Part shown: positions 1 through 64,000 of the stretch, piece after piece | Layout: each line of letters starts with the position of its first letter | How positions within the stretch are numbered: the first letter of the stretch is position 1 | Source: Agarophyton chilense | Taxonomy: Eukaryota > Rhodophyta > Florideophyceae > Gracilariales > Gracilariaceae | NCBI GenBank assembly: GCA_030374765.1 | Contig: JARGXX010000117.1 | Span: forward strand, 1,240,001-1,304,000 | Length of the DNA: 64,000 nucleotides | Direction: 5' to 3' | Translations under genes and position numbers: made by a program | The notes under the pieces: generated by a model | Databases searched by the model: none | What the model was told of the DNA's origin: nothing | The model's input: the letters and a program-made list of their open reading frames with translations, nothing else

Positions 1-330
1 CGCAAAGCGGTGGTATCGCATTACCGCAGAGCGCGGGAGGTGCTCGATGGGCTCCGGAGTGTCACACTCCGGCCCGTATCCGTACCAGCGGGTCCGGTAC
101 TGGAGCACCCCGTGCCCATCGTAGCTATGTCCGACGATTCGGTCGAAGACGTACTCCTGCACGTAAACTTGCCGGCCTTGCCGGGTGGTGGTGACCCAAG
201 CCTCAGCGCCGCGTGGTGCTGGGCTCGTCGTCGCCTGTTCCGGGTCACCCGGTCTGTCATTCCGCTCTGCGGTTGTTGCCGGGTTGCCGGGGCTGCCGTA
301 CCGCTTCGCGGAAGTTGCCGGCGCGGCCGG
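1..330 (-). pseudogene. E1 chromodomain (C-terminus of pol)
   Basis: On the minus strand one frame reads a chromodomain. It begins GRQVYVQEYVFDRIVGHSY near position 190 and continues through RWYGYGPE and EPIEHLPRSAV to the window edge. The same pattern occurs at the pol C-terminus of E3 (ends GREVYRQQFVIGRILEHSY, WYGYSPE) and E4 (EYVMDRTCENGEHED, RWYGFPPESDKWEP). Chromodomains at this position are known to steer chromovirus integration to chromatin marks. The frame is open upstream to about 330. The 330-1060 stretch is GC-rich linker sequence that I cannot place in one continuous frame with the RT ORF, so frameshifts are likely. Confidence 0.7.
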
Positions 331-1056
331 GTAGTTTTTCCGCTGGGCGGTAGGGGCTTCCCTGAAGTCCGCCCTTACCGCGAGTTTGCGGGGGTCCTTC
401 CGTCTTGGTGACGGTTCGCCGGAGGCCTCCGCTTGTAATGCGGCATGCGGCGTTCCCATTGGTGGGCAGTTTCCGCTGTGCGGTGCGCCGTGGGCGGTGA
501 GTGGTTCACCGTCCCGGCGATCCGCCTCCGCGGGGTGACTGTCAGCCAATGACCGGGATGCCGGGTGCCCATTGGTCCGATCTCCCGCCCGGGTCACGTG
601 ACCTTGAGGACGGGTGGTCGGGCCGTCGCGGACGGTTGGCTCCGATTGTTCGGCAAGGGAGGCGGTTTTCGACTTGTCGTTGCGCCCCTTTTCCCCCATG
701 GGGTTCGTACCGTTCTCAACGGAGTGGCTCGCTAGACCTGCTTGCGCAGCGCCTACTGGAGTACCAGTATCGACCGAAACGCTCGGTGTGCGACCACGAA
801 TGTGCGGGGAGCCCTTAGTTACTTCCACGCGATGCGGAGCGTCCGTAGGGTCTCGCTTCCCGGCTTCGGGTCTTCGAGCGCTTCGGTTCCCCTTTCGGGG
901 TTGCGTGGCGGTCCGATTGACCGCCGCGTCCCGTGGGAGCGGAGTAACGTCCGGCGACGATGCCGGATGCCCGCTCGGGGGCCTTGCCCGGGGTGTCCGG
1001 TTAAACTTCTGTTGCGACGGCGATGCTTCCGCGATTGAGCGGGTCCCCTCTCCCTC

Positions 1057-2931
1057 CTAAGACGGAGCGACGGGTGATGGTGGGCTAACCGCATGGCGGA
1101 TATAAATACCGCTGCGCGGCGCCCGTAAGGGTAGCTGGCCGCGAGGGCCATGTGTTTCCGGCATTGCCGGTGGTTCCGATAAAGTCGGTGTATCGGAGAG
1201 ACCCCGTGAGGGGTGCGGTACCACGGCGGGGCTTCTTAGCCATGGTGCCACGGGTACGGGTGTTTCATTCTCGCGCGCTGCGAGTAGCTCATCCATTTCC
1301 ATGGTGTCTTTCCCGGTTTCGGGCCAATCTGACTCCGTCGGTGTTTCCCTTTCCAAGGTAAAGCACGGGATCTCGTCGACCTCTGGGTCGGCAAGTGCTT
1401 CATCTGTCGTAGGTAATCGAGAGAGGGCGTCTGCTTGGGTGTTCTGGACACCCTTTTTGTAGACGACCTCGAAGTCGAATTCCGCTAAGCGGAGGCGCCA
1501 CCGCATTAAGCGGCCAGAAGGATCTGCGATGTTCAGCAGCCACCTCAACGAGGCATGGTCCGTGTATACGGTGAAATGAACGCCCATGAGGTATGGGCGC
1601 AGAGTGGATAGCGCCCAGACCACTGCGAGACACTCCTTCTCGGAGACCGAGTAGTTGCGCTCGTGGACGTTCAGCGTGCGGGACCAATAGCCAATTGGTT
1701 TGCGTTCCCCCTCGGGGGTGGTTTGGAACAGTGCGCAGCCCACCTGGTGGTCGCTGGCGTCGGTGTCGATGGAGTAGGGAAGCCCAGGTTTGGGCAAGGA
1801 TAGGATGGGAGCTGTCGTAACTGCCTTAATCGAGCAGCGAAAAGATTCCGACTGATCGGTGGTAAATGGCGCGAGCTTCGGTGGCTGGCCCTTTCGCAGT
1901 AGCGCGTTTAGCGGAGCGGCGATATCCGAGAAACTCGGTATAAACCGTCGATAGACGTTGACCAGACCTAAAAAGGATCGTAGCTCCGTTTGAGTACGGG
2001 GCTCCTTCGCCTCGGCGAGGGACTTGATACGAACTTGTTCGATCATTAACCGTCCTGGACGGATGACGTGCCCGAGATACTTCACCGTGTCGGTGAAGAA
2101 CTCGCACTTCCTCAACTTGAGGGTTATTCCTGCGTCTCGCAGTACGGTCATCACGTCCCGCACGTGGGTCAGGTGATCGTCCAGGTTTCTGGAAAAGACA
2201 ATGATGTTGTCCAAGTAGACAAGGCACGTGCGCCACTTGAAACGCGACATCAGTATGTCTATTGCCCTTTGAAAGGTGGCCGGTGCATTTGCTAAACCAA
2301 ACGGCATCCGCTTGAAGCGGTAGGAACCCGAGTGGCAAAGAAACGCGGTTTTGTCTCGGTCCTCTTCCCGGACTGGGACTTGCCAGTAGCCCCAGTTAGC
2401 ATCCAGAGCCGTAAACACGGTAGCGTCCCCGAGCGAGTCTATACCCTCGTCCATGCGCGGGATCGGGTAGGTGTCCCTCACGGTGACGGCATTGAGGCGG
2501 TGGTAGTCAACGCAAAACCGCCACGTGCCGTCAGCCTTGAGGGCCAGCACCACTGGTGAAGCCCAAGGAGATTGGGCGGGCTCGATGACTCCAGCACGGA
2601 GCATCTTGTCCACCTGAAATTCTTCCTCCTCCCGAGCTTTCGGTCCCGCCCTGTAAGGGGGTTGTGCAACCGGACGTGCGTCCGGTAGCAAGTCTATCCG
2701 ATGTTCGGTTGTATTGATCTCACCCAGTGAGCCGTCCCACATTGTGGTAAACTCGCGTAGCATTCCGCGTAAGCGGTCCCGGTGTGAGACCGGTACATGA
2801 CTCAGGTCCAGGTCCTCGAGGGCCTTGATCGGGTCTATCTTATCGTAGCTCGTAGGCTGTGCCCTGGTGTCAGGTGTGGGAACCGACGAGGTCGGAAATG
2901 CATCCGTCTTGACGGTTTTATCGAGCGCCAA
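1057..2931 (-). pseudogene. pol: E1 reverse transcriptase-RNase H, integrase deleted
   Basis: A 624-codon frame. RT runs from about residue 100 to 290 with the usual blocks ([35 protein letters not shown]). The catalytic box reads VYLDN instead of YLDD, so the second catalytic aspartate is Asn. RNase H follows (YSIDTDASDHQVG, YTDHASLRWLL, QADALSRLP) to about residue 500. After VPVAPW near residue 564 the protein jumps straight to VVPHPSRGLSD, which in E3 lies after the integrase. The HHCC and DDE integrase domains are therefore missing. The upstream end overlaps the protease ORF by 14 nt in another frame, although in E3 protease and RT are one frame, so a frameshift mutation is likely. Enzymatically dead as it stands. 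Confidence 0.85.
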
Positions 2932-4042
2932 CTGCTGTGCCTCCCCGGAGGTTTCTGCACCGGGCAGCCGTCACCTTTGTAGGGAGCATCGCGAGCGGGT
3001 GCGGCGTCACAGACCCAATGACTTGGTTCTTTGCCAGCGTCTGGGGAGCCTTTCCCAGATTGGCAACCAACACCCTGAAAGGGGAATTCGGCGTGACTTG
3101 CACGATTCCGTTCGCAACGGTTAACTGAAATTTCTCGTACAACGAGGGCAAGGGCTGAACAACCCGAAGACCGTGTTGACGGGAATTGACTGAAACCATA
3201 ACCTGGCTCTCCGGGGGTATGGTTACTGACGAGGCAACGCGTAGCTTCGTAGAATCCCGGTTCGCCGGTGTGGGTTCCTGCGCAGCAGGTAGAGGAACGT
3301 GTTTCCTCGATGCCCGCTTCAGCGGTTGACGAACAATGGGGACGGTCGATCCGTCCTCAAGTTCCACCTGCTTAAGGTGTGGGCGGATGGCGTCGACAAA
3401 CCTGTCGCAGTAGTCACATCCCAGTATAACTGGCGCGGCCAGCGAGCGGGACACAATAAAAGTTAGTTGAACCACCATCCGCCCTAGCCTGACGACCAGG
3501 TCGATCACACCAGCCGTTTTCAACGGGTTGTTATTGGCGTCCGACACGTCGGGTACCGTTTCAGAACGGATGAGTGACCGCAATGGCGGGGGTAAAACCG
3601 ATTCCACAATAAAGTTCGGCCCAGCACCTGTATCCAGGACAGTGAGGTGTCTCACCATAAACTGCGTGTGCAGACCAAGGTCAGCGTAAACCTTGTAGTT
3701 ACGCTTGGCCATTACCAAGACTCTATCCGGGATCCGGTTATTTCTAATCCGTATCCACGGTCGACGCAAAACACCGAGGTGTTTAGAGTCCGCGTCTGCG
3801 GTGTCCTTCCTTGTCAGGATTTTCACCGGGGAGCGAGGCATCGGCGCCTCGGGCGTCGTCAGCCTCAACTCTGAGGACGCCTCTCCCGAAGGGGAGACTC
3901 CCTCTATTCTTTTCCCTGTACAGGGTCCTGGTCGGGCGAAGGCCCGACTTCCTCGGCAACGAGTGCATGATTCCGTTGCACGGTAGCTACCGCAGGAGCG
4001 GGTTGAGATCCACCAGCGTGGTTTGGCGCTGGTGCGGCGCAT
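2918..4042 (-). CDS. E1 retroviral-type aspartic protease region of pol
   Basis: The frame contains LTVLDTGAGPNFI, the DTGAG active site of a retropepsin, about halfway along. Before it is RVLVMAKRNYKVYADLGL and after it are the flap and the ILGCDYCDRFVDAI block shared with the E3 and E4 proteases. The first 45 or so codons overlap the end of gag in the -1 frame, with a slippery heptamer at 3910-3916, so the protein would be made as a gag-pol fusion rather than from its own start codon. It ends at LPTKVTAA followed by a short out-of-frame tail. A processing enzyme of the element, not a host protease. Confidence 0.8.
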   Translation of the reverse strand: MRRTSAKPRWWISTRSCGSYRATESCTRCRGSRAFARPGPCTGKRIEGVSPSGEASSELRLTTPEAPMPRSPVKILTRKDTADADSKHLGVLRRPWIRIRNNRIPDRVLVMAKRNYKVYADLGLHTQFMVRHLTVLDTGAGPNFIVESVLPPPLRSLIRSETVPDVSDANNNPLKTAGVIDLVVRLGRMVVQLTFIVSRSLAAPVILGCDYCDRFVDAIRPHLKQVELEDGSTVPIVRQPLKRASRKHVPLPAAQEPTPANRDSTKLRVASSVTIPPESQVMVSVNSRQHGLRVVQPLPSLYEKFQLTVANGIVQVTPNSPFRVLVANLGKAPQTLAKNQVIGSVTPHPLAMLPTKVTAARCRNLRGGTAVGAR

Positions 4043-5994
4043 GCCGGCTGAGCCGGTTTGTACCGAGAATTCGGAGTGTGAGCCAATGCGTTGGGGAAGT
4101 CCGTCTTCGCGCGGAGATATGACGTGAGTGGCACGGAGCCCTTCTCCTGCGGGGAGAGGGCTTCGTAATTATCCACCACTCGCACCATATCGCGTAGCGA
4201 TAAAAGGCATTGCGGGGAGGTGTGCCCGCGCTCGTAGCACAAGTGGCACACCAACGTCACTTCCGCGTTTCGCGGTACGGCATTCCGAGCATCGGTGTAT
4301 CTTCCGGGTTCCCGGTTTCCAACCCACCCAGGGCGCTGACTTCGTGTCATTCCGTTCGAGTACGCCATACGGGGGGCTGGAGTGCGGCGGTCATTAAGAT
4401 AAAAGACCTTCCCGTTCTCCGTGTCCCTTGCGGTTGAGTCAACCGAGTCATCCGTCGTAGACGGTAATTCCGTTGTCGGAATAGATAAACTATCGTGATG
4501 GATGACATTCATATGGTCATAACCCTGTTTGGGGATGCCATCCGTCGCAAATGACGGTGAAGAACAGTCCGACTCAAGCAGCAATGCCTTAGCGGCCTTC
4601 GACCGGGTTCCCGGACTGCGTGCACGTAGTGCATCTCCCTCTGCGCGGGCAAACTGTACGAGTTCAAGGTAGGTCACCTTCGGCTCTTGTTCCCTGTAAC
4701 GGGCGACAAGAGTCTTGATGGCTGGATCCAAGCCATCAATGAACATCGTACAGCGTTCCCCAGCGGGGTATACATTACCACAACGGTGGAAAGCCTTATT
4801 CAGCCGTACCGAGTAATCAGTCTCGAGCTCGCCGGAGCGTTGTCGAGTGTCTCGCAAAGCGAGTATCGCCGCTTGTATCGCGGAGTTGGTTGCGTAGTAA
4901 CGCAGGAGGTACTGCACGGCCTCGGGCCAGCAGGTCACACCTCCTCCGAAGGTTCGCGACGAGCCCCGAACCGACAAAAACTGATCTTCAGCGACACCCC
5001 GTAGAAAGTAGGGTAGCGCCAAGTAGGCTTGTCCTTCGTTCATTCCGAGTATATCGGCTTCCGCTACAAAGCGGTGTAGGAAATCCAAGACCAGAATTGG
5101 ATCATCCCCAGTAAACAACTGGTTACGAAGTGAAAGCTGCATCCGCTTGATGCAGTCTTTCACTTTACCCGTGTCACGCGGTGTCCGACCTAAAGAGGAA
5201 TATTCTAGCCGGTAATACCGGTAGGACAGGAGTGTCCTGTACAGAGGGTTGGTGGGCTTCAAGGGTTTGAGGCCCGGAGGTCGCCGACCCTTGGGGCGCG
5301 ACCGGATGGCCCCGTAGGTGGCAGAGGACCGCTTTGAGCGGAAAGAGCGCCCATAACGGTCCTGTGGGTCATCGCTCACCGACGAATCGGAACTCTCCGA
5401 GTCACTCGGTTTACCGTCCGACTCAGATGATGAGTCGGACGGGTGTCCGTGCTTACGGTTAGAATCCCGGTTCTTCCGGCTCTTCCGGTTCCGCGACTGG
5501 GTCTCTCTATGAGAGACAACCGGTCTAGCCGCGTTCGCGGGCGAGGTTAACGTCTTCTCGACCGACTCAAGTCGGCTTCGGAGACGCTTGAAGCGATTCT
5601 ACATACCTTCTGCGAAGGAAGACGGAGCGCCAGAACACTCGAGTAGTGTATTGACGTCCGACCGCAATACGCGGATATCCTCGGCTAACTCACTTGTAGG
5701 GGGGTTAGCGAGGCTTCCTCGTAAAGAGGTGAATTCCCTCGAGAGGGTATTGTGAGCAGCCCGCAGGGAGCGGAGCTGCTCTTCCAAGCATACAACCCGC
5801 GCTTGGTCGACCAACCGCGGAGGCGGAGAAACCACCGTTGCGACGGTCGTTAACCCGGAATCGGGCTGCGGGTCTTCAGTGCCGGTGACCGGTATCTCCC
5901 GGGAAGCCGGTGTTGGAGCCAGGGCCTGCGGAACACCAGTGCCCCTGGCATTACCGCTCTGGCAGGAACGGCTGCGTGTTGCAGGAGGCTCCAT
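3904..5994 (-). pseudogene. gag: E1 gag polyprotein, one in-frame stop
   Basis: The frame starts at an ATG at 5994 (MEPPATRSRSCQSG) and runs to a TAG at 3904, broken once by TAG at 5599-5601. The capsid region (VLDFLHRFVAEADILGMNE, SWPEAVQYLLRYYA-type block, GERCTMFIDGLDPAIKTLVARYRE) matches E3 and E4. A CCHC knuckle, CHLCYERGHTSPQC, lies near the C-terminus. The region between the coiled-coil-like N-terminus and the capsid is Ser/Asp/Glu rich. Apart from the single stop, 700 codons stay open, which suggests recent loss. The stop codon at 3904 directly follows a GGGAAAA heptamer. Confidence 0.85.
3910..3916 (-). promoter_or_regulatory. E1 gag-pol -1 frameshift heptamer GGGAAAA
   Basis: On the minus strand the gag frame reads GGA AAA GAA TAG. 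The preceding base makes G GGA AAA, a standard X XXY YYZ slippery site, one sense codon before the gag stop. The pol frame is exactly -1 relative to gag and is open across this point. E3 and E4 have GAAAAAC at the same place. That ribosomes slip here is inference from the arrangement. Confidence 0.65.
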
Positions 5995-6116
5995 GCTAGG
6001 CGGTTTCCTTGGCCTTGGCCACACCGTCTCGACGGAAGAATAGAAAGCAAACCGGTGAGACCGGAGAAAACCCGTTAAACGGAAAACAACCTCAGAGAGG
6101 ACACAAGCGGTCTTGA

Positions 6117-6135
6117 CTTCTAAGTCGGGAGACCA
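6117..6135 (-). other. E1 primer-binding site
   Basis: Three bases after the LTR end the minus strand reads TGGTCTCCCGACTTAGAAG. It begins with TGG, the complement of a tRNA CCA end. The identical 19-mer lies three bases after the 5' LTR of E3, and a variant (TCTCCCGACTTAGAA) follows the 5' LTR of E4. The implied primer tRNA has an acceptor 5' strand starting CTCCCGA; neither tRNA in this window matches. Confidence 0.6.
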
Positions 6136-6138
6136 ATT

Positions 6139-7030
6139 TGTAGGACAATGCCCCCAAGGGGGAAAACCCACGAAGACGTCCGGATCTTCCTCTCACGAGG
6201 TAACCGGCGCGGTAGAGCCCTCCCAGGGATCGGCGCGCAATGCCGGGTGTAAGCCGGAGCCGAACCGTCGCGACGGGCGCAGGGAGGCAGAAAGAAGCCG
6301 AGGGTTTCCGCTGAAGCGGTGCTTGCGTATCCTCTGAGGAGGCAAAACCCACGAGAGTGGCGAGCGCGACAGGTGTCAGTGCGAGCCGCAAGAGCGGGAA
6401 TTGCCCAATGAAGGGGAGGAAAAGGGAAGGAAAATGGGAACGGAGGCAAGAGGGCGAGGTTGACCACGAGTCGCAAGAGGGGACTCGGGAATAGCCCGCA
6501 CTGCCGGGTGTAGCAAACCGTATACACGGGCGGAACCACGAAAGTGGGAATAGATACCCAACACACGAAGGCTGCTTGAACGTCCAAGGGGGTTGGGAAG
6601 CCGTGCACCACGGGAAATCCCTCCGTAAGGAGTTGTATATCCGCGCAGGCGGTTCGACCCAGAGCCAAGATCTGGAAGACCAAGATCACCCTTGTTGGGG
6701 AGACTTTACTGGACCGGCGGCCGCGAGGCCGGCGGCCTAAGTACTGTAGTCACCGTAGAATATAATAAACAAAGTCTATCCTAAATAGCTAAATGTCCGT
6801 CTAACAAAGGGGCCAATCTGGCGGCCACGTGTCGCGCGGGCGCTGCGGCCACGTGTATGGAACCCGGTCCCGCCGGTGCATCACCGGCGTTCCGGCCATC
6901 TCCGTGAAACGGATCACTCCTACTCATAACGAGGTTGCACGCCGGAGGCTCCGGAAAAAACTTAAGTCCCCAAAAACCTCCCTAGAAGACGTTGCTCTTC
7001 AAAGAAGTTTCGTGTAGAAGCTGGGATTCT
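6139..7030 (-). repeat. E1 5' LTR (right edge approximate)
   Basis: Starts (plus reading) TGTAGGACAATG, corresponding to TGTAGGACAACG and TGTTGGACAACG at the LTR starts of E3. It shares scattered blocks with the E3 LTR (GAAGACGT/C GGATCTTCCTCTC, CAGAGCCAAGA, GGGGAG near 6680-6710). Two CACGTG boxes lie at 6826-6831 and 6850-6855. The U3 start cannot be fixed without the second LTR; 885-916 bp relatives suggest about 7030. Confidence 0.6.
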
Positions 7031-7244
7031 CACAGTCTTCAGAACTACGGCGATGGTTCTTCTAGCCACAATCATAACAGGAACCGGCATCTTCCGGCTA
7101 TCTCTGTTTCTGCTTGGTCTTTGCTTTGCTCGTCCCACCCTTTCCCTTCAGGTTGTGTAGAGGAGAAGCAAAGCCAGAAGAAGATCGAACGTCGTCGGTG
7201 TCGGTTCCAAGAATCTTCTGTTACGCGGCCATAGCTTGTTTTAC

Positions 7245-8243
7245 TCAATGTTCAGCACGTTTCTCAACACGTTGAGAGACCATGTTATCGATTTCAGACT
7301 TGTAATAAGTCTTACCTGTGCTCGTCGACGACGAAGTCAGGTTCCGAATGACCGTCACAGGTTCATAAAGGTTGAGTTTACAACGAGTAACCGTCGAGAA
7401 AATCTCAGTCTCCGCGCTGCCAAAGTCCTTCTTTTCAAAGACATAGCGCTCAAGTTTGGAGCTTTCCTCCAACAACACAGATACTCCGTTTGTGAGCGCA
7501 AGGGCTTTGTTACTAACGGTGGCCGCGTTATCGGAAGACGTAAAACGCGTTTTTTCCTGCTGAAGTAAGGCTTTCAGGACAGCGAACATCTTCAAAGTGT
7601 CGGAGAGAGATTCTTTTGTGATCGAAATCGTATTTTGAATCTTCAACGTTTTCTTTGCTTTTACAAAGGCAACCAGATGCAAATTTGCGTTCTTAAAAGT
7701 CTTTTCCCTGTGTATGGCATTGTTGAGGAGGGTGACTGCAAACAATTCTCCAACTTGAGATGAAACTGAAATACCGACGTTTGTTAAATGCTCTGCTGCA
7801 AGTCCACGAAAAATATATGCGAATGAGTTCAAGTTATCGGTCCAAAGGCGACGACAGAACGTAAAGTCATTGAAGGATGAGATAAGTCTTTTAACCACTT
7901 CGATCGGTTAGTCAAGGGCTTTAAGCTTGAAAGTTTTCAGAACAGCTTCGATTTGATTTCCCTGCTTATAATTGATCTGTTTTTTCTTCTGAGCTTCTTC
8001 GACGATTAAGTTTTTCTCAATAGGCAGACAACCTTTTACGTGTCGGGCAAGCGTAGCAAAGACTGTTTTGTACAGTCCGTTTGAGCCTTGACGGGAAGCA
8101 GTTTGGATAATATTCACCCATCGTGAAACGTCACGGCTATAGTCTTGCAAATCTCTTGCGGGATTGAATAGCGGAGAGTCGGTAGGAGCAAAACGTTTTG
8201 TATAGCCTTGGGCTTGGCTCACAGCTGTTGGACCGTGGGACAT
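7245..8243 (-). pseudogene. Retrotransposon gag-like ORF with one in-frame stop
   Basis: Two ORFs in the same frame (8243-7908 and 7898-7245) are separated by one TAA at 7908-7910, so this was a 332-codon frame. The protein opens MSHGPTAVSQAQGY, followed by a helical region with LQDYSRDVSRWVNIIQTAS and a long Ser/Lys-rich remainder. The early W-rich helical block resembles gag of copia-type elements, but the match is from pattern only and no zinc knuckle or protease follows. It lies just outside the E1 LTR and may be part of an older element that E1 entered. It could also be an unrelated host ORF that has been lost. Confidence 0.35.
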
Positions 8244-8838
8244 CGTCGCAGAGCGCAGGGCAAAAGGACAGGGCAGAATTCTCAGCGATCAGGGAACCGT
8301 TATCTTCGTGTGTTTCTGTCCCCCGTACTCGCCGCGAGCTGGCGAGCGCGTTCTGGAGTTTTATTGTAGGCTCAAAGAACACTGCCGCTGCGATCTTCGC
8401 TAGTAAGGTATGTAAGTTGGTGGCGTACGTCAGCCTTTCAACACATTTACTCGAAGCGGCACGCGTTTAACTCGTGCGTTTTACACGCCTTACATGACGA
8501 ACAGCTCTTGTCGAGTTCGTTGCACACAGATCATGACTAAATTCTCACTTTGCTGACAACAGACAGAATCCTGCGCAACTGTAAATAATGTCAAACTTTT
8601 AATGAAGTCCTGCTCACGAGTAAAAAATATCCTCTTTCGTACGCTCTCTATTGAGCAGATTGTGCTCGATATCAGCGATATTGAGAGGACCCTGCATGAT
8701 AATAACGGTCATATAAGAAAAAAAATTAAGCAGCGCATTTTAGTTATGTTTTATTCTAAAAAGTTATAGTTTCTTTAAAAGTGGCCCATGTTTTGGTACA
8801 TTGTGATACCAGTAGGATATTCTAAATGGCTCATTTCT
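8244..8838. other. Intergenic, no gene seen
   Basis: AT-rich, without an ORF that looks real. It lies downstream of the heparinase-like gene, so it holds that gene's 3' end. No tRNA or repeat was recognised. Confidence 0.5.
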
Positions 8839-11454
8839 TCATCTTTCAATGACTGTGTGATCCGACTTCCTCACTTGGAAAGTGTTGCTTCCCTCCCAAG
8901 TAGAAAGTTTGACATTGTCTCCTTCGCGGACCATGCTGAAATCGTTTGGATCTCTTGATCGAGGAAAAAAGACGATCCATATTTCTTCAGACGTTTCCCG
9001 CAGGCTTCTGACCACAATCCTTTTATGTCCATTAAACTCCTCGACTCGAAAGCTCACTTCGTTTCCAAGAGCCAAAACATGCACATCAAGCACTTGTCCA
9101 TTGGCAGAAGCGAGAACAATCTTACACTGATTTCCATTGCATTGAGATATCTTTCTCTCAACCTTCACCTCATCGTCTAGTATCAAATAGGACTCAAAAG
9201 TATGTGTACCCGGTCCTGCCGACACACTGTCGACTAGTACTCCGTATCCAATATCTTCATTACGTGATTTAACAGTGATCACTGAACGAATTAGGTGTTC
9301 AACGTGTTGTTCGCGATAGTGTCTCCTCCATTCATTCATGCCAAATGCCGCCAAATCGGGATTCCCGTTCATAGTCATGTTCCGGCTAAATCCAATTTCG
9401 GAAGCATCATCTTCCATGGGCCATCCCAAATTCCATGGGTTATTTTCCTCTGCATCAGGAAATGAGTATTTCTTCTCGTAGGTAGAGCCGTCAGGTCTGT
9501 ACTCTAAAACGTCAGCAGTACCAATGCTCGGTCCTTGCCACGCCTGAGCCCACTGGATATTATATGTGTATGTTAGATCAGCTGAAGCAATAGAAGCGGA
9601 CGGCGAATCCACAACCTTGAGGATTGTTACAGAAGGAGCTTTGACAGCTTGTGCGAGACCATCGATGTGCAAGAGACTGTGCTTTCGGGAATCAATATTT
9701 TCCTTCCAAGGCAGGTCATCGATCCATCTTTGTTTCATGGCAGAGAATGTGATTATACCTCTGTCAGCATTATCATGTCCGAGGTAGAACGAATCCGGTC
9801 GTGCATCGAAATGCATATAAGATGACATCTGAGAGTAAGTTGATCGTACGATTATAAGGCCTCTCCTAGTCGATACATATGCCAATGGAAAGTGTTTCTT
9901 TGCGTCTTCCGACAAGGATTCAGGAGCATCTGCCACAAGCGAGAGGTCTTGCTTGTGTTCATCGCCAAAAATAACCAATTGCGTCATTGTTTGGGTCCAC
10001 CAAATGCGACAGTTTCCATCGTTTGTAAAGTTCTTCCCGAAGCGCTGAGCCCAGAGCATGCGAGGTAGGCTGCCGTCAGGATACGTATAGCGTAGCAGTC
10101 CCACGTATGCAGGATAGCCTTGTCCACCTCCGCTGGAATGACCAAGAAGAGGAGCGCACTGCCAGGGCTCAAACATCTGCGCCACATTGTGTATGATGTT
10201 TCTGAATCGCGGGGTATTCAAAAGGTTGTGGCCTCTTCTGTGAGCCGCCAGAAATGCAAGAGAACCCTCTCTAAACGCTGTGTGGTATGTGTATCCGTCT
10301 TCAAAAGTTGAGCCATCTGGATACACCGAGTGAGTCATGTACGCATTGATCAGAGCTTCAAACTTGCGATTCATCTTATGATTAAAGCCTACCGAATCAT
10401 TTTCAGACAGTACATGTTGTGCGTATGGCACAAATCCAGATTCACCTTCAATTGCAAGGTTTGTGATGTACAAGTTGGAATGATACATTCCCCAATTACT
10501 TACGATTCGATGCGGATGCGTTTCTGCATCTGGATACTTGGCAGTGTTTTGATCTACCACGCCCCAGGTCCATCGTTTCATTACAAGAAGAGCAAGAGCG
10601 GAACGCACTACTCGGCGTTGACTTTCAGACAATCTATCGTGCAAAACATCATAAGCAAGAGCGAGAGTGGAACCTGCAGTGTACCAGTCGTTGCTAACTT
10701 CCCAGATCAAATCTGGGTTCCAGAGATAGGACTTTTCTACGTCATGCTGAGTGGTGGAACAAGAAGGGCTGCAATGGTACGTACGGTGCGCCATGAGAAC
10801 CTTGGCCCAAGCTACAGTAGCATGAATACAAGTATCCATAATTGTAGCGTTAAGAAAATGCTTATGCGATGGAACTTTCTCTGCAACCTGAGCCCAGAAT
10901 GCACAGAGGAAGAGCGAGTGAGCGTCGGCCTCTGTCATTAGCTTTAAATGATCTGCAAGAGGTTTTAAAGAACGTCTGTACTGTTCATATTCCGATGGAG
11001 ACGAAAATTGAGCTGGGCTTCTGGCATTGAACACATCTGTACGACGCAGACGTTCAAGCTGAGCCAGTGTGTGGACTATAGTGGCATTCGGGCCATGCTT
11101 GACAGTGAGCGCAATGAGGGAAGAGGACCATGTGTGTGGTGCGTTGAAGTTATCAGGATCAGAATGGCGATCAAGAAGTGCGCTCCACTCTTGGCTGCTC
11201 GTTAAAATTCGAGGGTGGACATTTGGGGGTGGGACTTGGGACGGAAGTGCAAGTGTGCTACGGATAGAGCCGATGACTGATGGGTGGACTGGGTTTTCAA
11301 GAGTGAAGTAGCGTGCGCTACCAGTGATATTAGAAAGATAAAAACGGGTAGAGGGGATGGGATAAGGACGTGAAGGAGCTGGGGACGGGATGGGAACCGA
11401 TTGAGATAAGTGAAGGACGGAAGCGAAGGCGAGCACAAGTAAAAATAAGCGCAT
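8839..11454 (-). CDS. Secreted heparinase II/III-like protein
   Basis: 871 residues from the ATG at 11454; the first in-frame codon at 11463 is TTG, so the ATG three codons later is chosen. Residues 1-20 (MRLFLLVLAFASVLHLSQS) are a clear signal peptide, followed by a Pro-rich stretch. The middle is the alpha-helical toroid of the heparinase II/III and alginate-lyase fold: HPRILTSSQEW, TAGSTLALAYDVL, SNWGMYHSNLYITNLAIEG, YPDGSTFEDGYTYH, NLLNTPRFRNI. The C-terminal half is the beta-sandwich, with HFDARPDSFYLGHDNADRG near its start. In this fold Tyr and His residues of these two motifs form the lyase site; here YTYH and GHDNAD are both present. Likely acts outside the cell on an acidic, possibly sulfated, polysaccharide; the substrate cannot be told. 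A paralogue lies at 43280-46258. No introns are seen. Confidence 0.8.
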   Translation of the reverse strand: MRLFLLVLAFASVLHLSQSVPIPSPAPSRPYPIPSTRFYLSNITGSARYFTLENPVHPSVIGSIRSTLALPSQVPPPNVHPRILTSSQEWSALLDRHSDPDNFNAPHTWSSSLIALTVKHGPNATIVHTLAQLERLRRTDVFNARSPAQFSSPSEYEQYRRSLKPLADHLKLMTEADAHSLFLCAFWAQVAEKVPSHKHFLNATIMDTCIHATVAWAKVLMAHRTYHCSPSCSTTQHDVEKSYLWNPDLIWEVSNDWYTAGSTLALAYDVLHDRLSESQRRVVRSALALLVMKRWTWGVVDQNTAKYPDAETHPHRIVSNWGMYHSNLYITNLAIEGESGFVPYAQHVLSENDSVGFNHKMNRKFEALINAYMTHSVYPDGSTFEDGYTYHTAFREGSLAFLAAHRRGHNLLNTPRFRNIIHNVAQMFEPWQCAPLLGHSSGGGQGYPAYVGLLRYTYPDGSLPRMLWAQRFGKNFTNDGNCRIWWTQTMTQLVIFGDEHKQDLSLVADAPESLSEDAKKHFPLAYVSTRRGLIIVRSTYSQMSSYMHFDARPDSFYLGHDNADRGIITFSAMKQRWIDDLPWKENIDSRKHSLLHIDGLAQAVKAPSVTILKVVDSPSASIASADLTYTYNIQWAQAWQGPSIGTADVLEYRPDGSTYEKKYSFPDAEENNPWNLGWPMEDDASEIGFSRNMTMNGNPDLAAFGMNEWRRHYREQHVEHLIRSVITVKSRNEDIGYGVLVDSVSAGPGTHTFESYLILDDEVKVERKISQCNGNQCKIVLASANGQVLDVHVLALGNEVSFRVEEFNGHKRIVVRSLRETSEEIWIVFFPRSRDPNDFSMVREGDNVKLSTWEGSNTFQVRKSDHTVIER

Positions 11455-12200
11455 GATGTACAAGAAAGAGTGTGCGATAACAGCAGGCTACGTATTAAGT
11501 CAAAGTTGGGGGAGGATATGAAGAACATGGCGCGTTAAAAGGGCTCATATAAGACGAAGGGAGAGACTCTGCTGTCGAGCACGACGGGGTTCCGAAGAAG
11601 ACCATCTCCCGAAGCGGAGCATCTCTCGAAGCGGAGCATCCCTCGAAGCGGAACATCTCTCGAAGTGGAGCGCCTCCCAAAGAGGAGCATCTGCCGAACA
11701 GGGGCATCTGCCGAGGAAGAAACATGATGATTCGCTTCGAGCTGATGTTCAATCTGGAATGAACGCTGCCGGCTGAGCGGACTTGTCTTATTTGGCGCGA
11801 TTTGGGTGGGACGCAACGGACGTGGGACGTGGTTGGGGCCGTGTGCGTGAAATGCAACATGGTGCCACGTGTTCAATATTGATTGGCTATATTTGCTGCT
11901 ACTTTCAGCTCGCGTAAGCGCATCTCTGCACCACGACATTGTGGCACCACGACGCATCGTCGCGTTTTTCGGCTCGTGTACAAGCCGAAGGGGTTTCTTC
12001 ACTTTTGTTTGTTGAGAAGATGAAGACCCAGGTTGATAAGTTAAAGTAGTACGGTGAATGCGATAGGCTTCAAAACTGTTGTTCAGTGGTGTAGAAAGGT
12101 CTTGACTTGGTGTGCCTGCCGCTAAGCCGGAAAGAAAATAGCGCAGAAGCAACTGCATGTTTATCATAGCGTGGCACAATGCCACAAAGCTGCGAAGCAG
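11455..12200. other. Intergenic with minisatellite
   Basis: Upstream of the heparinase-like gene, so it should hold its promoter. It contains the 17-bp tandem repeat at 11603-11721. ORFs here are created by the repeat and by GC-rich composition; none looks real. Confidence 0.45.
11603..11721. repeat. 17-bp tandem repeat, about 7 copies
   Basis: The unit is close to CATCTCTCGAAGCGGAG. The first four copies differ at one or two positions each and the last three are more diverged. A period of 17 is not a multiple of three, so it is not a coding repeat. It begins about 150 bp upstream of the heparinase-like start codon. Confidence 0.8.
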
Positions 12201-12608
12201 TCAAAACACGTTACCCTGCTCGCCACTGCTTTCGCCACCAGCAAGCATAGAAGCCAGCGAAGGCGGCGCAATGCGCGACATGGCGCTCTCAACAATCTGG
12301 CGCTCGTGAACCGCCTCGGCGCGGCGGCCTCTTTCGGCGTCGTTGTCGTCGGCGGTAGTGCTACCCAGCATGTCCAAGCTGAGCGAGATGTGAGAGGTAC
12401 TTGCGCCAGGCGCACCGTTCACAGAAGAATTACGCGAGTGAGAACTGGTGGACGGCGTTGAGACGCGTTCCGAGTCGACGGGCGGAAGATTGGCATACGG
12501 GTCCATCATGCGTGTGAGGAACGACGGCTGCGGCAGCTGCGAATCCACGTGCTGATGTCGCGCGTGGCCGGCCGTTTGCGGCAGCGCTACGGACTGCTCG
12601 GAGCCCAT
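12201..12608 (-). CDS. Small hypothetical protein, possible N-myristoylation
   Basis: 135 residues from the ATG at 12608. The frame is open further upstream, but that part is basic and low in conserved features, whereas this ATG gives MGSEQSVALPQ, which fits the MGxxxS myristoylation pattern. The rest is Ser/Pro/Ala rich with an acidic patch (TTADDNDAERGRR) and a short helix ERQIVESAMSRIAPPSLASML. That layout resembles small membrane-tethered adaptor proteins such as the late endosomal Ragulator subunits, but I cannot assign it to a family. The frame ends before the minus-strand sequence runs into the GC-poor intergenic region. It may be spurious. Confidence 0.4.
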   Translation of the reverse strand: MGSEQSVALPQTAGHARHQHVDSQLPQPSFLTRMMDPYANLPPVDSERVSTPSTSSHSRNSSVNGAPGASTSHISLSLDMLGSTTADDNDAERGRRAEAVHERQIVESAMSRIAPPSLASMLAGGESSGEQGNVF

Positions 12609-12948
12609 AGTGAGGGTTGCTGCTGACGCGCGGAGATGGGCGCGGCGGGCCTGGGGTGGGGGGGAGGAGGTGAGAATGTTTGGAAGCTCTAACGGTAGCA
12701 ATGCAAGCTTTAATTGATGCGCGCGTGTGCAACGGTATTTGATGACGCGTGCAATGACGCCAAGCAAAGCGGTAGATTCGGCATATTGCGGCCGCGGCCG
12801 AATATTTTAGGTGGCATGCGTGCGTATTTGGCGCTTGGTGGCGTATGAAAGCGGGGACGCGCGACGCAGGTTGCAGCCGTGTGTGTGGCGCGTTTGCATG
12901 ATGGGCGATGAACGGTCGTAGGGCGTGGCTCGCGAAGACGGCGGCGGG
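12609..12948. other. Intergenic between small ORF and uS14 gene
   Basis: GC-rich, with no convincing ORF. It includes the palindrome-like GCGGCCGCGGCCG near 12788. Both neighbours are on the minus strand, so it holds the 3' end of the uS14 gene and probably the promoter of the small ORF. Confidence 0.4.
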
Positions 12949-13242
12949 TCAGCGCGCCTTCCAAATGCCCGGAAGGCGACCCTCACTGGCCAGTTTGCGG
13001 AACATGTTTCGCGACAGACGCGTCTGCGAGTCGACGGCTCGGGGGCGTCCTGTGAGCACGCAGCGCATCCTGATGCGTGTGGCGCTTGTGTTGGAGTCCA
13101 TTTGGGAGAGGCGGCTCTGAGCGGCTTGTCGGATCGAAGAAGGCAGTCGTGATGACATGATGATGGACTTGTACACTAAACGCGGCACTTCTGACTTGGC
13201 GAATAGTTGACGGCGCACTTGATCCATGTGCATCTTTCCCAT
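12949..13242 (-). CDS. rps14: Mitochondrial small-subunit ribosomal protein uS14, nuclear-encoded
   Basis: 97 residues from the ATG at 13242 (MGKMHMDQVRRQLFAKSEV). The core reads RLVYKSIIMSSRLPSSIR and TRIRMRCVLTGRPRAV, then RLSRNMFRKLASEGRLPGI, which is the standard C-terminal two thirds of the bacterial and mitochondrial S14 family and binds 16S-type rRNA in the small-subunit head. The zinc-binding cysteines of some S14 proteins are absent, as is usual for mitochondrial forms. The frame stays open to 13419, but that extension is Cys-rich and is not the typical Arg/Ser-rich targeting sequence, and it ends beside the tRNA-Asp gene, so I prefer the internal start. It is probably imported into mitochondria. 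Confidence 0.85.
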   Translation of the reverse strand: MGKMHMDQVRRQLFAKSEVPRLVYKSIIMSSRLPSSIRQAAQSRLSQMDSNTSATRIRMRCVLTGRPRAVDSQTRLSRNMFRKLASEGRLPGIWKAR

Positions 13243-13431
13243 TGTGCCGAAACGTCGCGCGCGCAACGGTGCCCGAGTGCGAATGTACTTGTCCGCAAAG
13301 AGATGCGCGCCACTTCTTGTGCACCGGACGCAGCAGTGCACGCATGGAGTTGCAAAATGCTCAAGCTGACTTGCAACTGAATAGCTGCCGGTTAAAGCTT
13401 CGCAAAAAGCAGCAAGCAAAATTGAGGTCGT

Positions 13432-13515
13432 AGCTCGTGCCGGGAATTGAACCCGGATCCCCTCGGTGACAGCGAGATATACCTCGGCTAATCTTAACCA
13501 TTATACGACACGAAC
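13432..13515 (-). tRNA. tRNA-Asp(GUC) with 12-nt insertion in the D-loop
   Basis: Folded by eye on the minus strand: acceptor GTTCGTG with CACGAGC (one G-T pair), D-stem GTAT/GTAT, anticodon stem TCTCG/CGAGG, loop CTGTCAC with anticodon GTC, variable GGAT, T-stem CCGGG/CCCGG and T-loop TTCAATT. A run of four T follows at 13421-13418, fitting RNA polymerase III termination. The D-loop is 20 nt (AATGGTTAAGATTAGCCGAG) instead of about 8. Removing 12 nt after AATGGTTA gives a normal loop. Red-algal nuclear tRNAs are known to carry introns at this position. One oddity is a U at the discriminator position, where tRNA-Asp normally has G. Confidence 0.8.
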
Positions 13516-14017
13516 GTGACTTGCTTGCTGTGGAAGTTTTCCTATTCTGATTTTATACCTACGATTCAATACGGCCCACTCCTTCGCACCGACCCCCCTC
13601 TACCGACCTCGCCAATGCGCGAGCGTGCTCCTCTCACCTTACGGTGTACAATACAATCGCATCCCTATGCATTCGTAAACAGCTTTGCGTCAATTTTGCG
13701 CCAGACTCACCTCAATGCAGCGGCCAAGTGTTCTGTGGCATTCGGCCGTACTACGGCACCGCAATGCGCTGACCCTTGCATCACCGCCAACATGATGTTG
13801 CACCGCACCCTCGCCATCAGATAATTCGTCCGCCCCCACAGCAACCACTTTGATTTTGTTCCAAAGGCCCATGTACAGACCGCCCATGCCCTTGCTCCAC
13901 CTCAGCACTCCCCATGCGACCCATGCTTCCAAAGTATTCTAATTTGTCAAATTCGGTGCTCCCTTCGGCGCGCCCATGGACAATGAGCGAGCACCAGCTC
14001 CATAGACACGGAAACCA
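13516..14017. other. Intergenic between divergent tRNA-Asp and LOR genes
   Basis: No credible ORF; the longest frames are in CT-rich sequence. It should hold the promoter of the downstream plus-strand gene. Confidence 0.45.
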
Positions 14018-14689
14018 ATGGACAACGATGAAGAGCTACCGATAGAGCCTATCTTAAAGGATGGCGACGTCAGCCGCCATTCCTCGTCCCCGGTACAGCC
14101 TGTTCAGGGTGCACCCCAGCACGCTGATGTCGTTACGCCTTACACCTTCAATTCTGTTTCAAAGTATACCGTTAAGGAACTCGTCTTCAAACCGGATTGT
14201 TTTGAGGTGCTTGACGACTCTAAAAATGGTGTCTACACCATCAAGGGAAAAGCTATCGACCGCAGCGGCACCAAAACATTGTTCGCCAAAGATTCAGATG
14301 ATCGTCTATTCAAAATGACTGAAAACCTCAACACCTTTCTTCAGGTCATGTACATGTTTGACTTTCGCACAAAGTCGGTGTACACGATGAGGAAGAAAGG
14401 GGTTTTCCCCGGCTTCGGACGCGGCACTGTATTTGTATGGAAAGGAAAGGGAACAGATGGTTCGCCTTTCATTCGCATGACCACGAGTGGCGGGCGTTCC
14501 ATGATTACTATTGTTGATATCGAGACGGGAAAGCAAATCGCCACTATGAAACGTAGTATGCTCGGTCCGAGACGTTTCTTAACTGGGGCTGATTTTTACC
14601 GCGTGTCAATTAGTCCTGGCTTTGATGTTCCTTTTGTACTGATGCTTTGTGTGTGTGCTGATGAACAATACACCGATTTCAACCGATGA
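14018..14689 (+). CDS. LURP-one-related / Tubby C-terminal-like domain protein
   Basis: 223 residues from ATG at 14018. After about 45 variable residues the protein shows the repeating beta-strand pattern of the LOR/Tubby-like superfamily: KELVFKPDCFEVLDD, GVYTIKGKAIDRSG, KTLFAKDSDDRLFKM, then MYMFDFRTKSVYTMRKKG and KQIATMKRSML. This family forms a 12-stranded barrel around a central helix and is found in plants, fungi and bacteria; phospholipid scramblases belong to the same superfamily. The final hydrophobic segment, VPFVLMLCVCADEQY, corresponds to the buried central helix. The biochemical role is unknown for most members. A single exon. Confidence 0.7.
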   Translation: MDNDEELPIEPILKDGDVSRHSSSPVQPVQGAPQHADVVTPYTFNSVSKYTVKELVFKPDCFEVLDDSKNGVYTIKGKAIDRSGTKTLFAKDSDDRLFKMTENLNTFLQVMYMFDFRTKSVYTMRKKGVFPGFGRGTVFVWKGKGTDGSPFIRMTTSGGRSMITIVDIETGKQIATMKRSMLGPRRFLTGADFYRVSISPGFDVPFVLMLCVCADEQYTDFNR

Positions 14690-15355
14690 CTGCCACAAGG
14701 CATGACACGTGTTTTGCTCCATTCATCCTATGTAAAGTCATAACAATTCTGACTACCTCCATTGTTTGGCACACGACCGCACCTTGACCTTCTCCAACTG
14801 CGCCTTCGCCATTGATCCTGGATATTGCGTTTCATCGACGAACAGTCTGTAGCACCGCTTCCATGACCTAACTCTTGGATCAGTGTGCTTCCATCTTTAC
14901 AAGAGCTTTTCGAAAGCCCTCGCACGCATTCCTTACGACGTTTTCAAGCACATGACCCGGGAGATGGAGAAATGCACGCACTAAATCCGCTCCCTGTACA
15001 CATTGGCGTGAACTTTCGCACCAAAACAAAAGGAACTGGATGACAATGCATCCGTGGCAGCATGTTATGCAAATCGTACGCTTTGACAAATACAGTGAGC
15101 TTGACGTAGAATAGGATCATGGCACGGCCAACGCTGCACTTTTTTTTCAGGGGGAGCTCATCGTAATGCGGCCGGAAGGGTGGAAACAATTCGATAGAAA
15201 GGAGATTGCTGCATCGAGCAACAATCACATCACGCAATTGTCCAGATTACGCTCGCCATCCGATGCAATATCAAAACTCAAATGCAATCCAATGGAAATC
15301 TTTTACATAGAGTGAAATCCTTACCTCCATCCCCCACTCTTGCAAAGCTTTTGTT
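14690..15355. other. Intergenic holding a decayed dehydrogenase fragment
   Basis: No intact ORF. Most of the interpretable content is the pseudogene fragment at 14860-15155, described separately. The stretch from 15240 to 15355 is the 3' flank of the MR/MLE gene. Confidence 0.5.
14860..15155 (-). pseudogene. Decayed partial copy of the 3-hydroxyisobutyrate-dehydrogenase-like gene
   Basis: Short minus-strand frames match pieces of the intact gene at 16743-18077. SRQCVQGADLVRAFLHLPGH followed by VLENVV corresponds to PRQCAEGADIVCTCLPLPEH followed by VLENMT. At DNA level 14935-15035 aligns with about 17835-17945, and 15045-15150 with about 17950-18055. A piece reading LIQELG near 14880 resembles ALIQEAG further along the intact protein, which implies a large internal deletion. 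The copy has several stops and lies downstream of the MR/MLE gene, on the same strand as the intact gene. Confidence 0.65.
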
Positions 15356-16462
15356 CTAACTATAGACCTTAACGGGTGCACCCAATGTACCTGTGTGGAC
15401 ACTGACCCCTAATCCATGCCCATCGCTCAAGGTGGCTCGTCCATTCCGACGAGTATATCCTCCCTCGGCCGTGACTACTTCATGCATCTGACTGCAGTCC
15501 CACGTAGCTCTATGATACGGCAGTGGGGTTGCCATAGCCAAGTGAACGGCAGCCGTGTCCGAAATTTGAGAACCACCAGTGTCCTCAATATTTAACTGAA
15601 TTCCATGCCAAACACAAAAATCCCGCATCCTCCTCGCTTTTGTCAGACCACCAACCCGACCTATCTTGAGTCCTATGGCCTGCGTCAGATTGTATTTATA
15701 AGCCACTGATAGGTCTTCCAAACTCTGGACGCTCTCATCTACGATCATCGGATGCGACGTTAACGTCCGCACATGACGCATCTGATCAATTGTCTCGCAG
15801 GGTTGCTCGAAGTAAATTCGTTTGTCTTCCACGGAATTCATCACTTGGATCGCCTCGCCCGGCAGCCAGGCTCGGTTAACGTCAAATGTGATTCGTTCTC
15901 CTTGTTGTAGATTATCTGATATTTTCCGTATTCTCTCGATATCCCCGTCAATGTCACTTCCCCCGATTTTGCAGGTGAAAAACTTATAGCCTCGATTCCT
16001 ATATGAACTAATATTTTCACACATACTTTGGGGAGTAGCTGTAGAGATACTTGCCTGAAGCATCACAGACTCTTGGAATTTTCCACCAAGTAGAGCGAAC
16101 AGTGGCAAGCGTGCATGCTTCCCAAGAATATCCCAGCAAGCCATATCCAACGCAGACTTGATGTACTCATGTCCGGGAAGTGTTACATCCATCAGGTGGT
16201 TAATCTTATCAAGGTAAAGAGGATTTTCCCCAAGAAGGACGGGACAAATTTCATCGAAACCGGCACGAATACCCTTAGCAAAGGCAGGAAGATAGGATAC
16301 ACCCCATGGACAACTTTCTCCCCATCCCTCAAGCCCGGAGTCTGATTGAATACACACGATTGTTGAGTCCAATCCGGTGAATTCGAGGCGACCGCCAGAG
16401 AGATAGTAAGGCTTTGTGAGTGGTAAGTCCTGCTGGAAGACGCTAATTTTTGAGATCTTCAT
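15356..16462 (-). CDS. Enolase-superfamily (mandelate racemase/muconate lactonizing) enzyme
   Basis: 368 residues from ATG at 16462 (MKISKISVFQQDLPL). The N-terminal capping domain (GLEGWGESCPWG) is followed by the TIM-barrel. Candidate catalytic parts are Lys in FFTCKIGG, the metal ligands Asp in TFDVNRAW, Glu in YFEQP and Asp/Glu in IVDES, and Lys in GLKIGRVGG; a second acid patch is NIEDTGG. Two lysines on opposite sides of the barrel fit a 1,1-proton-transfer enzyme such as hydroxyproline-betaine epimerase or cis-3-hydroxyproline dehydratase, which the overall sequence resembles most. The exact substrate is not determinable. It has the same strand as the dehydrogenase-like gene 280 bp upstream, so the two may act on related hydroxy acids or betaines. 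The bacterial-type enzymes suggest transfer at some time in the past. Confidence 0.8.
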   Translation of the reverse strand: MKISKISVFQQDLPLTKPYYLSGGRLEFTGLDSTIVCIQSDSGLEGWGESCPWGVSYLPAFAKGIRAGFDEICPVLLGENPLYLDKINHLMDVTLPGHEYIKSALDMACWDILGKHARLPLFALLGGKFQESVMLQASISTATPQSMCENISSYRNRGYKFFTCKIGGSDIDGDIERIRKISDNLQQGERITFDVNRAWLPGEAIQVMNSVEDKRIYFEQPCETIDQMRHVRTLTSHPMIVDESVQSLEDLSVAYKYNLTQAIGLKIGRVGGLTKARRMRDFCVWHGIQLNIEDTGGSQISDTAAVHLAMATPLPYHRATWDCSQMHEVVTAEGGYTRRNGRATLSDGHGLGVSVHTGTLGAPVKVYS

Positions 16463-16644
16463 TGACTGAAATCCCTAGAGAAATACTGGGTGAACAATAT
16501 CAAACGCGCTGTGAGGAAGTACGGATTTAATCAACCATTTGATCACCAGACATTATCTGTGGTTTATATAGCATTACCGAGCACACGGTGGACAAATGGT
16601 TCTGGTTGTCGACCAGGGAAAGGTTTACGAAGTTTGCGCACGGA

Positions 16645-16700
16645 GCCGAGATTTACACACAGAGCGGAGATTCGCACACAGAGCGGAGATTCGCGGCCAC
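16645..16700. repeat. Short imperfect tandem repeat, unit about 19 bp
   Basis: The sequence CACACAGAGCGGAGATTCG occurs twice in a row, preceded by a partial unit with ATTTACACACAGAG. It lies between the MR/MLE gene and the dehydrogenase gene, in the promoter region of the former. Confidence 0.6.
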
Positions 16701-16742
16701 GTCGTTCCAACATGAAAAACTCAATGACCGAAAGTTTTTAGC

Positions 16743-18077
16743 TTATTGTCCAGAAATTCTGCTACGAAGTACTTTCTCCACCTCCGGATAGTTTCGAAGC
16801 TTCAATTTGCTCAGGGACACGTATTGGGCCATGCTATCCAAGACATTTTCAAACGCGATCTCGTCAAACTTCTGCAGATTATCAGATGCCCAACAAGTAC
16901 CCACACTCCACTGTATCATTTTTTCTACCAATTCCTTTTCCAGCCCCATGCCCTCCCCCAACCTTAAAGCTTCGTTGTAAATCGCTTCATTTACGAGCAG
17001 TAAATATCCTCCCATGGTTTCTGCAGTTTCCATTTGTTTATCATTGGGCTCAAACGGTGGGGCTTTGTACGACTCCGGCAGCGGAGGGCGAATCCGTCCA
17101 AACTTGTCGGAAATGAATCCTTTTGGGTGTTTGTAATCTTTGTTTGTTCCATACTTAGAAGGTGCTGAAAAGTTTGGGATGCGTAGCGCAATGCCGTTAT
17201 CATCTTCGGTTAATCGAATGACCTGTACATGCCCCTTGTAGACATCGTAAACTTTGGAAGAAGCGAGGTATGCTTCGTTCGTGGCTTCTGTTACAGGCAA
17301 GTATTCACCTATCTCTTTTGCCATGGCAACAGTAAGTGACATGTCCTTGATAGCTATTTCCAACGTGCAGGAATCGTCCCAGCTCCCATCGAATAAGAAC
17401 ACAGAAAATTGGTCCGACGCCACGGAGTTCCCTTTACTACGCTTGATAAATTCCCACCACCAATATAACGGGATGCCTGCCTCCTGGATGAGGGCTGTGC
17501 ACTCTCCAAAAGCCACGACAGCTGTGTAAAACATGTCATTTGTGAGAAGTTTGGCGGATTGCGCCATACCGATCTTTCCCACATAGAAATCAATCTTTCC
17601 TGTCACTGCGAAGAATTCCCGTAGTAATTCGTATCCTTCGACGTCACCAGCAGCGAAAAAGCTCATGTTTGTAAAATCTACTCCCATGTGCGAAAGATTG
17701 CTTACTGGAGCTTCAACCGAATACACTCTTTTCTTCTTCGCCAAGTCCGCAATATACAATGTATTGTGGTAATCAGTAGTAGAACAATCGACCCAAACCG
17801 AGCAAGGTCGCATACCTGCAAGGCACCCATCAGGACCTGTCATGTTTTCAAGCACATGTTCTGGAAGAGGGAGACATGTGCACACGATGTCGGCACCTTC
17901 TGCACATTGGCGTGGGGTTTCGCTCCAAACAGCGCCAGATTGAATCACCTCTGTGGCAGTGGGCTTATGTAAATCGTAAACCTTCACGATAAAATGAGCT
18001 TCAAGTAGCTTGTGGATCATAGGACGGCCCATATTTCCTGTACCAATAAATGCGACTTTCTTTAAGGGAATGTTCAT
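16743..18077 (-). CDS. 3-hydroxyisobutyrate/6-phosphogluconate dehydrogenase family protein
   Basis: 444 residues from the ATG at 18077 (MNIPLKKVAFIGTGNMGRPM). The frame extends 57 codons upstream to a GTG, but this ATG sits directly before the Rossmann fold. The GTGNMG loop and the following VYDLHK indicate NAD binding. The substrate motif near residue 120 reads VEAPVSNLSHMGV, where active members have a D-x-P-V-S-G-G pattern, so it is altered. The catalytic Lys is in GMAQSAKLLTND. About 130 extra residues follow the usual length (MGGYLLLVNEAIYNEALRLG), forming a second helical domain. Members oxidise beta-hydroxy acids. It is next to the MR/MLE gene on the same strand, and a decayed partial copy lies beyond that gene. 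Confidence 0.8.
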   Translation of the reverse strand: MNIPLKKVAFIGTGNMGRPMIHKLLEAHFIVKVYDLHKPTATEVIQSGAVWSETPRQCAEGADIVCTCLPLPEHVLENMTGPDGCLAGMRPCSVWVDCSTTDYHNTLYIADLAKKKRVYSVEAPVSNLSHMGVDFTNMSFFAAGDVEGYELLREFFAVTGKIDFYVGKIGMAQSAKLLTNDMFYTAVVAFGECTALIQEAGIPLYWWWEFIKRSKGNSVASDQFSVFLFDGSWDDSCTLEIAIKDMSLTVAMAKEIGEYLPVTEATNEAYLASSKVYDVYKGHVQVIRLTEDDNGIALRIPNFSAPSKYGTNKDYKHPKGFISDKFGRIRPPLPESYKAPPFEPNDKQMETAETMGGYLLLVNEAIYNEALRLGEGMGLEKELVEKMIQWSVGTCWASDNLQKFDEIAFENVLDSMAQYVSLSKLKLRNYPEVEKVLRSRISGQ

Positions 18078-18720
18078 TTTGATTCGACTGAATGAACTTC
18101 GGATTGCGGCTTGAATGCCGCTGATGATGCTGATCTGTAGAAGGGCTCTTCTCTTATTAAAGCTCGACCCACGGAGCAGGGGACAGTTCCAATTACCGTT
18201 CGAGTTTGTTCCAGGGTTGAATTCTTCGAACTTCAAGGTGACTGCCACTGTCAGGCTTCTATTTCTATACCTGTAGTGAATGTTTTGTCATACGCATAGT
18301 TTTTTTAGCCAACATCTGATATTGGAACGCTTGATTGATTTTTGAACGTCATATCTGTCGTCTGAGAGGCTTGCGTTTTGCCACACGCGTGATTTGTACA
18401 ATCAAATTACGAGAGGCGTGCGGTGGAATGATGCAAAGTTTAGGGGAGAGCGTCTCCTCGATCTCGATAGAAAACTAGAAAACTCTTCTCCGGAAGTAAA
18501 TAACTTCGAAAATCTCCAAGACTGTCTCTCGTCCTTGGGACGAAGCAGTGCATTGGCTAAACGTTTATCTGGAAATGTGGCGCCGCTCGCGCCCCGACAT
18601 TTGTCGCCGGCGTGCGAAACAAAAATAATTACAATACTACAAATTATTTCAATCGAGATCGGCACATCTCGATTGTACATAGCGCAGCGACAAAAGAGGA
18701 TGTAAGCAACTGAAAACTTC
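18078..18720. other. Intergenic, upstream of dehydrogenase-like gene
   Basis: Contains the probable promoter of the minus-strand dehydrogenase-like gene and the 5' side of the plus-strand fragmented ORF. Minus-strand frames across 18402-19037 do not resemble a protein family known to me. Confidence 0.4.
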
Positions 18721-18891
18721 GTGAAAATATCGTGGCCAGATATGCCACGTATCACATCAGTAGCAATCACCCGAAAAATGAACGAAAATTGGTTCCCAAT
18801 TTTCGTGAGCTGGGCCGATCTCACGGAAACTATTTTGTATGTCCCAACCATGATGACAACCACCTCAATTCCACTTCTCGCACGACCCCAA

Positions 18892-19420
18892 ATGGCTTCC
18901 GTTGAGCCTAAATCTCCCACACCTCCCACCCCCGATCCCACTCCTGCTGTCACACCATCTCCAGTTTCTCTGTGTGCTACAACACGGCTTCCTTCTCCTG
19001 TCGACCAGAAAAAAAAGCTTAAACACTTTCGTTTCACCGATGTATACGATACCTGTTTACTGAAAGCCGTTTTTGCAGGACACGCCCACCTCCCGGAGTC
19101 GGGAAATACAAAGACGCAGTACGAAGCAGTACTGAAGGTCTTCCTCCTTCAGGTTCCTAGCGCAGCTTTTACGCGCTTTCATCCCCCCTTGGCTGAAACT
19201 CTCCGCAACAGATTCAAGAGACTTGTAGCGTGCCGTCTTCCGGTCTTCTGTGTTCAACGAGAGCGCATCTGGGATCACTGAGAACGTGACAGAGAAAAAC
19301 GCACTTCTTGACGACCTCATCTTTGATATGAATGAAAAAAGAAATATCAAATCGTGTAGAGAGAGAGCAGCAATCTTCAATGAGTCGCCTGACTCTGATT
19401 CGGACACCAAAATGAATCTG
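18892..19420 (+). pseudogene. Frameshifted ORF with a helical basic segment, possibly Myb/SANT-like
   Basis: A plus-strand frame (ATG at 18892 inside a longer ORF from 18721) begins MASVEPKSPTPPTPDPTP, then reads KKKLKHFRFTDVYDTCLLK and ETLRNRFKRLVACRL, a layout similar to Myb/SANT-like DNA-binding domains. The frame ends at 19281. A second frame from 19250 continues with VTEKNALLDDLIFDMNEK, a plausible coiled-coil continuation, so a frameshift near 19240 is likely. The second frame runs on into gag. Whether this was a host gene or part of a transposon is open. Confidence 0.35.
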
Positions 19421-20770
19421 GAGGTGCACCAACAGTTGAACGATATGTTCACCAAAGCCGTTGATTTCAAGACTTATCGATTGATCAAAAAGTCTTCTGA
19501 ATACACCCAAGTGGTTTTTCAGAAGATTACTAAGCACCACAAGAAGCTCAGATTCCAAATGGGTGACACAACCGTCACAGGGACGGATCCTAATGCGGTG
19601 ATTGCGTTTGTACAGAAGTTCAAGCTTGCATGTGACCAAAATGGTTTTCCTGAGGGCGGTGCTATGTGGCTAATATGGAGCAAAACCCGGTGACGTGAAG
19701 TGCTCTCAAAGTGTTCGAAGCCTTGCCCCCTTGGGGAGGCAGACTCAGAGACAGAGCCCTCCGTTCCACCCGTAGTGTGGGGTGTAACTCCCACGGGGGA
19801 TTCCGGCAGTACCGACGGAGGTGAGGGGTAGAAACCGTTGGGTCGGGAATGGGTATGGGTATCCCAAAGAATGGGGGAAAATCCGGCGAAGAGGAAAAAC
19901 GGGGCGAGGGTCGGGCACTAACAGGCACCGGACCCGAGAACCAGAAAAGGGGCGAAACAACAAAAGAAACCCAATACAGGGGCGAAAACCTGTCCTCGAA
20001 AGGAAACACAAAAAGCACGTAACAAGTAAGCAGAACCCCCACGGGGTATCGTGCACGCAGGTCGTCTGAGCGGTCCCAAGGGGGTGGTTGCACGGAACCC
20101 AAACGTGGGCACTCTCCAAGTGGAGTCGTGTCCCTACGCAGGCATTGCTAACCAGAGCCCGTTCCGGGTTGTAAGGCCGAAACGATGGCGACGAAGAACC
20201 TCTAAAGGTATCGAAGACCAACCTTGGTTACCATTTACTCTGAGCTTCGGACTGTCAGATCTCGCCTCCCTAAGTAGGGCCCACTAACTAAACTCTACAG
20301 TAGTGCACACCTGCTCAGGGCCATACACGTGGAGATCCCACTGTCAGGGCCCAAAAGTCCAACGTTCTAACAAATATCCGAAAATCGGTGCCAAAATTAA
20401 GCCACGTGTATCACGGGGCCAATCCAACCATGGGCCATCCGAATTGTCACTTCATAGGCGAACTCTAACCAGAAAACAGTGCCACCTCAGCACACCTTAG
20501 AGGGAATCATAGTCCTAACCCTCGGAGGGTTCAATCCTCATTCTATGAGTTGCATCTTCAAGTATCCCCTAACTGGGCGTTGCTCTACAGCTAATTCATT
20601 TTTACCTTAAAATACAACCATACTACTTGCTGCACTGTAGGATCCGCGGCAATACCTTAGCGATGGAGGAGGATGGCATAGAGGTGTTGGAGTCATACCC
20701 AGAGGTGGTCAATTTTCTTTTGGAAACATACGCTACCGATGAGGTTATCCAAAAGGCTTACTCGGAAGTC
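19420..20770 (+). pseudogene. gag: Ty3/gypsy gag fragment split by a solo LTR and cut by E3
   Basis: The capsid-like sequence TGTDPNAVIAFVQKFKLACD is similar to GSDPIAVLRFLSLFHTACD in E6. The frame breaks at 19674 where the solo LTR begins. If the LTR and one copy of GCTAA are left out, the frame continues in phase at 20595 and reads on through SYPEVVNFLLETYATDEVIQ, again a gag capsid block (compare E4 and E6), until it meets the E3 LTR at 20771. Thus two later insertions are stacked on this older gag. Confidence 0.65.
19669..20594 (-). mobile_element. E2 solo LTR (916 bp) with 5-bp target duplication GCTAA
   Basis: The LTR occupies 19674-20589, flanked by GCTAA at 19669-19673 and 20590-20594. 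The ends are TATGGAGCAA and TTGCTCTACA, imperfect inverted repeats. A second copy of 913 bp lies at 51327-52239 with its own duplication. No gag-pol sequence lies between the ends, so this is a solo LTR left by recombination or a short non-autonomous element. Blocks shared with the E3 LTR suggest that its sense strand is minus. Two CACGTG boxes lie at 20326-20331 and 20403-20408. Confidence 0.85.
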
Positions 20771-21655
20771 TGTAGGACAACGCTTGGATCGGAGACACCA
20801 CGAAGATGTTCGGGATCTTCCTCTCTTGAGAGACACGCATTAGGCGGAGGAGACGCGTCCCAGCGGAGCACAGAAACAGAGCCACTCTGGATGGGCACGA
20901 CGAAGTCGGGTGTAAGACCGAGGCCAATCCGGCGGGATATTCCTAGAGCGTTTAGGTGAGCATGGCACAGTCCGGGGTGTGACCAATCCTAGGCGGAGCG
21001 GTACCACGGCGATTGTCGGAAAAGGAGCGAGGAAACACTCGTATGAGGGGGGCGAGCGGGGTGAGTGAGGCGGCGACTCACGTGAGCCAAAAAGGAGAAC
21101 AAGAGGAAAACGGGGGCGAAACCCTATACAGGGGTGAGACTACGACAAGTGTCGGCGATTAAATATGAACCCACGGTGGTGGTAGCACTCTGGTAGACAG
21201 AGGGGTGGATGAACTAACGTGCAACGGGCGCTCACGCAGTATGCGGTGAAGACGCGCCGAAGGCGAAAAGTTCAGAGCCAAGACTCCCTCCTTGGTCTCT
21301 TCCAAGAGGGTTTTTACTGGGGAGCAGTGCTCAACCTCCTAAGTAGTGTGGCGCGTGGCCCCTGACAGTGGGTGCGCGCCCGAAAAATAGACACTACATT
21401 GCAATAGCGTAGCTAAATAAATACTAAATAATACTAAATAATACTAACCATTAGGTACAATCTGGGCCACGTGTGGCACGCCTCGCACTCGAGCGTCGGC
21501 ATCCGTGCAGTCCACGTGTTCCACGAGTGTGCACTTCCGGTCCTAACCGGCCGTCAGCACGCAATAGCGGTATAGCTTGTCATAGGCCAAGCTAGTCCTC
21601 AAGCGAGCGAACTCTCTTAGTCCTGCGAAGAAACCTTGAAGGGCATTGTCATTCA
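20771..21655 (-). repeat. E3 3' LTR, 885 bp
   Basis: Aligned with the copy at 40971-41873. The low-coordinate end is TGTAGGACAACG, the high-coordinate end ATTGTCATTCA. Immediately beyond the high end is TATCCCCCTCCTT, a polypurine tract on the minus strand. Two CACGTG boxes lie at 21468-21473 and 21513-21518. An internal stretch of repeated AATACTAAATA lies near 21420-21450. Confidence 0.8.
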
Positions 21656-21669
21656 TATCCCCCTCCTTA
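21656..21669 (-). other. E3 polypurine tract
   Basis: The minus strand reads AAGGAGGGGGATA directly before the 3' LTR, a plus-strand priming site. Near-copies of this tract lie inside pol at about 37977-37990 and 34843-34855. Confidence 0.65.
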
Positions 21670-21690
21670 GGTGATGAACTCGCCGTCGAC

Positions 21691-22678
21691 ATGGCGGGAA
21701 GGCAACAATCCAACCGGCATAAGAGCGAGCCGCGTAACGCGTCCAGCGACCACTCGACTGTCGAAGGCAGAGCTGCACAACCGAACGACAAACGCACCAG
21801 CGCGGTAACCACTCCTCGAACTTCAAGCGCTCCTCCGCATCGTACGCCTACTCCCCGCGACCACATCCCGATACCTCGGCGACCAGTACTCCCGATGAAC
21901 GGTGGTAATAATCCCCGCCAGGGTTACTTCTCCGGTTTCCATTCGGCTCCCCTTTCGCGGGGGAGTGCCTTGTCAACCGCGCCGAGCCGATCCCCGGGTC
22001 CCGTTGAAGCTTCAAGCCACATCACTCCTGCGGAGGACATCTGGCCTAGTTACGACGAACTCGTCGGGTTCAACCCGCGTCAACATGCGGCGATTCTCGG
22101 GAGAGCTCCGTGGTTCCATCCGACAGCGGTCTTTGACGAAGAACTCGTGGCGGCGTATGCTGATGGCAATGCGCGTCTCCCGGGTGAGCTGCAGGCTCTG
22201 ATCACCACTTCGTGGGACTGGCGACGCCGTGTTGCGGTTCTCATTCACGCGATTCTGCGCCGAAGGCGCGAGTCAGCGGAAAAGGCGCAATGTATATTCG
22301 TCCGCATCGGTTACTCACGGATCAGCTGGGCGAACTTCCAATACCCCATCCCCGATGAGTTCGGCTTCTACCTACGGATGTACCGGACTCAGGGTGAGAT
22401 CGGCTATTGTGACCGCCTTGCGGCGTTGGAAACTTACGCATGGCGCGGTCAACCGCGAGCGCGTCAAGAAGCGATCTGCAGGGTCCATCTGATCATTCGT
22501 GCCGAGTTCCGTCACCTTCGTCGTGAGTCCCGATATCGGTGGTTACAGAACTTCATCCGCGAGGAGCGTCGGGGCAGATCCCGCTTTGTGTTCCTTGTCC
22601 CTTATCAGAACACGAAGATAAACCGGATTAGTCCCTTCTATCAGTTCGGGCGATACGTTCCCCTGCCTGGGTGGTGGT
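21691..22678 (+). pseudogene. E3 antisense ORF, N-terminal part
   Basis: First part of a protein encoded opposite to gag-pol. The ATG at 21691 (MAGRQQSNRHKSEP) is chosen because the frame upstream to 21646 starts with TTG inside the LTR. About 110 Ser/Pro/Arg-rich residues come first, then a conserved core with AEDIWPSYDELVGFNPRQ, GRAPWFHPTAVFDEELV, RIGYSRISWANFQYPIP and VPYQNTKINRISPFYQFGRY. The homologue in E4 (minus strand) reads AQAPWFDPVAIRDDALI and VPYQMIEIDRIRWNARFGRY. I recognise no known domain. The frame is broken at 22679 by E4 and resumes at 32862 in phase. Confidence 0.8.
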
Positions 22679-23345
22679 TGTAGTATTCTACTATGTCGGG
22701 GAATCCGATGGGTTGGTTTTTCGCGAAGTCGCGGTTGGAACTCATAAGTGAGTGATGTCATCAAACTTGTGATATGAAACGACACACCGCGTAGGATGCC
22801 TAGAGGCAGAATGTCTTAGTGGGACACGTGGTATCACGAGTGGAGTGGCTTGCAACGGCGCATGTAGTGGCGATCCACGTGGCTGGTTTTACTACCCTTT
22901 GTAGCTAGACGTCCATTAGGGACCATACCCATACAGTGGTTTGGCTAAGTGGCTGACCACTGGGTATTATTTATGTATTTATTTGGGCACTCACCCTGGC
23001 ACACAGTATATAGTGTACCAGAGGTGAGCGCCGACTCCAAGTAAAGGAGACAACATGGGCATCATGACTGTTCTGTTCCTCGCTTAGGATTCCTTAACCG
23101 GAGATTCGGACGAGCTATAATAGATAGTCAGCCCCCAACCACTTCACGAGCCGTCTCGTACCTACGTTCCATCAACGTTTTACAGTTGCACTGTTCACCC
23201 TCGCTGGCGAGTAGTGGCCTTACACCCCACTTCCAGCTCACTGGTGTGGTAACTCTACCACCCCTTTTCTTTCACCGCAAGCGACCCATCGGCAGTCCGA
23301 ACGCTGTCGCAGGTGTCGGCTCTCTCCATTAGAGCGGATACTACA
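22679..23345 (+). repeat. E4 5' LTR, 667 bp
   Basis: Begins TGTAG, ends CTACA. Two CACGTG boxes at 22825-22830 and 22876-22881; the second is changed to CACATG in the 3' LTR. A TATTTATGTATTTATTT stretch at about 22966-22983 could hold the core promoter. Confidence 0.92.
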
Positions 23346-23348
23346 AGT

Positions 23349-23367
23349 TTTCTCCCGACTTAGAACC
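23349..23367 (+). other. E4 primer-binding site
   Basis: Shortly after the LTR the sequence reads TTCTCCCGACTTAGAACC. It shares TCTCCCGACTTAGAA with E1 and E3, but the expected TGG has become TT, so it may no longer be functional. Confidence 0.5.
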
Positions 23368-23568
23368 ACTGTGGTCAGCTGCACTGAACAATTCGTTCCT
23401 GGAACGTGGAATCGATATCGATACCTGGAAGAAGTGGAATCACTACAGTTATTGTTGATCTAACCATCTAACCACCTCCGGCAATTTCGGAATTCATCGT
23501 AGTAGAACACGTGGTCGAGAAGTCGAAGACACCATTTGGTTCGCACCTGGACTCAGGTTTGGTCTAGG

Positions 23569-25719
23569 ATGCCGAAGAACCGAAGCCAGTCGAGTACTGG
23601 TCGCCCCGGTCCTGCGAGACCACCCCCGAAACCGAGGCTCGCCTCATCTGTTGAAGCCGGAGAGCGGATGTATCGTCAAGCGATGTCGCGCTCACGCTCG
23701 GTGAATGATGAACGAGATCTCTCGGATGTACCGGCCCCTGGGGCAGCGGCAGTCACGTCCACTACAGAAGCCTTAGTTGACCCTGAGGTCGTCGGACCTC
23801 AAGAAGAGGATGATTTGCGCAGGGAAGTGCGTCGTCTCAAGTCTGAGTCAAGCGCTTCGTGGGTGCGCAAGGTTGCGTTGGAATCGCAGATCGCTGCTCT
23901 TATCGCTGATGTCGAACAATTACGCAGTGCGCATCAAGCACTCGTTCGTCAAGACGATGGGAAGCAGGTCTCTGCATCATTGAAAACACTACGTGAGTTT
24001 TTGAACCATCTACTGGAGAGGTATGGGAATACGCCCGATGCGCTACCCGGCTTAACCGTGGATGTAGAGGAAGTCCTCACTCGAGTTAACCCTCGTTTAA
24101 AACGCCTGGAGGCGGCAGTTCATGTGTAGACTGCTGCTAAACCAGTCGTGCTGGAAGAGGAAGGAGCTCCTTTGAAGGAAGCTCGTTCGAAGAATTCGAA
24201 GTCACGACGTAAGAAGCGGAAGTCCGCACGTGATTCGAGTGATGAATCTTCAAGTACGGAGGGTTTCAGTTCCAGTACTGATGATTCTGATGATTCAGAT
24301 ACGTCAGATGAAGACGACAGTGATGATGGTCATCGAAGGTCCCGATCTCGGAAGAAAAACACGTCTTCGTGGTTAATGAAAAAAAGGCTCACCTTACAGA
24401 AGATTGAAGGTGCTCCCGTGCACGAATCCGCTTTATCGGAAGGTCCTGAATTACAGGTACTACCGTTTGAACGTGAAGAGCAAGAAGCGCTCAGGACGCG
24501 AAACCGCGAAGGTGAAGGATCACATCTAACGATTGAAGATCGGCCTTAATGATTTAACATTTGATAGGAAAACCCCCATTCTCGTTATCCAGTTTCTCAA
24601 TCGATTCGTTGCCGAAGAAGACACTCTAGAGATGAGTGAACCACAGGCATTTGTGTCTTTACCACACTTCCTGAAGGGTTTTGCTTTACAGCAGTATCGT
24701 TCCGTATGCGGATCATTGACAGCCGATGAAGGCGGCGTTACCTCATGGCCAGAGGCGGTGCAGTATTTGCTGCGCAGTTACGCGACTTCAAACGCGATAC
24801 GTCAGGCGATCCTGGACCTAAGTGATGTGACCCAAAAGCCTGAGGAGGGTGAAGCTGAGTACAGCTCAAGGCTTAGCAAAGCTTCAGTCCGCTGTGGAAA
24901 TGTCCACTCGACGGAGGACAAGATTACCTTGTACATCGACGGGCTGGACCTGAGCATCAAGTCGTTGGTAGCTCGATATCGAGAGAAGCATGGAAGAGTA
25001 TCCTTTCTGGAGTTAGTTCAGTTTGCAAAAGCCGAAGGAGACGCGGCCAGAGCGCGTGGTAGCCCCCGTCGTTCAGTGGCCTTTGGAACCTCAATGGGTA
25101 AGGAGAAGATATCCCCCAGATTTAATCAGCGCAGCAAACTGCTACATCTGGAATCTCCAGTGCACTCACGAGATTCGTCGTTGGCCCCCAAAGGGAGTGA
25201 CTCGCATGAGGAGGGGGTCTATTTAATGGAATATACGGACTCTTCTGTACCTACTGTGGATCTCCCACACTCGGAGTCTCAGGACGAGGAAGCCCTAATG
25301 GCTATGGAGGCCCTCGTTCTATTTACCGTCCCTACACGGTGCCACCACAAGGAGGTTTTAAGAACGGGAAACCCGGATGGGTGGATACTCGCACGGCATA
25401 CCGTTCACAACCTATGTTGACCAACCGTCGTGACGGTTTGATCTGTTATTCATGTTATGGAAAACACCATTTGAGTGCAGAATGAACGCTTCCTGTAAAG
25501 GATCTGAGTCTTATCATGACGAATTATGAAGCACTCTCGGAAGAGGAAAGGAGCCGCATACCGACGGGCATGTATTGGAAAGCCAAAATTTGGTTTTCTC
25601 AGACACCAATGCGCCGGACGGATAAGCCGGTTGCTCAGAATGCTGAAGTGGTACAACCCAGAATCCCGGTAGGAAGAGGCGCCTTTGAGGCGAATAAGCC
25701 AGTGAAACCGAAAAACTAA
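23569..25719 (+). pseudogene. gag: E4 gag, with stop and frameshifts
   Basis: ATG at 23569 (MPKNRSQSSTGRPG). The frame stops at 24127 (TAG), continues in the same phase from 24148 through an acidic Ser/Asp-rich stretch, then shifts frame near 24540. The capsid region is in the second frame (VIQFLNRFVAEEDTLEM, TSWPEAVQYLLRSYATSNAI, KITLYIDGLDLSIKSLVARY). The knuckle CYSCYGKHHLSAE near 25450 has lost its last cysteine (C-x2-C-x4-H-x4 then a stop). The last part, NYEALSEEERSRIPTGMYW, returns to the first frame and ends at the TAA at 25717. Confidence 0.8.
25710..25716 (+). promoter_or_regulatory. E4 gag-pol -1 frameshift heptamer GAAAAAC
   Basis: The gag frame reads CCG AAA AAC TAA. The frame one base back is open from here into the protease ORF. 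This is the same heptamer, at the same distance from the stop, as in E3. Confidence 0.6.
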
Positions 25720-26816
25720 GTGAGGGAGCCCCTAGGGGATCGGCACTAGTCGATCCCGTAGTGCTGACCAGGAAGAGCTCGCTTCCCTGCTCCCACGCTT
25801 GGAAGCCCAAGATTCTCTTGAGGCCTCAGAACTTTCCGCCGGACGGAAAGCGAGTACAGTTTGACTGTGAGTTACATCGTCCTTGGAGACGTAATAATTG
25901 TCCGTCAAAGCGGGAAAGTTACCTCATGGTAGTGTCTAAAAGAAACTATAAGGTCTATGCCGACATCGGCTCTGACAGGAATCTGTTATCTCGCCGATTG
26001 ACTATCCTCGACACAGGTGCTGGTCCGAACTTTATACGGGAATCGGAGCTCGCTCCTGCTGACTTGGAACGTATTCGATACGGTCCTTCACCGGACATCC
26101 GGGATGCCAACAAAAATGCTGTGAAGACACTGGGAACAGTTCGACTCGTGGTGCGTTTGGGACGCTTTGTAGTCCTAGTCGACTTCATCGTCTGTAAGAG
26201 GTTAGCTGCACCAGTGGTATTGGGATGTGATTATTGCGACAAGTTGGTCGAAGCCATTCGCCCGCGAAGAAAACCAGTGGAACTAGATGATGGATCAATG
26301 GTACCAATTGTTCGCAAGCCAATGCGTCGTTGCTCTGAAGCACCTCCACTTCCACCATCTATGGAATACGGGAAATCCCGAGGAGGTGTCTCGCCGAGGA
26401 TTCGTGTAGCGAAGAGTGCCATGCTGAAGGCGCAAACTCAAACTTGGGTTCAAGTAAGAACAGAACGACACGGACTCGTGGTAATTCAACCGAACACTCG
26501 GATGTACGAATCCCGTGGATTGCTAGTCGCTATCGGCATTGTTCAGGTTGATCTTGGTAGCCTCTTTTGGATACTAGTGAGTGACTTCACCGATAACGAT
26601 TATCAGATACCGAAGAATCAGGTTGTTGCAACAGCTTTGCCTCATCCCACAGTGGTGGTCCCTACTCATATTTCTACTGCAGAAGTATTGGGATTAACCC
26701 ATGTCGGTGACACAGACGAAAAACTGCGAACTCCGTCTGGAGATCAATTGCAAACGGCAAAGGATCCAGAGAGTCTGGTCGATGAGCTAGACTTAGCACT
26801 TGTGTCGGAACACTAG
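25720..26816 (+). CDS. E4 aspartic protease region of pol
   Basis: Open in the -1 frame from the heptamer to 26816. It has KRNYKVYADIGSDRNLL, the active site TILDTGAGPNFIRES, and VVLGCDYCDKLVEAIRPRR. The C-terminal linker reads AEVLGLTHVGDTD. A TAG at 26814 separates it from the RT; in E3 these are continuous, so the stop is a mutation. Confidence 0.8.
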
Positions 26817-26834
26817 AGAGCGAAGATCAGGTCT

Positions 26835-27570
26835 ATGCTGAAGAAGTATACATCCATGTGGAGTGGAAAACTAGGAGAGATCTCTGCTACGGAACACCAC
26901 ATTGATTTGGTCCCAGGGTCACGACCCATCTCCGAACCACCCTACAGAGCGGGACGGCGAGCTCGCCAAATCGATGAGGAGAATGTCAGCAAAATGCTTG
27001 AAGAAGGAGTAATCGAAGCAGCTCAATCTGCTTGGGACTAACCAGTGGTGCTGGTTCCAAAACCTGATGGTTCTTTACAATTCTGTATCAATTATCGAAA
27101 ACTGAACGCAGTTACAGTTCGAGATACATACCCGTTGCCTCGAGTGGACGAATTTATAGACAGCTTAGGAGAAGCGAACGTGTTCACCACGTTGGACGCC
27201 GACTCTGGCTATTGGCAGGTGCCTGTAGCGGAAGAAGACCAAGATAAAACCGCATTTACGTGTCACGCCGGTCTCTACCGTTTCAAAAGGATTCCCTTTA
27301 GCTTAATGAATGCACCGGCTACTTTCCAGCGTACTCTGGACATCTTGCTCTCAAGATACAAGTGGAAGACTTGTTTAGTCTATTTGGACGATGTGATCAT
27401 CTTTTCCCAGGATGTGGAAAGCCATTTACGGCATGTCGAGGAGATCCTCCTGAGAAGAAGTATTCCGTTTCAGAAAAGGAATGCCTTGCAGTCGTTTGGG
27501 CTCTAACCACATTGCGACCGTATCTCCAGGGAGAACGTTTTACCGTCAACACGGATCATTCGTCTCTTTG
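26835..27570 (+). pseudogene. pol: E4 reverse transcriptase joined to RNase H remnant, internal deletion
   Basis: RT blocks TATEHHIDLVPGSRPIS-type, [35 protein letters not shown] and the intact catalytic [12 protein letters not shown] are present. One stop, TAA at 27039, lies in WD-stop-PVVL where relatives read WASPVVL. At about 27450 the sequence jumps from LRHVEEIL to [15 protein letters not shown], which in E1 and E3 lies in RNase H. The thumb, connection and start of RNase H (about 140 codons) are missing. RNase H remnants with further stops continue to about 27640. The element cannot make functional RT. Confidence 0.85.
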
Positions 27571-27646
27571 ATGGTTACTCTCCATCACAGACCCGTCTGG
27601 TCGTCTCACACGATGACGCTTACGCCTTTCTGAATTCGATTTCGAA

Positions 27647-29590
27647 GTGAAGTATAAGAACGGATTGGCCACTGTCCAAGCTGACGCGCTATCGCGACTC
27701 AAAACACTGGGCGAAACCCAAGGCGAAATCGATGAAAAGATACCTTGCTTCTACATGGAGACCCATTCACCATCCCTTGAAGAAGAGGAACAAGAGACCC
27801 TTGATGATTATTCGGATGCAGACCCATTCCTTGCATTAGCAGACACTGGCCCTTCAGTTCAACTCGAGCGAATCTCGTGCACTGAGCTCCTCAATGAGCA
27901 ACACGCCGATACGTTTTGTGCGTCGATACGCTCTCGTCTTAACGGGGGGGAGGAGCTCCCCTTTTCACTCGATTCTCGAGGAATACTGTTAGGACATGTC
28001 GAAAAGCATGATCAAATCGTGATTCCACACGTCTTGAAGAGTCGAGTACTCCATCTGGCACACTATAGCAGGCTGTCTGGTCATCCAGGAGGAACGAAGT
28101 TGTTCATGACTCTAAGAAGAGATTTTTACTGGCCTACTTTGGCAATGGACTGCCACGCTACAGTGAGGTTGTGTACAACATGTGCGAAGAATCGCGTGAA
28201 GCTTTACAGGAAGCGGAAACCGATGACGTTATTCCAGGCGAAAGCGCCTTTACAATACGCCAGTATCGACATCCTAGGGGAATTGATTCGCTCAAGGCGA
28301 GGTTATCGCTACCTATTGGTAATCACCAACCGCTTCTCGAAGCTAGTGCGGACTGTGCCGCTGAAGCGGATAACCACTACCCTAATCGCACAGGCGTTTA
28401 TCAAAAATTGGGTATTTATATACGGACCACCAGAACTTCTGTTATCAGATAATGGGAAGCAATTCGTTGTGAAGTTCTTTCAGAGTGTTTGCCGCATTAT
28501 GGGCATTCGAAACGTGTTTACCACGACCTATCATCCGCAATGCAACGGTCAGGTGGAGCGTTTCAACCGCACGCTGATAGCAGCACTACGACACTACATC
28601 GCGGACCACCCGAAAGAATGGGACATGTTTACAGATACTCTGTGCTACGCGTACAATACGCAAGTGCATACCTCTAAAAAGACGGCACCGTTAGACCTCG
28701 TGCTCTCACGTAACCCTGCGGCTTTACCGGTTGCGCTCGACGACGAGACAGAATTGGACGCGCCAACCCCGGCTAAGTACCATCTGAAATGGAGGAATGA
28801 CCTGAAGGCCAGAGCGGAAGAAGCCGCTAAAGAGATATTGAGGACGCAAGCTCGCTACAAGCGAAACTGTGACGCCAGAAGGCGAAGAGGAAATCCGGCA
28901 ATCCGAGTAGGAGGTCACGTCTTCGTGCCAGTCGAAAGACCTGACAAACAGGAAGAATCGCGTCATAAGTTGTTGCCGATAGCGGCTGGACCTTTCAAAG
29001 TGGTGGACCTTGATGAAGACACGGTGGTCATCAAGACAGGTGAAAACGTTGAACGTGTATCGCGCGATTGCGTTGAAGTCGCGCCTGACCCGCAAGTGAA
29101 AGTCCAGGTATCTGGTAGAACTAAGGAGGCAAGTGCGACGGAACGTCAAGGCAAAAGCCCTAGTGACTCTGGGGAGAGTGAACCGCCACCAATGGCTCGA
29201 GCGGAGGAGAAAGCTCCTGATCTCCCACCGCCGGCGGTTGTGTACGCCAATCACGGACAGCTTCCGAAATATCGGGATATGTCCCGTGGCACGCGCACAC
29301 CTGTAAGTACAGAAATGGAACATGAAAGCAGGAAATATGTTTTGGAATTTAACCCCAAGGACTTGGAAACGAGTGCACGCGAAAACGCGCCTTTGCCGCT
29401 TCAGGCTGAACCTTCAGGTGAAGCGCCACTCGCTGTTCCGCCGATATCGGCTCCCATCCCTCGTGGGCAGGAAGAAGAAGAGGTATCGCCTCCTGTTGTG
29501 GTGCAAGCACCAGCGTCCACCGAACAGCGGTCAGAATCGGATAAACCGAAGGAAGTTCATCCACGAATGGAATTGAGAAGTAGCAAGTAG
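27647..29590 (+). CDS. pol: E4 RNase H end and integrase
   Basis: 647 codons open. It begins with the RNase H end (QADALSRLKTL). The zinc-binding HHCC domain reads LAHYSRLSGHPGG then RLCTTCAKN. The catalytic core has D in YASIDILGELIRS, D in LLLSDNGKQF and E in NGQVERFNRTL, the complete DDE triad. A Pro/Glu-rich tail of about 180 residues follows. Integrase inserts the cDNA copy into chromosomes. This is the best preserved gene of E4; the chromodomain is in the next ORF, in the same direction. Confidence 0.88.
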   Translation: MKYKNGLATVQADALSRLKTLGETQGEIDEKIPCFYMETHSPSLEEEEQETLDDYSDADPFLALADTGPSVQLERISCTELLNEQHADTFCASIRSRLNGGEELPFSLDSRGILLGHVEKHDQIVIPHVLKSRVLHLAHYSRLSGHPGGTKLFMTLRRDFYWPTLAMDCHATVRLCTTCAKNRVKLYRKRKPMTLFQAKAPLQYASIDILGELIRSRRGYRYLLVITNRFSKLVRTVPLKRITTTLIAQAFIKNWVFIYGPPELLLSDNGKQFVVKFFQSVCRIMGIRNVFTTTYHPQCNGQVERFNRTLIAALRHYIADHPKEWDMFTDTLCYAYNTQVHTSKKTAPLDLVLSRNPAALPVALDDETELDAPTPAKYHLKWRNDLKARAEEAAKEILRTQARYKRNCDARRRRGNPAIRVGGHVFVPVERPDKQEESRHKLLPIAAGPFKVVDLDEDTVVIKTGENVERVSRDCVEVAPDPQVKVQVSGRTKEASATERQGKSPSDSGESEPPPMARAEEKAPDLPPPAVVYANHGQLPKYRDMSRGTRTPVSTEMEHESRKYVLEFNPKDLETSARENAPLPLQAEPSGEAPLAVPPISAPIPRGQEEEEVSPPVVVQAPASTEQRSESDKPKEVHPRMELRSSK

Positions 29591-29599
29591 TACGCTTCT

Positions 29600-30037
29600 A
29601 TGGAACCTGTAAAACAGGATAGCTCTTTATCTGAGAAAGGTTCTCAAGGAATAAGTACACTGCCCCTGCGGGCAGAACGACAGTTAGTCGACGAGCGAAC
29701 GCTTAGCGACGCTGAGACTGCTAACACAGAGACGCTAGGGTCAGCCCTAAGGCACTTCAAACCTGCTAACAGGAGTCTCGCGCCAACAGCGAAAGCATTG
29801 GGAAACGCCCAGGAATATGTTATGGATCGCACATGTGAAAATGGCGAGCATGAAGATACTAGAGAATTACTGTATCGAGTCCGTTGGTATGGTTTTCCTC
29901 CGGAATCGGATAAGTGGGAACCTATAGCTCATATCCCCCGTTCGCAACCCGTGGGATATCATCGACGCATGCAATTACCACTCCCCAGAGAGATCGACTC
30001 CTCGATAGTCGGGCTCATGGGCACATCCCATTTCTAA
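29600..30037 (+). CDS. E4 chromodomain-containing C-terminus of pol
   Basis: 145 codons. The C-terminal half, EYVMDRTCENGEHEDTRELL followed by YRVRWYGFPPESDKWEP, is a chromodomain, with the aromatic residues that bind methyl-lysine mostly present. A TAG at 29588 separates it from integrase, probably a mutation or a junction tolerated by readthrough. Confidence 0.8.
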   Translation: MEPVKQDSSLSEKGSQGISTLPLRAERQLVDERTLSDAETANTETLGSALRHFKPANRSLAPTAKALGNAQEYVMDRTCENGEHEDTRELLYRVRWYGFPPESDKWEPIAHIPRSQPVGYHRRMQLPLPREIDSSIVGLMGTSHF

Positions 30038-30054
30038 GTATGGGCTGCAAAGGT

Positions 30055-30255
30055 AGTAAAAACTCGAAAGGCGAGAAGAATACAAGAAGTCATGTGGAAG
30101 AAAAGTGAAAACACGCAAGCACAGGACATTTACTGATTATTACCTAGGACAAACTCATGAAGCGAGAAGAAGGATTGAAGAACTCGAGAAGCGAGAAGAA
30201 GAACTTATGAACTCGAGAAGCGAGAAGAGATGAAGACTAGAAGATAAGAAGGGAA
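30055..30255 (+). repeat. Purine-rich repeat between E4 pol and its antisense ORF
   Basis: The unit AACTCGAGAAGCGAGAAGA occurs twice near 30180 and 30210, with a variant AACTCGAAAGGCGAGAAGA near 30060. It lies where two opposing coding regions end, so it may hold their 3' ends. Confidence 0.6.
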
Positions 30256-30573
30256 CGTGAAGACACGAAGTCACCGGAGTTTTATTGGTATCAAGATACC
30301 ACCGCAAGGGTGTTGACTAGGAGTCTTTTCTAGGATCATCAAAGAGACGTGCGAGCACGCAGGTTCGCAAGAAGCTGTGCGCAATCACCCTCAACTTGGT
30401 CCACGGGAAAGCCCGCATCTAAGAGGAACTGTCTCAGCGGATCCAAGCCTGGATCTTTGACCGACACTGCACTCAGTTGTTGGGTAAACCCATGAAATTC
30501 CTCTCGAGCAACTCCCGCCGCTGCGGATTGATCGACAGAAGTCGCTACCCCTTGCCAGCTCTGGCTCGTCCTC

Positions 30574-32022
30574 TTAACCGAGTTCAGCCTCAGCTCCCGG
30601 CGTTTTCTCATACGGTTCCTCTCCGTTCTCGAATGGAGTACCATCGTACACGTATCTAGTAAGCTGGTTCGGTGGCATGTCACGCGGGTTATCCCGAAGA
30701 AAGCGAGCCTGCTCGGAGGTGATGAACTGGCGCGTCCAGGGGTCGTACCAAACGAAATCTCCAGCACTTGCTGTTCGTCCAGGAGAATATTCGTAGTGTC
30801 TTGCACGGGTTATGCGAGCAGATTGATCAGCTGGCACTCCAGACCAATCGACACTGTCGATCAAATCCACAAGATGGAGGAAGTCGGCATGGTTCGCACG
30901 GGATCCCAGGACAAGGGAAAGATCGAGTTCTCTCGCATACTTTCGCGCTGTGGGCGACATGTACCAAACTCTAGAGGTATCATAAGCATCCCACAGGAGG
31001 AAGACGGCCATCTTGGCGATAAACTCGGTATAAACCACCGTCCAATATCCTGAGAACGGGTCGTTAACCAACGCCGACCCGATGTAGGAGATCGCCGGTG
31101 GGAGCTCCCCAGGGCAACCACGAGAACTCTCGATCCCCGCCCAATGCTCCGGAATACCGATGTAGCGCCCGAAGCGCGCGTTCCACCGGATGCGGTCAAT
31201 CTCGATCATTTGATACGGCACCAAATAGCCCAAACGTGATCGAGTACGACGTTCCCAACAGGGATAATCCCAATAGGGAATGTCACGCTTTCGAAGGAAG
31301 CGGAACTCCGCATGGAGAAGAGGTTGCTGAAAGCAGAGAGCTACATCACGCACACCGCGCACACCGCGCCAACCGCTGACATCGACTTCAACCAGTGTCT
31401 CGATATACGAGTAACCTTCACCGTCGGTACGGGCTTTCCAGGTATCTAGTTACCAGTCCTGCGGGAGGAGAACCGTACTGATGAATCGGTGAAGACGCTG
31501 GCAAATCAGCTTGGTGAACCGCGTACGGGCTTCAGACAAGGTTTCCGTTGAATATCGCGCAATCGCGTTGTCAGGCAAAGCAATATGGCTCGTCCAGTCG
31601 CCGCTATAAATCGCGTGTTCCGGAATACCGTCAGGGACGTACCCACCGTGTACATACTATTGTATCAACGCGTCATCGCGGATAGCAACTGGATCAAACC
31701 AGGGCGCTTGCGCGAAAAGTTCAACGTTGTCGAGAGGATCTCGTCCATAGAAATCCGCAGGGTGCGGGTAGCTCCGCTGAGCACGACGAGAAGGAGCTCG
31801 AATCACACCCGCAGAGGCGACTTAAGCCGCGTTCGGCATCGGAGCCACGGTTGGCTGAGGTAACGGTACCGACCGGAATCCGGTGTACGGTATGGGAAAC
31901 GAACGGTATGGACCGAGTTGAGCAGTAGGCTGCGACAGAGAACCAGCAATGTTGGACGGAGCCCCACAAGGCACATCCTTAGAGGAGGGTTGAAACGGGT
32001 TGGATCCGGCGTTCGGATCCAT
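30574..32022 (-). pseudogene. E4 antisense ORF, homologue of the E3 antisense protein
   Basis: On the minus strand, starting at an ATG at 32022 (MDPNAGSNPFQPSSKD), one phase runs through to 30574 with three in-frame stops, near 31833, 31663 and 31447. It matches the E3 protein along its length: APWFDPVAIRDDALI, VPYQMIEIDRIRWNARFGRY, then GELPPAISYIGSALVNDPFS, LLWDAYDTSRVWYMSP and YSPGRTASAGDFVWYDPWTR. The N-terminus is Ser/Pro rich in both. A further frame to 30339 may be a shifted C-terminus. The ORF starts near the polypurine tract, so an antisense promoter in the 3' LTR could drive it. Function unknown. Confidence 0.8.
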
Positions 32023-32178
32023 CGCGATAGATCGAGCTGAAGAGCGGTGAGGAAGAGAATGCTGTTGAGAACTGTAAGAGTTGGTCGGGTGGCGAGGAAT
32101 TCTTGTGACGATGAGTACCCGGAACACCGGTCCGACTGCTTATAAACGCTTCTTGCGTCCCCCATGGTTCGCGCTTAA

Positions 32179-32189
32179 CGAGGGGGGTA
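32179..32189 (+). other. E4 polypurine tract
   Basis: The sequence CGAGGGGGGTA ends exactly where the 3' LTR begins with TGTAG, confirming the LTR edge and the plus orientation. Confidence 0.8.
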
Positions 32190-32856
32190 TGTAGTATTCT
32201 ACTATGTCGGGGAATCCGATATGTTGGTTTTTCGCGAAGTCGCGGTTGGAACTCATAAGTGAGTGATGTCATCAAACTTGTGATATGAAACGACACACCG
32301 CGTAGGATGCCTAGAGGCAGAATGTCTTAGTGGGACACGTGGTGTCACGAGTGGAGTGGCTTGCAACGGCGCATGTAGTGGCGATCCACATGGCTGGCTT
32401 TACTACCCTTTGTAGCTAGACGTCCATTAGGGACCGTACCCATACAGTGGTTTGGCTAAGTGGCTGACCACTGGGTATTATTTACATATTTATTTGGGCG
32501 CTCACCCTGTTACACAGTATACAGTGTACCAAAGGTGAGCGCTGAATCCAAGTAAAGGAGACAACATGGGCATCATGACTGTTCTGTTCCTCGTTTAGGA
32601 TTCCTTAACCGGAGATCCGGACGAGCTATAATAGATAGTCAGCCCCCAACCACTTCACGAGCCGTCTCGTACCTACGTTCCATCAACGTTTTACAGTTGC
32701 ACTGTTCACCCTCGCTGGCGAGTAGTGGCCTTACACCCCACTTCCAGCTCGCTGGTGTGGTAACTCTACCACCCCTTTTCTTTCACCGCAAGCGACCCAT
32801 CGGCAGTCCGAACGCTGTCGCAGGTTTCTCCTCTGTCCATTAGAGCGGATGCTACA
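32190..32856 (+). repeat. E4 3' LTR, 667 bp
   Basis: Direct repeat of 22679-23345, same length, about 25 substitutions. One CACGTG remains at 32336-32341. Confidence 0.92.
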
Positions 32857-33742
32857 GTGCTCCTCCGTCGAGGTGTGCCGGGGATATTACGTGGAGTTGC
32901 CTCCAGTCATCTCCTATCTGGGCTCGTACCTCATCGAGGATCCGCACTCCTGCTTATGTTCCGTGGTCCTAAGCGAATGGGCAGTTCGCGCCGCGGCGTA
33001 CATCTTGTGGGAAGCCTACGACCAGTATCGACTGTGGTATCTTCCTCCGCGTTTGCGTGGTTACATCCGGCAGCTGGATCTTCAACTCCCTCTTGGAGGT
33101 GTCAATAACGCTGATGAAGCTCAGGAGCCCATCGACATCATTTGGCGTGTCGACTGGGCTGTCGTGCCTGTCCGGCAGAGCGGCCGTGGTCAAGAAGCCC
33201 GTGGGGCTGATCGGTCTCCGGGGCGTCGCACGCCGTTGGCGGGAGATTTCATCTTCTCTAACGCATGGGAGCAGCAAGAGATCTCCGAGGCGGAGGCGTC
33301 GGCACTCCGGATGGCTCCTCGAGTCATACCATACGGGCACCCCGTGGGGTTTGTCAACTCGGATGACTTCTTCTACGCCTATTGCGGTGATGATCTCCGG
33401 GAGGAGGGGGGCGAATACCGTGACGACGAGGTCATGGAAGTAGTTGGAGATCCCGATGGTGCCGATACTATGGCGCAGCCGGCGCAGGGAGCGACTCACG
33501 CAGGTGCGGTCATCGATTGCGTGGCGGCGGCGTTGCCGCACGAACCGGAAGTTATCGAGGTTCCCATACGCCCAGAGGCGGTCGTGATCTGCCAGTTCCT
33601 TCGGGGTGTTGTACTGAACGCGCAAGCGGCAAGCGGTGGCATCGGTGCGATGAGAGACGCCCTCGTGGCACGCCTGACCGTCGGGAATAACTCCGCTAGC
33701 GATTCGGTTGGCGCGCACGGCAATCCGGGTTCTTCCAACTAA
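32857..33742 (+). pseudogene. E3 antisense ORF, C-terminal part
   Basis: Continuation of the frame cut at 22678. Bases 32857-32861 are the target duplication. Joining 21691-22678 to 32862-33742 gives 1869 nt, exactly 623 codons including the stop, with no internal stop. The conserved segments are VELPPVISYLGSYLIEDPHS, YILWEAYDQYRLWYLPP, RSPGRRTPLAGDFIFSNAWE; each has a counterpart in E4. The C-terminal 100 residues are acidic then Ala/Gly rich and not conserved with E4. Confidence 0.8.
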
Positions 33743-34020
33743 TCCCTTGTGATCTTGGATAGTATCTCCCGCTGTGCAGTAGTGTGTGCAACAACTTCGA
33801 AAATAGTAAACTACTTCGGTCTATGACGTATTTGTTTTCTTTCTTCTCTTCCACTTCTTCTGAGTGTCCTTCTCCAGGTCTTCTGTGCATCTTCTCCTTC
33901 TTCCAAGGGTCCTTATCCAGATCTTCTGTACCTTTATCCCCATCGGGTGTCTTCTTATCCCACTTGGGCTCGGTCTATGGTAGCCGGCAAAGCCGTGATA
34001 GTACGACGATGATACTGTAC
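33743..34020. other. Spacer between E3 antisense ORF and chromodomain
   Basis: Pyrimidine-rich on the plus strand (runs of TTCTTCTCTTCCACTTCTTC), so purine-rich on the E3 sense strand. The corresponding place in E4 is also purine-rich on its sense strand. No gene. Confidence 0.5.
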
Positions 34021-37005
34021 CACCTTTGACCGAGGTAGGTGCTCTATCGGTTCGTCTGAATTTCATTCGGGGCTGTACCCGTACCAACAGACCAAGTATT
34101 GGATATACCCTTCTGGGTGGTAGGAGTGCTCCAAAATGCGTCCGATCACGAACTGTTGTCGGTACACTTCCCGGCCATCCCGTTTGACGGTGTCACTATT
34201 TACGGGTGGTACCCGTCCTGAGCCAGGGGGTACCGAAGTGATCACGCGTTGGGCGGCTTCGCTCCGGTCGGACCGTGTAGCGCGCAAGGCAGTCCTCGGC
34301 TGAGTAGAATGTCGACCCGAGCTCGGCGGTTCATTTTCCACAAGTACTGGGCTTGTTTCGGTGCTTCCCACTACGGTTGGAGGGCCCACAGCAGCGGGTA
34401 ACCAGGGTGGTCGTTCCGCTAATCGGCGTGGTGAAGCTCGCTTCGGCGGTGAGATTCGCTGGGGCGGTGGCGCATTGTCGCACATCTCTGTCCCACGGTG
34501 AGGTTCCGTGTAGTCATGTGAGCGTTCCAATGGCTGGCTGTCCGGCGTCGGCGCCGTGGATGTATCCGCCTCCCTGTGCGGGGTACTTGGCGCTGCGTCG
34601 TCCACTCGTACTGTATCAGGCTGCGATGCGTCGAGCGCATTTGAATTCCGTGTTGCACATGTGGTGACACCTCCGCGAGTGTTGGTGGCGTTATCCGCGG
34701 CTGCGGTCTGAGGCTTGGATAGCGACTGCGTCGAATCGTGCAGGACGTCAGTATCAGGCACCCCTGATGGGCGAAGAATGACACGCGACGGTGCACCGTG
34801 TCCAGCGACGGCATCGACCGGATTACAACGGCTGTCGGGCGCCTCCCCCTCTTTAGACGATGCACCGGGGTTGATGTCCGTCGGGTGGACTGGGGAGGAG
34901 CGACGAATGCGCGACACGATTCCTTGCGGGTTGGGCGCCGCGGGTAGCAGAAGGTCAGACAAACCCCGAGATGGGTGTGGTAACACGTAGGGACGCGGGT
35001 GGACCTGGGGTAAGGGGGTCGATGTATCCGTTTCAACGGGAGAAGTCACACCAGTAGGTTGGGATTTTAACGGCGGAGGAGCCGATACCACGCGATCGCA
35101 GGAGATGCGTTCGTGATTACCAGCGAGGTCAACAACGACACTGTCGGGAGCCACCGAAATAACCAGAACGGGGCCGTCGGCAACGGGTGACAGCTTGTGG
35201 CGTTTCTCCTTCTCTGGGTTCCAATACTCCTTGCGGATGAATACATAACCGTCGGGGGCGAGACGTGGCGGCGAGCTAGGGGCTTTGGTATCAAATTCAC
35301 GCTTGTAAGCGGCCTGGGCTCGGCCCATCGAATGCCGTGCCGCGGGAACGAACTTCGTGAGCCAAGTTTTCCACGCTTCGCGGTAAGCAGTCGGTGACGG
35401 AAAGGTATCCAGCGTGGGCTGTGGTTCCAGCGCCACGGGCGGTGGGGTACGGGATAGTACCAGCTCGAAGGGCGTTAATCCAGTTGTCCTGTGCACCTGC
35501 GTATTATACGCAAAGGTGAGCGCATCAGTGAACAAGTCCCAATCTTTGGGGTGGTCTGCAACGTATGAACGGAGTGTCGCAAGTATTGTCCGGTTGAACC
35601 GTTCGGCCTGCCCATTAGTTTGGGGGTGGTAAGTGGTCGTGAACAGGTTCTTTATGTCCAAGATGCGACACACATCCTCGAAGAAACGAGAGGGGAACTG
35701 TCTCCCATTATCGGAGAGGAGGTTGAGCGGTGGGCCGTAGACGAAGACCGAGTGTAGGACGAAGGCTTGAGCCACGCTCATAGCGGAGATCTTCCGTAAC
35801 GGTACGGTCCGGACGAGCTTGGAGAAGCGATCCGTAATTACGAGTAAGAACTTGTAATTCCGCTTAGTGGTGAGGAAGGGACCGAGTATATCGATGGCCA
35901 CAAACTCCAATGGATCGCGAGCTGGAAACAGCTTCAACTTCGTCGCATAACGGCGGAGTTGGACACGGTTCCGAGCGCAATCGGTACAAAACCGCACCGT
36001 TGCGTAGCAGTCCACTGCCATGGCAGGCCAGTAGAAGTTACGGCGTAGGGTGAGGTAAAGTTTCCGTCCCTCGACGTGGCCACTCTGTTTGGAGTAGTGC
36101 GACATCCGCAATACTCTCGACTGGAGGTTATGTGGTACCACGATTTGTGGGTGCGATCCGAAGGTCCGTACAAGGTATCTGGCGCCATTCACCTGAAAGG
36201 GGAGAGTACCTCCTCCATTGAGTTGAGCGCGAACCTTCGCGCAGAACGGGTCAGCGAATTGCTCCCGTATCATCTCCTCCGTAGTAATAGGCACCAAGTT
36301 CCCTGGTAAGGGTTTCTCGGAATCTTCCGAGAGAAAAAAGTCGTCCAATTCGGAACCAGAATCTGAAGAGTCCGTGTCTCGTTCCTCGTCCTCGATGGTA
36401 GCGTCGTCGCCATTCACTGCAAAGCAGGGTATTTCATCGTCTTTGAAGGGTAGTGCTTCGCCAATAGTGACTAGGCGGGAGAGAGCATCGGCTTGGGTGT
36501 TGCACGATCCTTTTCGGTACTGTACGTCAAAATCAAATTCCGCTAGACGGAGACGCCAACGCATCAAGCGGCCTGAAGGCTCCGAGATGGAGAGTAGCCA
36601 TCGAAGTGAAGCGTGGTCCGTAAAGACGGTGAAATGATTACCCATGAGATAGAGACGCAACGTTTGTAATGCCCACACTACTGCAAGGCATTCCTTCTCC
36701 GAGACGGAGTAATTCTTCTCGTGGACGTTCAGCGATCGGGACCAGTACCCTACGGGGCGTCTTTCCCCATTGGGTGCAGTTTGAAACAGTGCACAACCTA
36801 CTTGAAAGTCGCTGGCGTCCGTATCTACGGTGAAGGGCCTTCCAGGCTTGGGCAACGAGAGGAGCGGGGCGGAGACGACAGAATCCTAAAGAGAGTTGAA
36901 AGATTCTGTTTGAACGGGGGTGAAGGGGTCCAGTTTTGTTTGTTGGCCTTTCCGCAAAAGCGCGTTTAACGGTGCAGCCTTGTCCGCAAAGTGCGGGATG
37001 AATCG
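34020..37005 (-). pseudogene. pol: E3 RNase H, integrase and chromodomain
   Basis: In phase with the RT ORF upstream. RNase H has FTVDTDASDFQVGCALFQ, FTDHASLRWLL and QADALSRL. Integrase has MSHYSKQSGHVEGRK with RFCTDCARN (HHCC), D in AIDILGPFL, D in LLSDNGRQF and E in NGQAERFNRTI. A long Ser/Pro/Thr-rich tail follows, then a chromodomain (YRQQFVIGRILEHSYHPEGY, CWYGYSPE). Stops interrupt the frame at 36886-36888 (TAG) and at 34063-34065 (TGA, where E1 has a Cys codon), with EPIEHLPRSKVV continuing afterwards. The 930-codon stretch between the stops is intact. Confidence 0.88.
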
Positions 37006-38958
37006 TCAGTAGACGTTCGCGAGTCCCAGAAAGGGACGAAGCTCGGTTTGTGTCCGAGGTTCTTTAGCCTCTTTGAGTGACTTAACACGAGTATCCTCGA
37101 TTGGACGTCCTGGACGGATAACATGGCCGAGATACTTCACGGTGTTTGTGAAGAAGTCACATTTCTTCAACTTAAGAGTGACACCCGCATCTCGTAGCGT
37201 GGTCATGATATCCCTCACATGAGTGATATGTTTGTCCAGATTATCTGAGAAGACGATTATGTCATCCAGGTAGACTAGGCAGGTACGCCATTTGAAGCGG
37301 GCCAATAGGATCTCGATGGCTCGCTGGAAAGTAGCGAGGGCGTTGGTAAGACCAAAAAGCATCCGTTTGAAACGGTAGAGACCGGAGTTACAGGCGAAAG
37401 CGGTTTTGTCCTGGTCTTGCTTCCTTACCGGAACTTGCCAGTATCTCCAATTGGCGTCCAGGGTTGTGAAGACGGTGGCGGTGCCCAGCCATTCAATGTA
37501 CTCGTCCATTCTTGGGATTGGATACACGTCCTTGACGGTGACGGCATTCAACCGACGGTAGTCGACGCAAAACCTCCAGGAACCATCCTGCTTTGGAGCT
37601 AGTACTACTGGAGAAGCCCACGGCCACTGAGCCGGTTCAATGACTCCTGCTCGAAGCATTTTATCCACTTGTGCCTTTTTCTCCGCGCGTGCGGCGGGTC
37701 CGGCACGGTATGGGTGCTGAGAGATGGGTCGGGTGTCCGGTAGCAAATCAATCCGGTGTTCCGTAGTGGCAATCTTACCAAGGGAGCCGTCCCACATAGT
37801 GGTGAAGTCCCTTAAAAGTTCTCGCAATCGATGGCTGCATGACTCCGGGACGTGGCTGAGATTCAGGTCCTCGAGTTCTTGGACTGGATCGGGGCGGTCA
37901 CCACTCGTTGAAACGGGCTGCGTCCCTGATATTACAGGTTGAACCCCGGGTACCGGCGATGAAACGGGTTCCGGGCTGTCCCCCTCCTTAGAGTGAACGA
38001 GTCCGAGAACGTCAGCTGCGGTCAGCTTTGTCGGCATCATAGCGATGGGGTGCGGCATGACGGACCCTATCACTTGGTTCTCCACCAGATACTGGGGTAC
38101 AGTCCCTAGATTGGCGATCAGCACGTGAAACGGTTGGTTTGGCTCCACATGGACGATTCCATTCGCAATTGCGAGGCTGTGCCTTTCATACACTGACGAC
38201 AATAGTTGAAAGACCCGGAGTCCGTGTTGACGGGAGGTTACTTTCACCATCATTTGGGACTCAGGTGTGACGCACAACGACGCTGCGACGCGGAGAGTAT
38301 TAGATTCACGGTTATCCGGTCTAGGTTCCTGTGCTGCCGGTAGCGGGACATGCTTCTTCGTGGTACGCCTAAGCGGACGACGAACGATTGGAGTGGACGA
38401 TCCATCCTCCATCTCGACATGCCGTAGGCTGGGGAAGATCACTTCGACGAAGCGGTCGCAAAAGTCGCAACCCAAGATGACTGGGGCGACTAATTTTCGA
38501 CATACGACGAAGTCGAGTTTCACCACGCGAGCGCCAACGCGGACTACCAGTTCTATGAACCCCACCGTATCCAACGGTTTGTTGTTCGCGTCAGCGACCT
38601 CCGGGACGTGGTCACGGCGGATCCTAGACTGCATAGCAGGCGGTAACACTTCCTTCACGACAAAGTTCGGACCGGCACCGGTGTCTAAGACGGTAAGGTA
38701 TCGCACCATAAACTGGGGTGAAAGGCCAAGGTCAGCATAGACTTTGTAGTTTCTCTTGGCCATCACCAGAACTCTATCCGTGAACCGGTTATGGGAAACA
38801 CGTTTCCACGGACGACGCAGAACACTAAAGTGTTCCGAGTTCACGTCATTGACGGCCTCTTTCCTTGAGAGGATTTTGACCGGGGAGCTAGGCTTGGACG
38901 CCTCGGGCGCCGTCGACCTCGACTCTGAGGGCGCCCCTCCTTGAGAGGAGACTCCCAC
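37006..38958 (-). CDS. pol: E3 protease-reverse transcriptase
   Basis: One frame of 650 codons. Protease active site YLTVLDTGAGPNFVVKEV; then ILGCDFCDRFVEVIF. The linker DVLGLVHSKEGDSPEP is encoded by a purine tract like the terminal polypurine tract. RT has the canonical blocks and intact CLVYLDDIIVFSDN. A TGA at 37006 ends the frame within FLGLANVY, where relatives continue RRFIPSF, so it is a nonsense change. Expressed only as a -1 fusion to gag, as judged from the heptamer at 38964. Confidence 0.88.
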   Translation of the reverse strand: MGVSSQGGAPSESRSTAPEASKPSSPVKILSRKEAVNDVNSEHFSVLRRPWKRVSHNRFTDRVLVMAKRNYKVYADLGLSPQFMVRYLTVLDTGAGPNFVVKEVLPPAMQSRIRRDHVPEVADANNKPLDTVGFIELVVRVGARVVKLDFVVCRKLVAPVILGCDFCDRFVEVIFPSLRHVEMEDGSSTPIVRRPLRRTTKKHVPLPAAQEPRPDNRESNTLRVAASLCVTPESQMMVKVTSRQHGLRVFQLLSSVYERHSLAIANGIVHVEPNQPFHVLIANLGTVPQYLVENQVIGSVMPHPIAMMPTKLTAADVLGLVHSKEGDSPEPVSSPVPGVQPVISGTQPVSTSGDRPDPVQELEDLNLSHVPESCSHRLRELLRDFTTMWDGSLGKIATTEHRIDLLPDTRPISQHPYRAGPAARAEKKAQVDKMLRAGVIEPAQWPWASPVVLAPKQDGSWRFCVDYRRLNAVTVKDVYPIPRMDEYIEWLGTATVFTTLDANWRYWQVPVRKQDQDKTAFACNSGLYRFKRMLFGLTNALATFQRAIEILLARFKWRTCLVYLDDIIVFSDNLDKHITHVRDIMTTLRDAGVTLKLKKCDFFTNTVKYLGHVIRPGRPIEDTRVKSLKEAKEPRTQTELRPFLGLANVY

Positions 38959-38960
38959 AT

Positions 38961-40805
38961 TTAGTTTTTCTGGGCCTGCTCCGCTGGAGGCGGCTGCTCA
39001 GGACGTTGAGCAGCCAACGCCGGGGCATCAGGTCCAGAAGGTACCGCAGAAGCGGTGAGGTGACCGACCACGTCGGTGACACGGGATTCCGGTGCAGGTA
39101 CCACCCGAGCTCGGGGAAGCGACACGTGACGTGGAACATCCGTTCGAGCACGGATATACGATGCAATCGGAACAGCTGCTTTGTCCTCCGGGGATAGGGC
39201 CTCGTAATTGACTACGACTTGTGCCCATTCTCGGAGAGACACACATTGTGGAGAAGTATGGCCTCGTTGGTAGCAGAGATGACAAATCAGACCAGAAGCC
39301 GGCGTTGGGTGGCGAGGCTCGGCGAAATTCACCGCGGGGTGGGTATCTCACCAACCAGGACGCGAAATGCGGACATTACCACTCTCGTGTGGGACGCGTG
39401 GCACACGGACGCGACCATTATCCGCATAGAGTAGAGTGTCATCCTCAATCACGTATTGTGACTAGTCCAAGGTTGAGGGTAACTCCGTTGTCGGGATGGA
39501 ATGAACGTCGCTATGGGCTATCTGCACGTTATCATAATCCTTTCGAGACGCGGGTTCGTCGATCATCGAAGCTGACGGGGTAACCGGTTGTAACATCAAC
39601 GCTTTTGCGGACCTAACCCTGGAGCCAGGAGTGCGTGCTCGCAGGGCTTCACCTTCTGCGCGAGCGAACTGCACTAGTTCCAAATACGTGGCTTCAGGTC
39701 TATCTTCTCGACGTCGACCAACAAGAGTCCGGATCGCCGGGTCCAAACCATCGACAAACATGGTACAACGCTCTTCAGCGGGGTAAACATTGCCAAGCTC
39801 ACGTAAGAAGTACGGTAAGGCAATGTAGGCCTGTCCCTCGTTCATTCCAAGGATGTCAGCGTCCGCGACAAAGCGTGCCAAGAAATCCAACACCAGTATT
39901 GGGTCTTCTCCAGAAAACAACTGGTTTCGTAGTGAGAGCTGCATTCGCTTAATGCAGTCCTTCACTCTTCCCGTACCACGGGGTGTACGATCCAAAGAGG
40001 AGTCCTCCAAACGGTAGTACCGGTATGATAAGAGCTTCTTAAAGAGCGAATTGGTCGGTTTCAGCTCCTTCGAACCTGTGTGCGTCCTTCCCTTCGTGCG
40101 GGCGCGGATCACACCATGGGTGGCTGTTGACCGCTTAGAGCGTGAGGAACGCTAACGGCGAGCTACTTCCACCGATGAATCGGAAGAGTCGGACTCCGAG
40201 GATGAGGAGTCTGACGGTTCGGGATCCGTGTTCCTTCGCTTCTTTCGAGCCTGGCGGTTCTCTTCCTTACATCCCTTGTGGGATACTGCAACCGGCTCGG
40301 CCGGATCATCCCCCGACATTAGGGTTTGTTCCAACGTCTCGAGACGGCTTTGGACGCGCGAGAACTTGTCCATGAAGTCCTCGAAAAAGGCCGAGGGTCT
40401 ACCAAGGGACTCTAGAATCGAGTTCACATCCGCACGGAGGACACGGAGGACCTCAGAAAAATCCTGCGTAGCAGTGTCGTTTACCTTCTTGCGAAGGGAA
40501 TCGAACTCCTCTGCAAGGATGACTTGAGCTTCCCGCATAGAGCGAAGTTGCTCTTCCACAGCTGCAAAGCTGGGATGGAGAGTGACATCACTAGCAGGGG
40601 AGAGCATCAGGGCGGCGGCAGACGCCGGTCCTGCTCCACTTGCTGGGGGTGTGGAATCAGAGACAGGAGGTCTCGAGGTCCTTCCACCTGGCATGCCAGT
40701 CGATCCACCGGTATGAGACCGTAAACGGACCGGGATACGGGATGGTTGCGAGGGTTCCGGTGCACCGGTTTGACTCCGCCTCCTCGAACGGTCTTTGGAC
40801 GACAT
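38961..40805 (-). pseudogene. gag: E3 gag, internal deletion and stops
   Basis: ATG at 40805 (MSSKDRSRRRSQTGAPEPSQ). A predicted coiled coil (SFAAVEEQLRSMREAQVILA) precedes an acidic Ser-rich stretch. TAG at 40152 breaks the frame, which continues in phase from 40112. In the capsid, YFLREL is followed at once by GNVYPAEERCTMFVDGLD, whereas E1 has about 75 more codons between them, including the SWPEAVQYLLRYYA block. Further stops lie between 39462 and 39332. The CCHC knuckle CHLCYQRGHTSPQC is present. Confidence 0.85.
38964..38970 (-). promoter_or_regulatory. E3 gag-pol -1 frameshift heptamer GAAAAAC
   Basis: On the minus strand gag ends CAG AAA AAC TAA. The frame one base back continues CTA AAT GTG GGA GTC into the protease ORF without a stop. 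Same heptamer and context as E4; E1 has GGGAAAA. Confidence 0.65.
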
Positions 40806-40948
40806 GAGATCAGAATCCGTTACACGTGAGTATCCAAACCCGATCGGCTAGTGGGGCCAAGAAACTTCTTCAAAGAGGGCAACTGAGATCAACCTCAGTT
40901 TGTGAGTCCTCTTTCCGAGTAATAGTGACTGAGTGTGCCCGACTCAAA

Positions 40949-40967
40949 CTTCTAAGTCGGGAGACCA
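40949..40967 (-). other. E3 primer-binding site
   Basis: Same 19-mer as in E1 (TGGTCTCCCGACTTAGAAG on the minus strand), three bases after the LTR end. Confidence 0.6.
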
Positions 40968-40970
40968 GTT

Positions 40971-41873
40971 TGTTGGACAACGCTTGGAGCGGAGACACCA
41001 AGAAGACGTTCGGGATCTTCCTCTCTTGAGAGACACGCCTCAGGCGGAGGAGACGCGTCCCAGCGGGGCACAGAAACAGAGCCACTCTGGAAAGGCACGA
41101 CGGAGTCAGGTGTAAGACCGAGGCCAATCCGGCGGGATATACCTAGAGTGTTTAGGTGAGCACGGCACAGTTCGGGATTTGACCAATCCTAGGCGGAGCG
41201 GTATCACGGCGATTGTCGGAAAAGGAGAGAGGAAGCACTCGTATGAGGTGGACGAGCGAGGTGAGTGAGGCGGTCACTCACGAGAGCCAAAAAGGAGAAC
41301 AAGAGGAAAACGGGGGCGAAACCCTATACAGGGGCGAGACTATGACAAGTGTCGGCAATTAAATATGAACCCACCGTGGTGGTAGCACTCTGGTCGACAG
41401 AGGGGTGGATGAACTAACGTACCACGGGCGCTCACGCAGTATGCGGTGAAGACGCGCCGAAGGCGAAAAGTTCAGAGCCAAGACTCCCTCCTTGGGATCT
41501 CCCAAGAGGGTCTTTACTGGGGAGCAGTTTATGGGGGAGCAGTGCTCAACCTCCTAAGTAGTGTGGCACGCGGGCCCTGACAGTGGGCGCGCGCCCAAAA
41601 AAAAGACACTAAATAGCGATAGCGTAGCCAAATAAAAACTAAAAATTACTAAATAATACTAACCATTAGGTAGAATCCGGGCCACGTGTGGCACGCCTCG
41701 TACTCGAGCGTTGGCATCGGTGCAGTCCACGTGTTCCACCCTTGTGCACTTCCGGTCCTAACCGGCCGTCAGCACGCAAAAGCGGTATAGCTTGTCATAG
41801 ACCAAGCTAGTCCTCAAGCGAGCGAAATTCCTAAGTCCTGCGAAGAAACCCCCTTGAAGGGCATTGCCCTTCA
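40971..41873 (-). repeat. E3 5' LTR, 903 bp
   Basis: Aligned with 20771-21655. It has one small insertion (a repeated GGGGAGCAGT block near 41520-41540) and scattered substitutions. CACGTG boxes at 41683-41688 and 41728-41733. At its upper edge lies CACCCCCCTTCCTTATC, which reads as a purine tract on the minus strand but belongs to a protease frame. Confidence 0.8.
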
Positions 41874-42720
41874 GCATTTGCGCACCCCCCTTCCTTATCG
41901 ACGTCTACCTCGCCGAGATCAGTGTGAGCTACGGTGAAAACCCCTTGTGGTGCCGGTAGTGCGATGCCAACATTGGTATTTTTCGGCAACTTCACGTCGT
42001 AACTGCCGAAGTTGCTGAGACACACCTTAAAGGTTTGATTTGGGATGTTGTCGACAATCCCGTTGGCCATCAAGGTGAGGTGTCGATGTGCTAACCTCGG
42101 ATGGTTTTGTAGTATGACTAGCCCGGGGGTCGCACACGACACTGGTACCAATATTTGGTGCATTGCCGGGATAACGACCTGTTTGGTAATGCGCACTTGG
42201 TTGGAGACCGTTTCGGTGGAAACCGTCTTCTTCGGTTTGACGAACAATCCCCGTTTGGTTTCCGTATTACCTAAAATGGCAATTCGTCCCCCGTGACGTA
42301 GGGCGACGGTACGGGAACCAGGAAGGATTGCTTTGACATGTCCGTCAATGAAGTTCGTACCTAGTAGGCAGTCTGTTGGCAAACGGTCGACAAGAAAGAA
42401 TTGCAGTCTTACCTTAAGGTGTCCAAGATGCACCACAGTGGTGAGCATACCTCGAAGGTTTAATGGGCACTCATTTTCATCCACCAGCGGGTTGTTGTCC
42501 GGAGGTCGGCTCAAGTTCCGAAGTACCGCCTCAGGTATGATGCGGGAGTTCAGGACATTTGGGCCAGCCCCCGTATCCAACACGCAGGTGACTGGAATCA
42601 GTTCTGTGAGGTTTGTTCAAAAGAGGAGAGCAAGGTCAAAAACTTTGGTTTTTGGAGCCACAGGACGTTTTTTTGACAAGAACGACTGCATCTCAGCTTC
42701 ACCAGAATGAACATTTGGTC
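41874..42720 (-). pseudogene. Retroelement protease fragment abutting the E3 LTR
   Basis: A frame ending inside the LTR reads CVLDTGAGPNVLNSRIIPEA, then PTDCLLGTNFIDGHVKAILP, an aspartic protease of a chromovirus different from E1, E3 and E4. Upstream the phase continues to about 42720 (APKTKVFDLALLF) with one stop near 42615. It ends at VDVDKEGG, the position where E3 has HSKEGDS; RT is absent. It is therefore the remnant of another minus-strand element truncated at the protease-RT linker. Confidence 0.65.
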
Positions 42721-43279
42721 TAATTGACATGGATTGCTACACCCATGCGACAACGATGAGAAAGTAAATGACGAGCTATGGTCTTGAAGTCACAGTCCCA
42801 CCTCCCTTCACCTCAACGAAAGATACTTTCTTTACTACCGCTACAGTCTGGTCCAATTTGTAGTTTCTTTTATTTGTTTGAATAAGGACTTGTGTAGGGG
42901 CATGCGTCGTCTGCGGGATGGCGTATATTTTGATGTGTTTTTTCTGTTGTGTATCTTGATTACAGCATATTTCAACATGAGCGAGGTGAATGTCTTCGTG
43001 GTCGAATTCGAGTTTGCGTTCTTCACTAAGAACATGACGTGATACTCACACAGCGTGATTAGCCTATATTGTGAGCTCCAAGCTCTGCTGTTGCCCTTTT
43101 CTGTCATTACGATGGGGGTGTACGTTCCGGGCAGAATAAAAGAGGAACACAGGCCTAGAGGTACTTCTGAAGAACTCGAACTTTCTGGTCTTCCACGCTG
43201 TTACTGAAATCGAAACTTGAACACGTTGGCGTCGGGACATAGCACCGTTGTGACTCAATAATTTCAATGCCGACAGCAA
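42721..43279. other. Intergenic, no gene recognised
   Basis: AT-rich; a minus-strand frame of 88 codons (43107-42841) matches nothing I know. It flanks the 3' end of the heparinase paralogue. Confidence 0.4.
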
Positions 43280-46258
43280 CTATCGATGTCCATCGCGGGA
43301 AATGTAGCGGCGAAGTCTGTAACGCACCTCCACAACAGACTGGAGCCCATGGATGCTTTCGACTACGATCCGTACTCTATAGACATATCCCCTTGTCAAA
43401 CGTCCGCGCCACTCTTGCCGACCGCTCGATTTGGAGCAAGGTGTTTTCCAGCCAAGCACTTCATAGCAATCCGAAGACTTTTGTGAGGTTGTGTTCTTAC
43501 AGGAGAACACATGTATATGAGTTCTTGTGGAAGTCTTGTGACCACAAGTTGAAATGACATCATCCATTTCACTCCGAGAGGCTGCCGCTACATTCAGATT
43601 TGCTTCAAATGTCTGACGCTCATTTAAAATTGGCTTCATCGAGGTGGCATTGAGCACAACGAAATCCCCGTTTTGAAGGGTGTGTAACTTAGCATGTCTT
43701 GCATACCGAATGCCACCATCACTAGTTGCGTGAAGAAATCTGGAAGCCCTCCCATGCTCAACCAAAAGGCCTTCTTTAAGTAAACGTATTTTCAAGGCAG
43801 GGAAGTCACCAGCAGCAACACCAGTCCATATGCGAATAGGTCTTCGCGCTTCAGCGGACACAATTATCCTGAGCTTTCCACCAACAATTTCTGTCTTTGC
43901 CCGAAGAGGAACGCTTGAAACTGTACGTAGCACAGCCATGGTCTTACTCGGGCTCATGAGGGTAAGAGCACACTGAAGTTCGTCCGGATTTCGAGAGCAT
44001 GACAGATTAATGACTCTAGTACCAGAGGAAAGTGCGAAAAAACTCTCGATAAGATGAGAACCCTTCCCGGGAACAACGTAGTCACTGATGATCAAAGATC
44101 CAGACAACGTACCATGAGAGGTATTCACATCACTTGACCCTCCGCTAAGAAGGCAAATGCTTCTGATTACACGAATCATCAAGTCTTCGCGAATCCTTCT
44201 TTTCCATATTCGCCTAACCAAGTTGGGCGGGATCGAAATATTGGAAAACGGCAGTTGTGTTTCTTGTTGCGAAAAGTGTACCCCCAATTGATGAAACGTT
44301 CTGCTTTTCTGATCGTACGCAGTGTTGTATTGAAGTTGCTCTTCCCTGCCCCGTGCCCATTGTATATTGTACGCGTAAGTTAAATCCGCGACCGCTATCA
44401 ATATACTATCTTCGGAATCGATTCGTAGTAACTTAGCAGGAGGGGCAATCAGTTCCTGAGCTATACCGTCTATGTGTATCAATGTCTTTTCCCTTGAATG
44501 GTCTCCAAAGCTTCGAAGCCAGGTATAGCCTCCACCAGCGAATAGCAGATCACCTCGACCTCCTGTGTCGCGACCATCCAGACCAACATCGCTGCGAATG
44601 TCAAAGTGTACATGAGTGTTGGAGGTGCCGATGCCTGTCCGAGCCACAAGCAGCCCACGGTGGGCATAGTACACATTGAGAGGAAAATATTCGAGAGTTG
44701 AAGCCGGCAGAAGCCCGTTCTTGTGCATGAAGGGTGCAGGCTCTCTAGCGAGAAATATTAATGAATAGACTGAACGCCATCCCAGTCTCGCACAAGATTT
44801 GGGCAAAAGCCTTCCGATTCTTTGGCGCCACATAGTAGATATGATTTTGCTTTCAGGGTAAAGAAAGTTGAACAACGCGACAAAAGCATTGTGTATTGCC
44901 CCAGAAGACTCACCCGGGAGTTTTCCACATTCCCAAGGCTCAATTATCTGAGAAGCGTAGTGGATAACGTTTCGAAACCTTGGCGTATTTAAAAGGTTCG
45001 AACCTCGCCGTTGCACGGCAACGAGGGCAAGGGACCCTTCTCGAAGCCCATCCGTATAGAAACTACTGTCCTGAACAGTGGATCCATCAGGATATACTGC
45101 ATGCTGAATATATGCTTTAAGGAGTGTGAGAAAGCGAACATGAAGCTCAGCATTAAATCCGTTTGCGTCGTACCTGCGCAGAACCTCAGTAGTGTACGCG
45201 TCAAAATCGTATTCTCCTTCAATGGCTAAGTTGGTGAGGAAAAGATTAGAATGGTACATAGCATTCTTGTCGAAAATCTTGTGTGGTTCAGTGACGGCGT
45301 CTGGGCAATATTCTGACGATACAGGACATATTCCCCATGAGAATCGATTCATGACGAGCATCGCCAATGCAGAACGAACTATTCTCCGCTCTGATGCAGA
45401 CATTTTGTCGTACAGGGTATCGTATGCCAATGCCAGGGATGCACCAGCGGTATAATCATCGTTTCGCATTCTCCAAGGAATGCGCGTGTTCCACAGAAAA
45501 CTTCGAGTGAGATCATCGTACGTAAAAGGGCAGTTTGGGGTGCAGTGGTACACGCGATGTGCAAGCAGGATCTTTGACCAAGCCACCATTGCCCTGACGC
45601 ATGTCTCCGAGTTATATACAGGGAGGAAGTCTTGGTTTATCTCTGCGCTGACTCCTGTCCAGAACGAACATAATATGAGCGAAGGAGCCATAGTAGAATT
45701 CATGACCTCTATGGTGCTTGATAGGGGTTTCAAACTGTCTCGATAGGCTTCGGTTCCAGTTCCTGACAATGCTCTCCCATCGTATACCGCAGTTATGCCG
45801 TTCTGTTCAAGTTCTGCTAAGAAAGCAATAATTTCCGACAGAGGACCCTGCCACACTGTTTGGCGCTCAAAATATGTACTCCAGGTTCCCTCATTTCCAT
45901 GACGGCGACTTTCTGCGTGATGCGCTAACAAATCATTCCATGCCTTCTTGCCGAACACAACGCGAGGGTGTACGTGTGGTCGCAACTCGCGTGGATGTGC
46001 AGCAAAAGATCGAAAGTTTCCGAAGAGCTCTGATGCGACTGGTTTACTGTCTGAAAATGACGAAACAGAAAAGTTTTGAGACTGTGAGACAGCAGCTTTT
46101 TGAACCTGAACCTCAAAGCGCTGATGCTCTGTCCGTTCCGAAGAGTAGGCGAGAGTTTCTTCTCCTGATTCACAGAAATGCGCGAGGGGAAGCGACAAAA
46201 CCGCCTCCAGAAATAAGAAACACAGCGCAACTGCTTTCGAAACAGTGTTAGGTGGCAT
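43280..46258 (-). CDS. Secreted heparinase II/III-like paralogue, candidate catalytic His residues replaced
   Basis: 992 residues from the ATG at 46258 with signal peptide MPPNTVSKAVALCFLFLEAV. The fold matches the gene at 8839-11454: RPHVHPRVVFGKKAW, TAGASLALAYDTLYDK, NAMYHSNLFLTNLAIEGEY, NLLNTPRFRNVIHYASQIIE. Where the other protein has YPDGSTFEDGYTYH, this one has YPDGSTVQDSSFYT, and where it has LGHDNADRG, this one has DGRDTGGRG. Both candidate catalytic histidines are thus changed. The C-terminus has about 120 extra residues, Cys- and Thr-rich, with a final HGLQSVVEVRYRLRR. It may bind rather than cleave polysaccharide. Single exon. Confidence 0.78.
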   Translation of the reverse strand: MPPNTVSKAVALCFLFLEAVLSLPLAHFCESGEETLAYSSERTEHQRFEVQVQKAAVSQSQNFSVSSFSDSKPVASELFGNFRSFAAHPRELRPHVHPRVVFGKKAWNDLLAHHAESRRHGNEGTWSTYFERQTVWQGPLSEIIAFLAELEQNGITAVYDGRALSGTGTEAYRDSLKPLSSTIEVMNSTMAPSLILCSFWTGVSAEINQDFLPVYNSETCVRAMVAWSKILLAHRVYHCTPNCPFTYDDLTRSFLWNTRIPWRMRNDDYTAGASLALAYDTLYDKMSASERRIVRSALAMLVMNRFSWGICPVSSEYCPDAVTEPHKIFDKNAMYHSNLFLTNLAIEGEYDFDAYTTEVLRRYDANGFNAELHVRFLTLLKAYIQHAVYPDGSTVQDSSFYTDGLREGSLALVAVQRRGSNLLNTPRFRNVIHYASQIIEPWECGKLPGESSGAIHNAFVALFNFLYPESKIISTMWRQRIGRLLPKSCARLGWRSVYSLIFLAREPAPFMHKNGLLPASTLEYFPLNVYYAHRGLLVARTGIGTSNTHVHFDIRSDVGLDGRDTGGRGDLLFAGGGYTWLRSFGDHSREKTLIHIDGIAQELIAPPAKLLRIDSEDSILIAVADLTYAYNIQWARGREEQLQYNTAYDQKSRTFHQLGVHFSQQETQLPFSNISIPPNLVRRIWKRRIREDLMIRVIRSICLLSGGSSDVNTSHGTLSGSLIISDYVVPGKGSHLIESFFALSSGTRVINLSCSRNPDELQCALTLMSPSKTMAVLRTVSSVPLRAKTEIVGGKLRIIVSAEARRPIRIWTGVAAGDFPALKIRLLKEGLLVEHGRASRFLHATSDGGIRYARHAKLHTLQNGDFVVLNATSMKPILNERQTFEANLNVAAASRSEMDDVISTCGHKTSTRTHIHVFSCKNTTSQKSSDCYEVLGWKTPCSKSSGRQEWRGRLTRGYVYRVRIVVESIHGLQSVVEVRYRLRRYISRDGHR

Positions 46259-47138
46259 TAGGTAGAGGTAGAAGCGAGAAAAAATCTTGCCTCACTAAAA
46301 AGTCCCGGCAATGAAGCACATTTCTCACGGTCCGGTGAGGTTGAGCGTGAACCATGGCTACGATGGTCGTGGTTTTTGACTGGTCAACTCTTCTTGCGCC
46401 GTCATGGGAGAGGGGGATACAGCGCGGCTTAATTATCCTAACACCGGTAAAGTCCTCACATGATGATTGGGAAGAGGGATGAATTAGGAAAGAGAAGTGG
46501 AACGAACCGTGTGCGCAACTATGCGTAAGAGGGAGACGCTCGAGAAGCTTAAAGAATATTTTGGCACAAAGATTTGCACTAACGGAAAGTGCAATGCTGT
46601 TCAATTTGTGTACGCAAAAATAGTTTGAGCCTCGACGTTATCTCCGCTTCCTGCCCGCGCTCCCTCCACTGAGTGAAAGCTCCAGGGTTCCAACTGTTCT
46701 CTTTGCACCCAGTTGACCCAGACAACAAGTTTGCATTATGTTCCATCAGCTGCTCCACCATAAGCTGTACCCCAACAAAGTTGCTGCAGGCGACTGACAC
46801 TATCCTGCACCAATAATCACGGCGAACAGGGGAGCAAATGAGACAGGCACGTCGAGTTCGCATTCCAGCCGCCTTCCGCAGACTCCCGAGACTCGCGAAA
46901 CCAGAAACGTTCGTGTACGTGTTCGATTCGATAGTTCTCAGCGCCTCGAATTGTGCTCTCCGATATCTCGAGGCCTTCCAGCTCTTGGTTTTATCTTTAG
47001 TCGAAGCGCGCCAAATCTATTTTCTCGCGCTCTAGCCAACGGTCGAGCACATCCGATCCCTCCAGGACTCTCATCAAGAAACCAAACTCTTGTTCACTCC
47101 AAACCAACTGCTGAGAAGCAATAGCGAGATTCGCACCT
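46259..47138. other. Intergenic between heparinase paralogue and zinc-finger gene
   Basis: Divergent promoters of both genes are expected here. No ORF in it resembles a known family. The 46997-47398 minus-strand frame overlaps the zinc-finger gene and looks like a shadow. Confidence 0.4.
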
Positions 47139-47609
47139 ATGGCACCCCCGCGCAACTTCTTCACCAACGATAGCAATTGTCCACCTCCGGACTTTGCACC
47201 GTATGGATGTGAAACGTATGTAAATTCATCACGGCACCAAGCTGCCTCTAAGCCGGCTGATAACGAACAGCGCAAACTCTTTTGGGAGACGGTGTTAAAT
47301 TCCCGTGAAGATCCGCACAAAACTGAGAAGTCTTCTTCTAAAAAAAGCTCTTCAGCGTCGTCTTCATCTTCCACCAGATTGTCCGCGCTACCCACCAAGC
47401 GGAAGAACTTTCACTGCATCACATGCAGAACTGGATATGTCCAGAAAGGAGATTATATGCGTCATATTCGTACTCGACATCAGGGTATCCGTCCATATCT
47501 CTGCGCGACTTGTGGAGAAAGTTTTTCTAGGAGGTCTATTCTGAATAAGCACTTGAAGACACACGAAAAGGAGCGCAAGGGATTACCTAACCCATCTATA
47601 TCCAAATGA
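47139..47609 (+). CDS. C2H2 zinc-finger protein, two fingers
   Basis: 156 residues from ATG at 47139. The N-terminal 75 residues are low complexity with a Ser/Lys-rich block (KSSSKKSSSASSSSSTR). Two consecutive fingers follow: CITCRTGYVQKGDYMRHIRT ending H-Q (Cys2, His-x4-His) and CATCGESFSRRSILNKHLKT ending His-x3-His, joined by the typical linker HQGIRPYLC. Likely a DNA-binding nuclear regulator; the target is unknown. Confidence 0.8.
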   Translation: MAPPRNFFTNDSNCPPPDFAPYGCETYVNSSRHQAASKPADNEQRKLFWETVLNSREDPHKTEKSSSKKSSSASSSSSTRLSALPTKRKNFHCITCRTGYVQKGDYMRHIRTRHQGIRPYLCATCGESFSRRSILNKHLKTHEKERKGLPNPSISK

Positions 47610-48372
47610 TATGGCTGCCTCGTTCGAGCTTTGTAGTGGGACATGGAAAGGAGAACAGAAAACGACGAAATCAATGAATGTACATGTTGCCTTCATCCTT
47701 TTTAGTGCTTACATGCAGATAGATACATATTGCTAACCTGTACAATGATTTATAGGCTTGCTACTATTCAGCTATCGTTCTGACCTCCACTCAAGCTTCT
47801 ATCCGCCGCCTTCGATACTATCGAGTATTCACGAGGGCCCTGGAAGCTCTGTGAAATCGTTCAATTACAAATGCACCGAGTTCTTCGATATCGTGAGGGA
47901 CTCTCATCCCGTTTCTGGGAAAATAAAGATTATTTACCGCTTGTTCGTTTGAATTGAGTGCACTCGTATGAGCCTGCATCAAAGTTATTTTTGTAAAACA
48001 GTACTTACAACAGCTAAAAACAAGACCTGAGTATAAATTTCGAAGAAGAGATTCTTCTAAAAAACGATATGCATTGGACATCGGCTGCATCTAGACAAGT
48101 ATTCACGTTTTATAACTAACGACTGAATGCTTGCGTTGCGGGCGAGGAACGCTCCAGTCATGGTATAGACAGTCTGGCATGATAAAAATGAACAACGCGC
48201 AGCAGGCGTCCGCGTTTAGGTCGAAATCGCTTCAAATGAGGAGACATATAAGGCTTACCATTGGTCTTCTAATGAAACATTCTATCGATTGAGACGCTCA
48301 ACAAAGCCGAAAGCAGGGTCGAAGAGACTAGAATTCACTTGCACCTGAAACGCACGAATCATCACGTGATAA
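47610..48372. other. Intergenic between convergent zinc-finger and glycosyltransferase genes
   Basis: AT-rich, no credible ORF, RNA gene or repeat recognised. Holds the two 3' ends. Confidence 0.45.
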
Positions 48373-49551
48373 TTATTTCACGCATTGTGTAGCAAATCCT
48401 TGGGAGTCAACGGTAACATTCCCAATGTATCCAGCCGCTTTTGAGAAACTGCTCTTTATAGCGACAATATGCTTGCTTTTGGACAATAAAACGAGCTCGA
48501 TCATGGTATTGAAACATTCTGTGATATTTAACTGGCAACCCTTCGTATGTACAGGCACAATATCGTCGAACCGGATCATATTGGCCTTCGAGTTCTTCTT
48601 CTTGAGCACTTTTTCAAATATATCGCGAAAGGAGACGGTATCCGTCGCGAGGTAGAAGTCGTGCACGCCGTACTTCTTCCCAATTTGCAATGCAGGAGAA
48701 GCCAAACACGAAGCAATTCGCATTGGACTGAGGTCCGCGGGAAATCTGATGCCTTTTTCCCCAAGGCCTGTTCCTAATCGGGCATGAACGCCAATGAAAG
48801 GCCTTTGAAGTAGGGAGCTCCTTTCCTCGAGCAATTGATGTAGACGAGGCGAGGGCTTGAGCATGGCGTTGAATATGGCGGAAAACATCTTTGGTGGAAC
48901 ATTGTTTAAAGATTCAGACACGTTCGAAAACGTTCGCGAGAGCGCAAGCTGCGGGTGTCGCCTGGTAAAATGCCCGCAGAGATAATGAGCGTTGGTTGTA
49001 GTTCCCTGTGAGAAAATGACAAAATGTTCGGGACGCAAAACCTGTTCCAAAGACAACGGTCTCGCACACAAGCGGTCACAAACGTAAACGGACTTCGACT
49101 TTTGCTCCTCGAGACGATCCTCCTCTTTAAATTTCAAGTCACGAATCTGGGTCGGTAAGAAGAACTGGAATATAGAGTTTGGCTGTATCCAGTCCAGCAG
49201 TAATACTCGGTCAGAAAACGAAGCCATTACGAATGCGGTGACGAGGGAGAGAAAACGATCACCAACTCCGGGATGCGGTTCATCAAATCGAAGGACAAGC
49301 CTTGGCGCTTGGTGGCGCTGCTGCCGATGCCATTTTATATAGCGATTAATTAGGTGCTCTTGCACTATGTGCTCGATGACAACCTCTGGGGTCGGAGTGG
49401 GCGATAGAGATGGCGTTGGGGAGGGCGTTGTTGAGCGAGTGGGAGTAGATGTTTGAATTGATGTTGGCGTTCGGGTTGGTGCGACTGAAGCATGTACAAA
49501 ACATACGTGAATGAGAACAGCTATGAAACATAAATGCGGTCGGTGACGCAT
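48373..49551 (-). CDS. Fucosyltransferase-like glycosyltransferase, secretory pathway
   Basis: 392 residues from ATG at 49551. Residues 1-21 (MRHRPHLCFIAVLIHVCFVH) are a signal anchor; a Thr/Ser/Pro-rich stem of about 35 residues follows. The catalytic part opens with PGVGDRFLSLVTAFVMASFS, a GT-B N-terminal motif of alpha-1,2/1,6-fucosyltransferase-like enzymes. IGVHARLGTG corresponds to the GDP-fucose-binding H/Q-x-R box, DFYLATDTVSF to the strand after it, and MIELVLLSKSKHIVAIKSSF to the final conserved motif. It probably adds fucose or a related sugar to glycans in the Golgi. Donor and acceptor cannot be stated. Confidence 0.72.
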   Translation of the reverse strand: MRHRPHLCFIAVLIHVCFVHASVAPTRTPTSIQTSTPTRSTTPSPTPSLSPTPTPEVVIEHIVQEHLINRYIKWHRQQRHQAPRLVLRFDEPHPGVGDRFLSLVTAFVMASFSDRVLLLDWIQPNSIFQFFLPTQIRDLKFKEEDRLEEQKSKSVYVCDRLCARPLSLEQVLRPEHFVIFSQGTTTNAHYLCGHFTRRHPQLALSRTFSNVSESLNNVPPKMFSAIFNAMLKPSPRLHQLLEERSSLLQRPFIGVHARLGTGLGEKGIRFPADLSPMRIASCLASPALQIGKKYGVHDFYLATDTVSFRDIFEKVLKKKNSKANMIRFDDIVPVHTKGCQLNITECFNTMIELVLLSKSKHIVAIKSSFSKAAGYIGNVTVDSQGFATQCVK

Positions 49552-49944
49552 AATTGTAGCACGTATCCTGACGCAGCGGTCACCAGGAAAAGGTGAAGTA
49601 TGAAGATGAGAAAAAGGAAGAATGGTCGTATTGTTTATGGGTTAGATATGAAGAAAGTATGGAGAACATATATGGTGTAAGAGATCTTGCCGTCATATTC
49701 GAATTGGGGCGAGAACTTGCACAGCTAGGCCACGGCGGTGGAAGGCTTCTAATTTCACCGACGACATGTAGACGTGATGGTTTGCTGCAGCTCTGCGACA
49801 ACGCAGGTGCTGGCGGATGCCACATCCATCTTCCATGTGGTTGCGACGCGACGTCCCCAACAGTGGATAGCACATCCAACGGTCAAACGGTCAAAAATAT
49901 AAGATTAAATAGCAGTTTTGCGAGCCCACATGTTAGAATCATTT
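49552..49944. other. Intergenic upstream of tRNA-Ala
   Basis: Probable promoter of the glycosyltransferase-like gene at its left end. No RNA or protein gene seen. Confidence 0.4.
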
Positions 49945-50028
49945 GGGTCTATGGCGCAGTGGTTGACTTCATTACAGCGCGTCCGTTTTGCATACGGAAG
50001 GTCGGGGGTTCAATCCCCCCTAGATCCA
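49945..50028 (+). tRNA. tRNA-Ala(UGC) with 11-nt insertion in the D-loop
   Basis: Acceptor GGGTCTA/TAGATCC (one G-T), D-stem GCGC/GCGC, anticodon stem TCCGT/ACGGA with loop TTTGCAT (anticodon TGC), T-stem GGGGG/CCCCC, T-loop TTCAATC, discriminator A. TTTT at 50043-50046 can end transcription. The D-loop is 19 nt (AGTGGTTGACTTCATTACA); taking out 11 nt leaves AGTGGTTA. Same site as in the tRNA-Asp above. The acceptor lacks the G3-U70 pair in its usual place only if mis-aligned; the third pair is G-T as expected for Ala. Confidence 0.82.
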
Positions 50029-50693
50029 CATCCGCATAGTTATTTTGCAGAATACTTTTGGAATGTGATGTAAACCCGTCAAATAATTGTTTGCAACCAC
50101 CGCTTGAGATGTGCTTTTGGGTTGGGTTCTTGCTGTAAAATGTTCAGAAATCAATCTTTTTTAGTATCTCAGTTATGCCGGGTATTTTCAAATTCAGCTC
50201 TTCGTGGCCCACGTGTGGTGCACAATTCCTCACACATGTCCTAGTGGACCACATGAAGAGCTCCCCGCCCCTTCCACTAGATATTTCAAAAGTGCAGATG
50301 GACAAAACTGGGCACGGCAGAGAACAAGCAATCTAAAAGAAGAGAAGTTCATACGTGGTGTACAGTTGGTACCTTTGACGGTCAGCGACAAGACTAAGCT
50401 TCTTACTAAAAGATTACTTTTTTGTTCACTTTTCTCTGGTCAGCACATTTTTTCAGAAGAGAATGACATTTAAGTAACGCGTGAAGCCGCCACAACCTGT
50501 AATATCTTACAGACGCCACATAGGCTGGCCGACCTCAGCTGGACTCATTTAGATAATTAAGTTGTTTTAATTAGTGTAATAGATTAGCAATACAGTACCA
50601 GGGAGAATCCAGCGCCTCGCCATTGCTATTAACTTGGCTCGAGTGAGGAGTCTCTCTTTGAGAAAGATAGAAACCTTTTTAATACTCAATTAC
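50029..50693. other. Intergenic between tRNA-Ala and copia element
   Basis: No gene recognised. ATTAC at 50689-50693 is the left target duplication of the copia element. Confidence 0.5.
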
Positions 50694-50906
50694 TATGAGT
50701 GAAGAAACAGTGAACAACAAAGAGTTGTCTCGGAAGTGAGAGCGGAAACGCTCTCACTGCGAGACCTTTATATACAGCAAGCATAATGTAAACGGTAGGA
50801 TAAGAGCGGTCGCGAAACTATTGAGAATATGACCATACAAAAGAACATAGCACAACGGTTGTAAACGTCCGTGATGCATTATGAGTGTCCTTGACGGACT
50901 CTGACA
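50694..50906 (-). repeat. E5 3' LTR
   Basis: 213 bp; on the minus strand begins TGTCAGAG and ends CTCATA. Confidence 0.92.
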
Positions 50907-50919
50907 CCCCCCCTTGACC

Positions 50920-51326
50920 TTAAAAGGGAGTAACACATAATGCATCACGATGATCGGCAAACAAGCTTCCACTTAATGTCTTCGTTAGTATATCAGCATG
51001 ATTTTCCTTTGAAAGAACGTAGATAATATCAGCTGCTCCGTCTTTCACAGCATCTAGTACATGTTTAAAGCGAATATTGACATGCTTCACTCGTCGCATT
51101 CCTAGATATTCTTTGGACCACTGGATTGTTCCAAGATTGTCCTGAAATACTGGGATTGGTTTTGTCATTGGCATGTTGATCTCTTTCATAACGTTCCTTA
51201 CCCATTGAAGCTGGCGTATACATTCTGAAAGGGCATAAAACTCCGCTTCAGAGGTAGAGAGAGCTGTAGATTTCTGAAGTTTTGAGCTCCATATGATAGG
51301 AAACCCCCCAATAGAGATGTAGTGAC
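50920..51326 (-). pseudogene. pol: E5 RNase H C-terminal part
   Basis: Continues the pol frame after the solo LTR. Leaving out the LTR and one GTGAC, the frame runs from RRSRGGH straight into YISIGGFPIIW, then STALSTSEAEFYALSECIRQ (RNase H core), and ends DALCVTPF just before the purine tract. Confidence 0.88.
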
Positions 51327-52244
51327 TTTGGAGCAAAACCCGGCGACGGGAAGTGCTCTCAAGGTGTTCGAAGCCTTGCTCCCTAGGGGAGGCAGACTCA
51401 GAGACAGAGCCCTACGTTCCACCCGTAGTGTGGGGTGTAACTCCCACGGAGGATTCCGGCAGTACCGACGGAGGTGAGGGGTAGAAACCGTTGGATCGGG
51501 AATGGGTATAAGTATCCCAAAGAATGGGGAAAATCCGGCGAAGAGGAAAAACGGGGCGAGGGTCGGGCACTAACAGACACCGGACCCGAGAACCAGAAAA
51601 GGGGCGAAACAACAAAAGAAACCCAATACAGGGGCGAAAACCTGTCCTCGAAAGGAAACACAAAAAGCCCGCAACAAGTAAGCAGAACCCCCACGGGGTA
51701 TCGTGCACGCAGGTCGTCTAAGCGGTCCCAAGGGGGTGGTTGCACGGAACCCAAACGTGGGCACTCTCCAAGTGGAGTCGTTTCCCTACGCAGGCGTTGC
51801 TAACCAGAGCCCGTTCCGGGTTGTAAGGCCGAAACGATGGCGACGAAGAACCTCTAAAGGTATCGAAGACCAACCTTGGTTACCATTTACTCTGAGCTTC
51901 GGACTATCAGATCTCATCTCCCTAAGTAGGGCCCACTAACTAAACTCTACAGTAGTGCACACCTGCTCAGGGCCATACACGTGGAGATCCAACTGTCAGG
52001 GCCCAAGAGTCCAACGTTCTACAAATATCCGAAAATCGGTGCCAAAATTAAGCCACGTGTATCACGGGGCCAATCCAACCATGGGCCATCCGAATTTTCC
52101 CTTATAGGCGAAATATAACCGGAAAACAGTGCCACCTCAGCACACCTTAGAGGGGATCATAATCATAATCCTCGGAGGGTTCAATCCTCATTCTATGAGT
52201 TGCATCTTCAAGTATCCCCTAACTGGGCGTTGCTCTACAGTGAC
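51322..52244 (-). mobile_element. E2-family solo LTR, second copy (913 bp), in E5 pol
   Basis: LTR at 51327-52239, GTGAC at 51322-51326 and 52240-52244. About 95% or more alike to 19674-20589 by eye, with the same ends apart from TTTGG for TATGG. CACGTG boxes at 51978-51983 and 52054-52059. Confidence 0.88.
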
Positions 52245-54816
52245 CACCTCTAGATCTCCGTTTTTCGAGGTCTCTGGCCCAGTCTGCATCAGACCATGCT
52301 ACAATCTTGAGGTCAATACTTTTCGAAAGCTGCAGAGTAAATTCTTTTGTGCCTTTGAGATAGCGTACTACGTTTTTCAAGCAGTTCCAGTGTTCTGGTT
52401 TCGGCGCTGAAGCATATTTTCCTAGAAGCGAGACTGCGGTTGCCAGATCAGGACGTGTGCGAGTGCTTAGAAATAAAAGAGATCCAAGGGCTTCTCTATA
52501 CGGCACGTTTTCCATTTGAAGGGATTCCTCTTTGGTTCTCGGTGTTCTCGCATCATACAAGCAATGACCACAAGAGAGTGGATGAGAAACTGGTTTTGCT
52601 GTGGTCATATGACACAAATCGATGATGTTGTCAATCAATGGTTTCTGATGAAGATGTACTGTAGATTCCGTTTCATTGATTGAAACACCCAGATAGAGGT
52701 CTGTTCTTCCCAGGCCGCTGACATCATATTGACCGGAAAGTTTGTTCTTCACCCATTTGGTACGTCGCGATGGACCAAAAATACAAATGTCGTCAACGTA
52801 TGCCAGAACAATAACGGCAATTTCGTGATCGGAATAAATAAACATGCATGGATGGGATACTGCCTGTTTGAATCCCATCGAGATTAGAAAACAACTAAGG
52901 TTCTCAAACCACAATTTTGGAGCTTGACGTGTCCCGTACAATGATTTGACTAACTTAACAATGCGACCATCGGCTTCCGGAAGTTGATCTATTTTTGGTA
53001 GCCTAGTCCATATAGGTGCGTCTTCAGGGATTGGAGCATGTAGGAATGCTCCCTTAATGTCCACATGTTGGCGATCCCACCCAAGGGCTGTTGAGACTGC
53101 TAGAATGAAACGAAAGAGTTCAAAGTTAAGAACAGGTGCGTACAGGTCGGACTTGTTGCAGTCAACCTGAAAGATTCCTCTAGCCACCAGACGGGCCTTG
53201 AATCGGGCTAGAGCGCCATTATGGTCACGTTTAAGACGCAGTATAATACCAGAAGGAATCGCTTTTCCATGGTTAACGTCGGCGTTGACGTATGTACCAA
53301 GTTTGATGATGGTTTCAAACTCTTTCTTAATGCTTTCCAACCAGAAAGGGGCTTTGTTCGATTTCAGTGCCTGTTTTAGCGTTGGTTCATCTCCTGTACT
53401 AATCTTTGACGGCAGTACGTGAGCAACTGAGCAGGACGCGACCGTATCTTCCTCACAATCCGAGAGATATCCACCAATTTCCGGATCATAGGTGGACTCC
53501 TTTTCGGGGTAGTGAGTTAGTGAAGTGAGTACTGAATTCTCATCTTCACTATCCAGTGCAGGGTTTGAGTCTGGGATGTGAAACAGCGTGTGGTCTACAT
53601 TGGAAGCTTCCTCAGATGTAGCTCTGCTTGATTCTATGGTAAGAAAGGACAGTCCAGGAAATTCGGATTCAATGAAGCGAACGTGCTTCGTTTGAATGAT
53701 TCCTTCTGATGTGAGGATAAAGTGCATTCCGCCTTGGATGTGACCGAGATTAACACCTTCTCGTAACCTAGGCTGCATCTTTCGAAGCTGTTTTTCGTTT
53801 TGGAGAACTAATGCACGACAACCAAATGATTTTAGGTGTTTTGCATATGGTGGATATTCCTTGAGCAGCTCTACATATGGAATATTTTGCGTGGTGCGTT
53901 GGATAGACATATTGCGGGCATTGACTACTTGCTTTAAAGCGTAGTGCCAAAATTTCGTTGGAAGTTTCGCATGATTCAGAGCAGCTCTAATGGAGCCTTG
54001 TGGAACGCCAATGTACCGTTCGGCGAGACTGTTGGACGCTGGTGTGTGTGTGCTTGTCTCAGAGGTGTTGATGCCAAGCTTTTGAAATTTCTTTCGAGCC
54101 CGATAAAATTCTTTTCCTCCGTCCGAATGCAAAGAAAGTACATGATTTCCGGACTGCCTTTCAAACCATTTCTGGTAATTGATAATATGTTCCGAAGCCT
54201 CTCCTTTGTTATGAAGAGGTTTTCCATAAATAAAACGAGTGAATGCGTCAACGATGATGAGGTAATACCGGTGTCCGTCTCCAGACAATGTTACAGCATC
54301 TGCTATATCCGTATGAAGGTGTCCTGCTTGAGAAACTGAGGTTAGACTTCCACGATAGGATTTCTTAAATTTCCCTTTGGTACACGGGTCGCATTTATGT
54401 TTGGTTTCCTTATACAGGGGCAGAAGATTTTCTTTCATCATTGTTTTGATATCCTTCATATCCACAGCGTGCGCAAGTCTCCAATGCCAGATGTTGATGT
54501 CAGCACTGTTGGTTTCTGATTGTGTAGGCACAGTTGCGTCTACAAAGTCATCAACGGCGTCTACATCTCTGTCAACATTGGCTTCTGTGCAGCTTGGTTG
54601 TGTCGTTTTGTGTAAAAAACAACGCACTTTCGCCATAAACGCACGGTTCTTTTCAGAAAGAGTTGGTGACGAAGTACACTTTTGAATGTTTTCTGATATG
54701 TAGTAGAGCCCGTCAGGATGCTTTGGTGCTGAACCAATGATTTCGGAATCATTGTCCATATCAATCAAAAGCGCTTCATCCGGGAGGAATACTACAGCAA
54801 TTCGTTTTTCTGTCAA
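52245..54816 (-). CDS. pol: E5 integrase-reverse transcriptase-RNase H (pol)
   Basis: Long open frame. GAG-pre-integrase region IWHWRLAHAVDMKDIKTMMK with CDPCTKGK (zinc HHCC). Integrase core: D in LHTDIADAV, D in LHSDGGKEF, E in NSLAERYIG. RT in the copia pattern: RFKARLVARGIFQVD, QHVDIKGAFLHAPIPED, catalytic LAYVDDICIFG. RNase H starts at KIVAWSDADWARD and is cut by the solo LTR at 52244. No other stop, so it is recent. Confidence 0.9.
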
Positions 54817-54831
54817 GGCTGGAATGGATAG

Positions 54832-55914
54832 TTAGCTCATTGCTAGATCCGTTGAGGCAAGAGTGTTGGTTAAATGAACAGATGTAGTGGCTCCATCAAA
54901 GGTCCATTCTACGTTGCGGACTCCTTGTTCCGTAGCATAGATCGTAGAATCATCGCCAAGAGAAATCGGAACATGACAGGTCTGAGGATCTATTAGTCGA
55001 GAACTGTATGGAGTGAGATGAGTAGTAGTGCCAGAATCAAGCAGAAGAAGGTCAGACGATTGAGAGCGAGTCATCATTGCTCTAGTTTTGGCAACTGCTG
55101 CTCGATTTCGGTTTACAGTACTTGGAGGCTTAGATTGGTCGTCATCTTTCTTCGTGTCCCTGCTCTCTGATACCTGTTTGTCTGAGATGTATGAACTGGA
55201 TGTTTTGTTATCTCCAAGGTTGAGTCGGTTTTTAGGGTTACGAGGATTGAGGAAGCAATTCTTGGTAATGTGCCCTGAACGTTCGCATATTTCACATTTT
55301 GATCTTGCGGCATTTGATCGCTCAGAGCAGTTGTTTGCAAGGGAACGCGTTTCATCAAGCAAGCGTGATGATACAGTATCCCATGTTACGTTATCTGATG
55401 GAAGAGTTTTGATAGCAGCACAGACTGGGTTCAGTTGAGCTGCAGAAATAGATGCGACAAGCAGTGCTACAGAGGGTTCTTCAGGAAGTTTTGTGTCCAT
55501 ACTTGCCAGTTGTTCTACAATGCCTGTCATTTTATCTATGTGCATTCCCATATTCTGATCAAGACAAGAGTATCGTAGTGTTTCCAGTTCGCACATTTTT
55601 GCAATGCGCGATGCTGTCGATTTTGAAGCGTACCTGTCGTCAAGGCGTTTTAGCATTTTAAGAGGATGACCAATTTCGGATTGAACTACGCGTAATGCTT
55701 CATTGGACAGAGCTGCGACGATCATTTCACTAGCTTTCTTCTGGTTGTGTTCGAACTCTTTGCATTTTTCATCGTCGCTGGAGAAAGGATTTCGACTATG
55801 CTGGAGGACAGTGCCAATGCCTTTGGCATCGCAAGCAGCTTCGATTCTGATGCGCCAAAGTTTGTAGTCGTCCTTCTCTTCATAAGGCTTAATTCAAATC
55901 TTGTCTGTCTCCAT
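54832..55914 (-). pseudogene. gag: E5 gag-protease, two nonsense codons
   Basis: ATG at 55914 (METDKI), with a TGA at 55894-55896 as the seventh codon, then open through DDYKLWRIRIEAACDAKG to a TAA at 54832. Gag has a CCHC knuckle CEICERSGHITKNC; protease has LLLDSGTTTHLTPYSSRLI. After the TAA the same phase continues LSIPALTEKR into pol; relatives have NLLS here, so TAA probably replaced TTA. Only these two point changes separate it from a single gag-pol frame. Confidence 0.88.
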
Positions 55915-55996
55915 TGTTAGACAGAAAGACAGTAAAGATATCTGAAAGAGTATATATATATCGATATACACAGTGTAGTGTGTAGGCCCAATAACC

Positions 55997-56209
55997 TATG
56001 AGGGAAGAAACAGTGAACAACAAAGAGTTGTCTCGGAAGTGAGAGCAGAAACGCTCTCACTGCGAGACCTTTATATACAGCAAGCATAATGTAAACGGTA
56101 GGATAAGAGCGGTCGTGAAACTATTGAGAATATGACCATACAAAATTACATAGCACAACGGTTGTAAACGTCCGTGATGCATTATGAGTGTCCTTGACGG
56201 ACTCTGACA
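55997..56209 (-). repeat. E5 5' LTR
   Basis: 213 bp, same ends as the 3' LTR. Duplication ATTAC follows at 56210-56214. The sequence after the LTR end on the minus strand is GGTTATTGGGCCTAC, not the initiator-Met type common in copia elements. Confidence 0.92.
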
Positions 56210-56214
56210 ATTAC

Positions 56215-56510
56215 ACCCTGTGCTATATTATTTTTACCAATTGATCTTGAACCCATCTTTTCCGTATTATTGACCTGTAGTAATACGCATTAAACGTCAG
56301 CTCATTACACCATGTATTCTTGGAGTGCCACAGTCAAGGATACGAACCTTAGAACCTTCTTATCGACGCTATCTCAGTTTGAGACCCGTACGCTGACGAA
56401 AAATTTATTGCGTTACATTATGGTCTCCCAATTCCAAATCTTTTTGGAATATTTGAACCGACCTCTGTAAAGAAGAATTTATCGGATTCTAACCTTTGGT
56501 TTAATTCATC
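56215..56510. other. Spacer between E5 and E6
   Basis: No gene; may hold part of the 5' LTR or leader of E6, but no second copy is available to show this. Confidence 0.35.
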
Positions 56511-56542
56511 AACGATCCAGAAGTACAGAAGCAACTGCCATT

Positions 56543-57890
56543 ATGGATGCAGGAAACACACCCAACCGACCAGACTATAGGACTCCTACGGCGAAACCAG
56601 TTGCCACTGCAACGCCGACAATCTCGCCTGAACCACCTATTGATACTGGTAGCGACTGCAAGAGCCCGAGAAGCCATTCGAACGGAGTTCTGACTCCCCT
56701 GAACGTTCCTAAAAGGATTCGCTGAGAAGCCACTGTAGCAGAGCGTTTTTAAAAACACCTCAACAGAACCACCTCTAGGCCAGGAACAACCCAAGGAGAA
56801 TCCCGTAAGGCCGAAGGAATTAGAGAGAACATTCCCGCAGGGCTTGCCGACCTTCTCTGGCCCCGTTTCCGTGAGCTCTGCTCAGCCCAGGTGGATTCCA
56901 GTATGGAAATGCGACTCGCTGCGCCGATCGCTGACCATACGGATTATTTAATTACGCGGATTGTCCCCAAGGTCATTGAGTTTGAGCTATTCATAGACTC
57001 CCTCTTTCAGGCCGTTCAAGGAACAGTCACCAGCCAGTCAGGCAATGCAGATCTTAGGACCACTCCACAAGTCAACCATCTGGTTTCCATATGGCAACCC
57101 CCCAACTTAACCTCCAGAAGTGGCGGTATTACCTTCCCCTCGCCAGGAACACCACCAGGAAAATCCAATGGACGGACAATCTAAGAGCAGAAGAGAAACT
57201 CCGCGTCTAGAAGAGACACAGATCGCTCTACCCAAAGGACAATATGAGGTTTAGCTACCTCAGGGCTCCATCGGATCTGATAGAGAGATCGGTTCTTTAG
57301 GTCGCTATTCCGCTGGAAAGAAAAGAAGTAACCGCAGGAGAAAGAAGAACAAAAGAAGCAAAAGACGAAACCATTCGGACACGAGTGATTCCGAATCGGT
57401 TTTGACCATAACGACACACTCAAAAGTGGATGAGGCTGCAGTTCGGGGCCTCAAACCACTGGAAACGACAGACAAACTTCTCCTTAAGGTTCTAGACAAC
57501 CGCAAATAACGGCTGGCCGATAGGTCCCCGAAATATTCTGGTTCGGTGGCTGGAAGAGTCGCCAAATGGGCCAAACAGATGCCACTAAACATTACAGACA
57601 AGTTCTCGGGTTCCGATCCCATTGCTGTGCTTAGGTTTCTCAGTTTGTTCCATACAGCCTGCGATCAGAACTGTGTCCAAGAAGGCCCTGCTCTGTACCA
57701 TTTCCAATTCTTCCTTACAGGACAGGCGCGTGACCGAGTGGTTTCGAAGATATCTGGCACAACTGACCTCGTGGACGCTCAATACCGTGAGCTCTTCAGG
57801 TCATACCCTCAGGTTGTTCATTACATCTTGAAAACCTACGCCATGGATGAAGTTCTTTGGCCAGAGCTCTAAAATGACCGAATTGGCTTT
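56543..57890 (+). pseudogene. gag: E6 gag
   Basis: Begins MDAGNTPNRPDYRTPTAKPV, Thr/Pro rich. A clear capsid piece at 57546-57872 reads NITDKFSGSDPIAVLRFLSL and SYPQVVHYILKTYAMDEVL, like the gag in 19420-20770. Stops at 56723, 57182 and between. No intact knuckle is visible. Confidence 0.65.
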
Positions 57891-58700
57891 CGTAGACGAC
57901 CTTTGAAAGAAGGCTTACCGATGTGGAAACGTATTCTCCCAATGACGGCTTAAAAATCACTTCATCACGGGATTACTCCCTGCCATTCGGACACATGTTC
58001 GCAATTACCACACCGAGAACCCACAATACTCCTTCCGAAGGCTTTTTACTTATGCCAAAGGTTATGGAAAAACCTACAGGACTTCCAGGCGAAATGCTGA
58101 AACATCCAGATAACACGCAATTTCATTGCATACACCCAACCAAGCCCATTTGGTTAGCTCCACTGAATCGGACATGAATTCATTACTACATTATGCCGAC
58201 TCAGGAGATGTTCTAGCGGTTAAATTCAGTGCTCTTCCGTCTGGGCCCACATCGTATACATCCCAGGGAACTACAGCGACCACGGGCCCACTAACACCCA
58301 GGTATTCCCACGTTCCGGCCCGCAAGGACGTTTTTGTTCGCTCCCCAAGGGCTTTCTTCCTCTGCCTTTCAATGGACCATCCTTGTGACTGAACGAGATA
58401 TCATTTTGAAGGTGCACGCAAAAACCTCCCGGCCTTAAGGGAAGCAAACAATAGAGTGCAGCGATCCTAAAGAATTCTTAATAGGCCAAAGCAACGAGCC
58501 ATACTGACCAGTGGAAGCTCACGCTATTTCACGCCACCGGATACTCCGATCAAAGCCGCACAGGTCCACGCCATGGTAGACCCTACGGACGACCCCGAAG
58601 AGGAATCTTATCCTAAGAAAAATACGGAAACCCCATCGGAAAACTCTTAGACGGTCGACGCCAGGCGAATCCTCCCTCTTTAAGCCCCTGCCTCAACCAA

Positions 58701-59615
58701 TTGGACGGTCATGAGCTAAGGAATTCCTTATCTCCCAATACAAACCATTCACAATGGAACACTCAGGATGAACCAGAACTAGAACACAGTAACGACCCTG
58801 TCTGTATCATCAGGAAAGAGAATTATAAAGTTCGAGTAACCGTGGGACCTCGTTCCGACAACTCTCGAGTGACCACAGCCGTAATGGACACAGACGCTGG
58901 TCCCAACTTGGTCCATCCTAGGCCGCTCCGATTGTGTGGGCAAGATTTCATTCAGGCAAGGAAGACCCCCAGGATTACCGATGCATCACGTAGACCAATG
59001 GACATTAAAGGGATGGTACCACTTTACCTCCAGTTAGGACAATTCAAAGACCGCACGTGGTTCCTTTTATGTCCCTACTTTGAGGGTGAGGCAATTCTAT
59101 GGACCTTCTTTTTCGATCGATACATTATGGCTCTTCATACAGGCCTTAGGAAAGTCGCATTCTATCCGGCTCCTTCCATCTCCATAACTGGTTCCGCCCG
59201 AAGGTCAGAAGCTAACCACAACCGAGCGATCATCTCCGAAGACACGAATTCCAATAAGGTTCGCCTGTCGAAGGCCATAAAGACACCTCCGATGACCCGA
59301 ATCACCGTATCGGTCCATTCCCAGTCCTCAGGTCTCGTGGCGATTGGGAACCACCCAAAAACGGTTCTGAAGCATATATCATTAATGGCCAATTGAGTAA
59401 TGGACATCCGCCCCAACAGGCCCTTCTCAGACACGGTCAGTAACTTCCGAGATAGGCCCGTACGGTTACTTAAAGGTACAGTGACTAGCAATAATCTCCC
59501 TGCCCCTGTGGCCATTATGGAGGCCCAAATGGATAACTTTTCAACTACAACTCCCGACGAGGACGTCGACTCTTGGGAGGGGACAGTCGCTATAGGTGCA
59601 GAATTCGAATCCTAA
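58701..59615 (+). pseudogene. E6 protease
   Basis: TTAVMDTDAGPNLVHPRPLR gives an altered active site (DTDAG for DTGAG). KHISLMAN followed by a stop at 59394 and continuing DIRPNRPFSDTVSNF matches the linker of the protease fragment at 41874. It keeps phase with RT downstream. Confidence 0.7.
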
Positions 59616-59659
59616 AGGCTCCAGGTACTTGATCTTCTCAGGGAATACCAGACCATGTG

Positions 59660-60985
59660 GTCAGGTATATTGGGAAAAATCAGAGCCACTACACACCGCA
59701 TTGACCTTTAGGACGATGCTAGACCACAGTTCCAGCACCCATACCGTACAGGCCTGAAGGGTAGAGAAATTGGTGCCGACCAGATGGAAAAAATGCGCAA
59801 AGCTCAAGTCATAGAGCCAGAGCCTCCTAACCAATCTGAATGGGCAAATCCCTTTGTACTCGCGGCTAAGAAGGATGGCTCCGTCAGGTTCTGTGTCGAC
59901 TACAGGAAGCTGCACGCAGTAACCAAGAGGGACTCATAGCCGATACCCCGTATGGATGACTGTCTAGATTCCTTAGGTGAAGCTTCCGTATTTACCATAC
60001 TGAACGCTAACTCTGGATATTGGCAAATCTCTTTGGCCGACGATGCGAGAGCGCTGACAACCTTCACCACCCATGAAGGTCTGTCCAGATTCACTCGTAT
60101 GCCCTTGGGTTTAAAGAAAGCACCAGAAACCTTCCAACGGGTAATGGACATCATACTGTCCAGAGTCAAATGGAAATCCACCCTCGTCGATTTGGATGAC
60201 GTTATAATCTTCTCACGGACCGTAAAGGAAAACCTTCGCCAGGTGAAGAAGGTGCTAACAATGCTACAGCACGCTGGAGTAACACTAAAACTCCGCAACT
60301 GCGCCATTTTCCAGGCCTCGGTGGACTGTCTCGGTCACGTCGTCCTCCCAGGAAAGCTAAAGGTAGCCACACGGACCACGAATGCGATACGCCAGGCTAA
60401 ACCTCCCAGAGAGCACAGGGAACTACGATCCTGCGTGGGCTTGGGCAACGTTTACCTACGTTTCGTCCAAGGGTTTGCTTAAATCTCGGCACCTATCAAT
60501 GCAATGCTGAAGAAAGGAAAACTGCGAGGCATTTCAGACCCTAAAGGACAAATTACTGAACCCACCTATACTGGCTTCACCAAAACCCAATAGGCCATTC
60601 TCCCTGGACACAGACTCCTCTGATGTCCAAGTGAGATGTGCACTGCTACAGTAACAGGAACCACCGAATGACTATCGACCTATTGGATACTGGAGCAGAA
60701 CGCTCACCAGCGCGGAGCGAAACTACAGTACCACCGAAAAGGAATGTCTAGCCATCGTATGGTCCTTACTGACACTCCGTCCATACCTCGAGGGAACTAG
60801 GTTTACCATTAGAACAGACCACGATCCACTCCGCTGGTTCCACAATATGAACGATGCATCAAGTCGCCTCGCTCGTTGGCGCCTTAGGCTTTCACAGTAG
60901 GACTAATATATATCCTATAGGCCAGGCATCAAGCACCAGGCAGCAGATGCCCTCTCGCGAATCATTACAGACGGAACTGATGACA
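59660..60985 (+). pseudogene. pol: E6 reverse transcriptase and RNase H remnants
   Basis: RT pieces: SEWANPFVLAAKKDGSVRFC, then a stop at 59937, then MDDCLDSLGEASVFTILNAN and FTRMPLGLKKAPETFQRVMD. The catalytic box reads [11 protein letters not shown], Asp for the Tyr of YLDD. RNase H: IGYWSRTLTS-type, KECLAIVWSLLTLRPYLEG and QAADALSRI, in several phases with stops. Confidence 0.75.
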
Positions 60986-60990
60986 AGCCA

Positions 60991-62187
60991 TTGGACGACC
61001 TCATACCTACCCCCTTTACAGATGATGGACATCAGGGTTATACGGAAACGGATTACCAAATGGTTAAGGTCAAAGTGGATGATCCTGAGGTAAAGGAGAA
61101 CAAACTCCACCTATTTGACTGGGAGACAGTACCGCCCAAATCGACAACACTTCAGGTTAACGCGATAGCCCCAGAGGAAAAAGAGCTCCTCCCTATAACT
61201 ATTGAAAAACTCTTGCAGGAGCAGGTCGAAGACCAGTACTGCAAGAAAACAGCCCGATTTGAAGGAACCCTTGGATGCCTATTCGAGTATGACCGATTTG
61301 GACTACTGTGTTGCCGCTCACCACTGGATGGCGCACTCCAACAGGTAGTACCAAGGTCATTAAGGGCGCGATTCCTATACCTTGCCCATTTCCCTCGATT
61401 GGCTGGTCACCGTGGAGGCCGAAGAATGTACCAGACCCTAAGGAAGTTCTTCTAATGGCCTCTAATGGCGCAGGACCTATGGTAAACCACACGAAAGTGT
61501 ACTTCATGTGCACAAATCCGAGGGTCTCGTTCAAACCATCAGGCCAAATTGAAGCTCTTTCCCGCCGCAGGTCCAATGAAATTTGTCGTAATGGATATAC
61601 TTGGACCTTTGCCTAAGTCGTCCCATGGAAAACGGTTTGAATTGGTTATAACCGATAGGTTTACCAAGCTTACCCGATCCCTACCCTTAGGAAAGACAAC
61701 TGCAACGGATTTCGCCACGGCCTTCTTGTCTCACTGGTTATATCCTTATGGCATGCCACTCCACCACGTTACGGATAACGGCAGCCCGTTTGTATCCAAA
61801 TTCTTCCCACACGTTTGTGCTACCTTAGGTATCCAACATTTGACCACCACTGCGTACCCCCCGCAAACCAATGGCCAAGCCGAACGCTTCAACAGCACCC
61901 TTCTCGACCGATTGGCACACTACATATCGGAGCAACAATTGGACTGGGACGACTACGTTGAGCCAATGGTTTATGCCTACAACACGCAGGGGCACGCTTC
62001 CACGGGGACAACACCTTTTGACTTAACGCTAACCAGAGCGCCGCCGCCGATAGCTGTTGACCTTCCGAAGTCTAGCATACCCCAGGACATAACGGAAGAC
62101 ATAACTCCTACCCAGGCGAATTGCTACTCGCGCCGACGAATCGACCACATTATCCAATCGGCTATAGCTGTACTGACCAAAGCCTAA
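60991..62187 (+). pseudogene. pol: E6 integrase
   Basis: The HHCC part (YLAHFPRLAGHRGGRRMYQT) is broken by stops near 61453 and 61480. From 61549 the core is open: D in VMDILGPLPKS, D in HVTDNGSPFV, E in NGQAERFNSTLL. FDLTLTRAPPP marks the end of the conserved part. Confidence 0.78.
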
Positions 62188-62670
62188 CAGCGCTACAAGG
62201 TAAATTTCGAAAAAGCCGTCTGGAACACACCTAGCTTTGGGAAAAGAGAATTATTTTACCTGGACTGACCACAGAAGGACAGTGATGAACTCGAGAACAC
62301 TACGCGGGAATTCTTACACCGCTCTACGGGACCATACAAGGTCCTGAAGGCCATTCAACATACCATTACGTTACAAATTACGGCCTACAGGACACCGTAT
62401 ACATTGATCAGATGACACGAGCCCCCAGCTCTCCCTAACGACCAAAGTCCCAGCCCCCTGGCCCAACGAAATCACTACGACATCAGGTCGACGCTCAAGT
62501 TCCCATCCCCATAAGGCAGTTCCCGCGGTCCCAAATAGCCCCATGGACCTGATGGTCAATGCCAATGACGATGACCCATCTCTTCCAACCGACTCCTCTG
62601 GACTAGCTCCTCTGGACTAGCTCCTCTGAACCACACTCTCCTTCCGGAGAGTGAACACCAACCGGAATAC

Positions 62671-62961
62671 ATGATTGAGTGCATCATCTCCGCCGATCGG
62701 GGAGGAGATGGAACTATGTGCTATCGCCTCCGTTGGTTCGGCTACAACCCTGAGGAAGACACTTGGGAAGAGCGTCAAACCTTTCCGGCTAGTTTTATCA
62801 CCTGCTATTGGCGCAAAAGCGGCAGCACGGAGCACAGCCTTCAGGAGAGGGCAACCATTGGCCCGAATAATACCAAAACACCTCTCGAAACACCTCTGGA
62901 CACGACGGTTCGCTGTAGTGCCCGCATCAGGGAACAAATTCAGTTCTCAGGCGACACCTGA
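62671..62961 (+). pseudogene. E6 chromodomain
   Basis: MIECIISADRGGDGTMCYRL followed by RWFGYNPEEDTWEERQTFP, a chromodomain. Ends with a tail of 35 residues and a TGA. Confidence 0.75.
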
Positions 62962-63170
62962 CGAAGACCTGAGATGCTCCCAAGGTTCGGACGCCGTGCT
63001 GAGGCATGCAAGTTTAAGGAATACAAAAGCAGCTTTTGGAAAGTAAAAGCATTAATTTATTTGACAAACTGAAAGAGGTTTAACAGCCCTTTCCATGACC
63101 TCAAGGTTCGCCAAAGCGCTCCGAACACCAACAGGACTCACTGGGGCGGCGTAGGAGTAACTGTGTCGTC

Positions 63171-63560
63171 CTAATCGGAACCTGCAGGAGCAAAACCGGG
63201 ACTAGGGTCACCCGAGAAGCCTACTGTACCAATAAGACCGGCCCCAGCGAGCCGTGCACGCTTATTCGGCGGAGATTTCCCTGAGGAACTATTGTCACTA
63301 TCTGAGAATTCCCGGTCGCTCAAATGTAGACGATACCGGGCATCCAAGTCGGCAGTAATCCTCTGGGACATCATTTGTGCATTCTGCTGCAGGAAATTAT
63401 TAACCATAGCGGTTCTCGGAACGCTCATAAGCCATTTGGTATCACGAAGAGCTCCCGGCTTGGTTTGTTCGAAGCCATGGTCCGCCTGCTCACAGGCTGG
63501 TCCCCCGGGAGATGCATAGGAAAACCGACGAAAGCAACAAATTCCGGAGGGATACTAGAG
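63171..63560 (-). CDS. Antisense ORF downstream of E6 chromodomain, hypothetical
   Basis: A minus-strand frame reads GALRDTKWLMSVPRTAMVNN, then FLQQNAQMMSQRITADLDAR, an acidic Ser patch (DREFSDSDNSS) and a basic patch PPNKRARLAG. Its place and direction, opposite to pol and just after the chromodomain, match the antisense ORFs of E3 and E4, but I cannot align the sequence with either. It may be the C-terminus of a diverged homologue, or unrelated. The other frames up to 63840 add nothing clear. Confidence 0.3.
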
Positions 63561-64000
63561 TATCTGACGGGCTTATAAGGCGAGTTCGGCATCGCGTGCG
63601 ACCAATGGAAAAGTACCAAAATGGGAAGACGAGATGACGGAACTGACCCGAGCGGACTGACAGACGTAAACCACGGTGCACGAAGCGCGGAAGGTCGCCA
63701 AAGGAAGAACGAAGGCTAAAGAAGGCGTCAATGATCGTCAGTGGAGAATAACCCGAGGGGAATTTTCGCCAACGCGCCACGAAGAAAACGCTAGCGATGC
63801 ACCTATGCCCAGTGTTCACGGCGCGCTCGAGTTTCAATCCATAGGCAAATTAATTGCCACCCCTGCGCCAATGGTCAGCTCACACTTCCTCATACCCCCG
63901 CAGGTGATGACGACGCAACGTCCCGTCGCGCCCGATGGTAATAGGAGCAACTATGCGCTCACATACCCTGGGTCAATCATGAGGCAATCTGGACTTCGCC

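Follow-up and report, generated by a model that had tools for sequence, protein, structure and literature searches.

An antisense protein-coding gene near the 3′ LTR of red-algal chromoviruses

Nested elements and their antisense genes

The window, a 64,000-nucleotide stretch of Agarophyton chilense DNA, contains the LTR element E3 with a second element, E4, nested inside it, and a third element, E1, at its left edge (Table 1). A sequence-only reading of this DNA had proposed, for both E3 and E4, an ORF that lies past the chromodomain, ahead of the 3′ LTR, on the strand opposite to gag-pol, and this arrangement is confirmed by the ORFs, the LTR pairs, and the Pfam matches. The antisense gene of E3 begins with an ATG (context GTCGACATGG) that sits 35 nt from the edge of the 3′ LTR, inside the element, and is split in two by the E4 insertion. 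Its N-terminal and C-terminal parts are each 87% identical to an intact copy, L005, over residues 1–346 and 347–639, respectively. The LTR boundaries of E4 were set by their TGTAGT...TACA ends, and the likely target-site duplication, 5 bp long, differs at one position (GTGGT/GTGCT). In the window copy of E4, frameshifts and in-frame stop(s) disrupt the antisense gene: stops fall in its upstream stretch, and positions 30577–31449 are open for 291 aa. Its first ATG lies at 32165, inside the element and 24 nt from the 3′ LTR edge, and database models of relatives (P0010) begin at a later ATG, at about 32.02 kb. Conservation of the ORF, claimed earlier for E3 and E4, holds between the families; both window copies are interrupted. 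Whole antisense frames of 609–658 aa are found in 4 of the 30 E3 copies examined, and full 611-aa frames in 5 of the 30 E4 copies examined.

Table 1. Features of the three elements in the window (positions of the window; strand relative to the forward strand)
Feature	Position	Strand	Basis or remark
E1	1–7001	−	third family with the antisense gene
E1 chromodomain	1–1056	−	21.7 bits, below cut-off 25.1
E1 pol without integrase	1057–2970	−	
E1 gag-like ORF	3904–5598	−	
E1 5′ LTR	about 6139–7001	−	
E3 3′ LTR	20767–21655	−	self-BLAST pair with 40967–41873, 90.7%
E3 polypurine tract	21656–21668	−	by eye; separates LTR from antisense start codon
E3 antisense gene, N-terminal part	21691–22678	+	ATG at 21691; Ser/Pro-rich N-terminus and first half of core; ORF 21640–22683
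E4 5′ LTR	22679–23345	+	self-BLAST; edges read from sequence
E4 gag	24530–25420	+	PF03732, E = 5.4e-8
E4 pol: integrase	27617–29590	+	Pfam Integrase_H2C2 and rve; RNase H end by homology
E4 chromodomain ORF	29591–30037	+	24.8 bits, below cut-off 25.1
E4 antisense gene	30342–32174	−	tblastn with intact copy L039, homology in three pieces
E4 polypurine tract	32180–32189	+	sequence, by eye
E4 3′ LTR	32190–32856	+	self-BLAST; edges read from sequence
E3 antisense gene, C-terminal part	32857–33742	+	second half of core, acidic tail, short C-terminal motif; stop at 33742; ORF 32726–33742
E3 overlapping sense ORF	32969–33820	−	283 aa
E3 pol: RNase H, integrase, chromodomain	34066–36885	−	Pfam
E3 pol: protease and reverse transcriptase region	37006–38997	−	ORF; homology to E1 reverse transcriptase
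E3 5′ LTR	40967–41873	−	self-BLAST pair with 3′ LTR

Two further families and copies without integrase

The earlier reading described the gene from two chromoviruses. E3 and E4 do carry it, but two was too few: the gene is also present in E1 and in a fourth family, F4, bringing the total to at least four. In E1, the antisense ORF (616 aa) lies just beyond the window edge (genome C117:1237772–1239619), with its start codon about 47 nt from the LTR edge, inside the element, and in copies L061 and L062 the gene follows pol and precedes the 3′ LTR. In F4 copy L074, it lies in antisense downstream of pol. The genome holds at least 150 (E3), 134 (E4), 72 (E1), and 77 (F4) matches to the antisense genes. 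Of those listed, 49/72 in E1 and 54/77 in F4 are stop-free over the match, in copy lists that are ranked by score and in which intact copies are over-represented.

Assignment to the chromoviruses relies on a Ty3/gypsy pol with a C-terminal chromodomain, and the chromodomain match exceeds the Pfam cut-off (25.1 bits) only in E3 copy L063 (28.6 bits), the window copy of E3 scoring 13.1 bits. By family, Pfam matches comprise gag in E4, reverse transcriptase (RT) in E1, RNase H in E1, E3, and F4, and integrase in E3 and E4. No integrase match was found in the E1 and F4 copies examined. For E1, 14 pairs have the query halves separated by 1.27–1.30 kb, which suggests that integrase-bearing siblings exist; for F4, the halves are adjacent and no such gap is seen in any of 16 pairs. 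Among E1 pol places, 24 of 33 without integrase and 26 of the first 65 that putatively have it are each paired with a copy from the 72 E1 antisense matches listed, and 29 of the 77 listed F4 antisense copies pair with a listed F4 pol place. A fragment of a fifth chromovirus (58617–62376), whose 3′ end falls outside the window, shows no homologue of the antisense gene in the part that the window covers.

The antisense frame as a coding gene and its product

In 300 dinucleotide shuffles, the longest frame reached 357 aa (E3) and 282 aa (E4), compared with 639 and 611 aa in intact copies. Frame-by-frame comparison of three families (E1, E3, and E4) places conservation in the antisense frame, which scores 507 bits between E1 and E3 versus 295 bits for the frame sharing its third positions and 153 bits for the in-register sense frame; the corresponding values are 275 versus 123 bits (other frames) for E3/E4 and 238 versus 147 bits (other frames) for E1/E4. 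Identity in the E1/E3 core is 0.71, 0.77, and 0.36 at codon positions 1, 2, and 3, and the third position is the least identical in all six family pairs. Frame-specific conservation and the shuffles together rule out a chance ORF or shadow ORF; the antisense ORF is a genuine coding gene, conserved in frame across families. The converse proposal, that the overlapping sense ORF is the true gene and the antisense frame its shadow, can draw on a long sense ORF that recurs in several E3 copies and in E1 (411 aa), but the codons of that ORF are exactly in phase with those of the antisense gene, and the proposal is refuted on present evidence by an omega of 1.29 for shared changes in its frame in E3 and by its far lower conservation between families (the 153 versus 507 bits of E1/E3).

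Selection within families was examined in 30 E3, 30 E4, and 7 E1 loci, with the best BLAST piece of each copy and with alignment columns covered by <60% of copies excluded. In E3, changes common to at least 3 of the 30 copies (N59 S63) give an omega of 0.46 (p = 1.8e-5) and singletons an omega of 0.95; the signal is weaker without CpG sites (p = 0.03) or when changes common to at least five copies are used (p = 0.055). Selection is not significant in the 30 E4 copies (changes shared by at least three: N56 S29, omega 0.79, p = 0.34), and the seven E1 copies show no signal (16 shared changes, omega 1.24). The neighboring frame sharing third positions yields an omega of 0.52 (p = 5.6e-4) in E3 and 0.62 (p = 0.038) in E4. 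The E3 pol linker, chosen as a positive control, is of no use as such (shared-change omega 1.12, 27 copies). In place of the random overlapping frames that the sequence-only reading had named as its possible undoing, we find between-family conservation in the antisense codon frame, with within-family selection significant in E3 only.

The encoded protein of ∼560–640 aa has a Ser/Pro-rich N-terminus followed by a conserved core of ∼280 aa, which is rich in aromatic residues and contains many fixed arginines, and ends in an acidic tail and a short helix-like C-terminus. The four family proteins share 34–46% pairwise identity over 390–632 aa, and the motifs named earlier (APWF-H/D-P, FGRY, ELPP-x-ISY-x-GS, A-Y-D-x-x-R-x-W-Y, and SPGR-x-x-x-AGDF) are present. 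The N-terminal pI is about 10 in three of the four proteins, unlike that of F4, which is acidic; the tail pI is 4.2–4.4 in all four. Homologues occur in Gracilariopsis chorda, Gracilaria domingensis, and A. chilense, all named ones belonging to the Gracilariaceae; no grass protein is among the homologues, with 8000 candidates scored in each search.

In agreement with the earlier view that the family cannot be placed, Pfam, NCBIfam (a prokaryotic library and as such a weak test for an algal protein), and the PDB give no family match above cut-off, and these scans identify no nuclear signal, domain, or fold. PDB profile searches return best E values of 1.4 and 2.4, at the level of chance. Pfam scans of 13 family members and three window pieces contain neither Transposase_28 (PF04195) nor bZIP nor any other match above cut-off.

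Several candidate relationships were rejected. A gag origin received an hhalign probability of 0.1 (of 100; E = 0.44) when the profile was aligned with four gag pieces. The C-terminal motif scores as Ish1/SAP-like in one of 11 distinct fragments (P0016; Ish1 E = 0.0023–0.0034, under the cut-off) and DUF6127 in two others (E = 0.036–0.077), the remaining fragments giving nothing, and a profile of 12 C-terminal fragments finds in the PDB, at best, an unrelated-looking protein (E = 0.021 over 22 positions). A core helix scores as E3_binding (peripheral-subunit-binding) at E = 0.1–0.25 in whole proteins and at E = 0.0073–0.0091 in two of three short fragments, in E4-type members only and under the cut-off throughout. 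We do not believe the sub-threshold Ish1 and E3_binding scores.

Known counterparts, possible function, and origin

The arrangement is reminiscent of the aORF-3R genes of plant Ty3/gypsy elements (Grande gene23, RIRE2, Retand ORF4, and PvRetro13) and of fungal Boty, as described in two papers (PMC7264820; PMC11963269). The sequence-only reading was right to cite Grande1 as a precedent, its antisense ORF architecture being a match; the likeness to GENE23 is one of arrangement. The antisense product of Grande is reported to be nuclear and to have its own promoter (PMC7264820), and, according to a review, none of the retrotransposon antisense genes has an established function. Like aORF-3R, the genes of E3, E4, and E1 run opposite to gag-pol and sit downstream of pol, ahead of the 3′ LTR, with coding sequence conserved between families. 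The plant and fungal genes occur in most members of a family; the algal ones are multi-copy. The two papers report Transposase_28 in 97% of Retand clusters and treat Retand as a non-chromovirus (PMC7264820; PMC11963269); unlike Retand ORF4, the algal protein has no Transposase_28 match and no Pfam family, and, unlike Retand, the algal elements carry a chromodomain. LTR elements of bdelloid rotifers are also reported to have captured extra ORFs common to different element types (PMC5408684).

Unlike other chromoviruses, the algal elements have an extra antisense gene, and integrase is missing from an E1 sub-family and from the F4 copies seen. Among retroviruses, HTLV-1 HBZ and HTLV-2 APH-2 are antisense genes near the 3′ LTR, with an antisense promoter in that LTR. 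The algal gene has a similar position and would share the LTR promoter; unlike HBZ, its product has no bZIP match and is much longer, and no kinship is claimed. Flowering plants, a fungus, and a few retroviruses are already known to have antisense genes by the 3′ LTR; the red alga adds a distant branch, in which the gene arrangement would recur at a great remove from land plants, with a protein that has no recognizable relationship to Transposase_28. What appears to be new is the protein family and its setting in red-algal chromoviruses; the architecture itself is already known.

Simple distances group E1 with E3 and F4 with E4; of 1000 bootstraps, this grouping appears in 989 with the protease, in all 1000 with the antisense protein, and in 521 with a short segment of RT. 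The same grouping in protease and antisense protein suggests a single old acquisition before the four families split, with the gene kept since.

The reading that we favor, at a probability of roughly 0.5, is that of an accessory gene of a red-algal chromovirus clade, acquired once and read from an LTR-promoted antisense RNA, whose protein is probably a nuclear regulator of the element. An antisense promoter in the LTR is likely because the start codons of E1, E3, and E4 lie only 24–47 nt from the LTR edge; visual inspection of the short LTR stretches read shows no obvious antisense TATA box. The antisense RNA would start within the 3′ LTR and would be translated into the full-length protein, which may then act in the nucleus on the transcription, silencing, or RNA/cDNA handling of the element, in the manner of Grande GENE23 or HTLV-1 HBZ. 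This nuclear regulatory role is our best guess, drawn by analogy. The roles offered by the sequence-only reading (control of transposition, silencing suppression, or RNA transport) are likewise speculative. More tentatively, red-algal chromoviruses may have independently evolved a retrovirus-like antisense regulator with a new core domain that acts preferentially on its own element, and that would for this reason be kept in amplified sub-families that have lost integrase and borrow it from relatives. The role can be tested directly, since this small algal genome offers many copies, intact ones among them, spread over four families that include relatives without integrase.

Retention of the gene in an E1 sub-family and in F4, with the integrase domain missing in the copies seen, could also mean that the product serves its own RNA or cDNA alongside the integrase of relatives, either by assisting replication or structure, whether within the particle or during nuclear import of cDNA, or as an env- or movement-like protein, and the aromatic-rich core with its many invariant arginines would suit such a part. 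We consider this rather unlikely, although a serious contender: a particle protein normally comes from sense RNA, a separate antisense mRNA would better suit a regulator, and retention in integrase-less copies may reflect the passenger status of young copies.

An algal-virus origin, with the protein suppressing host silencing in trans for the element, is improbable. The homologue searches and viral contigs yielded no host or named viral relatives, and the antisense protein evolves fast (46% identity between E1 and E3, against 79% for the RT segment), both of which would fit a viral source, but the 13 pattern matches in the viral contigs include no confirmed relative.

Given the layout of the element, the antisense mRNA would match ∼2 kb of genomic RNA as its complement, and a role of antisense RNA has been discussed for plant elements (PMC7264820), so that the RNA itself could function by pairing with genomic RNA, in small-RNA silencing or regulation, with the ORF incidental. 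Pairing with one's own RNA does not call for a protein that is conserved in a single frame across families and several genera, with the most variation at third positions, and the RNA as sole function appears largely refuted and is very improbable.

Separate capture of a host gene by each family, which the sequence-only reading had raised against itself and which the matching uncharacterized Gracilariaceae proteins might recall, is hardly to be expected: in all four families, the copies read have the gene in the same orientation and at the same place after pol, protease and antisense protein group the families alike, and no host gene is among the matches listed, where the divergent queries P0003 and P0005 retrieve only repeated copies (37–44% identity) and nothing closer and host-like.

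The matching Gracilariaceae proteins, annotated as uncharacterized, may be elements annotated as genes; such proteins are currently “hypothetical” in red-algal gene sets.

Antisense genes in nested chromoviruses

Three of the four chromovirus families that carry a related antisense gene, an open reading frame on the strand opposite gag-pol and between the chromodomain and the 3′ LTR, are represented in the window (E1, E3, and E4); in the fourth, F4, read at locus L074, the gene lies downstream of pol. The E3 gene is split in two because E4 inserted in the middle of it. Pfam searches recover RNase H and integrase in the window E3 and integrase and Retrotrans_gag in E4. The chromodomain exceeds the Pfam cut-off of 25.1 bits in an E3 copy at another locus, L063 (28.6 bits), and falls below it in E4 (24.8), the window E3 (13.1), and E1 (21.7). 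In a fifth Ty3/gypsy element, an antisense homologue is absent up to the window end.

Features of the window and of two fetched loci (window positions unless a locus is named)
Feature	Position	Strand	Remarks
E3 LTRs	20767–21655 and 40967–41873	minus (element)	pair 90.7% alike
E4 LTRs	22679–23345 and 32190–32856	plus (element)	inside E3; ~96% alike; edges read from sequence
E3 antisense gene, two pieces	21691–22678 and 32857–33742	plus	
E4 antisense gene	~32165 to 30342	minus	broken in window copy
E1	gag-pol in first 7 kb		antisense ORF of 616 aa just beyond window
Long repeat pair	19676–20590 and 51329–52240		96.4% alike; ~31.7 kb apart; flanks E3 and E4
Stretch resembling the long repeats	L074 (F4 copy) 7442–7999		protein level, by eye
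Copia-like element	50687–56209		by eye; repeats 50687–50906 and 55989–56209 flank long minus-strand ORFs
Fifth Ty3/gypsy element	58617–62376	plus	remains; more distant; RT 53–58% to E1 and E4
Long ORFs	8839–11487 and 43280–46291	minus	882 and 1003 aa
Two E1 copies, head to head	L061 4361–6934 and 7427–10000		same contig, left of window; near-perfect palindrome

Coding signal and protein

In comparisons among E1, E3, and E4, the three families tested, conservation is highest in the antisense frame. Between E1 and E3 it aligns with 46% identity across 629 aa (507 bits), versus 295 bits for the best other frame, with which it has third codon positions in common, and 153 bits for the frame of the long sense ORF. 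Conservation is lowest at the third codon position in all six pairs of E1, E3, E4, and F4; in the E1/E3 core, positions 1, 2, and 3 are conserved at 0.71, 0.77, and 0.36.

Selection within families was assessed by sorting changes, relative to a real copy as reference, by the number of copies sharing them. Singleton changes, which should be mostly post-insertion decay, give ω values of 0.95 (E3), 0.94 (E4), and 0.82 (E1). The dN/dS comparison between copies that the sequence-only reading had proposed reveals selection among changes common to at least three copies in E3 (ω = 0.46, N59 S63, p = 1.8e-5), but not in E4 (ω = 0.79, p = 0.34) or E1 (ω = 1.24, N11 S4, 7 copies). Low values likewise appear in the frame with common third positions (E3, 0.52, p = 5.6e-4; E4, 0.62, p = 0.038), and the E3 signal weakens once CpG sites are excluded (p = 0.03) or the threshold is raised to five copies (p = 0.055). 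Because E3 is the only family in which internal selection is shown, the coding case for the other families rests on conservation between families.

In an alignment of 16 members, 14 columns never vary: six hold Arg, and E, L, A, F, G, P, Y, W, and D are represented as well. All 14 fall within a core of ~280 residues whose W, Y, and F content is 13–16% in E1, E3, E4, and F4. The N-terminal parts are rich in Ser/Pro (21–31%) and basic in three of the four families, and the tails are acidic (pI 4.2–4.4). Searches of Pfam, NCBIfam, and the PDB returned nothing above cut-off; no weight is placed on the sub-threshold matches, Ish1 at the C terminus of one member and E3_binding in E4-type members.

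Copies, descent, and loss of integrase

The genome searched (80 Mb, 135 contigs), in which the window occupies C117:1240001–1304000, matches the E3 query region in at least 150 places and the E4 query in at least 134. An uninterrupted E3 antisense frame of at least 600 aa is present in 4 of 30 fetched loci (639, 658, 613, and 609 aa), and the full 611-aa E4 frame in 5 of 30. The E1 antisense gene has at least 72 genomic matches, 49 of the 72 listed being stop-free across the match. F4, detected with the Gracilariopsis homologue P0003, has at least 77 matches at 41–44% identity (54 of the 77 listed stop-free across the match), and the single F4 copy read, L074, has an antisense ORF of 640 aa. 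Twenty-nine of these 77 adjoin a listed F4 pol match; the remainder are placed in F4 by similar frame length alone, as P0003 is about equally close to E1, E3, and F4.

Identity of the antisense proteins is 46% for E1/E3, 42% for both E3/F4 and E1/F4, and 34–37% for E4 against the others. In a four-point distance bootstrap, the grouping E1E3|F4E4 is obtained in 989 of 1000 replicates for the protease region and 1000 of 1000 for the antisense protein; for a short RT segment the count is 521 of 1000, which leaves the grouping undecided. Because protease region and antisense protein give the same grouping, one acquisition before the family split, followed by shared descent, would fit the data. Database searches found at least 19 homologues, and those with a species name belong to Gracilariopsis chorda, Gracilaria domingensis, and Agarophyton chilense; among the last, P0007 is 91% identical to the E3 product and P0010–P0013 78–90% to the E4 product. 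Family members stand as hypothetical or unnamed in red-algal gene sets (BWQ96_03215, BWQ96_10156, BWQ96_05177, FGB62_50g12, and several A. chilense proteins).

No integrase match was found in the fetched E1 and F4 copies. In E1 (window 1–5598) and F4 (L074), pol passes directly from RNase H to the post-integrase linker. A query spanning the E1 junction matches ungapped in at least 33 places, or 34 if a partial match is counted. Other E1 copies match its halves separately, 1.27–1.30 kb apart (14 pairs with both halves listed), and their longest frame is 1847 aa versus 1419 aa in the ungapped copies, from which we infer integrase-bearing siblings of the integrase-less sub-family. The F4 junction is spanned in 26 places among the matches listed; as separately listed halves are adjacent in 16 of 16 pairs (−14 to +1 nt), no integrase-bearing F4 was seen among the matches listed, where some of the 108 right-half matches lack a partner.

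With 72 antisense matches listed, 24 of the 33 integrase-less E1 places pair with an antisense gene on the expected side and in the expected orientation (18 of the 24 stop-free), as do 26 of the first 65 integrase-bearing places (15 stop-free); in F4, 7 of 26 spanning places pair with a copy among the 77 antisense matches listed. The gene is thus found in many places that have lost integrase, which hints at action in cis, or young copies may carry it along as a mere passenger.

Precedents and possible mode of action

The arrangement is already known as aORF-3R, an antisense additional ORF between pol and the 3′ LTR (PMC7264820), and the architecture also appears in passages of PMC11963269. Antisense proteins of Retand typically carry Transposase_28, which was not found in the 13 family members and 3 window pieces scanned. 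By title or abstract opening, a search mostly outside subscription journals brought up no publication about antisense genes in retrotransposons of red algae; a keyword search of PMC6317226 gave no mention of them, and passages of PMC12502185 and PMC6338049 are silent on them. The arrangement is known, the protein family apparently new, and the host lineage new.

Measured from the 3′ LTR, the first in-frame antisense ATG is at 35 nt in E3, 24 nt in E4, and ~47 nt in E1 (LTR edge set by BLAST only), with a polypurine tract between ATG and LTR (read in E3 and E4). Given this spacing, the antisense promoter should lie in the LTR or beyond. HTLV-1 has the same geometry of antisense gene and 3′ LTR, and in Grande, gene23 is transcribed from an antisense promoter of its own and its product is nuclear (PMC7264820). 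By analogy with both, we favor a reading in which the antisense protein would act as a nuclear regulator of its element.

The arms of the E1 palindrome at L061 are 99.7% alike across at least 2.57 kb and meet within the 3′ LTR, as would result from recent inverted duplication or from misassembly. The two long minus-strand ORFs of 882 and 1003 aa look related, with common motifs visible by eye (e.g., MYHSNL..TNLAIEGE).
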